From Thermothielavioides terrestris NRRL 8126 (taxonomy: Eukaryota; Ascomycota; Sordariomycetes; Sordariales; Chaetomiaceae): DNA of 64,000 bases. This document shows positions 1 through 64,000 of this stretch, piece after piece. Below the pieces are notes generated by a model that was not told the origin of the DNA, ran no database searches, and saw nothing but the letters and a program-made list of their open reading frames with translations. Location: the NCBI RefSeq assembly GCF_000226115.1, contig NC_016459.1:2589501-2653500 (forward strand), in the 5' to 3' direction. Numbering within the stretch: the stretch's first letter is position 1; the number at the start of each line of letters is the position of its first letter. A program made the position numbers and the translations under genes.

Positions 1-84
1 AGCAAGATGTCCGAGGACGCGCCGCAGGGCGCGAGGAAGGTGAATTACCAGCGGGCCGGCCGGACGGCGACCTTCCGCAAGTGA
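1..84 (+). CDS. 3' end of an unidentified gene (partial)
   Basis: An open frame enters the window in frame 1 and ends at a TGA at 82-84, giving the last 27 residues. The tail is basic and ends in ATFRK. GC-rich codon use matches the neighbouring real genes, and the following bases lose coding character. I do not recognise the protein from this short tail, and an exon boundary just upstream cannot be excluded. It is convergent with pep-4. Confidence 0.45.
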   Translation, partial: SKMSEDAPQGARKVNYQRAGRTATFRK

Positions 85-931
85 GCTGCTGCAACCACAT
101 GCAGAGCAGCAGCCTTCGCAGCGGCGTCAGCTGTGACAAGCCAGCGAGCGGGCTGCTGCTTGGATTTGGGGGGCGTGGCTGTCGTGTGTTGTATGTACAC
201 TACTGTACTGCTGGGTACAGATAGATGCCATGGCGTTTGTTTACGCGGTGGGTTAAGGGCAAGACCAAGAGGACTGCCGGGGCTCGCATTCACGCAGTAG
301 TCTCATCTTGAGTTTCGGGGAAATATATACCATGCGCGAGAGAAGGTGCGGGCTCCCTCGCGCCTGGCGGCGATGAACCCATGAACCGGAAGCACGACAC
401 TGTGTGCGCTCTCTGTTGACTTGAGTGAACTGGGCTGGGTTGATCACGCATTGCATTGGGAATTGGCGGCTCGAGTTTCCAAGCTTCCGGCTTCCTTCAG
501 ACTCGGAGAGGGTGCGCAGGAAGGCCAATGTCTGCGCGACTCTAATTGCCTCTACGGAGTACAGGGGATCTACAACGATCATGTTGCATCATTGCCGGCA
601 GCTGGCCACTGAAGCAAACATATACAATGGTAGAACCTACTCAGCCTGTTGCAGCGAGTGTGCGTCCACGCAGCGGGGGCGAAGGAGATGCCTTGTTAGC
701 CATGGTTTACGCGTATCCCACGTCACTGTTGAGACCAACCACGCACATATACACACGCACCAAATAGACACCGAAATCCAGAAAAGCGCAGCATTGTCAC
801 CGTGTGTTGTTAAACAGATACGTCAGGTAAGGAAAAGCCAACCCCCGAACAGACAAAGGTACCGCATACAGCCTAAAGGCATAGACCCGGATTCCCGACC
901 CCTATCGCCTCCAGCTCCTGAACTGGGCTCC
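85..931. other. Convergent intergenic region / 3' UTRs
   Basis: This stretch lies between the end of the partial gene and the stop codon of pep-4. Open frames across it on both strands have no recognisable protein character and are probably chance frames in GC-rich DNA. It should hold the two 3' untranslated regions and terminators. I see no RNA gene or repeat. Confidence 0.5.
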
Positions 932-2259
<1,328 letters not shown>

Positions 2260-3372
2260 GGTGGGCGACGCACGAGGGCGATCGGCTGGCAGGCTGGGGA
2301 GGAGTGAGGCGGGGGCCACGACAACTAGCTGGAGAGCCGAGTTGTTGGAACAACGACGGTGGGGAGATGGATGACGATGCCGACTGACAAATGGATGGGG
2401 ATGGGAAGATGGATGGAAAGACGGGCGGTGGTAGCGTTCCTTGATAAAGAGAGGTTGGGGGGAGACCGCCTGATGGATGCGGAGGAGGTCAGGTGTGTCA
2501 GTGCTTGGCCGGAGAGGTGTTCCTGCGTCTGATTGCCTAGGAGATTACGTAGTGGCGCAGGAGACCGGGGGTAACGAGCTGGCGATTTGGCTTGCATCAT
2601 AGCGACTGCCTGCTTGCGGCTAGCTGCTGATAGCTGACCTGGGTTTCCAGACAGTGCATTCTACACTTTTTTACTGTGTTATTGGCTCGTGACAGGAGTC
2701 CATGCCACAGCTGTTCGCCATTCACTTTAATAAAGATTCCCGTACTCTCAGACATGAGTAGGAACACAGTGTTAGGTACCCAGATAGGCGGAAAGAAGAG
2801 AACCAGCCTGCGATGCAGCGACAGGACGCACTGGGGCCGAGGGGCATCGCATCGGAATCAGTGGCGCCCCGGCCACGAGCCCAATCGGGCTCGGAGCGTT
2901 CGGACAGGAAACGGGGAGTTACTGGAAGTTACCTCTTCCGAATGTAATATACTGTACCAGATACCCTCCAGGCACCACTCGCTTCGACGTCCTTTAGCCG
3001 CTCAGTACAGTCAAAAGGGTTTTCCTTATGTCTTGATTGGCGTGACAGATGCCCAGGAAGTTTTGAGTCGTCCGGTACCTGGCTATTGCCCAAATCTTGG
3101 CCTCGAAGACAGCAAGACATGGAATGGAGCCGGCCCCCAGCAGGGCCAGCCTCACGCCCCGGCCCGCAAGCCCCACCATTTAGTGTAACAAGCTCCTGCC
3201 GGGTCGCCTTGCTGCACCGAGCTGGCAGCTCGACAACCCCGCCATGAAATTTTGTTTGCTTGCCGCAACCCTACATGCCAACCAGATCCGACGTCATTCT
3301 GTTGACTCGGGTTGGTAGTTGCTCCTGCTCTCTGGGCCTACTTTGCTGCAATATGTGAGCGGACCTCCCAGG
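2260..3372. promoter_or_regulatory. Divergent promoter region between pep-4 and prefoldin 3
   Basis: About 1.1 kb separates the two divergent start codons and should hold both 5' UTRs and promoters. A 170-codon open frame at 2676-3188 (+) has low-complexity composition and no family character, so I do not call it a gene. Pyrimidine/purine-biased stretches flank the pep-4 start. No TATA box or operator can be assigned with confidence. Confidence 0.4.
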
Positions 3373-4356
3373 ATGGCAAGCAAAGACAAGGAAGCTGCGC
3401 CAAGGTACGTGCTGGCGGATCTGTGGCTGTCCTTTGGCCTCTGTCTCTTACCCCAACGGCCGAGCATGGAATTCGTCGCGCAAGAGTGTTAACAAAAGCC
3501 CCCATCCGCCTTGGCTATTTTAGGGACGCGACGCCTTCCAACCCGCGCGGCATCCCGTACGCGCCGTTTGTTGACAAGGTCGAGGACTATGTCTCGTCGC
3601 GGGCCGATGTCGAGCCGACGCTGCGCCGGTTTCAGGAGATGATCGCGTGAGTCCCTCTCGGGTGTACCACGGCACCACCACGCCGGTACACGGCATGGCG
3701 GCTGATGCTTGGGTTGTTGGGAACCTAGGAAATACCAGTTCATGGAGCAGAACCTGCAGCGGAGGGTCGCCGGGCTGAAGGACAAAATGCCCGACATTCG
3801 GAAGACATTGGAGACGGTGCGGTTCTTGAAGCTGAGGACGGTACGACGCCGCGTAGCGATGCTTCGGTATTGGTAGTGCTGTGGTGGTGCTGATGGGTTG
3901 CTCATACAGGCCGATTCGGGCCCTGTCGAGACGACGTTCGAGCTGAACGACACGCTTTACGCAAAGGCCGAGATACCGCCTACCGACGAGGTCTACCTGT
4001 GGCTTGGGGTGGGGATCCTTCCTCGCATCGATTAGTTTCCAGGACTAATCCATGGGTAAGGCCAACGTTATGTTATCCTATCCGATCGACGAGGCCGAGG
4101 CTCTTCTCGACTCCAAACTGCAAGCGGCCAAACAGAGCCTGGCGAACTGCGAAGAGGATCTGGACTTCTTAAGGGAGCAGATAACGGTAACGCAATCTCT
4201 CCCTCCTGCTATGGCGCCTCCCGTGCTAATCAGGAATAGACCATGGAAGTGGCAGTTGCGAGGGTGTACAACTGGGATGTCGTACAGAAGCGCAAGGAGA
4301 AAGAGGAAGAGGAGAAGCATAGGGGCAAGGGCGCGGCCGGCGCGTCAAAAAGCTAA
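3373..4356 (+). CDS. PAC10: Prefoldin subunit 3 (Pac10/VBP1 type)
   Basis: Alpha-class subunit of the hexameric prefoldin co-chaperone, which passes unfolded actin and tubulin to the CCT chaperonin in the cytosol. Six exons join in phase: 3373-3404, 3524-3646, 3729-3840, 3910-4008, 4061-4186 and 4240-4356, giving 202 residues, close to the usual family length. The N-terminal NPRGIPYAPF motif, a first heptad-rich helix (about residues 30-90), the central beta-hairpin segment containing EVYLWLG and ANVMLSYP, and a second C-terminal coiled coil follow in family order. The protein ends in a Glu/Lys-rich tail. Splice sites are GT-AG; the fourth donor (GTGGGG at 4009) is weak, but only this choice joins WLG to ANVML. 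An alternative start upstream is not needed. No regulatory feature is visible beyond the shared promoter with pep-4. Confidence 0.92.
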
Positions 4357-5444
4357 TGGACGTCGCTCTTGGGGTGAACATTCTCGAGCCGATTTTCGAT
4401 GCTCAACTCCGCATGATGCATCTCCGTGAGGACGTCCGTGCTGAAGCACGCGCCACAAGACGATTGTCTTGTCCGAGTAGTCCTTGTCCCGCTGTCCTGC
4501 TAGGGCTCCCCAGTCAAGGGCATCGCATTTCTGACAGCCTAGCACCGGCAAGATGTTTTTGGAGAGGAGAGCGGTCGACAGCACGACGGGACAAGAGGCT
4601 CGGGTATTGGCCGCTCAGCAGGCCAGCAACTCATAGCTCATTTGCAGGACCGTTGTATTTGCTGCCATGCTGGGAACCAAGAGGCGGTACCCAAGTTATC
4701 TACGAAGGGAGGCAATTTATCTCGAGGATTGAAAGTGTGCTTGACGGGTGCTACTGTTGGCCATGAAATCCGAGGGTGGCAGATGCGGCTCTGGTGCAGC
4801 GGTGCCTGCTGGGCTTGTCCCAGAATACCCTTTTGCACCAACGGCCAACACAAGGCGGGCCAACTGACAGATTACCCGCACACTGCCAGCCAACTCTGTC
4901 GGCCAACTCGTTTTCCGTTGCAAGACAAACTGGAATCTAAGCGGCTCCGGTCCAGGCGGGGGGCCCGGAGGTTTGAGGTAGGTCCATGCCATACCTATTC
5001 AAGTTACCTAGTTGGTGAACTAACGTTGGGAGGACAGCGAATGACTGGCCGCACAATTTGAGTGAGCGGTTGGGCAACCCCTGCACGGTCTCGGGCACTC
5101 AGAGACCCATGACGAAAATTCACCACTCAGTGCGGGCCCCCCTGACCATTTCAGGCACTCCTACCTCTCAAATAGTGTCCGCCGTTCACCGTCACGATTC
5201 ACAACACTTTGCTTCTGACTTCTTCCCTTTGCCACCTACGCCGGCTTTCCTTACTGCATATCCACACGCTCCGCGCCGGTCAGAATCACACGCAGTACCC
5301 TTTTCCCCCTCCTTCGCTCGACGGCTTTATAGCGAAGAACCTGACCAGAGTCGGTACCTCCACCACCGACGCACACCCACCCAACACCCACTTCGCATCA
5401 CCGACCGTTCCCTTTCCGCCCAACCGGATCAGCAGACAGACACA
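4357..5444. promoter_or_regulatory. Intergenic region and sec14 5' leader
   Basis: This holds the 3' UTR of prefoldin 3 and the promoter/leader of the Sec14 gene. The last 250 bases are rich in C and T (for example around 5,290-5,330 and 5,380-5,440), typical of fungal 5' leaders. Several open frames cross it, but none has a recognisable domain and all are discontinuous with the splice pattern of the genes on either side. Confidence 0.4.
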
Positions 5445-6674
5445 ATGGCCCAGCCTGCGCCGTCGCCTTTGCAGCTCGATTCCAAGTACGATGACTACGA
5501 TTTCCCGACATCCGCGCCCACCCCCCAAAACGGGCACCCCGGCTACCTGACCCCTGAGCAGCAGGCCCAGGTGCACCAGCTGCGGTTGCTGCTCGAGCAG
5601 GAGGGCTTCACCAAGCGCCTGGACACGCTTACATTGGTATGGGGATGCGCTTCCGAAGCATGGCACGGCCCACTGACAGATGGCGTAGTTGCGCTTCCTG
5701 CGCGCTCGCAAGTTCGATGTGGAGCTGTCCAAGAAGATGTAAGGCACACACACGATTGGGGAACTGCGCCAGCGCCAGAATACTCATCGGGCTACAGGTT
5801 CATCGACTGCGAGAAGTGGCGGCAAGAGACCAAGCTCGACGACACGGTGCCGAGCTGGGAGTACCCCGAGAAGGAGGAGATGTTTAAGTACTACCCGCAG
5901 TACTACCACAAGACCGACAAGGTGCGATTTTGTTCCCAGGACACTGATAACGCATGCGTCTCGCCACCATTCCCGCTAATGCATTTGTCTTAAAAATTCC
6001 AGGACGGCCGCCCCGTGTACATCGAGCAGCTCGGCGGCATTGATCTGACGGCCATGTACAAGATCACGACGGCGGAGCGCATGCTGACGAACCTGGCGGT
6101 GGAGTACGAGCGGCTGGCGGACCCGCGGCTGCCGGCGTGCAGCCGCAAGGCGGGCACCCTGCTCGAGACGTGCTGCACCATCATGGACCTCAAGGGGGTG
6201 GGCCTGGCCAAGGCGCCGCAGGTGTACAGCTACGTCAAGCAGGCCAGCGCCCTGAGCCAGAACTACTACCCGGAGCGCCTCGGCAAGCTGTACCTGATCA
6301 ACGCGCCCTGGGGCTTCAGCACCGTCTGGAGCGTCGTCAAGGGGTGGCTGGACCCCGTCACGGTGCAGAAGATCCACGTGCTCGGCAGCGGCTACAAGAG
6401 CGAGCTGCTCGCCCAGGTGCCCGCCGAGAACCTGCCCAAGCAGTTCGGCGGCGAGTGCGAGTGCCCGGGCGGCTGCGAGCTCAGCGACATGGGCCCGTGG
6501 CGCGAGGCCGAGTGGGCCCGCCCGGCCTGGTGGGAGGGGAAGAAGAAGGAGGCGGACGATGCCGCGATCCAGACGGCAGCTGGCGACATCAAGGCGGGCG
6601 AGGCGGCCGCGACAACTGCTGTCGAGGCTGCTGACGAGACCAAGGCCGATGCTGCTGCTCCGGTTGCCGCATAG
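5445..6674 (+). CDS. SEC14: Sec14-type phosphatidylinositol/phosphatidylcholine transfer protein
   Basis: CRAL-TRIO lipid-exchange protein that couples phosphoinositide supply to Golgi secretion. Exons are 5445-5636, 5689-5738, 5798-5921 and 6003-6674, all with GT-AG introns, giving 345 residues. The CRAL-TRIO N-terminal helical segment (about residues 40-95) contains LRFLRARKFD, and exon 3 begins with FIDCEKWR. The lipid-binding domain (about 118-290) shows RPVYIEQLGGID, TIMDLKGVGL, LYLINAPWGF, LDPVTVQKIHVLG and PAENLPKQFGG, all diagnostic of Sec14. The C terminus adds about 40 Ala/Lys/Glu-rich residues that are probably disordered. Compared with yeast Sec14 (about 304 residues), the extra length is the N-terminal leader and this tail. 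The start at 5445 is preceded by an A-rich context and gives the expected N terminus; an in-frame open stretch further upstream lacks family character. Confidence 0.94.
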
Positions 6675-7087
6675 GGGGGAGGTTTCAACTGCCTGACGCG
6701 GTTTGAAGATATGCGCTAGAGGCGGTGCCGTTCTGCATGCAAACCAGCCTTTGAGCCCAGGTTTCTGATGGACGGCGGGACATATGATTTTGCCATACAG
6801 ACAAGGGCTGGAGGGAAGAGGCCATTGTTTTTGCAGTTTCTGTGGACCCGGGTACTCATAGACTCGTCTGTGTCCTCATGGTAATATCTCAATCATTCGC
6901 ATGGATACACAATAGACTCGTTGCATGGTTCTTGGGCCCGGACCGGCGCCTTTCTCCAAGCGCCTCCTTTGTTGCGACGGCGCGAATCCCAACCTTTCCT
7001 CTAGTTCTTGACCCCAGCATTACGCCAAACGCCATTCCCATTCTCCTTAACCATTCGCAAATCCACGCGTAACGCCCAATCAGTCCT
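6675..7087. other. Convergent 3' region between sec14 and mis14
   Basis: About 410 bases lie between the two stop codons. The sequence is unremarkable and presumably holds both 3' UTRs. A short open frame on each strand overlaps here without protein character. Confidence 0.5.
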
Positions 7088-7876
7088 TCACCTCCCAGCA
7101 CCACTCACATAGCCCGCCGCGACCCTCGCGCGCTCCATCTTGGCCACGGCAGCCGGCATCTCCCTCTTCAGCCGGCCGAGCCCCTCGACCGCGGCCCGCC
7201 ACCGCGCCTCCACGCCGGCCTGCCGCTCGAGCGCGCCCATGCCCTCGAGCGCGGCGCGCCCGGCCGCGGCCCCGTCCTCCGCCGCGCGCGCGCACGCCGC
7301 GGACAGCGCCGCCTCGTCCGCCGCCAGCCCCGCCGCGCTCGCCTCCCCCCACCGCGCCGCCGTCGCCCGCGGCGCCCGCCGCTTCAGCTGCGCGATGCTC
7401 CGCAGCAGGTCCTCCTCCTCCGCGATCAGCTGCTCGATGCGGTCGCGCTTGCGCGGGTCGAACGGCTCGTACTCGTACTGCGGCTGCGGCTGCTGGGTGG
7501 AGGAGGAGGAGGTCGTGGTCGGGGAGAGGAATTGGGCCGGGTCGACGGGCAGGCCGTTGATGGTCAGGTTCGGCGCGGCGAGGGTGAAGGTGGTGCGGAT
7601 GTACTGTGTGTGTATGGGAACCGCAGAAGGTTAGGGGAGGGAATGTTTGTTGAAGGGGAGGAGGGGAAGAGGGGCCGGAGGAGAGGGCTGGCGTACGTCG
7701 TTGACTAGCTGCTCGATGCGGTTGCGCAGCTCGTCTTCCTGCCCCGCAAGCGGGTGGTCCACGGGCGGGAAGGCGGCGTTGATGCTGTCTGCCGCGGCGC
7801 GGCGGACGTTGTCGATGAGGTAGGCCAGATCCTCGGGCGATTGCAGCTCGATGCGCCGGTGCACGGCCTCGTCCAT
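7088..7876 (-). CDS. mis14: Kinetochore protein Mis14/Nsl1
   Basis: Subunit of the Mis12/MIND complex, which links inner centromeric chromatin to the Ndc80 microtubule-binding complex. Two exons are read on the minus strand, 7876-7697 and 7603-7088, joined in phase across a GT-AG intron, giving 231 residues. The N terminus contains RRIELQSPEDLAYLIDNVRR and continues to EDELRNRIEQLVND. The second exon opens with YIRTTFTLAAPNLTINGLPV, which is characteristic of the fungal Mis14 family. The rest is alanine-rich and helical, consistent with coiled coil. A GTGAGT near the end (about 7107) could be a donor for one more short exon, which would change the last eight residues. Composition in exon 2 is extremely GC-rich. 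Confidence 0.85.
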
Positions 7877-9058
7877 GGTGAGCGTGCTTCTGTGCCCCCC
7901 TGGTTGTCCGTTATTCCCTGTTTTTGTTTAGCGGTCGAGGGGGTCGGCGTTTTGTTCGTGGATCAGTTGAGTATGGCGCTATGCCCCATCGAAAGCCTGT
8001 AATGTCGGCAAGATGTGAGGTTGTTTATCGCCAACTTGGACCTTGGGGCGGCTTCACTAACCGGCGGCATCTTCACGCTCCTCGGGTGCCATGGACAAAA
8101 CAACTTGAACCGCGCCGGGCCGGGGTTCGTTATCGATAACGGGCCAGCTCCTCCGCGCACAGTGCACAATGCACAGTGCAGAAGGCCAGTTGCTCGACAG
8201 ATCAGCCTGCGCTAACCCCAGAGGGGCTGGGCTGCAGGTCAGGTGGGGTTTGGCTTCAGTGAAAGGGCGGGGCGACGGTCCGCTGTTAGTTACAGTGATC
8301 CACATATGCTTGCTGCAGCACAACCCAAACGACAGCGACCTGGAAGCCGAGATCGCCCGAAGTTGAGGTCGGTAGGGGCGGCGCTCGATGTACGGATTGC
8401 TTCAGCAAGACGAGCCTAGTTCAACTGACCAAGGAGAAGCCATATTGATTTGTCAAAGGAGAGGATAGATTGCAGTTACCAGACACGACGAGGTCGCAGA
8501 GGTTGTCGCAGCCTCATCGTTCTCAGGAAATGCTAGCTGAACCATGCAATGACTAGGAACCATTCTGAGGTGTTGATAAGCTAATGTACCTAGGAACGCC
8601 AAAGCTCCGGCATAAACCATACTGTGTACATGACCGGCCCAGACGCCCGCCCAGTCTCTGGCACCTGAGCACCGTGAAGAGACGAGAAATCATACCGAAC
8701 AGAAGTCCTTCCCTCAGCTGCGCCATGAAAGAGGAGAAACATGAAGGCAAAATCCAACTCCGTCTTGGTATGTAGGATAACCGTATCACTTGAATGATGA
8801 ACTGCTGCAAACAACCTGTGTTCCAAGCTGTTCCGTGGTCCTCGAAAAAGCAAACTCAAAAGAAACTGACCTTCAGACTCCTGGCGAGAGACCGTCAGGT
8901 TCCAACGCCGCAATCACCACCTTATGTACTGAACCAAGGCACCTCGTAGGGGGGAAACCGGTCTAGCACTGTTCCCTCTGTGGGATATGTTATACACATG
9001 GGCGTGGGCTTCCGAGCAGCCCACCGGCAAGCGGTATCGTTTGCGCCGTTTCGTTCGT
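7877..9058. other. Intergenic region, no gene recognised
   Basis: Almost 1.2 kb separates the start of mis14 from the end of the next minus-strand gene. Open frames on both strands (for example 8,015-8,215 and 8,590-8,913) have no recognisable domain, no coherent splice pattern and mutually overlapping coordinates. GC content is lower than in the flanking genes. I see no RNA gene. Confidence 0.45.
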
Positions 9059-9618
9059 CTATCGGGGGAGAATCTTCTCGATCTCCTCGTCGGTGAGGTA
9101 GATCTCGTGTACCGGATCGTGGCGCTGCTCAAGGGGCACATAGTCGTGGTTACAGTACGACGGAACGAAGATCTCCGGGTTCCAGACAAAGCCCTGGTCG
9201 GAGGAGAGGTACGTGACCTGGAGAGGTATGCAGTGTGAGTGGCGGTTCGTGCGACAAGGCATCATGTCGCTGCCAGAAGGGGATCTTACCAGTCGCAAGG
9301 GGCCGTCCGGATCCTCACCGATATTGATAGTTGTACATTCCTGCCGTGTGAATGCCGAGCCTGGCGAGCAGACGTTGTGGTTAGCGGGAGTGCCCAAACG
9401 CCGCACGCGAGGAGGGGGGGGGGGAACGAACTCAGCAGACTCGGCCGGCGGGAGTGCAATAGGTTCTGCTTCTGGGCTGGCCGAGACGGCGACTTTGGAG
9501 ACGGCGCTGGCGAACTGGGAGAGCTGGAGTAGGACGACGGCGAGGACGCAGTCTCGGCCCGAGCGGCCTGTCGATGGCGCTGCTCGCGAATGGTGATGGA
9601 AGCAGGCGGGTTCTCCAT
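9059..9618 (-). CDS. Small conserved-looking protein of unknown function, frame broken at a G11 run
   Basis: A minus-strand gene, function not recognised. A credible N terminus starts at 9618 (MENPPASITIREQRHRQ, then Ser/Pro-rich). A credible C terminus is read in a different frame from about 9413 to 9290 and, after a clean GT-AG intron (9289-9218), in 9217-9059, where it contains VTYLSSDQGFVWNPEIFVPS and ends EEIEKILPR. The two frames meet at a run of 11 C on the coding strand (9414-9424); one extra base in the run would make them continuous. The cause may be an assembly error in the homopolymer, a real frameshift allele, or an unrecognised intron. The downstream half contains cysteine and acidic motifs but no known domain. 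No signal peptide is visible in the initial frame. Confidence 0.55.
9414..9424. repeat. G11 homopolymer run
   Basis: Eleven consecutive G on the plus strand (C on the coding strand) sit exactly where the reading frame of the small minus-strand gene must change. Confidence 0.8.
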
Positions 9619-10540
9619 TTGCGATTGTGTATGGCAGAAGGTGGGTAAATGTGCTTAGGTATGTATCCCGGAAGGCGCCTCGCGATTACGAGTGGCGGTG
9701 GGCGAAAGCGGTCAGGTCAAGCCAGGGCTAGGTGCTGCTGCCACTGCCGAGGGGACGTGCAGAGCGGCAGGGGACGAAGAGACCATGGATCGAAGCAGTC
9801 AGGATGGCAAGCTCAGTAAGCAAACCACCTGGAGATGGCACTGGGGTCGAAATGGAAGAACTTGGCTGTCAGGAACGACGGGGAGAAACGGTGAGAGGAT
9901 GAGAAAGGAAAGGCCCCGGTGGACTGATATGCAGGGTGGAGGAGTCAGTCAGGCAGGCATCCCGGACCAGGAGCTACCTGAAGCACTGACTGAGCAGCGC
10001 GACCGGAGGCAGGTAGCTTCTGATGTGGCTGATAGTTCAACGTAGGTACGCAGCTTAACTGCTTCAGGTATCTGGCACGCTAGCATGGGACGGCCACCTG
10101 GCAGCCGCAGGTGCCCTCTTAGATACTTCTGGAAAACGAAGAGAAAAACTAGCGAGGAGATGGAATAGAAAGGATTACACTGAACGTGGCATTGTAATCG
10201 AAAGATGGAGATGTGCCTATACCACCCGCGAGCATAAGAGCGACCGCATAGGAGTGCGCTGCTAGGAACCGAAATACGAAATACACTAACTATAGGTACC
10301 TTGCTTGGTATGAAGATTCCCAGGGGACTATCCCTTTCAGTAATGGGTACAGTCCATCTAGACCATTCATCCCGCAGTCCCAGGGCCGAGAACGGGACGT
10401 GGGGTGCTGAGGCACCCAACCAAGGGTGCCAAGCGTTGCAGCTGGTGACTTCATCGCCAGCCTACATAGACAGGCCCCACCCGCTCAGTCCCGGCCGCAG
10501 AGGTTCCCGCTACACAGTATAGGTACCTTAGTGCGCCAGG
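9619..10540. other. Upstream region of the small gene up to the composition boundary
   Basis: GC-moderate sequence without a recognisable gene. A 156-codon minus frame (9949-10419) and a 117-codon plus frame overlap each other and look like chance frames. It ends at a G8 run (10,540-10,547), where the AT-rich block begins. Confidence 0.4.
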
Positions 10541-10563
10541 GGGGGGTAGCAAAATAGTCTCTA

Positions 10564-10629
10564 CTACCGTTTTGCAGATGACGGATGATCTGTAGGCGGG
10601 AAGACTACGTTGTATAGACAAAACGGTAG
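10564..10629. repeat. Perfect 11-bp inverted repeat at the composition boundary
   Basis: CTACCGTTTTG at 10,564-10,574 is the exact reverse complement of CAAAACGGTAG at 10,619-10,629, separated by 44 bases. It lies at the junction between the GC-rich genic DNA and the AT-rich block. It may be a terminal inverted repeat of a small element or chance. Confidence 0.5.
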
Positions 10630-11738
10630 CTACGTCCATCGCCTGCTTAAAATCATTAGAATATACTATATTAGCTTAAGCCGAAGAGCGACTCAACTGT
10701 GAAATAGTCCCTATATATATCTACGATTGTATACGTCCGATAGCTAGCGTATTATCTCCCCCCACAGTTCTATTCCTATACTACAGTCCATCTTCTAGCT
10801 ACAAGACTATATCTATTTTAAGTATATCTCTCATTTCTATATAGATTTTAGTTTATATAATTATTTCTCGTTTTAGGGACTATTTCTTAATGTAATAGAC
10901 TCTTTATACCTAGCTTATATTTGTTGAGCGATAGTGTCGAAGCGAGGAGTATATATTAGTGTTGAATTCTATTGTTGTTAATAGCTATTGTATTAGAGAG
11001 CTTATTGTATATACTAAATAAACTAGGACTATAGACCCTATTGTTTAAAGGGAGTATATCTATATATACAGTATCTCCTTATAGAGTATATCTCGACCTA
11101 AAGGGTATCTCTTATTTGATATAGCGTTGCTATAGAGTAGATATTTACTAACAATTGATATTAGTAACGAACCTACTAGCGATGTCGGTTCTAGTGTTTT
11201 ATAGTATATACTTATAGTTAGACAACTAGCTAGTGATAGCGTTTATATACTATCTATAACAACTACCTAAACTATATACTAGTGGTTAGATGTATAATGG
11301 AAGTTTTTTAGTTAGTATATTGGCGCTTAGTCTTATAACTAGTAGTAGTTTATAAGTATAGATATAGGTCAAGTAGGTTAAGGTTGTTATTTCGTAGTTC
11401 CTATATTGACCTTAGGTAAAATACTATTAGTTAAAGATAGCTAATATATATCTTATTAGAACGTTAATATATCACTTAGTATTCTACCCTTAGTGTACTA
11501 CCTGCCTTAGGTATTATATTTAATAGAAGTATAAAACTAGCTTAATGTTTAATATACTATCTATAGTTTAAATCTTTTATAGTAATAGATACTTTTACTA
11601 ACTATAAACTTCCTTAGATACTAGCTAGTTGCCTCGCCTCCTATCCTTAATCTCTACTATAAGAATTATCTATTTAGATCCTATATACTATAGTGTAATA
11701 TAGTGCTAACTGTTGAACTATGAAACTTAGCGATATAA
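10630..11738. other. RIP-mutated sequence without recognisable content
   Basis: Strongly TpA-rich sequence with no open frame over 60 codons and no match to the LTRs or coding traces found elsewhere in the window. It is probably a degraded transposon or the 3' flank of relic G. Confidence 0.4.
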
Positions 11739-13857
11739 CTAAGAGAATAAAAAAACAAGGACTATAGCAAACTACTTATACCCCTTAGCTTATACCAGCG
11801 TTTCCTATAGCTCTAGGGGCTTGGTAGATATATTAGGTATTCCCTCTTTATTAGCGTTGCTATATCCCTCGGCTTATATAGGCATTCCCTAGGGCTCTAG
11901 GGGCTTAGTAGGTATATTGTAGGTTACCTCCTCTTTGTTGACGTTGCTATATCCCTTAACTTGCTTAGGCGCTTCTTTAGGCTCTAGGGGTTCAATAGAC
12001 GTATTAGGTATTCTCTCTCTATTGGCGTTGCTATATCCTTCGACTTACTTAGGCGCTTTCTTAGGCTCTAGGGGTTTAGTAGGCGTATTGGGTATTCCCT
12101 CTCCGTCGACGTTGCTATATTCTTCGACTTACTTAGGCGTTTCCTTAGGCTTTAGAAGCTTAATAGGATTGTTAGGTGTTCCTTTTCTATTGGCGTTTCA
12201 CTTTCCTTTGTCCTTGTGCTTCTCCTTCTTCCCTTTGCCTTCTTTTTAACGAGCCTTCAGTTGGGTAGCTTTCTAATCCTTTAATCCCTCGTCTAGCTTC
12301 TTATCCCTTGCTTTATATATCTCTATAAACTTGTCCTTAGTAAGAAAAACAGCGTTGTTTAGAAAGGCGAATATAGAAATCCTCTTAATAAGAGTAGGGG
12401 GGATAGCCTCGTTGGTTAGGCTCTTGACTATAAGGTAGATAGCTACCTTAGATTGTAGGTTAGGTATTTTATAATACTATAGGCTCTATCCTAATCGTTT
12501 ATAAACTGTTAAGTCGATAACCTATTTAGTACTTTTATCCGTTATTATATTGTAGAACGTTAAGGCCTATAGACGACTATGAGTAGAGAATCTATAGTAT
12601 TTAGTAATAAGTAAAGTAGCCTCTTCTATTATCTTAGCCTTGTCTACGATCTTCAATAAGATTTAATAAGTAAGCTCTGTAATATAGTGATATAGAAGTT
12701 CTAAGTCTTAGTTATCGGAGTCCTAGTCGTATATATCTTTATACTCTTTAGATATAGAATTAGGGGTATTAGGAGACTAGTCCTTGTCCTTAGGGTTAGA
12801 CTAATTATTGAACCTTATAGTAGCTATGGATAGCTAATTAGACCTTTCTTTTAGGAGGTAATATAGGATCTCTAGTATAGGTGGTTTAGAATAACCTTCT
12901 ATATCTAAGTCCTAATCCTAAAATAAATCTATTTTAGACTTACTAAGTTTAGTCGACGATTTATCGTCTAATATTGACAATACCTTGGACTTAGAGCCGT
13001 TAGGTCTATTGCCCTTTGTATATAAACGTACCTCTTAGGCTTTAATTGCGAAAGGATAGACATTAGTATTAGGCTAAGGATAAAGGGGGTTTCTAGTTAT
13101 AGCTTACCTACTAACTAGCTTTGGCGGTTATTTTTAGTATACTTAGGGATAACGGCACTAGAAATATAGGGCTCTATAGAGTGGTAATTAGTCTAACTGT
13201 TAAAAAGAGGGTAAGCTTATTAGGTAGTTTACTCTTTATAGGTGCCTTCGCCTTAGGTTTAGCCTTTCTTTTAGAGACTAGCGGAGTTAGGGTAGTTAGC
13301 CTCTCTAGTTGCTACACTATATTAGGAGCAACGGCTCTAGAGTTTACTAGCTACAATGTAGGCTCTAGATTTTTCACTATAGCCTTTGTTTAACGTTGTT
13401 TCTTTAGTATAGTTTCTATACTAGCATCATTCTTACTGCTATTGTCGTTATCGAGATAGGAAATTACAAGATATAATCAGCTAGTTTACTTTGGTTGATA
13501 GTTGTTAAGTATAAAGAATCTCCTGTTAGTAGTCCAAAGTTGCTATATAAACCAGAGTATAAGTTCTATTACCTCTAGGTATATTTCCTTCTATATTTTC
13601 TAGTTCTTAGAAACCTAGGTTTATTAGCTAAGACTGCTTTCTACGAGATTAGAGTAGCTAAGAAGGGTTCTAATAAAATGTATCAGCTCTAGGCCTTTTT
13701 CGATTAGAATTTTAGGGTCGCCTTTGCGACGCGTATTATATTTGGCGGCCTATTTGCTTAGTTAGTCTTTAAAAGCGTAGCTGAAACCGTCGACTTATAA
13801 GGTATATTTCTTTTCCCTAGGTTCCTCCCCTACTTTAGAAGCTTTCTTAGGAAGCAT
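11739..13857 (-). pseudogene. RIP-degraded reading frame G with C-terminal 28-residue repeats
   Basis: Read on the minus strand from an ATG at 13,857, a coding-like trace begins MLPKKASKVGEEPREKKYT and continues, with stops almost only of RIP type, through Ser/Pro- and Lys-rich sequence. It then passes a basic linker (near 12,200-12,260, with a GKGKKEKHKDKGK-like segment) and finishes in about five tandem repeats of 28 residues. I did not check every codon of the frame. No catalytic domain is recognised. It could be a host gene caught in the repeat block or an accessory gene of a transposon. The terminal stop at about 11,739 is a TAG and may itself be mutated. Confidence 0.4.
11755..12200 (-). 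repeat. 84-bp tandem repeats (28-codon units)
   Basis: Successive units begin near 11,839, 11,925, 12,009, 12,093 and 12,177, with a partial one before; the three full spacings from 11,925 are exactly 84 bases. On the minus strand a unit reads approximately PLEPKEAPKQVKGYSNVN plus ten further residues. The unit length is a multiple of three and the frame is preserved between units, so expansion probably took place in a coding sequence before RIP. Confidence 0.7.
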
Positions 13858-15008
13858 TGTCTCTAAGTGATGATTGCTTAGGTTTTAAATTATACTTATA
13901 TTGTATATTATTAGGCGATAAAAGCTAAGGATAACCTAGATCTATAGGTTGAGAAGCTGAAGTTTAGAGAAACGAAAGAGTTGGTTTATAGAAAGTTTTA
14001 GAACTAGAAGTACAGTTAGAAGGAGTTGCTTTAAAGCTAGGGTAGGAAGGAGTATAGATAGCTGACTTAGAGAGAAGCTGAGGTTGTAGTAGAATGTTTA
14101 GTGGTTGTTGAAGCTATAAAGTTAATTTCGGTTAGTAGCTATTACTGTAGGTTTAGTTTAGGTTGAGCAATAGAGTCTATAATTCTTAGAAGGGCAACTA
14201 TAAAATGGTCAATAGACTACTAGGACAATGGGGTATAGTAGTATTAAGGTCTATAGTTGGGAAGTATAGTATTCTCTTAAGCTATAAAAGAAGTTGGCTC
14301 GGCTTATCAAAAGTAGAACTTGAGTAGCCTTATTATAACAATGTCTTGTCCTATAAGGTATTTGCTAATAACTATGAAAAGGCTAGTGGGTAGTCTCTAT
14401 ATTGTCTAAGTAGTTCGAATAATTGTAAAATCTTATAGTAGTTTCCTATATCTAAGCGATCTTTGGTAGTAGATAGGAGAGACACTTTGTATATAGTAGC
14501 AAAGTGCAAAAGGCAATATAGAACTGTAAACTCCTAAGAATACTATAGGGTTATAGCCCTATCCTAGATAATTTGCTCTATATAAAGTCTTGCCTAAGAT
14601 ATAGTATTTTATAGTTTAGTAATAGTAGTGTAGTAGAGTCCGTCTTACTTGCTAATACCTTAGCTATAATCTGTCCTCCTTAGTGTCTAATAACTATAAT
14701 AATATTTTTTTTCTATTAGTATCAATGGCTATTATATACCTAGTTGTTGAGCCCTTTACTTGCTATTTTCTTAGTGTAGCTAATATAAATAACTACTATT
14801 GTTGTACTCTAAGGCTATAAGGTGGCGATACTATGTTGTACTACGCTTAAAACTGGATAATATATATACAGTTGTATACTAGATGTTCCTTATTCCTCAA
14901 TGTCCAATGGGATATAGGTATTAGGATCGTCGTCAACGTTTATAAACTCTTTTTTCTTCTTTTTAGAGCGTCTCTTAGCCTTGACCTTAATTATAGTCTT
15001 AACGGTAG
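13858..15008. other. RIP-mutated region, weak coding traces only
   Basis: A charged, coiled-coil-like trace on the plus strand is visible around 13,930-14,150 (KLKFRETKELVYRKF). A basic trace on the minus strand near 14,950-15,000 may be the tail of relic F. Neither is identifiable. No LTR or terminal repeat was found. Confidence 0.3.
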
Positions 15009-15527
15009 TTAAGTTAAATTAGATTCTCTCCCTACTAAGCGGGATTAGCGAAAGCTATCTACTCGCCTAATACGTAATGATTTCGTATACTATTTCTTAG
15101 TAGACGCGATGTTCCTCTATCTGTCGATCAACTATTCTCTATTATATATCTATATACCGTTTAGCATAGTCTCCACTAGTTGGGCGCTATCTAAATCGAG
15201 GTAGTCGATATACTTCTTAGTGTAGGTGCTAAGCTCAATAAAGAGTGCTAGTCGATCGAGTAAGTCGATCTAGTATTTCGTATTTAGTAGGTAATATTTC
15301 CTATAATACTATCGATAAATACCTAGTGTACTCCCTACTATATTGAGCTTGTCTCTATAGAAGTCAAATAGCTCTATAAACAAGTTATAGTTATAGATAC
15401 GTTTGAGTTTAGCCTAGATTAGGGCTATATCTTTATATAAAGTAAATATAGGTTGCTCCTTTATATACTCTCTAATAAATGTCTACTAAATATCAATAAT
15501 AGAACTTTAAGTAAGATAGTATACTAT
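15009..15527 (-). pseudogene. Relic F, downstream part (interrupted by element C)
   Basis: The minus strand carries a continuous trace whose stops are nearly all explained by RIP of CAA/CAG. It includes FIREYIKEQPIFTLYKD, DFYRDKLNIVGSTLGIY and LDLDSAQLVETMLNG. It joins in phase to the part at 25,837 onward when element C and one CTAT duplication are removed. Helical, no recognised catalytic domain; function unknown. It may belong to an older transposon or a host accessory gene. Confidence 0.45.
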
Positions 15528-16024
15528 TGAAATGGTGCAAAACCTCTATACCAACCTACCCTACTACACCTAGGATCAGGTGTACGAGATAGCTCCTAAA
15601 GGAATATAGTATACCTCTAGACGGATAAAGATAGTGCGTATCGAGTGGTAGGAAGGATGTCTCCTAAAGGGAAGACACGTAGCTTAGGTATATCTAGTAG
15701 GATATAGTAGAAAGACAAAAGACAATAAGAATACGGTTAGAGCTTAATAGCTCGAATGCCTATTGTCTAGACAGAGGTAGAACAACGAAAGGAGAGGCTT
15801 AATAGCCTTCCTAGAAGAAGAAGGACTATCAATATAGTGTCAACAAACGTATATTGACAACTGTTTAATGTCTTACTTAATAATAAAGAAGATGGGCTTA
15901 GCCTATTTAAATATATATAATTAGAGGGCTAGACCCTTTAACAATAAATATAACGCTCTAAGACAAATAAAAAAGTAGAAAAACTAGGTCCCCCTATATC
16001 TAGGTAGCCTATTACCCTAATCTA
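15528..16024 (-). repeat. 3' LTR of element C (497 bp)
   Basis: Direct copy of 25,336-25,832 with the same length and mainly transition differences. The related 487-bp LTRs of element D are in the opposite orientation. Confidence 0.9.
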
Positions 16025-16026
16025 CA

Positions 16027-16066
16027 CTTCCCTTTCGAGCTTACTATATACTCCTATAGGTAAGCT
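16027..16066 (-). promoter_or_regulatory. Terminal hairpin and polypurine tract of element C
   Basis: On the minus strand, an AGCTTAC/GTAAGCT-armed hairpin is followed by CGAAAGGGAAG directly before the 3' LTR, the position of the plus-strand primer. A similar hairpin-plus-purine tract recurs inside the element at about 18,662-18,708. Confidence 0.6.
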
Positions 16067-17379
16067 TATACCTTAAAAGCTCTCTTAGTAGGCACTTCTC
16101 ATTGTCGCTACTCTTTAAGCTACTCTCTACGTATAGCTCGCTTAGCTTACGAAGGTCTAGTTGGCTATAGTAGCTGATCCTACTATCTTTTATACTCCTC
16201 TACCTCCTTAATATATATGTCCTAGCCCTACTACTATATTAGATACTTATACTTATAAGCGAAGGTATAGTTATATAGGTTGTATAATAGTAGACGAAGT
16301 AGACGTCTAAGCTTTGTAAGCTCCTTATAAAGGCGCTTGCTATAGTACTACACTAAAGGTGACGTCTAGCTAGATAACGTAGGTAATCTATATACCTAAA
16401 GATACTTCTATATTAGTGTATAAGGCATCTTGAGGTAGTCTAGCCTCTTTATAAGCGTATAGACGAGCGTCTCCTCTTCCTAGAGGTAAGGATCGAGTGC
16501 TATCTTCTTAAGGGCTACCTATACTAGTACCTCGAGATCCTTAACTAGGTCGCTACTAAGGAGGTGCTCTTAGTCTATCTTGTCTATAGGGGTATTAATA
16601 AACCTTTATATTATAGTTGCTTATAGTATAGTAATCTCTATAATCTTAGCTTCAATATCCTACTAGGTTGATATATTATTAAGATCTTTTATAAATACTA
16701 TTGACGAACCTAAAGTAGCTTACTAGTCCTTTAGTTGGAGAGGCGGAATAGTGCTAGGTACTAGAAATATACTCTATAGCTATCGTCTAAGGTCGCCTAT
16801 AGGGTCTTATAAAGGCAGTATACTACTTAGCTATCTATTTAGTAAGAGTCCTACGACCTTATAGTAGTATATCTAGTAGGCTATGTCTTTCTTTAACTAG
16901 GGTACAAAGATAATTTAAGCGATAGCGATTACTTCTTTTTCACTCTAGTTAAGGAGCTAGGCTTCTTTAAATACCACTGAGTATATAGCTAGGATCCTAA
17001 GTTCTACGTCGCTAAAGTGGTTGCGAAGATATATAGATAGGTCATCGAGTCTAGGAACATTAGATATAAATATATCGTTGGCCTAGAGGACTTCGATTAC
17101 CTTATCTTCGTTGTACTCTAAGACTATAGGCTATATAGGCTCTTTAGTCGAAGACAATAGATCTAAAAGGAGCTTATACGTCTTACTATTGTCTTATAGC
17201 AGTAAAGGGACTACCTTAGTACAAAGTAAATAATCCTTAAAAGTACTAAAAGCTAGCCTATAAGTTCCTAACTATAAGTACAATATATATCGCTATACAA
17301 CTATTTTACTATCTCCCTAATATAGCCAAAGCTAGAGTAGTCTAAACTACGTCTATCTATTTAAAAAGTAGAGCTAAAG

Positions 17380-18130
17380 TTCTTAAAGAAAGGCCTATAT
17401 AAACTTGAGGGCGAACTATCTATACTCCTATTCTAAACTTTGCTAAAGGTAATAGACGATAACCTCCTTATATAGCTACGTCTAAGGGAACCTATAGATA
17501 GATTAAAAGGCGATCTAGACCTTTAATAAGATATTAGTATATATCTCTAAACTCTTGAATAGGGAGTTAAAGTAGTAGAGCTAACTTCCGACTTAATCGA
17601 AGATTACGATTGCCCAATGCCTTCTACCAACGAAGCAAAGGAAAACCTAGAAACGGCAATTGTTAACAATAACCCTTTGGTTAGACTAGTAGAACTCCTT
17701 TAGTATAAGACTATAGTCTAAGACCGGCTATAGATAGATCTAAAGACAATCCTTATAAAGGCGAAAGAAAAACTATATAACATCTAAGATTATCCTATAA
17801 TCTAGCTATTCCTTACTAAATAATATACCTTCTATATCGAAGAGCGAAATACCTATATCTACGAAATAGATATTGAAAAACCGATCTATCGAGGACCTTC
17901 CCTCTAGCTAGTCTAGGAATAGGTACTTTACGATCTTAGGGTTCGCGCTAAGCTAAGGGCTTAGGATCTAATTAGGTCGTTGGTTGATTATATTTTATAG
18001 ATACTTCTTTAGAGTCTACGAAAATAGGAAAAGCTTAGGGCTAGTCTTACCTAGGTAGCCTAGCATCTTTAAACCTAGCTCTTGCTATATAAGGGAAGCG
18101 TAATACTACATCTAATCGCTATCGCTAGCA
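17380..18130 (-). pseudogene. Ulp1/C48-like cysteine peptidase domain in element C
   Basis: Minus-strand trace with the layout of SUMO-type (C48) peptidases. An N-terminal segment resembling the family's L-D-x-x-I helix comes first. The His motif RHWAIVIFD is intact (His-Trp codons at 17,614-17,619), then LYYF-N-S where the family has an Asp/Asn-Ser. Last comes the RIP-altered W-E-C-G motif (17,416-17,430; the Cys codon now reads TAT, flanked by TAG for Trp) followed by FALKF. The domain lies between the integrase position and the 3' LTR. It is a relic: stops occur throughout. Identification rests on motif order and spacing and on the same motifs in copy D. Confidence 0.7.
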
Positions 18131-18661
18131 AGCCTTCGTAAACCTTATAGTATATAAAACTTAAGCTCTCTAAGTAGCTACTTCTATTCTAGGTTAATAG
18201 TTATATTAGCCTAGGGCTATATAGGCTCTATAAAATCGGGAATCCTATAATAGCCTATAGCGATATTCGCGATAGTATATGAAAAATTAGCTTATAAGAA
18301 AAGCCGCTCTCTAGGCAGAAAGATCTAGACCGATTAAAACGATTGTAAAAAAAAATTAGAGTACAATAGGCGAGGTAGAAGAAATGGTTAATCGTAAGCG
18401 AACTAGTAGGAGGATTAAGAAAAAGGGGTGGATAAGCCTTTGAAGGTAGGAGGGCTATTTAGCTCTTTCCTAAACTAGGTAAAAGAAAACGGATAAGACT
18501 CGTAGCGTCTACTAATTGGCTAGAAATGAGTATTCACCCTCTAAACTCTTAAGGCCTTCCTCTCCTCCTTACTATCCTAGAACTATTTTCTTCCTCCAAC
18601 CTTCTCACTACTTTATTCTAGTGCCCTCCTCTCTCTAGTTAGATTAGGTTCTTAGCTAGGT

Positions 18662-18708
18662 CTTCTACTTCCCTTTCGAATTTGTATATAGCTCCTATAT
18701 ACGAATTT
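18662..18708 (-). promoter_or_regulatory. Internal hairpin plus purine tract in element C
   Basis: Arms GAATTTGTATATAG and CTATATACGAATTT (18,678-18,708) form a hairpin. On the minus strand it is followed by CGAAAGGGAAGTAGAAG. It resembles the terminal 3' polypurine structure of the same element but lies about 2.6 kb upstream of it, just before the Ulp1-like module. Confidence 0.6.
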
Positions 18709-19679
18709 ATAATCTAGAAACTATAATACTAAGCAACTAGTATACTTACGATATATCGTAGGAAATTACTAATAAAGTAAGCAACTAGAGGCTATTGCTA
18801 TATAGGATTATAAATCGCTAGATTGATCTCTTGCTAGTACTAAAAACAACGATCTTTATAGCTTAGAAGTACGTTTAAATAGTCTAAAGTAAGATAAAGG
18901 ATCCGCTAATACTAAAAGATAAGCACTATACTAATAAATATACTACGATCTTAGTTGAATATAAAGCTATCTACAATATAATTAAGATCTACCGACTAAA
19001 CGTCAGATTACTATATATTTAGTAGGTCCTACTAAGCAATTAGTAAGATTAGTATAGAATATAGCGATCAGTTTATATCGACGATAGGCTAGTTAATATA
19101 GTTGAATAGCACTATAATACCTAGGTCCTTTGTCTAGTGTTTATAGAGCATTATAATAGTAGACTACTTAGGCGTTAGATATATCATCTTACTATACGCT
19201 TAAACCGAGCGTCAACGCTTTTAATCTAGGTATAAGGTCGCGAGTAAGCGCTATACTTCCCTTTTGTATTCGCCCTCTAAGTAGAGGAAGACTAATACTC
19301 CTATAGCAACAAGGTGCTTTGCTATAGCTATAAACTGTTGTACTAACGTTCGACAACTCCTTTTAATAAGGACGAAGACGTCTATATAACTTGGCCCTTT
19401 AATAGCTATGCTTCTCTTACTCCTCTCTTTAGCAATAAGTGTATCAACTATATCTAGTTAGAGAAGGAGTATACTTAGACTTACGTCTATAGGAATAATT
19501 AGAAGTACCTAGCTTAGGACTTAATCTTGTAGGACTATCTTCTATACGATCCGAAGAACGATCCTAAGCTAAAGCTACGTCTAGAAGAGGTGGGCCAAAA
19601 GTGGTTTGTCCTACTAGAGGTTGCTATTAGGGAACAAATAACATAGTACTAGGCTAACTGTAAAAGCTTACGTCACTAA

Positions 19680-19860
19680 GGGACAGAGAAAACGGACAGG
19701 GATAGGCAGGGGGTAGGACGTATACCGCTTCTCTGCCTTTGACCAGATGCCGCTCTCAAACTAGTATAGGTGTCTTTTGCTATTAGGGCCAACCTGCTCA
19801 AGCACCCTGCCCTATCCAAGGATACTAGTGTCGTAGACTAAAAAGATTATATCGAACCGA
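19680..19860. other. Deletion junction and less RIP-mutated patch in element C
   Basis: At about 19,720/19,721 sequence matching 43,947 in copy D is joined directly to sequence matching about 46,609, with a TA-rich microhomology. Around the junction CpA and TpG are unusually well preserved, as in CAGATGCCGCTCTCAAAC at 19,744 onward, unlike the rest of the element. Confidence 0.65.
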
Positions 19861-20199
19861 GGATCACTATAGACAAGTATCGCTAAAACTAGAGCGGTGA
19901 TAATTTTCTTCTTTAGCTTGTCTATCGCCTTCTATTTAGAGGGCCCCTAGGTCTACTTAGCATCTTTCTTTATTAGAGTATATAGAGGAATCGCGATAAT
20001 CGTAAAACCTTTGATCTAAATCTAGTAGTATCCGACTATTCCAACGAAGGTATATACCTCCTTGACGTTAGAATAGGTCTTCTACTCCTTTATCTTAATT
20101 ACCTTCGCTTCCTTAGGAAGGTGCCCCTCTAGTATATAGAGATAACTAAATAGGACTACTTTTAGTTACGCCTACTTCGATTTCTTAGTAGCGATAGTT

Positions 20200-20900
20200 G
20201 TACCTACTAGCTCTATATTTAGTAATACTACGTCGATGTTCTTAAGATACTTAACAACAAATTCTCAACGTCCCCCTCTATCTAGATAGCTAGTATAATC
20301 AGATCGGGGACCTTTTATAGCAATATCGTCTAGGTAAATACAATAGACATTAGAGATAAGGTTACTAAAGATCGTCGTTATAGCTCACTAGAACTAGGCA
20401 ATGGAATTTATACCTCTTATCGGCAATATATATATATAAAAGAGCTTAATTAACGTTGTAAAAGTCGTTAAATCCTAGCTACGTTTATAGAGGTTGACCT
20501 AGTTGTATCTAGAGAAGAGATCTAGGAGGGACATTAGTCTATAGCCTTTAAAGTCTTTATTAAATTCCTCTATAGTAGATAGAATAAAAGTATTGTAGAT
20601 TATTATAGTATTAGCCTTTTAAATATTATTAATAAGCTATAAACTATTATTCTTTTTTAGAACTAGGAACTAGTTATTATAGTAGCTTGTATAGCTATAC
20701 TTAATAATTCCTTATATCTACTTCTCTCTAAGTAGATTAACGACCTTCTATATTAACGGTTTTAGGATCGAGATCGACTTGCTCTACTAGGCCTTATATA
20801 GGATAGTCCTAATATACTAGGGTAGAACAACGTCTTTATAGATATATTTATACTTAGTAAAATCCTATATAAGTATAGCCTCCTAGTTCTATAAAATCTT
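20200..20900 (-). pseudogene. Reverse transcriptase domain of element C
   Basis: Minus-strand Ty3/Gypsy RT trace. The catalytic YLDD (codons TAC CTA GAC GAT, 20,325-20,336) is intact and followed by IAIKGP. Upstream segments are stop-ridden. It matches the RT of copy D at 43.3 kb in motif and in distance from the 5' LTR (about 5.0 kb). Confidence 0.8.
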
Positions 20901-23174
20901 AGTAAACATCTTTCTCTCTAGCTTAGTGAGAAAACTATCTATAGTAGCGAGCATTTCTCGAAGACGTTCCTTAATAAGTCTTAAGCCTAGCTTAAGATCT
21001 GAGAAACAAGGGACTACGAGGTCTTCCTAGTCCTTCTCGAACTATATCTTAGCTTTAGCCTTTGTAAACCGCTTTTCTCGCTATAACGGGTCTCCCTTTG
21101 GCGTAGAGCTATCTAACGGTACTAAGTCGATAGGCTAAACTTTGTTTATAACATTCTTCTAGAGTATAAACGTCTTTAGAGCCTCCCTAAACTCGTAGTA
21201 GAATGCTCGCCTTAGCCTTCTATTGGAAAAGAGGTTTCTAATTAAGGTCCCCCTCTTCCCTTTTAAATAAGGTAACAATTTGATCTTACCCTTCTTCTTC
21301 CGTCTAGACGGAGAAGACAACGAATAAGAATATATAATATAAAAAAGAGTGCTAAAGAGTAGTATATAGGACTTCTATAAAACAAAATAAAAAACCGCTT
21401 TACCTATATAATCGTTGAGGAAACTAAGGGTAATCTCACCCTCCTTTATCTCTACCTAGTTAAAGATTCTTTTAGGACTCTTTGTTAATCTCTAAAATTA
21501 CTTCTAAGCGAATAGTTACGTTAGAGATAGTAGGCGATTCTACTAAACAATCTTTTTAAAGACGATATACGCTTAGACTATCTTCCCCTTTATAATTAGA
21601 TTAACGGTAATTAGATTACTATTATAGTAATCGAAGGTTAGGGCAATATCTTTGATAAATAGTATATCAAGGATTACTTTATAGCTATTAGCAGTGTCCT
21701 TAGTTATAAAGAAATAAAGGTTAATGTCGACTCTTCCTAGATATAAAGTAATCTAAATCTCTCTAATAAATAATACTAAGCTATAAAGACCTTTCGAAAT
21801 AACCTTAATAGACTAATATAGTATTATATACTTTTCGACAATATTTATCCAGATATAGTTATATTCTAAACTAGAGTCGATTAAAGTAAGGTACTTATTA
21901 TAATAGCTCTTCTCGAACTAGATATATAGAGTAGGAAGAGACTATACTTTTATTATTATATCGAGTTCTATATACTACAAGACCGAAAGCGTTGAGATAG
22001 ACTTCTAGAGTAGGGTATAGATATAATCGTCAATATCTCTAGGTAGACCTTTATAAATCTAACGCTCTTAGAGGCTTCCTATATAGATGCTTTATATACT
22101 ATCTTTAGTAACTTCGAAGATTGCTAAAACTATCTTAGTCTAACTAGAGGAAGAGTCGTTAAATATATTTATATTAGTATATAGAGCCTATATATAGACT
22201 CCTATATCTTTTAGTACAATGGTTGGTCTATTAGGCTTAGGAACATTGGACCCTTTGTAGTCAATAACCTCGACGTTGACGGAAATGCTTTATAGGTATA
22301 TAATTAGAGTATCTTTATACTTAGGCGAGATATAGACTAAGTTATTAAGGGTTAGACCGGTCTTTACCTTTATTGTAGTATAGATTATATCCTTTATATA
22401 TAGAGGCAATGTAGTAACCTTTAGTATAGGCGGCTTAGACTATAGCTCCTCTTTCTTTATATAATTCGCTATAGCTAGGTTTTTAAGAATAGTTATATAA
22501 GGAGGCTCCGCTAGAGGTATAGGAGTACCACCTATCTAGAAGTTATCTTCTCTTTCGTCCTTAGCGAACTGATATTTAATAGGTAGTATACTTTAAAGTA
22601 TAGTCTCCGCTTCCTTATCTACTTCCTCCTTAGCTTCCCCCTTAGTCTAGTCAAAGAGAGGAAGAGGCAATCGACGAAATTCGTTAGCCTTTAGTGTAGG
22701 CTATAGGACAACCTTCTAAGTTAAAATACGACCTCCCTTTAATAGAACTATATAAAATGACAACTAATTAGACGCTATATAATAGAAGGCGGAGATAAGC
22801 TTAGGCTCCCTTTTATATATAAGACGATTGATTGTTATCTAGACGGTCGTAGGCTCCTAATATAGTTTAGGCTACTAGAGGTAGTACTTATTTAGCACTA
22901 AGGATATATCTAGCTTAAATAGGCGACTATTTAGACGTTTATATTTACAATAGTACACCTAGTATATAGGGTAGCTATTATACTATAGGCAATAAGCTAT
23001 ATATATAAAGACAAGCTAGCCAATCTTACTAACTTTTTATATACTATTAACATCTACTTTTATAAAGGTGATCATCTTAGCTAGTATATAGCCCTTCTTA
23101 CTCTTATCACTAAGGCAATAGTCTATACCTTTACAATATATTAGACTTATAGCTATAGCTTTTATAGCTTCTAT

Positions 23175-23216
23175 ATACTCGAGGACTATATAGTTAGAGT
23201 TACTATAATAGTAGCA
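23175..23216 (-). pseudogene. Gag zinc-knuckle relic of element C
   Basis: The CX2CX4HX4C spacing is recognisable: the first Cys codon is still TGC, and the second Cys, the His and the last Cys codons are TAT. In copy D the second Cys is preserved instead, so the two copies together support an original CCHC motif. Confidence 0.6.
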
Positions 23217-25335
23217 ATAGCTAGAGCTTATAGGTCTACTATAGCTAGGAGGACGACTATCAATATATAGGCCAGTGATAAAGCTAATATATCTCTTTTA
23301 TAAATAGCTCTACTACTGGAAATACGTCTAAAGAACCTTAATCTCGTTAAAAGTAGAATCGATTCTATATAAATAGAGGGCCTCGATCTTCTACTTAAAC
23401 TACTTAGTGATCTTCTACTTCTAGATATATAGATGCTAAAGCTAATTAGCTAGATTGTCGATATCGTCGAACGTAGATATAAGAGCTTTCTTTGGCTCCT
23501 CTTCTTCCTACTTCTATAGCTTAGGGGTTATCTTGATAGTAGGCGTAGCTAGAGGCGAGTAGTACTTCTATAGATCGATCTTACGCTTATAGGTCTTAAA
23601 AAAGAGGTCTCCTACATTGAGACCCTTCTAAAGAGCATCCTAAACGAACTCGAGGAAGTCTATCTATTTCGTAGTATAGATAAAGTCTTTATCGTCCTTC
23701 TTTAAAGTATACTAATAGTCTTTAAAAGCTACTTAGATTCGCTAATTAAATATATACTATATAGTTAGAACGATTATATACTATAGCTCCTTATAAACTT
23801 TAGTAGAAGCGACAACGTATATACAATTGATCAACTTGAAATGGTTATAGATAACTTTACTAACTAGCTAGTATCTTCTTTCGATTAGATTATAAAAGTA
23901 ACCTCTATCTCTATACTACTTAGGATCGTTGCCCTTCTAGCGCTTTAGAAACTTAGCTTTGAAAGTTGCCTAGGTCTCTTAGTCCTTTTTCTCTTAATAA
24001 TAGATAATAGGCTAGATCGTAGTATTATACTAAAGTTCGAACAAATATATATAAGTCTTATTATTAATAACCTAATAAGCCTTATATATCTCTTCGAAAG
24101 TCTTGATCTAATATATAGCATTCTAACTAGAGAAGTAGCTCTAAAGGCTAGCCTTCGCTAAGGTTAGAAAGGTCGTACTAAGCGCAGTAGTAAGAACGTA
24201 TTTAACTATCTTCTTTAGAGCTTTAGCTTTAGAAAGACTAGAAGGTATTACTGTAGGTACCTCTATATAGATAAGCGGAGTAGAGGTATCTAGCGAAGAC
24301 GGAAGGGGTATCTATATCGCTTTAGCTAGGTCTTCTTTATTTAGTATACCTTAGAAAGGCTATAAGATAGATATATCTTTAGACTCTCCTTTAGAGGTTG
24401 GCGTTAAGATTAATAGTATTATAGAGGTCAACGGAATTCCTAGAGCTTCTATAGACAGTGTATATATATATCGCTAGAGTCTAGTTATTAGACGCTTAGC
24501 TATCGTCTTCGAAAAAGGCAACAACTATATCGATAGACTATAAAAAGACTAATATATATACTTCTATAGGAATATCGACTCCTTTAACGTTTATCTAAAG
24601 GAAGAAAACTTCTTAAGAAGCTAGGTTCTTTCGAAATATATAGTCTAAATGCTCTAAAGGATAACTATAAGTTCCTTGTAGATTACTTAGATACCTTTGG
24701 CAATTAATATACTAGACCTAACTAATATAATAGTAGTAAGAGTATAGCTTTTAAAAAGAAAAGTAAAAGTCTATATTAAGACCTTATATCTAATATAAAA
24801 CAGTGCTAGATATACTATTAGAAGGAGCTAAGTGTCGTAAAGGTATAGTCCTAAGCTTAGAAGCTTATAAGTAGTTACTATATTTAACCACTTTCGTAAT
24901 TAGTTTAGCTAGACTAGGGAAGAAAATGATAATCGATAAAAATTCTACCTCTATCTCTACTTAGGAGGATAGAACTATCGTCTTTCAATTGGATTAACGT
25001 TTTACGACCACTACGTCGATAATAACAAAGCCTCAACAGGTCTTCGAAGTATTAGGGATAATAGGATATCTTTTCAATACTCTACGCTGTCTAGGCAAAG
25101 GAAGGTCTCCTAGGACAAGGTCTCAATAGACCCCTAGAAAGTATATGCCTCAATAGGTTTCTATACCTCCTAGAGATATCGGTATCGGTATACTAAAGCC
25201 TTAATAGGTTGGCTATATCGTCGTTGTATAGCTATCAATATAGCATCGTATAGTTCTACGATCTTAGAAGACTTCGTAGTCTATATTATCCTATTTAGAT
25301 ATTGAGCTAAGCTCCTCCTCGATTAAGCTCCTATT

Positions 25336-25832
25336 TGAAATAGTATAAAACCTCTATACCAACCTACCCTACTATACCTAGGATTAGGTATACGAAATAG
25401 CTCCTAAAGGAATATAGTGTACCTCTAGACGAATAAAGATAGTGTATATCGAGTAGTAGAAAGGATGTCTCCTAAAGGGAAGATATATAGCTTAGGTATA
25501 TCTAGTAGGATATAGTAGAAAGATAAAAGACAATAAGAATGTGGTCAAAGCTCAATAGCTCAAATGCCTATTGTCTAGATAGAGGTAGAACAACGAAAGG
25601 AGAGGCTCAACAGCCTTCCTAGAAGAAGGAGGACTACCAACATAGTGTCAACGAACGTGTATTGACAACTGCTTGATATCTTGCTTAATAATAAAGAAGA
25701 TGGGCTTAGCCTACTTAAATATATGTGATCAGAGGGCTAGACCCCCTAACAACGAATGCAACGCTCTGAGACAAACAGAAAAGCAGAAAAACTAGGTCCC
25801 CCTATATCTAGGTAGCCTATTACCCTAATCCA
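25336..25832 (-). repeat. 5' LTR of element C (497 bp)
   Basis: Direct copy of 15,528-16,024. It ends CCA on the plus strand (TGG on the element strand), followed by CTAT, which matches the four bases before 15,528. Its last 200 bases retain more CpA and TpG than the 3' LTR. Confidence 0.9.
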
Positions 25833-25836
25833 CTAT

Positions 25837-26100
25837 CTTATAATAAGCTTATCTAGGCAATAGTATTGCCAAGTGCTAGTATTGCTAAGAATACGCTAGA
25901 GACTATAGTTCTTAACAAAGTTAGCTTATTCGCCTTTAACTTTTATAAAATTGAATTCAATTAGTTCCTCCTCGTTATATAGATATAAGGTTAGTAGGTA
26001 GCTAATATAGAACTAGTTTTCGTATCTCTTTAGGCGTTGCTAAATGGCTTACTATATCTCTGTCTTAAGTACCTTAGTGTATTTTCTTTTCTTAGTATTC
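25837..26100 (-). pseudogene. Relic F, upstream part
   Basis: Minus-strand trace including HLATPKEIRKLVL and ending at AYYK, which joins in phase to IVYYLT at 15,527 when element C and one CTAT copy are removed. Upstream extent is uncertain. No function recognised. Confidence 0.4.
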
Positions 26101-26999
26101 TCACTGTCCACTAGTAGGCTATCTTCTACTACGTTGGTCTAGCCTATCGACTAGTATTAGGCTTTGTTAGGTGTCTAAGTGGTAGCAATAGCACTTCTTT
26201 ATCTAGTGAGCTCTTATAAAAAAAAAGTCAATAAACTAGTAGGTCGAGATACTAATAGCTTAGCTTACTACAACTTTCTATAAAGTATTTTCTAGCTATA
26301 CTTAGTTGTATAGTATAGAGAGGATAATATCGCTATACCAACTAAGTACAACTGTAAAAGAAGATTTTAGTTATTGCTATTGATATATATATATTACGTT
26401 AGGAATTGGCAATAATATTTCTTACTAGCTTATTCCTACTAACTCCCTACTCTGTTAAAGGTATTAGGAGTGCTAGTCGGGGGTTTGGTCTAGCTTATTA
26501 ATCTAACGTTAGGTTAGGTACCTAGGATTATATCCAACTATAATAGTAGAACGGTCTTTGATATAGCTGTCGACGCTATTTCAATATTGCTATAGTTAGA
26601 GTCGAGTATAGGTTATTATAAGGTCTATATAAATCTAGTAGTTTATATATACTATAGTGAAAAGGACAATAGTTCGTTTATATTCGAAAGGATTCTATTA
26701 GTCGAGATAACTCTCTTTTAAGAAAACTGTTAGATCGATTAGAAAGTAGGAGCGATTAAGAGGATAGTAGTAGGGTTAGGATTATATTAACCTTAAATAG
26801 AGCCGCCTTACCTAACGTACTAAATAGTGGTAAATGTAATACTATTAGATACTATCTAAGGGTCTCTAGCTCGTTATAGCACTAGCTACTGTCATGCTCT
26901 CTAGTACCTAAAAACTATAGATTTTATAATATAGCGCTATAGCGTTGCTAATAAGAAGTTGGCTAGACTAATAGTTCTAGCTACTAAGTAAAGATCCGA
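26101..26999. other. RIP-mutated region between relics F and E
   Basis: No LTR, inverted repeat or identifiable domain seen. It may contain the N-terminal part of relic E and a shared divergent promoter of F and E. Confidence 0.3.
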
Positions 27000-29900
27000 C
27001 CTAACTAAGTTTTTTAGAGTATAGAAGCGTATTTAGCTTAGCGAAGCCTAGTCTATTATTGATCCTCTACTATAATTATAAAATCCCTAGCCCTTTTACG
27101 CTTTGACTAACTAAGTTAGGATTAGCTAGTAGCTCAATATAGAGTTGTTCAATAGGCTTGATATAGACTATCCTCTTAATACCCTAGCTAAACTAAGACG
27201 CTTAACTATCGTACTATCGCCTATTTACTAAGATACTCTGGCTAACTAGCGTAATATATTTAATACTATAAGGTAGCTATACTAGGAGATCGAGATATCG
27301 TCCCCTAGCTTAGCAGATAGTTATATCGAAAGTCTATCTGCCGATGATCACGTTGAAGAAGAGGTAGACGACAGCTATAGGCTATAGGAGCTTTTTTTAT
27401 AGTTGCTAGCGTATACGCAATAGCTTGACTAACTAAGCACTATAGACGATAATAGCTTTATAGAACTTAATAAGTAAGATAGTAACAATAGATAGGATAA
27501 TATTGATATTTAGACTTCTAATCGACGGTTGGCTTGTATAATAAGTGTATTTTCCTATTTAGCTAGCGTAGAGCTAGAGGATATAACTACTACTATAGAG
27601 GATTATCCTACGCTATTCAACCTCTCTCCCTTCGAACTCGCCCTCGCTATATAGGAAAAGAAATATAATATATCTCAGTCGGCCTATTTGTATTTATATA
27701 ACGTACTTCAACTGGTATAAAGCTTAGATAAGCTTAAGAATATTCCCCGTTAGAAGGATATAGTTATATAACGACTATACTATATTATACTATATAATAT
27801 ACTACACTAAGTGACTCTGAGGCTCGATAAGGCTGTTCTACTAAGTCGTATATCTTATAAGGAGTCGATATTGGTACTCGATATAAAAAATTTAGTTAGA
27901 TCGATACTTAGCTTAATACAACTTGCTTAAAAGATCTATATCGGTATAGCTTAAGTTACTAATGGCCCTATCACCGACCTATAGTAGGCAAGGTGGTGAG
28001 ATAAGAGTGTTTATACAACAAATAGGCAATTCTTCTCTTACCTAGACGGTACCCCAATATTTCTATCTAATTTCGTCCTCTTTAAATACAATTGGTATAC
28101 CTCTTGTTGCCAATATAGTAGCGGCCAACTGTAAAATCTCTATTATAGCTAAGTCTAGTTCAATGGTATAGATCCCAACGGTAGATACCCTCCTATACTG
28201 GTACTACTAATATAATAGGCGTTCCTCTAGTTAGATATACCACCTAATATATATACTATAGCTTAGCAAGTGCTAGAGCAACCGACTATCCCTAGGTCTA
28301 CTAAACTGATTTTAATAAAGAATTTCGAGATTTTGCTCCGCCCTACTTAGATTATATACTAGTTAGCAGATATATTTCTCGACTATAACTTTAGTCCTAT
28401 ATCGGGTCCTACCTTAGCCCCTGTTGCGCCTACAACTTCTATAGCCCTAACATTATTAAGCAAATTAGCTATTTATTTCATAGTCCAATATATCGTTAAC
28501 TAGGAAACTAAAGAGTTTTAGCCTATTCGACTCTTATTGCCTTATTGAGCTAAACTTAAACTTTGGACTTAGGGGAGATAGCACTTCTTTAACAACCTTG
28601 TCAATACTAATTATATTTCGCTTCCCTAGAGTCTCTTCTACAATAGGTTCAAGCTCTATAACAACAACTATATCTCAATTACTAGCGTCTATACTACTAC
28701 GCTCTTCTTCGAGGAATAGTTAAGGAACTAATATAAAGGAATATTCCTTTTAATATTAGGTCCTTTTAGATTAGACATCGTAGATATCTTCTAGTCCCTA
28801 ATCCACTTAATAGACCTAGACAAGGGGATATTTCTCGAAATTAAGGGCAAGCAGATCTTTGTCTATAGCTTTGTTATATACTTTATAGGGGATATACTCT
28901 CTTAGTAGAAACTCTCTAGTTGCAAATCCTATTAAGCTATCCTCTTATATTATAACTGTCTAGTAACAATAGAAGAGAGATCGAATCTTAGATTCGATAC
29001 TATAGGGAATAGCCAATACTATTAGCAATATATCGACAATATTGCGTTTATATAGTCTTGGACAAGCAAGATAGTATAAACGTCTATAGAAACTAAATTT
29101 AATATCTATAGCGACTCTAGGCTTACTAACAACCTCCTCCTCTTATTCCTAGTTCTTAATATTATTTAGACAAGGCCTATAGACGCTATATATTCCGAGT
29201 TTACTAGTTTAGCTCGGGTCTTAACGGACTTCCTATTTAAAGACGAGGGGTTCCTCTATAAGTAGTTTTAAAAGGAGATAGCATTTGTTTTCTAGACTTT
29301 CCTATTTCTACCTAGATAGACTAGGATCTAAAACCCTAAGACATATTGCAATTTATTCTATATAAAGGAGTATAGCCAACTCATTATTATAGCCCTAATC
29401 CTAATATTTTGCTAGTTGAAGTCGGAGTATATTAAGCTAGAGTTTTATTGGCTATTTATCAATTGTATACCCTAGTTTCTCGACTTTTCTAATTTTATAT
29501 ACTAAACTATAAATTTCCAAGTTTAGGAATAGCTTATCACTATATACTAGAAATTTATATTGTTGGTCATTGCGATATTTAGTCGAATATCTTCTTACCC
29601 TTTCAACAAGTTCCGTCGAATTGTTATTTCTAGGAGGAGGGTTATATAGTTTATATACTATGTCCTTGGCAAGGGAAAATAGGCTACGACCTAAACTAGG
29701 AAAAGCTAAAACCGATAGTGTACTGCCAATGCCCCTTAGGGGCAAGCAATACCGTCTCTACCTCTACCTCACCTATCGTTTTCCAATAAGTAAAACACTT
29801 TGTCGCTAGCTATCCTACCACTATTGGTTATCTTAAGGGCGTCAACTAGGCGTTAGCCTATCTCGCTAGATTAGAAAGCAAATGAAATTCTTAAAAAGAA

Positions 29901-30276
29901 AGGGCTTCTAAATATCTATCAAGGCCTCTATTTACTAGCTATTATAGACAAATATAGGTCTTACCGTCTTATATTGATGTTTCTTAGCGAGGATCATTAC
30001 AAATAAGTATTAGCTACTATTATTAGATTAGGACCAACTACTAATATTAGAATCTAAAGAGAGTTTACCTAGGACATTACCGCTATAAACTATTAAAACG
30101 CTATATCGACGCTTATCCGATATACGAACAACTGAATCACAGTGTCGCTACTTCTTACTAGGAGTTACAAATATCGCTACCTAGAACTTTACAATATATT
30201 CTACGCTTTTTGCGAAGTATACCCTCGACTAGTAGTAGTATTCGATCTATACTTTGGTAAAGAGGAATTAGAAATC
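27000..30276 (+). pseudogene. Class II transposase-like frame E, first part
   Basis: A long plus-strand trace with stops largely of RIP type. It resembles large fungal transposase-like proteins of the Tnp2/CACTA or KDZ kind. Segments that suggest this, in order, are an acidic N-terminal region (about 27,350-27,500), GPFRLDIVDIF then LIHLIDLDKG (about 28,760-28,830), a C-x-x-C-like NCLVTTEERSNLRFDT segment (about 28,950-29,000), RPIDAIYSEF (about 29,175-29,210), and a PFPPGW-like segment now read as LFLPR (about 29,300). I recall this motif order from such proteins, but the superfamily assignment is tentative. The frame ends at the AAATC target site of element B and resumes in phase at 37,564. 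Confidence 0.5.
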
Positions 30277-30610
30277 TGTAACAAGAGTCTTCGAGTGCTA
30301 CTAGTAAGATGCCTTAAAGCAAAGAAGTACAACAGTACTATAGCAGTGACCAAGGCGAGTAATTGCAGTTTCTAAGGCGACACTGTCTAAATACGTCTCC
30401 TATTATAATCAGAGGCTAATCCTTAGAGGATTAGGAATCTTCCTCCGCCTTAGTAGGCGACTGCCTACCCTTTTAACTATAGTTCCTAGGCTCCAAATAT
30501 ATATGTTATATTATACGTTATAGATATAAGCTTCTAGGTTCTAGGTGCTTACTCTGTCTTAGAACTGTGCTAGCTCCTACTTAATAGCGGTTTATATACG
30601 TACTATAATA
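30277..30610 (-). repeat. 3' LTR of element B (334 bp)
   Basis: Same length as 37,225-37,558, with mainly transition differences. The adjacent purine tract (minus strand) at 30,616-30,626 marks it as the 3' LTR. Confidence 0.9.
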
Positions 30611-32159
30611 GTTTGTCCTCCCTTCTATAGAACTTGTCCTTAGGTTTAGACTTCGTAGTCGATAGTATATTGTATTGCCTAATCTCTAGAAAAGGTCCGT
30701 CTACCTATATAGACTCGCCGACTAGCGGTATAAAGGGTAATAGGTTGTCTACCTAACTACGAGCTTCGTCTAGGATTTAGTGAAGTGTCTCTATAAGGTT
30801 AAACTAGTTGCTAGGGCAACGTATATAGTGTACTTTACCTTTTTTATAATAATTTGTATTTTACTATTATATATAGACTACCTACGCTCTACTTTAAATT
30901 CGTATTATAGTAGCTACGCTTTACACTTTATATTTTCTTTTCTTTATATATTATTAATTTATTAGTTGTAGTGTCCTCCTTCTTTTCGCCTTCTTACCTT
31001 ATATTTCTATATTCATTACTATCTATATATTATCGTTTTCCTTTATCTCGTCTTTACCGCCTACTCTCTATCGACTTATTATAGATCTAAAGGAGTTTCT
31101 TATACTTCTAGCTTATAAAAAGTCGCTCTACTTTAAGTATTTATATACTATATATAAGAACCTCCTATATAATTCGCTAATATCCGTCATTCTTAAATAT
31201 ATTATTATTAAATCGTCGTTAAGTTGTTGTAACTAATATATAAAGAGAAAGGATATTTATATATCGGTAAGTAGCTTAGGACTAGTATTCGGTAGTAGCT
31301 TGCTTACTAACCTAGTTAGGCTATTAGTATAATGTCTAGAGATTTGACTAATCTAATAATCGGTTTATATATTGTACAACTCTTTTATAAAGCTAAGGAG
31401 AGTCAAATTTTGTTTGATCAAGAGTCCTTTGGTAGTTAGGAGGACGATAAGGAGTATACCCTTTTAGACGATACTCGCTAAAGTATTATATGTCTATTAA
31501 AGAAGTTGGTCGACACTTTCTATACTATAGACAAGGTATACTGCTATATCTATAGCATTACGTTGAATAAATGCCTTATAACTAACTAGTAACTAGCCTT
31601 TGAGGCTATAGTCGTTAAGTGTATAGAACTTAATGTTTCCCTCTTTCTATAGTCTAAGCGCCTAGATAATATATCTTCGTTGGTAGTAGGTCGCTCCTAT
31701 CTATTCTTTAGGTTAGTTCCTAGGAATATTGATAGCAATTTAGTACTAATATAAGCTAGAAGTATAGGACTTAAAAAGGATTTACCGCCTTTGTCCTAAC
31801 GATATAAGCTATTTTGCCTAGATATAAGCGAAATATAATTTCGCTAAGGAGTTGATTCTATTGCTTACTAATAAAATTGGTGATTGTGAAAATGCCTTAG
31901 ACCTAATAGAGTAGGTCTACCTACTTTATAAGTCGCTAACCTAGTGTTCTTTTATAGTTTAATCGAGGTTTTAAAGAAAGGGTCTAGCTATTTTGTCTAT
32001 ATATAACTGTATAAATTAATTTGTATATATTAGTCTTTAGCTATAACTGAGCTAATCTAATATTACTATATTATATATTACTTAATATACTTTAGGCGTC
32101 CTCCTCTCGCTTCCTTTTAGTGGTAGCTTTATATATCTATTGAAACTAGTAGATTATCT

Positions 32160-33200
32160 ACTATATATTCGCTATATTATCTTTGTAGACCTACTAGTTG
32201 TACTCTAATAGCCAACTTGCCTACTTTACTTAAAAGAATATTTCGCTTTCAATTCGCTATTTAGCTTATACTTTTTCGATTTCCTATTCTTTATTATCCT
32301 CTAGGTCTAGTATTAGTATCTAGGTTTCTTCGACTATAGTTTATATATACTAGGGCTTTAACAAAGCTACTAGAAATATATTATATAGCTTTATATACTT
32401 ATATAGCAGGGCTAACTAATATACTAGCAATCCTATTTAGTCTAATACTCGGAATAGCCTAATGAACTAAGGCTTTAGCTTCTTACTAGTCTTAAGTCTT
32501 AGATTCTAAGTAAACAACTTGACTAAGGCTCCCTTCTAGAACTCTATTAGCTTATATTTTTCGTTGTAGTACTGTTTTTAACTCGCTATAGCGTTGGCCT
32601 AGTGTCGCTCTAGCTATCGATATAACTCTTTAAGCTTCTTAATCTGTTTTACTACGTTGGAGTATAGTACTTTCCTCTATTAAGCATCGTCCTCGATATA
32701 GTAGGAAATTATAGGGTTATAATCTATAAGTGCTTAAAAAGGGGTAACGCTAGTGGTTATATTAATAGAATTGTTGTAAATAAATTCAACTTTAGAGAGG
32801 AGTGTTGCCTAAGTAATGGGATTTGAAGAGGTGAAATATTAGAGATATTGGATAAGGGTTTAGTTTATTTATTTAGTTTAGTTATCAGTTTAGAGGTAAA
32901 ATGCTATTGAGAGTTTATAGTTTATTTGGTTTAAGTAGTAAAGATCACTCTAGAATTAGGAGGTGAAGACTAAGCCTCGATCATTAAGGTATTTGTAAAG
33001 TACTTTGTACTTAAGCTTAATCTTTCGATAGAGGAGTTCTACTAACTCTTAGCTACAAATAGAGGTTGAGATAGAGAAGAATCGACTTATCTTTGTATAT
33101 TAGTCGACTACAACTAGGATTATATTCTTTTCGCTATCTAGTTATTCTACTATAGGAAAACCTATAATAAAATCTATAGCGATCTTGCTCTAAGGTCGCG
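32160..33200 (-). pseudogene. Integrase and chromodomain relic of element B
   Basis: The integrase catalytic core shows DFIIGFPIVE and KNIILVVVD in the expected order. Near 32,160-32,240 a short VKWA-then-EYN-then-WV-like pattern resembles the chromodomain at the end of chromovirus integrases; this last call is weak. Confidence 0.55.
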
Positions 33201-34699
33201 TTAGTATTAGCAATGATTGAAGATTGCTATAAAGTCGATACCTTAATAGTTTCTAGTACTAATATACTAAATAGGTATTATAATATTTGTTTACTTCTCT
33301 ATTGATATTTAGCTAGTAGTACTTCTATTATACTAACTCCTTAGTTCAATTATAACTAAAGTATCTTATTAGAGGATTATTATAGTATCGCCTAAGGAGC
33401 TTTTACTTTATAGCCTCCTTAGTAGGGATATAAAGCTTAGCTTAATACAATAGCTTATTATTAGGTCTTAATTCCTACTTAGAAGTAACGTTAGTTCTTT
33501 GCTATAGAGTCTATAGGCGGTCTTTAATTCTTTACGTCATTGGATCTAAGTTCTATAACTCTAGGATCAACTCTCTTATTGTTTTAGAAGGTACTAAGTT
33601 ATATAGGGCTTCGCTTTGTATATAAGTAGCTACGACCTTTCTAGGTACAATTTACTTCTAACTAAGCAATTCTTCGAGTTCGTCTATACTAGGGGGCTCT
33701 TAAATGCCCTACTTTACTAGCTAGGTAGTGACTATCTAATGTTTTATAGCTATCTTAGGGCTAATATATAGTTGGCTCTCTACGCTATTAGGTATCTAGT
33801 ATCCTATATCTATCTATATAATAGATTAAATATATAGAAGCCTCTCTTTAGCGAATACTTACTAGAGTCTAACTATCTTGTTCTATAGAGTTAGCAACTA
33901 TGCTATATATTCTAAAGCCGACCTTTCTTTATAGTTAGGTCTCTTCGACGGCTTGTTGGCTAGGTTTCGCTTACCCGCCTAGTGCTTAATAATAAAATTG
34001 TACTCTACGAGGTATATATACTATCTAGCTTAGCGCCTATTTAGGTATATCTACTTTATAAAGCTCTATAGATTATTGTAGTTAAAGAGGACGGTAACTA
34101 GAAAGTTACTCCCTTTAATATAATAACGCTAATGCTTAAAGGCCTTGATAATCGCTATTATTTCCTTGTTAGATGTCCTATAATTCTCAGGCGATCTAAA
34201 GAACTTAGTTGACTAAAAGGCTATAGGTCGTTTTATTCTATTGTCTTCTTTTTAAGATAGGACCGCTCTTATAGCGAAGTCGAAGATATTAGTCTTAATA
34301 GTTACTTTCCTCTATAGGTTATAGTAGCGTAATGTTAGTACTTCTATAAAAGCTCGCTTAAGTCGCTTAAAAGCTATTTGTTCTTTACTAGTGAATTAAA
34401 AGGATCTTAGTTTCCTTCCTTTTTCTAATCCCTTTAGTAGGGTAGTTAGAAGTAGCGCTAATTCTAAATAGTAGAAGATAAACCGCTAGTAAAAATTGTA
34501 GAACCTAAAGAAGATTTGAATATCCTAATAAGTAGTAGGCTCTAGCTATTCCTAAATAGTTTGAACTTAGGTTAGATCTATAGTAATTTCTTTAAAAGTT
34601 ACTAGGTATCTAAAGAACTCGACTTTATATTAATAAAACTGACATTTATTTAGTTTATAATATAACTATATAGCTTATAGCTTCTTAAGGACTTGCTAA

Positions 34700-35130
34700 A
34701 TATAGGAAGTATAAGTGTTATAGTCCTTTAAAAAGATTAGGACGTTATTAAGGAAAGCTATATAGAAATTATCTACGAGTCGCCCTAATGCCTAATAGAT
34801 ATAACTTTAGAAGGTTGCTAGAGCGTTGGTTAACCTAAAGGGTATAACCAAATATTCGAATAGGCTATATTAGATATAAAAGGCTATCTTCTATTTGTCC
34901 CCCTCCTTAATGTAGATTCGGTAGTAGGCCTTCTTAATATCTAACTTACTAAAGTACTTAGTACCAATTATATAGTCTAAGATCTCTAAGATTAAGGGCA
35001 ATAGGTAGCGGTTCTTCTTTATAATTTTATTAAGCCCTTAATAATCGATATAGAGTCGGAGAGTACTATCCTTTTTAGGTATAAATAAAACTAGGCTTAT
35101 AGCTAGGCTCTAAGATTCTTAGATATACCT
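34700..35130 (-). pseudogene. Reverse transcriptase relic of element B
   Basis: Minus-strand segments include LVLFIPKKDSTLRLYIDY, GLNKIIKKNRYLLPLI, then FEYLVIPFRLTNALATF and the catalytic box read as FLNN, an expected RIP product of FLDD. The order matches Ty3/Gypsy RT. Confidence 0.8.
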
Positions 35131-36069
35131 TTTTGCTAGGTTTTTACAAAGGTATTCCTTAAAGATATCTAACTCCTTTTGAGCCAATGGGTAAATAGGC
35201 CTTACTAGTAGTGTTGTGCTTAGCAATAGCTCGATAGTATAATTAGTCTTATAATATAGTAATAGAATATTGGCTTTGATAGGGTCTAATACGTTAACGA
35301 AGTCTTAGAGCTCCTTAGGGATTTCGTCTTTACCTCGGGACAGTTTCGCCTATATCTCCTTATCCTCCTCCTCCTTAGGGAATAGAGCTTACAATATATT
35401 AGGGTATATAAATAGAGTATAAATATAGGGCTTTTAGTACAATATTTTAACGAACTACTTTAGATGCTTAAAATGAACTTTAATAGTCTTAGGTATAAAC
35501 TACTATTCTTTAGCTACTAGAAATAGTAAAATGTATTCTTCTACTATTGTAGGTATCCTTAGAATAATAGCTGACCCTCCTTTGATCAAGGAGTAGTCAA
35601 TAGCTATATAGAAGACATTAAGCCTCTATATTACACCTCTTCCGTCTAATAGCTCTAGGGGTATAGAGAACACTCTATACGACTAGGATATCTAAGCGTC
35701 TACTATACAAGTCTATAGCGAAAAGGGCTTTACTATAAGAAGATAATGCTACTTTATAAACTTAAGGCTAACTATATTAATCTTAGTATAGGTATCTAAA
35801 TCTACTATAACCTTCTAGGGTTTTTTAGTATATAGGGTGGTAGTAGCTTAGAAGCATTCTATAACTTAGTCTCTATATAGGAAGAGTATACTAATAGTAC
35901 TAGGGTCTACTACTAAGTACAAGCTTTTCCTTTCTTTTTATTATCGTCTTACAAGTAACTAGGGCTCGTTTTACACTTAGTTCTTAGGGTATAATAAGTA
36001 CCTCTATAGCTTCGACGTCTTATACCTTTAACTTTGCCTATACCTTTAGGCTTCTTAAGGTAGTTGTAG

Positions 36070-36125
36070 AAAAAGTAACCTATTTTACTATAGGTCTAAT
36101 AGATAAAGGAATTGTTACTTCTATC
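36070..36125 (-). pseudogene. Gag zinc-knuckle relic of element B
   Basis: On the minus strand the spacing CX2CX4HX4C is occupied by TAT, TAT, TAC and TAT, all expected RIP products of TGT/TGC and CAC. The intervening residues S-K-I-G and F-F-Y-N fit a knuckle. Confidence 0.5.
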
Positions 36126-37224
36126 TTTTACCTCCTTATTATTATAGCTCTGCTTTTCCTTCTCTACTATATTGTTAGAGTAGGGCCGACTATAACGATC
36201 TTAATATATAGATTACCCTCGACTTCGCTATTTACAATTAGAGAACCGCCTAGATCCTCGATTGACTTTTAGGAGTCTCTAGTGAGTGTTGTACTATTTG
36301 ACATTCTAGATCTAGATTACTAGCTAAACTATAGCTTTATAGGTTTTAGGTTTTTCAAGGAAATATTAGTCGATATACAACTAAATCTATAGCAATAATT
36401 TAGAGTAGAATAGAAGAGCCTATTTTTTATTATTTTAGTGCTTAGTCTAGGCCTCTAAGGAATCGAGGTATTAGTGAAAGTTCAAAGGGCTCTAGCCTTT
36501 TTATTACTTTACTTAGTTAATAGCCTTAGCGATTTCTAACTGACTATTAGTAAAGTCCTTAATATATAAAGTAGTCTAGTCTTTAAAGACCTTCTATATC
36601 GACTTTGCTATTATTTGTTCTTCTTTCAGTAGGTTATTGTAGTAGCTATACTAATAGGTATATAGCATCTACTCTATCTTATTAATAGCAAAGAGGATCT
36701 AATTCTTTTCTATTTTAAAGTGTTTAGGGTTACTTTTAAAGGCTTAATAAAGATCTTAGAGCTAAATCTAACGTTTTTAAAAGGTAATGTTCTCTTCTAA
36801 TAATATAATGTTCTTAACCTTAATAGCTTAGCGATCTTGCTCTTCGTCTTTACTATTGTCGGTTGATCTAATACTGTTCCTCTTCCGTTTACTAGGCGGT
36901 TTGCCTCTTCTTAACAACTAAAGTAATTCTTACTTCTAGTCTTTAAGCTCTTTTAGGGCCTAAAGCTAAGTAATATAGGTCTATACCCTCTATAGTAGGT
37001 CCTCTATAGAGAGCGTCTCTCTCTATAGTAGGACACTAAGAGGTAAAGGGAATAGGCGGCGAAGGCTAGGAAAAGACCTTGTTTTAAAATTATAAAGTTA
37101 TACTAGATTTATAGGCAAATTGATAGTGATTGATAGCGATAAGCGGGACGAGGATATAGGTGTCTAAGTCGAAGTACTATAAATGGATAGTATCTTAGCT
37201 AGTAGAGGAAGAAGGATTAGAATC

Positions 37225-37558
37225 TATAATAGAAGTCTTCGAATGCTATTAGTAAGATGCCTTAAGGTAGAGAAGTACAATAGTACTATAGTAGTGACTA
37301 GGGCGAGTAATTGTAGTTTCTAAGGCGACATTGTCTAAATACGTCTCCTATTGTAATTAGAGGCTAATCTTTAGAGGATTAGGAATCTTCTTCCGCCTTA
37401 GTAGGCGACTGCCTACCCTTTTAGCTACGGTTCCTAGGCTCCGAGTATATATGTTATATCGTATATTATAGATATAAGCTTCTAGGTTCTAGGTGCTTAC
37501 TCTGTCTTAGAACTGTGCTAGCTCCTACTTGATAGCGGTTTGTGTATATGCTGTGACA
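37225..37558 (-). repeat. 5' LTR of element B (334 bp)
   Basis: Its plus-strand end retains TGTGACA, while the 3' LTR has TATAATA at the same place, so the ancestral LTR on the element strand began TGTCACA and ended TGTTACA. Confidence 0.9.
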
Positions 37559-37563
37559 AAATT

Positions 37564-37854
37564 GTTAAAGAGTTTTCGTCTATCGAAATTCTAAAAGACG
37601 ATAGATATAGGAATCCCCTCGCTTTTTATAGATTAGCTCCATTATAGATTTATACCTATAAGGACCTAATGCTATAAGTTCTAGCCCTATAGAAGGAACT
37701 AAAAGATAGGAAGTTTATATAGTTGCTACACTATACTTTCGACAAGGACTACTACTAGGCGGCGATCATTTAGGGGAATAAAACCTTCTAATAGGCTAAA
37801 AAACTCTCTTTTATAGTCAAGTAAGTTAGTTTAGGTCTCGAGGTATATATATAT
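37564..37854 (+). pseudogene. Transposase-like frame E, middle part
   Basis: Exactly 97 codons lie between the target duplications of elements B and D and continue the frame of the first part (EELEI joins VKEFSSIEILKDDRY). The trace includes YRLAPL, TYKDLML and LHYTFDKDYY. The four bases before element D (ATAT) are duplicated after it. Confidence 0.6.
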
Positions 37855-38341
37855 TGAATTAGGGTAATAGACTACTTAGATATAGGGACTTAGTTTTTCT
37901 GTCCATCTTAGTACGTTGCATTTGTTGCTAAGGGGTCTAGCCCTCTGTTTATATATATTTAAGTAGGCTAAGCCTATCTTCTTCGTTATTAAGTAAGACA
38001 TTAAGTAGTTGTTAATATATATTCGTTGACGCTACGTTAGTGGTTTTTCTTTTTCTAGAAGGGCTGCTAAGCCTCTCCTTTTGTTATTCTACCTTTGTCT
38101 AAACGATAGGTATTTGAGCTACTAAGCTCTAACCGTATTCTTATTGTCTTTTATCTTTCTATTGTATCCTACTAGATATACCTAAGTTATATATCTTTCT
38201 TTTGGGAGACATCCTTCTTACTACTTAATACGCACTATCTTTATCTGTCTAGAGGGACATTATATTCCTTTAGAAGCTATCTTATACGCCTAGTCCTAGG
38301 TGTAGTAGGGTAGGTTAGTATAGAGGTTTTACACTATTTCA
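37855..38341 (+). repeat. 5' LTR of element D (487 bp)
   Basis: Begins TGAATTAGGG and ends ATTTCA. It equals 57,896-58,382 in length and is an inverted relative of the 497-bp LTRs of C, with small indels. Confidence 0.9.
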
Positions 38342-38999
38342 AATAGGGGCTTAATTAGGGAGGAGCTTAGCTCTATATTTAAATAGGATAGTATAGACTA
38401 CGAAGTCTTCCGAGATCGTAGAACTATATAATGCTATATTGATAGCTATACGACAACGATATAGCTAACCTATTGAAGCTCCAATATACTGATATCGGTA
38501 TCTCTAGGAGGCGTAGAAACCTGTTGAGGCGTATATAGTCTAGGGGTCCGTTGAGACCTTGTTCTAGGAGACCTTCCTTTACCTAGACGGCGTAGGGTAT
38601 CGAAAAGATATTCTATTATCTCTAATACTTTAAAGACCTATTGAAGCTTCGTTATTATTAACGTAGTAGTTATAAAACGTTAGCCTAATCGAAAGACGAT
38701 AGTTCTATCCTCCTAAGTAGAGACAAAGGTAGAATTTTTATTGATTATTATTTTCTTTTCTAGTCTAATTGAACTAGTTATAAAAGCGGTTAAATGTAGT
38801 AGCTATTTATAAGCTTCTAGGCTTAGAACTATACCTTTATAATACTTAGCTCCTTCTAATAGTATATCTAGTACTATTTTATATTAGATACAAGGTCTTA
38901 GTATAGACGTTTGCTTTTCTTTTTAAGAGCTATACTTTTACTGCTATTATATTAGTTAGGTTTAGTATATTAATTGCTAAGGGTATCTAAGTAATCTAT

Positions 39000-40640
39000 A
39001 AGGAACCTATAGTTATTCTTCGAGGTATTTAGACTATATATTCTAAAGGAACTTAGCTTTTTAAGAGGTTTTTTTCCTTTGGATAGACGTCGAAGGAGTC
39101 GATATTCCTATAGAAGTATATATATTAGTCTTTTTATAGTCTATCGATATAGTCGTTGCCTTTCTTAAAGACAATAGTTAAACGCCTAATAACTAAGCTC
39201 TAGCGATATATATATACATTGTCTATAGAAGCTTTAGAAATCTTATCGACCTCTATAATACTATTAATCTTAATACTAACTTCTAAGAAAGAGTCTAAAG
39301 ACATATTTGTCTTATAGCCTTTCTAAGGTATACTAAGCGAAGAAGACCTAGCTAAAGCAGTGTAGATACCTCTTTCGTCTTCGCTAGATACTTCTACTCT
39401 ACCTATCTATATAGAGGTACCTATAGTAATATCTTCTAGTCTCTCCGAAGTTGAAGCTTTAAAGAAGATAACTAAGTACGTTTTTGCTACTATACTTAGT
39501 ACGACCTTTCTAACTCTAGTAAAGGCTAGCCTTTAGGGCTACTTCTCTAGTTAGAATACTATACGATAGATCGAGATCTTTAAAGAGATATATAAGGCTT
39601 ATTAGGTTACTAATGACAAGACCTATATATATCTATTTAAGCTTTAGTATAATACTATGATTTAGCCTATTATCTATTATTAGGAGAAAAAGGATTAGGA
39701 GACCTAGGTAGCCTTTAAGGCTAAGTTCCTAAAGCGTTAGAAGGGCAACGATTTTAAATAATATAGTAACGGAGGTTACCTTTGTACTCTAATTAAAGGG
39801 AGATACTAGCTAGTTAGCAAGGTTATCTATAACTACTTTAAGTTGATTGACTATATATATATTGTCGCCTCTACTAAAGTTTATAAAGAGCTATAGTATA
39901 TAATCGTTCTAACTATATAGTATACGTTTGATTAGTAGATCTAGGTAGCGTTTAAGGACTACTAGTATACCTTAAAGAAGGACGATAAGGACTTTATCTA
40001 TACTACGAAGTAGGTAGACTTCCTTAAGTTCGTTTAGAATACTCTTTAGAAGAGTCTTAATATAAGAGACCTCTTTCTTAAGATCTATAAGTGTAAGATC
40101 GATCTATAGAAGTACTACTCGCCTTTGGCTACATCTGCTATTAAGACGACTCCTAAACTATAGAAGTAGGAAGAGGAGGAGCTAAAGAAAGCTTTTATAC
40201 CTATACTCAATGATATCGACGATTTAGCTAATTAGCTCTAGCGTCTATATATTTAGAAGTAGAAGATCGCTAAGCAGTTTAAATAGAAGATCGAGGCCCT
40301 CTATTTATATAGAATCGATCCTACTTCTAACGAGATTAAGGTTCTCTAAACGTATTTCTAATAGCGGAGCTACTTATAGGAGAGACACGTTAGCTTTGTT
40401 ATTAGCTTATATATTAATAGTCGTCCTTTTAGCTATAGTAGACCTATAAGCTTTGGCTATTACTACTATTGTAGTAACTTTAACTATATAGTCCTTAAAT
40501 ATATAAAAGCTATAAAAGCTATAGCTATAGGTCTAATATATTGTAAAGGTATAGACTACTGCCTTAGCGATAGGAGTAAGAAGGGCTATATACTAGCTAA
40601 GACGATTACCTTTACAAAGGCAGATATTAACAATGTATAA
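39000..40640 (+). pseudogene. Gag relic of element D with zinc knuckle
   Basis: Plus-strand trace with FKAKFLKRQKGNDF-like and IEIFKEIYKAY segments, then a CX2CX4HX4C spacing at 40,461-40,502. There only the second Cys (TGT) survives and the other three ligand codons are TAC or TAT. Copy C preserves the first Cys, so the motif is supported by both copies. Stops are mainly RIP-type. Confidence 0.6.
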
Positions 40641-42699
40641 AAGGTCGATAAGATTAGCTAGCTTATTCTTATATATATAGCCTATTGCCTACAATATAAT
40701 AGCTACCTTATATACTAAGCGTACTATCGTAAGTATAAATGTTTAAATAGTCGCTTATTTAAGCTAGATATATCCCTAATGCTAAATAAGTACTATTTCT
40801 AGTAGCCTAAGCTATATTAGGAGCCTACAATTGTCTAGATAACGATCAATTGTCTTATATACAAAGGGGAGCCTAAGCTTATTTCCACCTTCTATTATAT
40901 AGCGTTTAATTAGTTGTCGTTTTATATAGTTCTATTAGAGGGAGGTCGTATCTGAATTTAGAAGGTTGTTCTATAGCCTACGCTAAAGGCTAACGAATTC
41001 CGTCGACTACCTTTTCCTCTCTTTGACTAGACTAAGGGGGAAGCTAAAGAGGAAGTAGACGAAGAAGTAGAGACTATACTTTAAGGTATACCGCCTACTA
41101 AGCGTTGGTTCGCTAAGGACGAAAGGGAAGATGACTTCTAGATAGGTGATATTCCTATACCTCTAGTAGAGCCTCCTTGTATAACTATCCTTAAGAACCT
41201 AGCTATAGCAAATCGTATAAAGAAAAAGGAGCTATAGTCTAAGCTGCCTACGCCAAAGGTTACTATATTACCTTTGTATATAAAGGATATAATCTATATT
41301 ATAATAAAGACGAAGATTAGTTTAACCTTTAATAACTTAGTCTATATTTCACCTAAGTATAAGGACGCTCTAATTATATATCTATAGGGCATTTCCACTA
41401 ATATCGAGGTTATCGACTATAAAGGGTCTAGTGTTCCTAAGCCTAATGGACTAGCTACTATACTAAAAGATATAGGGATCTATATATAGGCTCTATATAC
41501 TAATATAAATATATTTAATAGTCTATACTCTAGTTAGGCTAAGATGGTTCCAACGATCTTCAAAGTCACTAAGGACAATGTATAGGGCATCTATATAAAG
41601 AGCCTCTAGGAGCGTTAGATTTATAAAGGTCTATCTAGAGATGTTGACGACTATATCTATATTCTACTTTAGAAGTCTGTCTCAACGCTTTTAATCTTAT
41701 AGTATATAGAACTTAGCGTAATAACAAGAGTATAGTCGCTTCCTACTTTATATATCTAGTTCGAAAAAGGTTATTATAATAAATATCTTACCTTAATCGA
41801 CTCTAGTTTAGAGTATAACTATATTTCGATAAACGTTGTTAAAAAGTATATATTACTATACTAGCCTACTAAGGTCGTTTCAAAGGGCCTTTATAGCTTA
41901 GTACTATTCTTTAGAGAGACCTAGGTTACTCTTTATCTAAGTAGAGTTAGTATTAACCTTTATTTCTTTGTAACTAAGGATACTACTAGTAGGTATAAAG
42001 CAATTCTTAGTATACTATTCGTTAAGGATACTGCTCTAACCTTCGACTACTGTAATAGCAACCTAATTACTATTAATCTACTTATAGAAGGAAAGATAGT
42101 CTAAGCGTATATCGTCTCTAAGAAGATTGCCTAGTAGAATTGCTTACTATCTTTAGTATAACTAACTATCTAGGAGTAATTCTAGGGATTAACGAAGAGT
42201 CTCGAAAGAATCTTTAACTAGGTAGAGATAGAGGAAGGCAAAACTACTTTTAGTTTCCTCGACAATAATATAAGTAAAGCAATTTTTCATTTTATATTAT
42301 AGAAGTCCTATATATTGCTCTTTAATACTCTTTTTCATATTGTATATTTTTATTCTTTATCTTCTTCGTCTAGATGAACAAAGATTGAATTATTGTCCTA
42401 TTTAAAAGGGAAGAGGGGGACCCTAGTCGGAAACCCCTTTTCTAGCTAGAGGCTAAGGCGGGGATTCGAATATAAGGTTAGATACACCTTAAAGACGTTT
42501 ATACTTTAGAGGAATATTGTAAACAAGGTTCGACTAGTCGATTTAGCACTATTAGATAGCTCTATACTAGAAGGAGACCTATTATAGTAAAAGAAGTAGC
42601 TTATAAAGGCTAAGGCAAAGATATAGTTTAAAAAGGAATAGGACAATCTTATAGTCCCCTGTTTCTTAGATCTTAAGCTAGGCTTAAGGTTTACCGAGA

Positions 42700-43500
42700 A
42701 ACGTCTTTAAACAATGTTTACTACTATAGATAAATTCCTTAATAAGCTAGAAAAGGAGATGTTTATAAAGATTTTACGAAACTAGGAAGCTACGTTTATA
42801 TAGGATTTCACTAAGTATAAGTATATCTATAAGGATATTGTCCTACCCTAATATATTAAGACTATCCTATATAAGGCCTAGTAGAGTAAGTTTATTCCAA
42901 TTTCGAAGCTGCTAATATAGAAGGTTATTGATTTATTTAAAGAGAGGTAGATATATAAGATTATTAAATATAGCTATACGAGCTATTGTAATAACTAGTT
43001 CTTTATTCTTAAGAAGGACAGTGGATTATAGCTCATTAATGATATTTAAAAGGCTAATACTATAACGATCTATAACGCTTTTGTCCCGCCTACTATAGAA
43101 GAATTTAGTAAGGACTTTAGTAGCTATAAGCTAATATCTCTCTTAGATCTCTTCTCTAGTTATAACTAAGTCAATCTCAATAAGTAAAGCTACGATTTAA
43201 CAACCTTTTCAACGCTAATCGATCTCTTCTATATATATATACTATCGATAAGGGGTATAAATTCCATTGCTTAGTTCTAGCGAGCTATAACAATAATCTT
43301 TAGTAACTTTATCCTAGATATCTATTAAGTCTATCTAGACGATATTATAGTAAAAGGTCCTTAATCTAATTATAATAGCCGTCTAGACAGAGGGGGACGT
43401 TATAAATTTATTATCGAATATCTTAAGAATATTAATATAGTATTACTAAATATAGAGCTAGTAGGTACAACTATCGCTATAGTAAAGTCGAAGTGAATAT
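42700..43500 (+). pseudogene. Reverse transcriptase relic of element D
   Basis: The trace includes LSIRGINSIA and VYLDDIIVKGP with the catalytic YLDD codons intact (43,332-43,343). It lies about 5.0 kb from the 5' LTR, as in copy C. Confidence 0.8.
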
Positions 43501-43859
43501 AGCTAAAAGCGGTCCTACTTAGTTATCTTTATATATCTAATAGGCGTCTTCTTAAAGAAGTAAAGGTAATTAAGATAAAGGAGTAGAAGACCTATTTTAA
43601 TATTAAAGAGGTATATACCTTCGTTAAAATAGTTAGATACTACTAGATCTAGATTAAGGGCTTTATAATTATTATAATTCCTCTTTATACTCTAATAAAG
43701 AAGGATACTAAATAGACTTAGGGACCTACTAAGCAAAAGACGATAGATAAGCTAAAGGAAAAAATCACTATTGCTCTAGTCTTTATAACGCTTGTCTATA
43801 GTAATCTATAATACAGTATAATCTTCCTAGTTTACAACGCTAGTATCCTCGGCTAGGGA

Positions 43860-45300
43860 AGTGTACTTAAGTAGGTTGGTCCTAATAGTAAAAGACACCT
43901 ATATAGGTTCAAGAGCAATATCTAGTTAGAGGTAGAGAAGTAGTATAATACTATAAAGAGGAAGCTAAGGGGGCTACTCTTCCTTCTAAAGCGTTTTCGC
44001 TACTACCTTTTTAGTATACATTTTACTATAGAGACTAATACTCTAGTTCTAATCTATTAGCTTAATAGTACTATAAACGATGTTCTAAATGCTCTTATAA
44101 TATACTAGATTGCCTAGATCTACCTATTCGACTTCGAAGTTAAGTATATTCTAGGTCCTAAGAACGTTATAGCTAATACGTTGTCCTATAAGCCGCCTAG
44201 GCCCTTTAACTATATAGAGAAGGAGTTAGAAGAGGATATCGACAACTAGGTCAACGCCTAAATCTTTGTCAACTATATAGGCGAAGAGACTTTGTATCTA
44301 AAGGGGAAACTGGAACCTGTCCGCCTTTAGGATAATTACTCTTAGCGTTCCTAGGATATCGCCTACTTCCTATCGACGATAGAAGCTCCGCCTAGCTATA
44401 GTCCATACTAGAAGCGACGTTAGCTTAAAAGGGAAGTATTAAAATATTTTGTCGAAGATTATTACCTTTTCCTCTAAAGTACAAATTATATATAGTGTTA
44501 TAAATACGTTGTTAATACCTCTAAGGAGAGGCGTTTAATCTTCAACTAGGGTTACAATGAGGTTAGCTATTATAGAAGGGAGTTAATATACTAATAAGTA
44601 ACGAACTACTACTACTAGTATAGTATATATAAAGATATAGTAAACTAGATTTAGGCTTATACTCTATATTAAGTGTATAATGCCTAGAGGTTTAAGGAAG
44701 TAGTAGGTTGGTAGCGTCTCCGCCTTTTCCTTTTGCTAAATAGCACTTTGATATCCAATATATACTATCTAGCTATAGGGAAAAGAAGTATTTCCTCGTC
44801 GAGGCTTATAACAATCTTATAAGATACGTCGAAGCTAAGATCCTACTAAACAAGTCCTCTAAGTCCGTTAAGTCCTTTATCTTATAATATATCCTTTGTC
44901 GCTAGGGTTACCCTATAGTTGTAGTTGTCGACAAAGGCTTTAAGTTCAAAGGCGAAGTTAAGGAAATCCTTTATAAACTAGGTATTAAGAGAGTTATTAT
45001 CTTACTATATAATTCCTATATAAACGGTGTAAATAAGGCTAGCTACATCTTGATTGCTACCTTGCTTATAAAGATGACTAATAGTATAGGAAAGAGGTAG
45101 AGGGAGCTCTTTCTATATATTTTATATATAGATCGTACAACTGTTAGAGGCTTTTATAAAATATCTCCCTTCTTTCTTACCTACAATTATAAGCCTATTA
45201 GTCTAGTCGAGTTTAATATTTCTATATAGTAAATTCTTGCCTAGGACTCTATCTATACCTAGTTAAAGAAAGAAAATTCTACAAAGGTCTATACGAAGCT
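43860..45300 (+). pseudogene. RNase H C-terminus and integrase relic of element D
   Basis: Segments FDFEVKYILGPKNVIANTLS (about 44,130-44,190) are typical of the RNase H end of Gypsy pol. YVEAKILLNKSSKSVKSF, VVVVDKGFKF and IIILLYNSYINGV (about 44,830-45,050) fit an integrase core with its Asp and the N-S-x-x-N-G motif. This part is missing from copy C. Confidence 0.7.
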
Positions 45301-46199
45301 TATTGCCCTCTATGCCTATATCCTCTAGGAAGCAAAGTATAATTATAAGATTACCATTGAACAGGTTGCTATAGCCTACGAAAAGATAGCTAAACGCTAT
45401 AATAAGGCCTATAAACGTAAATTTCACCCTAAAAATACGGTTATATCTATTAGTAATCTCGTCTTTGTCTATAACAATATATACTAGCTAGATATAAGCT
45501 CAGTTCAAAAGTTGGAATACTACTAGTTTAGCCTATTTTATATTTAGATAATCAAAGATTAGGATATTTACTTTCTAGAGACTTTAGACAGTATACCTAT
45601 TTAGACGCTATATCCTCCGAACTATATAAAGAAATTCTTTAAGCTAGATAACGTCTAGCTAGAAGTAGATAGACTAACTCTATTCTATCGCAAAGAGGAG
45701 CACTATAACAGTAAGTACTACAACGAGGTTAGCGACGAGGGCTATAGCGATAGAGAGTAAGATTCTATAAATATATATTACTCGACACTCACTAGCGATA
45801 GTAAAGGGGAATATAGTATTGCTAATAGCACTAGCTTCAACTAGGTAGAAGGGGACTACGCCTATATCTTTATTAGCCTAGGTAGCTATACCAATTACTT
45901 AAATAGGTTTCTCTATAATAACGTCGTAGTTCTAGGTCGTAATAAGGTCTTTTATATAAGCGATTATAATAACGGGTTACTAAGAGAGGATAATATAGAG
46001 GACGCTATAATTATAGTTGAGGAGGAGGTCCTTAAAAAAGAAACCCCTAGTTATATCGTAGCGCTTTAGGCTAGCTAGACTCGCTCGACTATAAAGGGGG
46101 TAAGGAAGGAGCAACCTTATTAGGAGCTTATTGTCGAAGTCCCTTATAGAAAACTACCTAGTTTTTAATACTAGCCCTCTAGACGTATAGGGATATACG

Positions 46200-47620
46200 T
46201 TCTAGAAAGGGGGGAAGGCGTAAAAGCTATCGCCTCTAATAGTTTTACTAGCGTTTAGCTATATTTCCTTCCTAATACCTATTGTTATATTAGCCTCTTG
46301 CTCGCTAATAATATTTCCATTAGTTATATCTTACTTAGTCTTTGTCTATCTATTATCTTTCGCTTATTTTTAGCCTTTAGGACCTTATTCTTTTTTCGTT
46401 GGTACCTAAGTTTTCCTCCTAGGGGGTAACCCTACTCTTAGGGGCCTTATAGTCATTTATACCTTTTTCTTTTTACTTCTACCCTCTAGATAGATAGTTT
46501 CTATTATATAGGACTAAGTTTCTTAGAACTAAAGTCAAAGCTAAGAAAAATCTACGATTAAGGTATATAGTCTTTTAATCTACTATCTATAGGCTAAGCT
46601 CCTAGACTATATCCTATCCCTTGCTTATCCTTGTCTATTGTCTCTATCCCTTAGTAGCGTAAGCTCTTATAGTTGACCTAGTACTATACTATCTGCTCTT
46701 TAATAGTATCCTCTAATAAGATAAACTACTTTTAGCCTACTTCTTCTAAATATAGCTTCAACCTAGGATTATTCTTTAGATTATATAGGAGATAGCCCTA
46801 TAAGATCAAGTCCTAAGCTAGGTACTTCTGATTATTCCTATAGATATAAGTCTAGGTATATTCTTTCTCTAACTAGATATAGTTAATATACTTATTAATA
46901 AAGAGAGAAGTAAGAGAAGTATAGCTATTAAAGGGCTAGATTATATAGATATCTCTATCTTCGTTAAAAGGAGTTGTTGAACGTTAGTACAATAGTTTAT
47001 AGCTTTAGTAAAGAACTTTGTTGCTATAGGAGTATTAGTCTTCCTCTACCTAGAGGGCGAGTATAAAAGGGAAGTGTAGTACTTACTTATAGCCCTATAC
47101 TTAGATTAAGAGAGCTAAAGCTTAGTTTAGGTGTATAGCGAGATAGTGTATCCAACGTCTAAGCGGTCTACTATTGTAGTGCTCTATATATACTAGACAA
47201 AGGACTAAAGTATTATAGTGCTATTCAATTATATTAACTAGCCTATTATCGATATAAACCGATCGCTATATTCTACGCTAATCTTGCTAGTTGCTTAGTA
47301 GGACCTATTAGATATATAACAACTTAACGTTTAGTTGGAAGATCTTAATTATATTATAGATAGCCTTATATTTAACTAAGATTATAGTATATTCGTTAGT
47401 ATAGCGCTTATCTTTTAGTATTGGTAGATCCTTTATTTTATTTTAAACTACCTAAACGTACTTCTAAGCTATAAAAATGTTCATCTTTAGCATTAGCGAA
47501 AGATCGATCTAGCGGTTTATAATCCTATATAACAATAGCCTTTAGTCGTCTACTTTATTAGTAATTTCCTATAAGACGTTGTAGGTACACTAGTTGTTCA
47601 ATATCTTGGTTTTAGGTTGC
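46200..47620. other. Unexplained interior of element D between integrase and Ulp1 module
   Basis: About 1.4 kb with no recognised domain, largely also present in copy C (about 18,710-19,680). In C the plus strand, antisense to the element, has a fairly clean trace (for example YTTILVEYKAIYNIIKIYR near 18,940-18,985). An oppositely oriented gene is therefore possible but unproven. Confidence 0.35.
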
Positions 47621-47667
47621 GAATTTGTATATAGGAACTATATACGAATTCGAAAGGGAAGTAGAAG
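47621..47667 (+). promoter_or_regulatory. Internal hairpin plus purine tract in element D
   Basis: GAATTTGTATATAG (47,621-47,634) pairs with CTATATACGAATTC (47,638-47,651) and is followed by CGAAAGGGAAGTAGAAG. The same structure is at 18,662-18,708 in copy C. It resembles the terminal hairpin and polypurine tract of this family. Confidence 0.6.
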
Positions 47668-48051
47668 ACTCGACTACTAAGAACCCAATCTACTTAGAGA
47701 GACGAAGGCACTAGAATAAGGTAGCAAGAAGGTTAGAGGAAGGAAATAGTTCTAGGATAGCAAGGAGAAGAGGAAGGCCTTAAGAATTTAGGAGGCGAAC
47801 GCTCTTTTCTAGCTTATCTCTAGCCAATTAGTAGGCGCTATAGGCCTTATCTATTTTCTTTCGCCTAGATTAGGAAAGAGCTAAGTAGCCCTCCTACCTT
47901 TAAAGGCTTGCCTACCCTTTTTCTTGATCCTCCTACTAGCTCTTTTACGATTAACTATTTTTTTCGCCTCATCTACTACGCTTTAGATTTTCTTATAATC
48001 GCTTCAATCGGTTTAGATCTTTCTACTTAGAGAGCGACTTTTCTATTAAAC

Positions 48052-48311
48052 TGTTACGGACCAGGCTATACCCGGGCTAGGTATATAGGGCTACGCCTAG
48101 GATCTATAGCGGTCCTATGACGGGCCTGCCACGGGCCTGAGGCGGACCCGCCTCGCGTCTAGAATAATATCGACCCGAGCCCCCTATATACGAGCCTCTG
48201 AAAACTCTGTACGCGAGAACCGTAGCCTATACTTCTCCTTTTCTCTCCTTAAGGTAGTTGAATAGAACATTGTACGCTTATCTGTAGACGCTATAAGGCC
48301 AGTACGTTATA
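48052..48311 (+). repeat. 5' LTR of element A (260 bp)
   Basis: Begins TGTTACGGACC and ends TTATA, the last TA probably being a mutated CA. By my reading it differs from the 3' LTR at roughly 18 positions, all transitions. The first 120 bases are GC-rich. Confidence 0.92.
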
Positions 48312-48324
48312 GTTCAACTACCTT
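48251..48324 (+). promoter_or_regulatory. Putative self-priming signal: R-region 5' end and primer-binding site
   Basis: AAGGTAGTTGAA (48,251-48,262) inside the LTR is the exact reverse complement of TTCAACTACCTT (48,313-48,324), which begins one base after the LTR. In Tf1/sushi elements the 5' end of the transcript folds back on a site placed like this and primes reverse transcription. The second copy at 60.4 kb has the same pairing, with one RIP change in the site. Confidence 0.7.
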
Positions 48325-48479
48325 TAGGCAGATAGAGCAGTTATTGCTTCTAGGCGTAGACGAGAGTAGTATATCGGGCGTTTCGACGCTAGTACCGAGC
48401 GGACTAGACGCTACTATAAATAACCTAGGCGTCTTGTAGAATCTAGACCTAGATTAGGTCCGTGAACACTTCTAAGTTT

Positions 48480-49580
48480 TGTAGAAAACAATCGTATAGT
48501 AGAACGTAACTATCGAAGAACTCTATATAGCCTAGATCGCTATAGCTTAGACTATGAACGTCCCTACAATGGCCTACGCCCTAGCTCCAACGATTAACGC
48601 TATAGCTCTAGTAGCTCCTAGGATATAGTAGAAGCGTCTCCCTATAGGACAACCCTTCGATAATAAGAAGGAACTCTTTACTATCTAGAGGGCTACGATA
48701 GTGTACGTCCTAATAGCGGACTAGAACTTTATTAGAGGCCTCTACAACTAATAGGTATTTATTTAGAGGAACTTTAGCTAAGGAGTTTAAACTAAGGTCG
48801 TAGCCTTCTATAAGTCGAGAAAGCTTCGCTATAATTATAACTTAGAAGCGTTCCTTAAGTATTTTATAACTATTTATATAGACCCTTATAAGTAGGTTAT
48901 AGCCTTAATAGAGCTAGATATACTCCGCTAAAAAGATAACGAGCTATTCTCCTCCTTTTTTATTCGCTTTAAGGCGAAGCTATTAAAGGCTAAAGGACTT
49001 AATTAAAGTAACGAGGTACAACTTATTAGATTATAACAATACCTTTCTCTAAAGTTGAAGTATATTATAGTAGGATAGAAGGTTCTATAGAACGACTATA
49101 TTATAGTTGTTATAAAGTACTATAAGATCGCTATTGACCTAGAGGCCCTCCGCCTAGAGGAACGATATTAGTAGTCCTAGGGTAAGCGACCTAGGCCCAA
49201 CGTAGATATAGAGAAGGATATAGACAAAGATATACCGATGACTAGGATCAATATAGCCTATATTGCCCTTGCCTAAGGGGGAGCTAATAGGGGCTATAGA
49301 GGAAAGTAGTAGTAGAACGGAGAAAAGCGAAGTACAAATGTGCTATAGGCAAAGTAGGTAAGCAACGAAGTGTATATAGTACGTTAATAGGCTAGAGCTT
49401 ATATCCGTTGTAGGCGCTAGGGTCACTTTATAGCCGCCTATCCCTTCGCCCTAGCTAAGAGGCTAGCTCCTTAGGTCGATATTAATAAGCTAGAGGCTAA
49501 GGAATAGGTAAAGGAGGACTCCTTCTCTAAGGAGGAGGAGGGAAAAGAGTAGCCCCTATACAAAGTCTTATATAGGGGTT
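48480..49580 (+). pseudogene. Gag relic of element A
   Basis: The trace includes FDNKKELFTI (about 48,657-48,690), ATIVYVLIAD and a terminal knuckle at 49,400-49,441 reading Y-I-R-C-R-R-stop-G-H-F-I-A-A-Y: the second Cys and the His survive, and the other two ligands are TAT. An acidic tail follows. Confidence 0.75.
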
Positions 49581-50199
49581 GAAAGGACCTAGCTACTTAT
49601 AGAACGAGTTTATAGAGATTAGAGAGAGAATAGATAAGCTACCCTTTCTAATCTCTATTTTCTTAAACTCCTTTGGTTTTATAAATATATAAGTAAATAG
49701 TAGGTACTAGAGCTATAGAGCTATTAGCGAAAGAGTATATTAGTAGTTAGAGATTGAGTAAATAAGTTTATTAACTCCTTGTACCTTAGGTGTTATAGTC
49801 AAGAGGGTGTAAATTATAAAGAAAATTATATATATTGCCTAGGTTGTAATAGATATCGATAGGTAGATCAGTGTTGCTATATTCTATATAGTCCTAGGAC
49901 TAGTCTATAATATTATTTTAGGGCTCCCCTAGATAAACTACTATAGGATTATACTAGACCTAGCTAACAGGGTCTTTACTATTAATTCGTAAAGTGGCCT
50001 ATAGGTATACGAATGCTCCTTATAGTGGAAAGAAACTAATACTACTCTAATTATAGGCGTAGTGTTTATAGGCTTAGCTTATAGGATATAAAAGAAGAAG
50101 TCTAAAGGAGCCTAAGATATATTCCTCATTACTAGTATTTGTAAGATAACTACTATACTAGGGGTAGCCGTCTTCTAGCTCGACGCTAACCTAGACCCG

Positions 50200-51420
50200 A
50201 AGATCGTATTGCTAAAGGAGCTACAAGACTTCGTCGACCTCTTCGACAAAGAAAAGGCGAACGGCCTACCTCCCTATTGGGGGGAGGCCAACTATTATAT
50301 CCGTCTTAAGACGGGCTTGGACAAGAAACCTTTTAAGCTTCTATAGGGACCTTTGTATAATATACCAAGGGACTACCTTTTGGAGATTTAGAAGTAGGTC
50401 ATAGACCTAATAGATAAGGGATAGATCTAGGTAAGCTCTTTATTAGTAGCTATCCTAGTCCTCTTTATAAAGAAGCTAGAAGGGGGATAGAGGTTCTATA
50501 TAGATTATTAGGCCTTGAATAAGATTACTAAGTAGGATTGGTATCTACTCCCTTTAATTAAAGAGACTCTCTAGTCCTTAGCTAGAGCTAAATAGTTTAT
50601 AAAGCTAGACGTTAGAGCTACCTTCTATTGTATTTGGATAGCTAAGGGGGATAAGTACCTTATAGCGTTTTATATAAGGTTTAGGCTATTTAAGTAGCTA
50701 GTCTATCCCTTTGGGCTTGTAAATGCTTTCGTAATGTTCTAGAGATATATCAACAACGCCCTTAGCCTAACGCTAAGGGACTATATAACGATATACTTTA
50801 ACAATGTCTTAGTATACTTGAGTAGGAGCTAGAAGGACTATATAAAGAAGGTATATAAGGTCCTTTGGAGGCTAAGGGATATAGGCCTCAACCTAGACCT
50901 TAAGAAGTGTATATTTACAGTGAAGGAAATTAAGTACTTAGAGTATATTATAGAGGTAGGAGTCTATATCTACCTTGACCCTAAGAAGATCAAGGCTATC
51001 TATAAGTAGGAGGTACCCTATAGAGTCTAAGGAGTATAGAGCTTCTTTAGGTTTACTAACTTCTATTACAACTTTATCTTTAACTTCTTCGAGAAAATAG
51101 CCCTATTGACATGTCTTACCTATAAAAATGTCCTATTTCGCTAGGGCAAGGAGGAATAAGAAGCCTTCGATATATTTAAGGCTACGTTTATATTGGAGCC
51201 GATCCTCGCCTAGTAGGATCCTAAGAGGGAGATAATCGTAGAAGTAGACTATTTTAGTATAGTACTTAGTAGGTATTTGTCTTAGTAGGGGGAGGACGAG
51301 GTCCTTTACCCTATAGCCTACTACTCTATAAAACTAAGCTCTACTAAACGCAACTATACTATCTATAACAAAGAGCTATTGGCTATTATCTTATACCTTA
51401 AGGCCTAGTAGGCGGAGCTT
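50200..51420 (+). pseudogene. Reverse transcriptase/RNase H relic of element A
   Basis: Segments in order are DFVDLFDKEKANGLPP, YNIPRDYLLEI, RFYIDY then ALNKITK, KLDVRATFY, FGLVNAFVMF, and the catalytic box read as YFNNVLVY (about 50,794-50,820), where YLDD is expected and both Asp codons were mutated to Asn. RNase H follows with IAYYSIKLSSTKRNYTIYNK and ELLAII. Confidence 0.88.
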
Positions 51421-51979
51421 CGAAGTATAGTAGCCCCCTTTACTATTCTAATCGACTATAAGAATCTTAAGTACTTTACTTAGCTACGTCCGATTAGCGA
51501 ACGATAAGCTAGATAAGCGAAGACACTCTCTTTGTTCAACTTCGAGCTAAAGTACTAGCTAGGATCCTAGGCTTTATACTCTAATATACTCTCCTAGCGT
51601 AAGTAGGACGAGCCTAAAGACAACTAGCGTATTGCCTAGCTATTTCCCTCGATCAAGGTATACTAGACTAACGTATAAAAGGAGGCTAGGCTATCTATAG
51701 GAGAAACGCTCTTTGAGAACAAGTAGCTCGCTACCCTATAGAACGAGGGTATTGCTAAAGACGAGCACTATGTTTACTAGCTCTAAGCCGTCTACGATAG
51801 AGCTCGGAAGTTTCCTAAGAAGGCGAATATAGCGTAGACCTAGATCGTAGACTACTCTTTTAATACATAAGGCGCACTCTAGTTCTATAGCCATCTCTAG
51901 CTCCCTATATAAGAGCCCTTAACTACTACGATTATCTAGTAGATCTATAACTTAGCTATATTAAGATACCTAGGGCGTA

Positions 51980-53210
51980 ATAGGCTATTTAAAATACTTT
52001 AGAGAGATTATTACTAGGACCTTATATCGTCCAATGTAAAGCGGTTCATTAGGAACTATAATTAGTGTCGTTAGAGTAAAATCTTCCGATAGCTACGTTA
52101 AGGGCTTTTATAGCCTTTGCTTATCTTTGATCGCTTTTGGAAACAGATCTCTATTGACTTTATAATCGACCTCTCTATAAGAGACGAAGGAATGCCTAGC
52201 TATCTTATAGTGATTATCGACCGTCTCTTTAAGTATATATAGCTCAAGGCAATATACTCAATAGGAGTAGAAGAGTATACCCTTCGATTCTATAATATAT
52301 AGTAGCGTTTCTATAGGTTTTTAACCTAAATTATAACCGATTATAGGTTAGATTAGCTAAGTAGGTTCTAGACTACGTTGTATAAGGTGGTAGGGGTAGA
52401 GTAGCTTCTATCGACTTCTTACTATCCCTAGACGAATAGAAGGATAGAGCAAGTTAACTAAGAGGTATAGGCAATCCTCTAGATCTTCGTCTCCTTTATA
52501 TAGTACGACTAGCCTAAATATCTCTTGGCCTACTAGTTTATACTTAACAATAGGGACTTGTCTATAACTAGAGTGAGCTTGAACTACCTTCTTTATAGGT
52601 TCGATATAAGCCTTATATAGCTTATTACGATCTTAATAGCGTTTACGACATCCCTAGAAGGTCGCGTTGCTAGGTTCCTTTATCACCTAAAGGAGGGGAT
52701 AGAGTAGACCTAAGTAGCTATTATATATACGTAGTAGCGGCAGTAGACGAATATAAACCACTCTTGCCGCCTAGCTAAGAGGTTCTAGGTAGGGGACGAG
52801 GTATAGCTCTCTCTATATAATATAAAGACGAACTGCCCTAGTAAAAAGCTCGACTAGCTAAATGCTAAATATAAGGTAGTTATAGTATTGACCTTGCTAA
52901 TAGTAATACTTAATATACTAAGTGGTCTATACCCAACCTTCTATATTGACTTAGTTAAGTAAGCGGCTTTCGACCTATTCCCTTTGTAGAAAGTTATAGA
53001 TAAGAGACTAGACCCTATATAGGTTATATCGGAGGAGGGTGTTCTCTAATAGGAATATAGGGTAAAAGCGATCCTTAAAGCTTAGAACGTAAAAGGGAAA
53101 GAGAACAACCGTAATATATACGTCAAGTAGATAGATTATAACAAACTAATATAGGAGCCTTTAGAGAACTTCCTAGAGACTACTATACTCAATGAGTTTA
53201 AATAGGAGTA
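51980..53210 (+). pseudogene. Integrase and chromodomain relic of element A
   Basis: Near 52,110-52,220 the trace reads PLLIFDRFWKQISIDFIIDL and SYLIVIIDRLFK, the first catalytic Asp region of Gypsy integrase. Near 53,130-53,205 it ends in VK-stop-IDYNKLI-stop-EPLENF, the pattern of a chromodomain (VKW-x-GY then WEPLENF), which makes the element a chromovirus. Confidence 0.78.
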
Positions 53211-55340
53211 GAGAGACGTATAATACAATGATAGGCTAGTGTCGAACTAGAGGAGGAAGAGGAAACGTTGTATTCACTTATAGACTACCTTATAAAAACT
53301 AGCTACTTAGATAAATACAACTATATAGGTATAGGAAAACTATAATATACCTAAGTCTAGTCATCCTCCTAAACCTAGATAGAATAGAACTATATATGAA
53401 AAAACAATAGGATATACTAGTAGCGTTATTCATTTAGGGTCTATAATAGGACCTACGTTAGTAATCTCTTCTTTATCTTCGAACAAGTATATAGATAGAG
53501 CAGATATACGAAGGGGTAGAGTAGTAACGTAAAGGGTCTAAGGCGAAGGCTATATATACGCTTGATAGGTATAGAGTACGTCCTTTACTAGGGAGGAAGA
53601 GCGTCGACTATAGTATAGGTTGTAGATGGGGGAACGTATATAGAGAGAGTAGCGAAGGCAGGACCTCCGAGGGGTATAGATAGGCAAAGGAGTAGTAAGT
53701 ACGATAATATAGTCTATAAAGTGTAAATTCGTCTCTAGGACGGTTGCCTAAGACTATACTATAGTGTAAATAGCCTTCGCGATACGCCGATTCTCTCGCT
53801 AAGAGGAATTGAGATATTACACTATATACTCAACTAGACGGCTATAATGCTATATAGCGAGGTTGTCCTAAGGAGCCTAGTATAGAACTAGGGCTCTTCG
53901 CTAACCTAGGGTCGAAGAAGATAAAGAGGGGGCTAGAAGCGCATTGGGTATAAAGGCAGAGTATATCGGAGACCGATGTTATAGGGCTATACTAATTACG
54001 TTATAGAAGCTATATATAAAAGTGCTAAATTATAGCGTTAAAATAGTACAATGGGCTAGCTTAGTCTTAGTCTTCTTCTAAGCGAGCTTAGCGACAGCTT
54101 AGTTGTCGATATAAAACTTGACTAAGCGTTTTAGACTAGTATATAGAGAGGCGTTCGTCGCCTAAAGTGCTAGATCCTAATAGCACTTAGTATAGGTTTT
54201 AGTATATTCTAAGCAGCTTTCTTCCTAGCCCTAAATACAATCTACTAAGTTACTATAAAGAAGCTATTTAATACAATTAAGGTAGATGTCTCCCTCCTCC
54301 TTTAGAAGGGCGTTATCTTTATCGTTAGAATCTCCTTCTATAATATAGCTACTAATAGTATAACGAAAGGAGTTACTATAGTTGTTATAGTTCTATCTAG
54401 GACGTTATTAGCTTCTAGTCTAAGGCTAGAGTAGGCTTGATATAGGGTAATATACATTGTAATCTTAGTTGTCGTCCTCTCTAGGACAATGTCCTTCGCT
54501 ACTATCTCTAAGAAAAGCGACTACTATCGACATTATAGTAAATAAGTCTTAGGAATATATTGGAATTACAAGAGAAATAAGAAGCTACTATAGAGGGCAA
54601 AGTAAATAGATAGAACGTATAAGAGCTATATATATAGAGGAGGCGGCTAGGGGACCAAATAAATATAAAGAGGAAGGATTATAGGATAAGTCGGGTATAA
54701 AATAAAAATATAGCGAATACAGTTAGTAAAGTAGTTAGACATATAATAACGACGACGGGGCTAATACAATAGGAGTATAGACGTTGGACAACTATATAGC
54801 TTATATAAGAAGAGGCCAACAACATATAAGGTGAATACTCAACAGAGTAAATAGGAGGCAAGAAAAAAAAAAAAATACAAAGGGCGGAAGATATATATAA
54901 GATAGAAATGCAATAAACGAGGAATATATGTAAAGTGGGATAAAGAGAGAAATGTCGATATATAAGTAGGAGGAAGATAAAGTTGTAGGAGTAGAGAGAG
55001 GGCGCGTACTAGAAATAAGAAGAGAACGTAGGGAGCGAGTTTATATAAGGGGAGGGGTTTTATTGGCAATAGGTAGAGGGTCTGTTATACCTGATTAGCG
55101 GGTACACCTTATACGATACGGCTACTACGGAGGAGAGCGTAGGGCAAGGAAGGGGCTAATCAGCGTCCTATAAAAGCGAGGTAAATAAACAACCTACGGC
55201 TAGGCAGTAGGATTATAGGCAGTAGCGCTAAGCCGCCTAAATACCGGGTTAGACACCGGCGTTCGCTATAATCGACCCTACGCTACGCTAGACCCGCGCC
55301 TAGCGCTACGCTACGTATACCCTAAACTAGCTCCCTATCC
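53211..55340. other. Additional 2.1 kb between chromodomain and polypurine tract of element A
   Basis: Traces on the plus strand have many RIP-type stops in two overlapping frames, and two short open frames lie on the minus strand (54,679-55,069). No domain is recognised. Most chromoviruses end soon after the chromodomain, so this may be an extra gene or a long 3' untranslated region. Confidence 0.4.
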
Positions 55341-55355
55341 GGGAGGGGGGGGGGG
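55341..55355 (+). promoter_or_regulatory. Polypurine tract of element A
   Basis: GGGAGGGGGGGGGGG lies two bases before the 3' LTR, as expected for the plus-strand primer of an LTR retrotransposon. Confidence 0.8.
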
Positions 55356-55357
55356 TA

Positions 55358-55617
55358 TATTATGGACCAGGCTATACCCGGGCTAGGTATATAGGGCTAC
55401 GCCTAGGATCTATAGCGGTCCTATGACGGGCCTACCACGGGCCTGAGGCGGACCTGCCTCGCGCCTAGAATAATATCGACCTAAGCCCCCTATATGTAAG
55501 CCCCTGAAAACTCTACGCGCGAGAACCGTAGCCTATACTTCTCCTTTTCTCTCCTTAAGGTAGTTGAATAGAACATCGTACGCTTATCTGCAGACGCTAT
55601 AAGGCTAGCACGTTATA
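55358..55617 (+). repeat. 3' LTR of element A (260 bp)
   Basis: Same length as the 5' LTR. Its first bases are TATTATGG where the 5' LTR has TGTTACGG, two RIP-type transitions. It is followed by TAAAC, the target duplication. Confidence 0.92.
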
Positions 55618-55739
55618 TAAACTAAATTTTTATACGCTATTGCAAGTATTACTATAGGTTGTTGTAGGATTCTTAATTTTATAGGGCCTATATAATTTCA
55701 GGTCGATATAACCGTTGCTCTAGGATAGAAATAGCTGTT

Positions 55740-56540
55740 TAGAGAGCTTAAGTTTTATATACTATTAGGTTTGTAGAGGCCTATCGAAGATAGCGATTAA
55801 ATGAGGCATTATACCTCCTTTATAGGGCAAGAGCTAGACTTAAAGATACTAAGTTACCCTAGGGAGACTAGTCTTAAGCTTTTTCTATTTCTATAGACCC
55901 TAAAGAAGTACCTATAAAATATAATTAATTGGCGACCTAACTAGATTTAGAGCCTTTAGCTTAGTACAAACCCTAAGATTATAAGCTATCTGTTCCTAAG
56001 CTAGCTAGAAGGAAGGTATATAATAGATCAGTTTTTTAAAATCAATTTTATAGATATAGGTATTTCACTCTTTAACGTAGAAGGTATACTATTTACTAAG
56101 GAATAGCTAAAGGACTAGATAATCTTAGACGTTATATAGTTTTTCTTTTATCTTTATAAAGACTATCTCTAGTTCTACCTATAGCTTGTCTTAGATACTA
56201 GTCTTATACTAAAGGAGTTCTATTAGTTTGACTAGAAGGTCATTATTAACTATTGTTATTTCTAAGTCTTCCTTTACTTCGTTGATAGAAAGTATTAGGC
56301 TATTATAATCTTTAACTAAGTTGTAGGCTAGCTTTACTACTTCGACTCTATACTTAAGAGTATAGAGATATACACTAACATTTTATTAGAGGTCTAAATC
56401 ACCTTCTAGTCCGTCTATAGGTTCCTTTAGTTGTAGCTATATAAGGAGGTGATTGTCTACTATCCTTAGTAAAGTATAGGTTAGGAGTATAGATAGTTCG
56501 CTTTAGAGTTTATATAGGCTTTTCTTTAAGAGCTCTAGCC
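55740..56540 (+). pseudogene. Ulp1/C48-like cysteine peptidase domain in element D
   Basis: Plus-strand trace resumes after element A. The His-Trp motif is mutated to TAT-TAG (56,293-56,298) but is flanked by the same residues as in C (FVDRK before, A-I-I-I-F-N after). LYYFDS follows with the Asp intact, then stop-E-Y-R-stop-F-A-L-E-F at 56,482 onward, the RIP form of W-E-C-G-W-F-A-L-E-F, holding the expected catalytic Cys. The order His, Asp, Cys and the spacing fit C48 peptidases (Ulp1/SENP). In plants such domains occur in MULE and CACTA transposons; here the domain belongs to an LTR element. Confidence 0.7.
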
Positions 56541-57850
56541 CCGCCTTCTAGATAGACTAATATAATTTAAGATGCTTTAGCTTCGACTATATTAGGGAGA
56601 TAGTAAGAAGGTTATATAGCGATATATATTATACTTATAGTTAGGAGTTTATAAGAATACTCTTAGTACCTTTAAAGATTGCCTACTCTATACTAAAGGA
56701 ATCCTTTCGCTATAGTAGAACGAAGGTAAAATGTATAAGCTCCCTCTAGACCTATTGTCTTCGACCTAAAAACCTATATAGCTTATATTCTTAGAGTATA
56801 ACAAAGACGAGGTAATTAAAGTCCTCTAGAGCAACGATGTATTTACATCTAATAAACTAGATATTCCTAGGCTCAATAACTTATCTATATATATTTGCAA
56901 CTACTTTAGCAATATAGAACTTAGGATCTTAGCTATATACTTAGTAGCATTTAAATAAGCCTAGATCCTTGACTAGAGTAAGAAGAGACTAATCGCTATC
57001 GTATAGCTAATCCTTATACTCTAATCAAAGTAAAAGGTAGTGTACTAGGCGTACTACTATAGGATTATAGAGCTTCTATTGGATAGATAGCTAAATAGTA
57101 GGCTATCTTTATAAGACCCTATAGGCGACCTTAGACGACAGTTGTAAACTACGTTTTTAGTACCTAGGGCTATTCTACTACTCCGACTAGAGGACTAGAA
57201 TACTACTTTAGGACTATCGGCTATACTAGTGGAAGATCTTAACAATATATCGACCTAGGCGAACGTTGAGGCTAAGATTATAGAGATCGCTACGATATAG
57301 GCGACTATAACCTAAAGGCTCGTCGATGCCCCTATAGACAAGTTCGACTAAGAGCACCTCCTTAGCAATATATAGGTTAAAAAGCTCGGGGCCCTAGTAT
57401 AGACGGTGCTTAAGATAATAGTACTCGATCTCTACCTCTAAGAAGAGAAGACGTTTATCTATATACTTATAAGGAGACTAAATTATCTTAAGATGCTTTA
57501 CTCGCTAGTGTAGAAGCATTTGTAGGTATAAGGATCGCCTATATTATCTAGTTGTATATTACCCTTAGTATAGTATTGTAGTAAGTGCCTTTGTAAAGAG
57601 CTTACTAAGCCTAAGCGGCTACTTTGCTTACTACTATACAACCTATATAACTGTGCCTTCGCCTATAAGTACAAATATCTAGTATAGTAATAAGGATAGG
57701 ACGTGTATATTAAGGAGGTAGAGGAGTATAAAAGACGATATAATTAGCTACTATAGCTAGCTAGACCTTTGTAAGCTAAGCAAGCTACGTATAGAGAGTA
57801 GCTTAAGGAGTAGCGACGATAAGAGGTGTACACTAAGGAGCTTTTAAGGT
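56541..57850 (+). pseudogene. Cys-rich and coiled-coil tail downstream of the Ulp1-like domain (element D)
   Basis: The trace continues with a Cys-rich stretch (YCSKCLCKELTKPKRLLC near 57,570-57,630) and a Gln/Arg/Glu-rich helical segment (YREQLKEQRRQEVYTKELL near 57,790-57,845) just before the terminal hairpin. It could be the C-terminal half of the peptidase protein. Function unknown. Confidence 0.45.
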
Positions 57851-57854
57851 ACGA

Positions 57855-57894
57855 GCTTACCTATAGGAGTATATAGCAAGTTCAAAAGGGAAAT
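57855..57894 (+). promoter_or_regulatory. Terminal hairpin and polypurine tract of element D
   Basis: GCTTACCTATA and ATATAGCAAGT form a hairpin, followed by CAAAAGGGAAAT directly before the 3' LTR. It corresponds to 16,027-16,066 in copy C. Confidence 0.6.
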
Positions 57895-57895
57895 A

Positions 57896-58382
57896 TAAAT
57901 TAAGGTAATAGACTACCTAGATATAGGGACCTAGTTTTTCTATTCGTCTTAGTACATTGTATTCGTTGCTAGGGGGTCTAGCCCTCTAGTTATATATATT
58001 TAAGTGGGCTAAGCCTATCTTCTTTGTTATTAAGTAAGACATTAAGCAGTTGTCAATATATATTCGTTAACGCTACGTTGGTAGTTCTCCTTCTTCTAAG
58101 AGGGCTACTAAGCCTCTCCTTTTGTTGTTCTACCTCTATCTAGACGATAGGCATTTAAGCTACTGAGCTCTGACTATATTCTTATTGTCTTTTGTCTTTC
58201 TACTATATCCTACTAGACGTACCTAAGCTATATATCTTCCTTTTAGGAGATATCCTTCCTACTACTCGATACGTACTATCTTCATCCGTCTAGAGGGACA
58301 CTATATTCCTTTAGGAGCTATCTCGCGCACCTAGTCCTAGGTATAGTGGGGTAGGTTAGTGTAGAGGTTTTGCACCATTTCA
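57896..58382 (+). repeat. 3' LTR of element D (487 bp)
   Basis: Same length as 37,855-38,341. It starts TAAATTAAGG (mutated from TGGATTAGGG) and ends ATTTCA, followed by the ATAT duplication. Confidence 0.9.
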
Positions 58383-58386
58383 ATAT

Positions 58387-58857
58387 ATATCTAACTGTGG
58401 TAAGGAACGCTCTATATAGTGGGTTTTCTTAGTTAGCGACTTTATCTAAGTCGACGAGGGGGATAGTACTACTTCGTTTATAAAACTGAATAGTATCTTT
58501 ACTTTTTACTAGACTAGAAAGATATATCTCTTTATAGTTGTAACCTTTGTAGTTCCTTGGTTAGAACCACCTCTATACAAAGCTATACTTGAGTATCCAA
58601 TTTATAATATAATAGAGAGACGTAGTATTATTAGCCTTCTAAGTATTTTTCCTAACTAGGTCTAGCTAGTGCCTCGTTGTAAAAACAGTTATATATATTG
58701 ATTATAATATCTACTTTATATAACGACAGTGCAACCTAAAGCTAGGATTTAACAGTTACTTTCGTAGGTTATAGGTATATAAACAGTTCTAATACTAATC
58801 CCCCTATCTCAAGTCGTTAACAAGAGTATAGTAGTAGGAAAAACTGGAGATAGCTAA
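58387..58857 (+). pseudogene. Transposase-like frame E, last part
   Basis: Joining position 37,854 to 58,387 (one ATAT removed) keeps the frame: EVYIY continues as ISNCGKERSI, then WVFLVSDFI and VDEGDSTTSFIKLNSIFTFY. Many residues are readable without stops. The frame ends around a TAA at 58,855, although a further 72-codon open stretch at 59,005-59,223 lies in the same frame. Confidence 0.55.
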
Positions 58858-60441
58858 GGTAACTATATCGATCGTTTAAAATATAACATTGAATATAGTC
58901 TTAATTGTTGTAGGACATTTCGTAGTTACCCCTACTAGTATTTGACTATTAAGTATAACGTTACTATCGTCGCTATAGTAGTATACACTAGCTTTCCTTA
59001 AACTATGAAACCTACTAACCTACTCTACATTGTACTTAAGCTCCTTATTCTCCTCCGCCTTTATAGCAGTCTCTTTGTCCTCCGCCTTTATAGTGGTCTC
59101 CTTATTATCCTCCTTGACGGCTATATCCTCGCCCTTCTCCTCTACCTATATAAGGACGGTTCCCTCCTACTAGGTGCGAAATCGAAGAAGATTAGGGTCA
59201 AACTTCTTCTAGGAGCGACCTAGGTCCTAGATATAGCACCTTACTTTTTTCTTAAAGTAGACATATAACTCTATAAGCGGCTAACTCCTTTCTCGAACCT
59301 AACCAAAGTATATACTATCTCAATCGAGTGCGAGCCTAAGTAGAATACTAAAGGTGGACGGTATACGAGTCTAGTCCTATCCCAATTATAGGCAACTCGA
59401 TTCCAATGTAGTACTATAACTATAAAATTATTTAGGTATTACATTAAGATAATAGTCGCCCCTCTTAGTTATACTTAAGGTGATTTTATTGTCTATTTAG
59501 GATATAGTATTAAGAACGCTATTACTAACGAAGATTTTATATTTAGTTAGTCTTGTATACTAGTGCCCAATACTCTAATTGCTTAGAACACTAATCAAAT
59601 TTCGTAGTTGTATCTTAGCTACACCTAACACTATAACCTTAAAATACACCGATATATACAATTTATATACTTATATTTAAGAAACTTTCTCCTACTACCG
59701 CTATATACCAACTTGGTAATGCAACGTATATACCTAGTTTCATTTACGATCTTCTAGCTAGTATACTAGCCCCTATTGCGGGCTATATTCTATAGGTCGA
59801 TTACACTAGGACTCTTTTTACAAGTGTCGCTAACTACGTCTATATAGAGATGCCAATAAACCGTTAACGTAACACTATACAACAGATATACTACAACACT
59901 GTGCGATAGATACACTGAATTAGCAATAGTAAGCTATTCTATTATATTAGAAATATACGTCGCTAATGTATAAAGAATTTTAGATCTCAAAGCAATATAT
60001 CGTATAACTGTAGTATAAGGATTAGCAAAATAGCTAATACAAAGGAAATAAGTAGGAGAATTAAACAAAGGAATTGAGCAGAGGAATTAAATGGACTATA
60101 TAAAGGTATTGAGCAGAAGGACTATACGGAAGGACTGAGCGGAGTAGTAGCGTAGCGGAATAGAGTAGCAGAGTAGCGACAGTGCCGACGACAGTATCTA
60201 AGATTGAATAACAACTGTTTATTTATCTTAATATCTCTATTGTAATATAACTATACCTTTAGAGGATAATTTAACTATAAATTCTATCTCTAAGTCGAGC
60301 TAATCCTATAGTACTAGGATAATGTTGTATATAGATAACTAGCTTACTATAATAAAGCGATCACTATAAGCAACTATAAAAATAAACAACCTAGTTTAGT
60401 AGGACAGTCTAGTACATATACAACCGCTTTTTGTAGTCATT
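58858..60441. other. RIP-mutated region between frame E and the second copy of A
   Basis: It holds a 72-codon open frame (59,005-59,223) rich in Leu and Tyr, probably a RIP artefact or the tail of E, and a purine-rich stretch at 60,050-60,180 with repeated GGA(A/C)T(G/A)AGC-like motifs. No LTR or domain identified. Confidence 0.35.
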
Positions 60442-60690
60442 TGTTACGGACCGGGCTGTACCCGGGCTAGGTATGTGGGGCTGCGCCTAGGATCCGCGGC
60501 GGCCCCAGGGCGGACCCGTGGCGGGCCCGCCTCGCGCCTAGAATAACGTTGGCCCGAACCTACTCTGCGAGCCTCTAAAAACTCTACGTACGAGGACCGT
60601 AGCCTATACTTCTCCTTTTCCTTTCTTTAAGGTAGTTGAATAGAATATTATACGCTTGTCTATAAAACGCTATAAGGCTAATACGTTATA
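60442..60690 (+). repeat. 5' LTR of the second A copy (249 bp)
   Basis: Begins TGTTACGGACC like copy A and ends TTATA. Its first 100 bases are markedly more GC-rich than in copy A, for example GGATCCGCGGCGGCCCC near 60,490, so this part is less mutated. Confidence 0.9.
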
Positions 60691-63600
60691 GTTTAACTAC
60701 CTTCCCGCCAATAGAGCATTTACTACTTCTAGGCGTAGATAAGATAAGTATACTCGGCGTCTCAACGCTAGCACTGAGCGGACCGGATACTACTATAAAC
60801 TACCCTAGCATCCTATAGGCTCCGGACCTAGATTAGGTTCGCAAGCACTTTTAACACCTATAAAAGACGATCGCTTGTTAGAATATAACTATTAAGGATC
60901 TTTATATAGCCTAGGTTGCTATAGCCTAGACTATAAACATTTCTATAGCGGCTAATACCCTAGTTCCAATAGCCAACGTTGTAGCTATAACCGCCCCTAG
61001 GATATAGTAGAAGCGCCTCCCTATAGGATAGCCCTTCGACGGTAAAAAGGAGCTCTTCGCTATTTAGAAGGCTATAATAGCGTATATCCTAGTAGTAGAC
61101 TAGGACTTTATTGGGGGCCTTTATAACCAATAGGTATTCGTCTAAGGCAACCTTAGCTAAAGAGTCTAGGCTAAGGTCGTAGCCTTCTATAAATCCAAAG
61201 AGCCTAGCTACAACTACGATCTAGGAGCGTTCCTTAAGTACTTTACAACGATCTATATAGATCCCTATAAATAGATTATAGCTTTAACGAAACTAGATAT
61301 ACTCTGTTAGAGAGACAATGAGCCGTTCTTCTCCTTTATTATTTACTTTAAAGCGAAGCTATCGAAGGCTAAAGGACTTAATTAGAGCAACAAGGTATAG
61401 CTTATTAAGTTATAACGATGCCTCTCTTTAAAGTTGAAGTACAACGTAGTAGGTTGGGGGGTCCTATAGAACGATTATACTATAGCTATTATAAGATACT
61501 ATAAGATCGCTACCGACCTAGAGGCCTTCGCTATAGAGGAGAAGCCTTAGCGATAGTAGAGTAAGTAGCCTAGGCCTAATATAGATATAGAGAAGAATAT
61601 AAACAGAGATATATTGATAACTAGGATTAATATAGCCTATACTGCCCTTGCTTAGGGGAGAGCTAACAAAGGTTATAGAGGAAAGTAGTAGTAAAGAGGA
61701 GGAAAACGAGGTATAAATACACTATAAGCGAAGTAGGTAAACAACAAGGTATATATAGTACATTAATAGGCTAGGGCTTATATCTATTATAGGCGCTAAG
61801 GTTACTTTATAGCCGTTTGTCCTTTCGCCTTAGCTAAGAGGCTAGTTCCTTAGGTCAATATTAATAAGTTGGAGGCTAAGGACTAGGTAGAGGAGGACTC
61901 CTTCTCTAAGGAGGAGGAGGGAAAAGAGTAGCCCCTATACAAAATCCTATATAAAGGCCGAAAGGACCTAACCATTTATAAAACAAGTTTATAGAGATTA
62001 GAAAGAGAATAGATAAACCCTCTTTCCTTATCCTAGTCTTCCTAAACTCCTTTAGTTTTATAAATATATAAGTAGATAGTAGGTACTAAAGCTATAGAGC
62101 TATTAGCGAAAGGGTATATTAGAGATTAGGGATTAAATAAACGAGCTTGCTAACCCTCTATACCCTAGGCGTTACTGTCAAAGGGGTATAAATTATAAAG
62201 AAGATTATATATATCGTCTATATTACAATAGATATTGATAGGTAGATAAGCGCTACTATATTCTATATAGTCCTAGGGCTAGCCTATAATGTTATTTTAA
62301 AGCTCCTTTAGATAAACTACTATAGAATTATACTAAACTTTATTAACGGGGTTCTCACTATCAATTCGTAAAGGGGACTATAGATATATAAGTGCTCTTT
62401 ATATTAGAAGAAGACTAATACTACCTAAATTATAGGTATAGTGTTTATAGGCCTAGCCTATAGGGTATAGAGAAAGAAGTCTAAAGGGACCTAGGACACA
62501 TTCCTTATTACTAGTATCTACGAGATAACTATTATTCTAGGAATAGCTATCTCCTAGCCCTAGGCCAACCTAGACCTAAGGGTTACTTTACCAAAGGAGC
62601 TATATAACTTCGTCGATCTCTTCGACAAGGAAAAGGTAAACGGCTTACTTCCTTATTAAAGGGAAGCTAACTATTATATTCGCTTTAAGATAGGCCTAGA
62701 TAGGAAGCCTTCTAAGCTCCTTTAGGGGCCTTTATATAATATACCAAAGGACTATCTCCTAGAGATTCGGAAGTAGGTCGTAGACCTAATAGACAAAGGA
62801 TAGATCTAGGTAAACTCCTTATTAGTAGTAGCCCTAGTCCTCCTTGCAAAGAAGCTAGGAGGAGGATAGAGGTTCTATATAGACTACTAGGCCTTGAACA
62901 AGATTACTAAGCAAGACTAGTACCTACTCCCCCTAATTAAGGAGACTCTTTAGTCCTTAGCTAGGGCTAAATAGCTTATAAAATTGGACGTTAAGGCTAT
63001 ATTCTACTATATCTAGATAGCTAAGGGGGATAAGTACCTTATAGCGTTTTATATAAAGTTCGGACTATTCGAATAGTTAATTTGCCCCTTTAAGCTTGTA
63101 GGTACTCCTATGATATTCTAGAGATATATCAACAACGCCCTCGGTCTAACGCTAGAAGACTATATAACGATATACCTCAACGATATCTTAGTATACTTAA
63201 GTAGGAGCTAGAAAGACTATATAAGGAAGGTATATAAGGTCTTTCGTAGACTAAGGGACATAGGTCTCAACTTAGACCTTAAGAAATATACCTTTATAGT
63301 AAAGGAGGTTAAGTACCTAGGGTATATCGTAGAGGTAGGAGTCTATATCTACCTCGACCCTAAGAAGATCAAGGCTATCTATAAATAAAAAGCGTCTTAT
63401 AGGGTCTAAGGAATATAGAGCTTCTTTAGATTCACTAACTTCTATTACAACTTTATCTCCAACTTCTCTAAGAAGGCGGCCCTATTGATACGCTTTACCT
63501 ATAAGAATATTCCGTTCTACTAGGGTAAAGAGGAATAGGACGCCTTCGATATACTTAAGGCTATGTTTATATCGGAGCCGATCCTCGCCTAGTAGGATCC

Positions 63601-64000
63601 TAAAAGAGAGATAATCATAGAAACAGACTATTCTAGTATAGCACTAGGCGGATATTTGTCCTAGTAGGGAGAGGACGAGGTTCTTTACCCTATAGCCTAC
63701 TACTCTATAAAACTAAGCTTAGCTAAATACAACTATATTATCTATAATAAAGAGCTATTAGCTATTATCTCTTATCTTAAAGCCTAGTCGACAGAGCTTT
63801 AAAGTATAGTAGCCCTCTTTATTATCCTAATCGATTATAAGAACTTTAAATACTTCTCCTAGCTATATCTAATTAATGAACAGTAGGCCTAATAGGCGAA
63901 GACGCTCTCCCTATTCAACTTCGAGCTAAAGTATCGACTAGGATCCTAGGCCTTACGCCCTAATATACTTTTCTAGTATAAATAGGACGAGCCTAAGGAC
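60442..64000 (+). mobile_element. Second copy of chromovirus A (truncated by window end)
   Basis: A 249-bp LTR (60,442-60,690) of the A family is followed by the same primer-binding arrangement (60,692-60,703), gag (about 60,870-61,950), and pol with RFYIDY then ALNKITK and the catalytic box YLNDILVY near 63,170-63,200. It runs into RNase H (KLSLAKYNYIIYNKELLAII near 63,710-63,770) at the end of the window. In its gag knuckle the last Cys is TGT, whereas copy A keeps the second Cys, so the copies complement each other. The 3' end and target duplication are outside the window. Confidence 0.9.

What the first reader, a model, noticed from the sequence alone, without database searches (positions are those of the whole stretch)
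55740..56540. A Ty3/Gypsy family carrying a Ulp1/C48-like cysteine peptidase downstream of integrase
In two independent copies (C and D) a trace with the C48 order of motifs lies between the integrase and the 3' LTR. Copy C keeps RHWAIVIFD; copy D has TAT-TAG in place of His-Trp but keeps LYYFDS; both show the RIP form of W-E-C-G followed by F-A-L-K/E-F. Ulp1-like peptidases are known from MULE and CACTA DNA transposons; I do not know of a described Gypsy lineage with one, though I cannot search. It could act on SUMO or a related modifier in the host silencing or integration machinery, or be a captured host gene.
Basis: partly seen in the sequence, partly recalled or inferred. Interest (0 to 1): 0.85.

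Follow-up and report, generated by a model that had tools for sequence, protein, structure and literature searches.

The report
Retrotransposon carrying a SUMO-protease-like gene
A worn-out, many-copy fungal jumping gene of the retrovirus-like Ty3/Gypsy type carries, next to its normal genes, the remains of an enzyme gene that looks like a divergent SUMO-removing protease, a combination we did not find described.

Summary
Both elements are LTR-bounded Ty3/Gypsy copies, heavily RIP-mutated. The same-strand frame before the 3' LTR has His-17-Asp-48-Cys with Gln six before Cys, as in host Ulp1. A single copy is not beyond chance, so the case rests on 31 aligned copies. Of the eight residues invariant in eight C48 proteins, seven still stand in at least one copy (Cys in one only); Gly in none. 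The pattern occurs once on both strands; a C48 score there beats 3000 of 3000 column shuffles by best observed residue, 2995 of 3000 by mean. The module belongs to the family: 29 of 30 copies are collinear on both sides; of 40 RT copies chosen without it, 27 have it at 4.1-4.7 kb and 8 more within 12 kb. No Pfam, PDB, protein-database or fold search found C48; hhalign placed it right at 7% probability. Simulated RIP shows a canonical Ulp1 would still be found, so this is a divergent C48-like ORF3, not a recent capture of host Ulp1. Copy C has lost its integrase. Inferred function: isopeptidase for SUMO or a relative. Ten literature searches listed no such Gypsy.

The parts
37855..58382 (+). 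Copy D: Ty3/Gypsy element, split by a nested element at 48054-55617
   Evidence: TG...CA ends, 487-bp LTRs, ATAT-rich flanks compatible with a target duplication; collinear with copy C
37855..38341 (+). Copy D 5' LTR
43104..44063 (+). Copy D reverse transcriptase (43104-43358) and RNase H (43728-44063) matches, read through
   Evidence: Pfam RVT_1 20.6 bits (below its cut-off of 29.6), RT_RNaseH 37.9 bits (above its cut-off)
44531..45300 (+). Copy D integrase, approximate, placed by alignment to L045 (H2C2 finger about 44531-44687, then catalytic core)
   Evidence: Pfam Integrase_H2C2 in 4 of 5 other copies, rve core in 0 of 5; motifs read by eye
48054..55617 (+). Nested, different Gypsy element (258-bp LTRs) inserted in copy D
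55618..57895 (+). Copy D ORF3 frame (read through), up to the 3' LTR; start codon not determined
   Evidence: frame; third-position excess of transversions downstream of the C48 part against C-like copies
56035..56577 (+). Copy D C48-like core
56293..56298 (+). Copy D His-Trp site, now TAT-TAG
56344..56346 (+). Copy D Asp site, GAC kept
56470..56493 (+). Copy D Gln site (now TAA) through Cys-Gly site (now TAT-AGA)
57896..58382 (+). Copy D 3' LTR
15528..25832 (-). Copy C: same family, 497-bp LTRs, 4-bp target duplication ATAG (15524-15527 and 25833-25836); internal deletion at 19718/19721 removes the integrase
19713..20579 (-). Copy C reverse transcriptase and RNase H matches, read through
   Evidence: Pfam RVT_1 29.4 bits (cut-off 29.6), RT_RNaseH_2 29.8 bits (cut-off 29.8)
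17335..17877 (-). Copy C C48-like core; His-Trp CAT-TGG 17619-17614, Asp site AAC 17568-17566, Gln CAA 17442-17440, Cys-Gly site TAT-AGA 17424-17419

Best explanation
The element is a large Ty3/Gypsy retrotransposon family (copy D about 13 kb without the nested element) with pol and, in the env position, a sense ORF3 whose N-terminal half is a divergent Ulp1/C48-type (clan CE) cysteine peptidase. Shown: LTR-bounded family, pol domains, constant ORF3 position, C48 catalytic geometry across copies. Suggested: a coding frame downstream. Inferred: ORF3 separate from pol; when intact it cleaved an isopeptide or processing bond of SUMO or another ubiquitin-like modifier, with His-Asp-Cys catalysis and Gln in the oxyanion hole. 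The likeliest gain is removal of SUMO from host silencing or DNA-repair factors, or from the element's own integration complex. All 31 aligned copies carry 53-68 stops in 598 ORF3 codons. A gag was not identified.
For: RT/RNase H/H2C2 Pfam matches; best PDB match a reverse transcriptase/RNase H, 1.7e-24, then Ty3 Gag-Pol, 5.6e-23. The geometry H-17-D-48-C, Q at -6, W after H occurs once in 3777 columns on two strands; tight-geometry shuffles give it in 21 (plus) and 4 (minus) of 2000 without W and in 0 of 2000 each with W. C48 matrix at that place: reached by 0 of 3000 shuffles by best observed residue, 5 of 3000 by mean. Standing states in 31 copies: H 19, W 11, D 27, S 30, P 3, Q 19, C 1, G 0; none of these eight columns shows a transversion. 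H, W, D, S, P, Q, C, G are the invariant columns of eight C48 proteins. hhalign put HW..DSL in register unprompted, E 0.005. Collinear in 29 of 30 copies; 35 of 40 RT copies have a listed module downstream, 27 of them at 4.1-4.7 kb. Transversions by codon position, D against C-like copies, downstream of the core: 13/7/23.
Against: No Pfam match in 20 or 22 copies, no PDB-sequence match, no protein-database match. Models at pLDDT 37 and 36 and no PDB fold match at E<=0.001 for the second. hhalign probability only 7%. Cys in 1 of 31 copies, Gly in none, and the Trp two before Cys never seen (stop in 31 of 31). The core shows no third-position excess (13/10/12; pol 18/8/45; Fisher p 0.007), so purifying selection on it is not shown; one D-like copy, L038, shows none downstream either (11/5/11). 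The mean score is reached by 5 of 3000 shuffles, and the reversed-window single-copy control beats the real window. The shuffles used a geometry fixed after seeing it, and shuffling columns breaks the overlap of neighbouring codons. D-to-C spacing varies among C48 proteins (42, 48, 49 in three host loci), so 48 is weak support by itself. No function was tested.
Confidence: 0.7

Rival explanations
1. Clan CE peptidase, but used like the adenovirus or Polinton protease: it matures the element's own Gag or Pol proteins rather than removing SUMO.
For: Clan CE enzymes share the His/acid/Gln/Cys layout (recalled); the ORF is part of the element in 29 of 30 copies. Neither a gag nor an aspartic protease was identified in the read-through Pfam scans.
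Against: Asp followed by Ser matches the Ulp1-type proteins held here; an acid Glu, as in adenain (recalled), is not seen (Asp 27, Asn 4 of 31).
Confidence: 0.15
2. Not a peptidase: an unrelated ORF3 (for example env-like or unknown) in which RIP, by making TAT, TAG and TAC common, mimics the motif.
For: No profile, database or fold match; single-copy control; no constraint seen on the core.
Against: The multi-copy tests use residues that still stand in some copies, and column shuffles rarely or never reproduce them.
Confidence: 0.12
3. Recent capture of the host's Ulp1 gene by one element.
For: Same spacing as host Ulp1 L040 (17, 48, 6).
Against: After simulated RIP host Ulp1 keeps 37 bits and a second host C48 protein 22.4 bits in Pfam, while no scanned module copy scores. 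The module is in two subfamilies and 69 listed places.
Confidence: 0.02
4. A separate small insertion between pol and the 3' LTR rather than part of the family.
For: 5 of 40 RT copies had no listed module downstream, though module lists were capped at 40 scored of 83 and 102 candidates.
Against: Collinear 3' side in 30 of 30 and 5' side in 29 of 30 copies; 27 of 40 RT copies have it at one distance, 4.1-4.7 kb.
Confidence: 0.01

Closest known systems
Ginger1 DNA transposons (PMC2836005; passages seen)
   Same: Gypsy-type integrase with a Ulp1 (or OTU) cysteine protease domain downstream in the same element
   Different: DNA transposons with terminal inverted repeats, classed as without RT; Ulp1 is fused to the transposase; reported in four animal species
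NeSL and Utopia non-LTR retrotransposons (PMC4640811; passages seen)
   Same: Retroelements with a Ulp1-like cysteine protease domain
   Different: Non-LTR; the protease domain is N-terminal in the protein; nematodes
Bdelloid rotifer LTR retrotransposons with enzymatic ORF3 (PMC5408684; passages seen)
   Same: LTR elements with a non-envelope enzyme ORF downstream of pol
   Different: Their enzymatic ORF3s are GDSL esterase/lipase or DEDDy exonuclease; 'Ulp', 'SUMO' and 'peptidase' do not occur in the main text
Cryptons with a C48 peptidase (PMC3212892; passages seen)
   Same: Mobile elements, including CryptonF and CryptonS of oomycetes, encoding a C48 peptidase
   Different: Tyrosine-recombinase DNA elements
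Host Ulp1 of this genome (L040) and PDB 6dg4, 1euv
   Same: H-17-D; D-C 48 in L040, 49 in 1euv; Q-6-C
   Different: L040 scores 68.9 bits in Pfam; the module is outside Pfam reach

Membership tests
Ty3/Gypsy LTR retrotransposon | LTR pair with TG..CA ends and short target duplication | tested here: met
   Copies C and D, (the TG start of the 3' LTRs is itself RIP-mutated to TA); TSD clear in C (ATAG), ambiguous in D because the flank is an AT repeat
Ty3/Gypsy LTR retrotransposon | RT, RNase H, then integrase, in that order | tested here: met
   RT and RNase H in 5 of 5, H2C2 finger in 4 of 5, integrase core (rve) in 0 of 5 by Pfam; best PDB matches RT/RNase H and Ty3 Gag-Pol
Ty3/Gypsy LTR retrotransposon | gag | tested here: inconclusive
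   No Pfam match to a gag in the read-through 5' part of copies C and D
Peptidase family C48 (Ulp1) | His-Asp-Cys with Gln before Cys at C48 spacing | tested here: met
   H-17-D-48-C, Q-6; host Ulp1 has the same; the Cys itself stands in only 1 of 31 copies
Peptidase family C48 (Ulp1) | Invariant H, W, D, S, P, Q, C, G of eight C48 proteins | tested here: inconclusive
   7 of 8 seen in at least one of 31 copies; C in 1, P in 3, G in 0
Peptidase family C48 (Ulp1) | Profile match to PF02902 above cut-off | tested here: not met
   0 of 20 and 0 of 22 copies; RIP alone costs 26 and 32 bits in two controls and abolishes a weak third match
Peptidase family C48 (Ulp1) | C48 fold | tested here: inconclusive
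   Models too poor, pLDDT 37 and 36; no meaningful match
Peptidase family C48 (Ulp1) | Isopeptidase activity on SUMO or a relative | not testable with these tools
   no experiment
Ginger1 transposon | TIR-bounded DNA element without RT | tested here: not met
   LTRs and RT present

The most novel reading that the evidence does not exclude
A previously undescribed Ty3/Gypsy lineage in which an env-position ORF3 encodes a fast-evolving Ulp1-like isopeptidase that counters SUMO-dependent host silencing or repair. It would be the LTR-retroelement counterpart of Ginger1, which joins a Gypsy integrase to Ulp1, and might share its module.
Probability: 0.3. Interest if true: 0.82.

Novelty: new variant of a known kind. 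Interest (0 to 1): 0.62.

Why it matters
Ulp1-like proteases recur in DNA transposons (Ginger1, Cryptons, Mutator) and in non-LTR retrotransposons. An LTR/Gypsy family with one would extend that recurrence to the retrovirus-like class and suggest that acting on a ubiquitin-like pathway is a general need of mobile DNA. It would also give a natural comparison for how Ginger1 came to join a Gypsy integrase and Ulp1. In RIP-competent fungi it offers a way to ask whether SUMO matters for silencing or integration of retroelements.

Tried and rejected
No C48 match by Pfam on single copies, on 20 or 22 copies, by PDB profile. No relatives of ORF3 in the 5.8-billion-protein set (20-copy alignment, 7994 candidates scored, one copy's core, 131 candidates). 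For pol only 3 relatives at E<=1e-10, 22-24% identity, among 7989 scored. A generous best-state alignment to host C48 ORFs was uninformative, because its scoring favours any long match. Two AlphaFold jobs failed in confidence; a Foldseek run on the second gave nothing. Whether ORF3 is fused to pol: the stretch between is variable and its frames gave no coding signal, so a separate ORF is inferred. The first alignment of pol rows (A2) held L051 in a wrong frame; it was dropped, and A3 has 5 of the 6 rows. RT copies without listed module: 5 of 40, not followed up. Considered and rejected: module as separate insertion; recent capture of host Ulp1. On re-checking I lowered the main confidence from 0.72 to 0.70, because the Trp two before Cys, which I had counted as a match, is a stop in 31 of 31 copies.

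Full report
Setting. The window is C3:2589501-2653500 of a 36.9-Mb genome in 6 contigs. Size and contig number suggest the thermophilic saprotroph Thielavia (Thermothielavioides) terrestris; that is recall, no call names it. From about 11 kb on the window is AT-rich and RIP-mutated: from 12 kb on TpA/ApT is 1.6-2.0 against 0.7 in the first 8 kb, and (CpA+TpG)/(ApC+GpT) is 0.3-0.5 against 1.2-1.3.

Two copies of one element. Copy C (15528-25832, minus) has 497-bp LTRs and an ATAG target duplication; copy D (37855-58382, plus) has 487-bp LTRs and is split by another Gypsy element at 48054-55617. Without it copy D is about 13 kb; copy C is 10.3 kb. LTR differences are 50 transitions and 0 transversions in C, and 62 and 1 in D, as RIP would give. 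Copy C lacks about 2.7 kb downstream of RNase H that copy D and 6 of 8 other fetched copies carry; the remaining two (L050, L052) have deletions of their own there. This stretch holds the integrase.

It is Ty3/Gypsy. Read through stop codons, copies C and D match RVT_1 and RNase H, around the cut-offs. In five other copies Pfam finds RNase H and RT in 5 of 5 and the integrase zinc finger in 4 of 5; the integrase core is found in none, which shows how RIP blinds Pfam. The profile's best solved structures are a reverse transcriptase/RNase H (1.7e-24) and Ty3 Gag-Pol (5.6e-23). A gag was not identified in the read-through stretch 5' of pol.

The module belongs to the family. Thirty copies found by similarity to copy C's module (copy C included; the best 30 of 40 scored out of 102 candidates) are followed by the same 3' stretch and LTR in 30 of 30. 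They are preceded by the family's own upstream sequence in 29 of 30, in L021 for only 344 bp; L014 has none. In the other direction, 40 RT copies were taken without regard to the module (40 scored of 83 candidates). 35 of 40 have a listed module downstream on the same strand within 16 kb: 27 at 4.1-4.7 kb and 8 at 5.8-12 kb, where a nested insertion (as in copy D) or a neighbour's module may be the reason. The other 5 had none in the capped lists. Two subfamilies exist, C-like and D-like.

The C48 signal. In an alignment of 31 copies (30 loci and D; L035 and L036 are identical), the columns at the claimed places hold: His 19/Tyr 12; Trp 11/stop 20; Asp 27/Asn 4; Ser 30/Phe 1; Pro eight before Cys in 3; Gln 19/stop 12; Cys 1/Tyr 30; Gly after Cys in 0 (Arg 30, Lys 1). 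None of these eight columns shows a transversion. The place two before Cys, Trp in some C48 proteins, is a stop in 31 of 31. Eight C48 proteins (host L039, L040, L042, L044, 6dg4, yeast Ulp1, SENP1, SENP2) have H, W, D, S, P, Q, C, G as their only invariant columns, so seven of eight still stand in at least one copy. The spacing is H-17-D-48-C with Q six before C. H-17-D is also that of L040, L042 and L044, whose D-C distances are 48, 42 and 49 (with the ORFs); yeast Ulp1 has 17 and 49, counted.

Is it more than chance? Counting only columns in which the ancestral codon still stands in some copy, a wide search (D 15-21 after H, C 35-64 after D, Q 5-7 before C) finds the pattern once in 3777 columns on both strands. 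Shuffled columns, tested only with the tight geometry (17; 46-50; 6), give it in 21 (plus) and 4 (minus) of 2000, and with Trp in 0 of 2000 each. A score matrix from 8-9 C48 sequences puts the same place first: best-observed-residue score 60.2, shuffles 41.0 +- 3.3, 0 of 3000 as high; mean score 6.8, shuffles -4.7 +- 2.7, 5 of 3000 as high. Reverse complement, reversed and complemented alignments give 50.6, 52.8 and 46.9, and -1.8, -5.6 and -6.0. Against this, a single-copy scan of the window gives copy C 7.9, the top score, but the reversed window reaches 8.6, and copy D's motif place is not among the top eight. Column shuffles also break the overlap of neighbouring codons. hhalign of the copies against the C48 alignment put HW..DSL in register unprompted, with E 0.005 but probability 7%.

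What failed. Pfam found C48 in 0 of 20 and 0 of 22 copies; PDB sequences gave nothing; the protein collection gave nothing; two models had pLDDT 37 and 36, and the fold search on the second gave nothing at E<=0.001. To weigh this I damaged three host C48 genes by simulated RIP (90% of CpA/TpG; one version each scanned): Pfam C48 scores fell from 68.9 to 37, from 48.6 to 22.4, and from 18 to none. A canonical Ulp1 would thus still be seen; a divergent one need not be. The module is divergent, and a fresh capture of host Ulp1 is unlikely. Caveat: the module core carries 29 stops in 261 codons in copy C, more than simulated host Ulp1 (12 in 245), about as many as simulated L044 (30 in 280).

Selection. 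Transversions between D and the C-like copies by codon position: pol 18/8/45, ORF3 core 13/10/12, ORF3 downstream of the core 13/7/23. For four other D-like copies the downstream counts are 3/1/8, 4/1/8, 4/1/7 and, in L038, 11/5/11; their core counts are 10/6/8, 11/8/10, 12/8/10 and 11/5/4. So the frame downstream was probably coding, but the core shows no third-position excess (Fisher p 0.007 against pol; 0.11 against downstream). Relaxed constraint and rapid adaptive change both fit.

How it would work. Inferred: ORF3, in the env position and sense orientation, made a clan CE cysteine peptidase acting on SUMO or another ubiquitin-like protein. SUMO marks in silencing and DNA repair are the obvious targets, and Ginger1's authors suggested repair for theirs (passages). 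None of this is tested.

Known relatives. Ginger1 joins a Gypsy-type integrase and Ulp1 in a DNA transposon (PMC2836005, passages). NeSL and Utopia-1_TSP are non-LTR retrotransposons with an N-terminal Ulp1-like domain (PMC4640811, passages). Cryptons can carry C48 (PMC3212892, passages). Bdelloid LTR elements have other enzymes as ORF3 (PMC5408684, passages). In PMC7264820, PMC11963269 and PMC12440569 a word search found neither Ulp nor peptidase in the main text. Ten paper searches, of which two aimed at the organism, listed no Gypsy element with Ulp1/C48. I saw capped listings with titles and starts of abstracts; the library holds only open-licence papers, and Repbase was not searched.

Verdict. 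It is a new variant of a known kind: a Ty3/Gypsy element with a Ulp1-like ORF3.

Noticed in passing
L040 (C1:6053870-6057418) and L041 (C6:2166009-2169557): The host Ulp1 gene is present twice, 100% identical over the 3549 bp fetched, on two contigs, with an open frame: a very recent duplication or an assembly duplicate.
   Followed up: partly
L035 (C3:1893007-1897803) and L036 (C1:3389949-3394745): Two RIP-mutated element copies are 100% identical over 4797 bp in inverse orientation, so the stretch was duplicated after RIP (or in assembly).
   Followed up: partly
window 48054-55617 and 60429-64000: A second, smaller Gypsy family (LTR about 258 bp, RT, RNase H, H2C2 finger) is nested in copy D; a related copy starts at 60429 and runs off the window.
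   Followed up: partly
window 30260-37541: Another direct LTR-like pair, 30260-30593 and 37209-37541, about 90% identical.
   Followed up: no
window 11777-12208: Degenerate tandem repeat with spacings of 84 and 171 bp at the edge of the AT-rich block.
   Followed up: no
L044 (C1:3148270-3151563): An open 702-aa frame with a weak C48 match (18 bits, below cut-off) and a long low-complexity tail; a divergent C48-like host or mobile gene.
   Followed up: partly
window 45685-48000 and the same stretch in other copies: The stretch between integrase and ORF3 is more variable in sequence and length than pol or ORF3.
   Followed up: no
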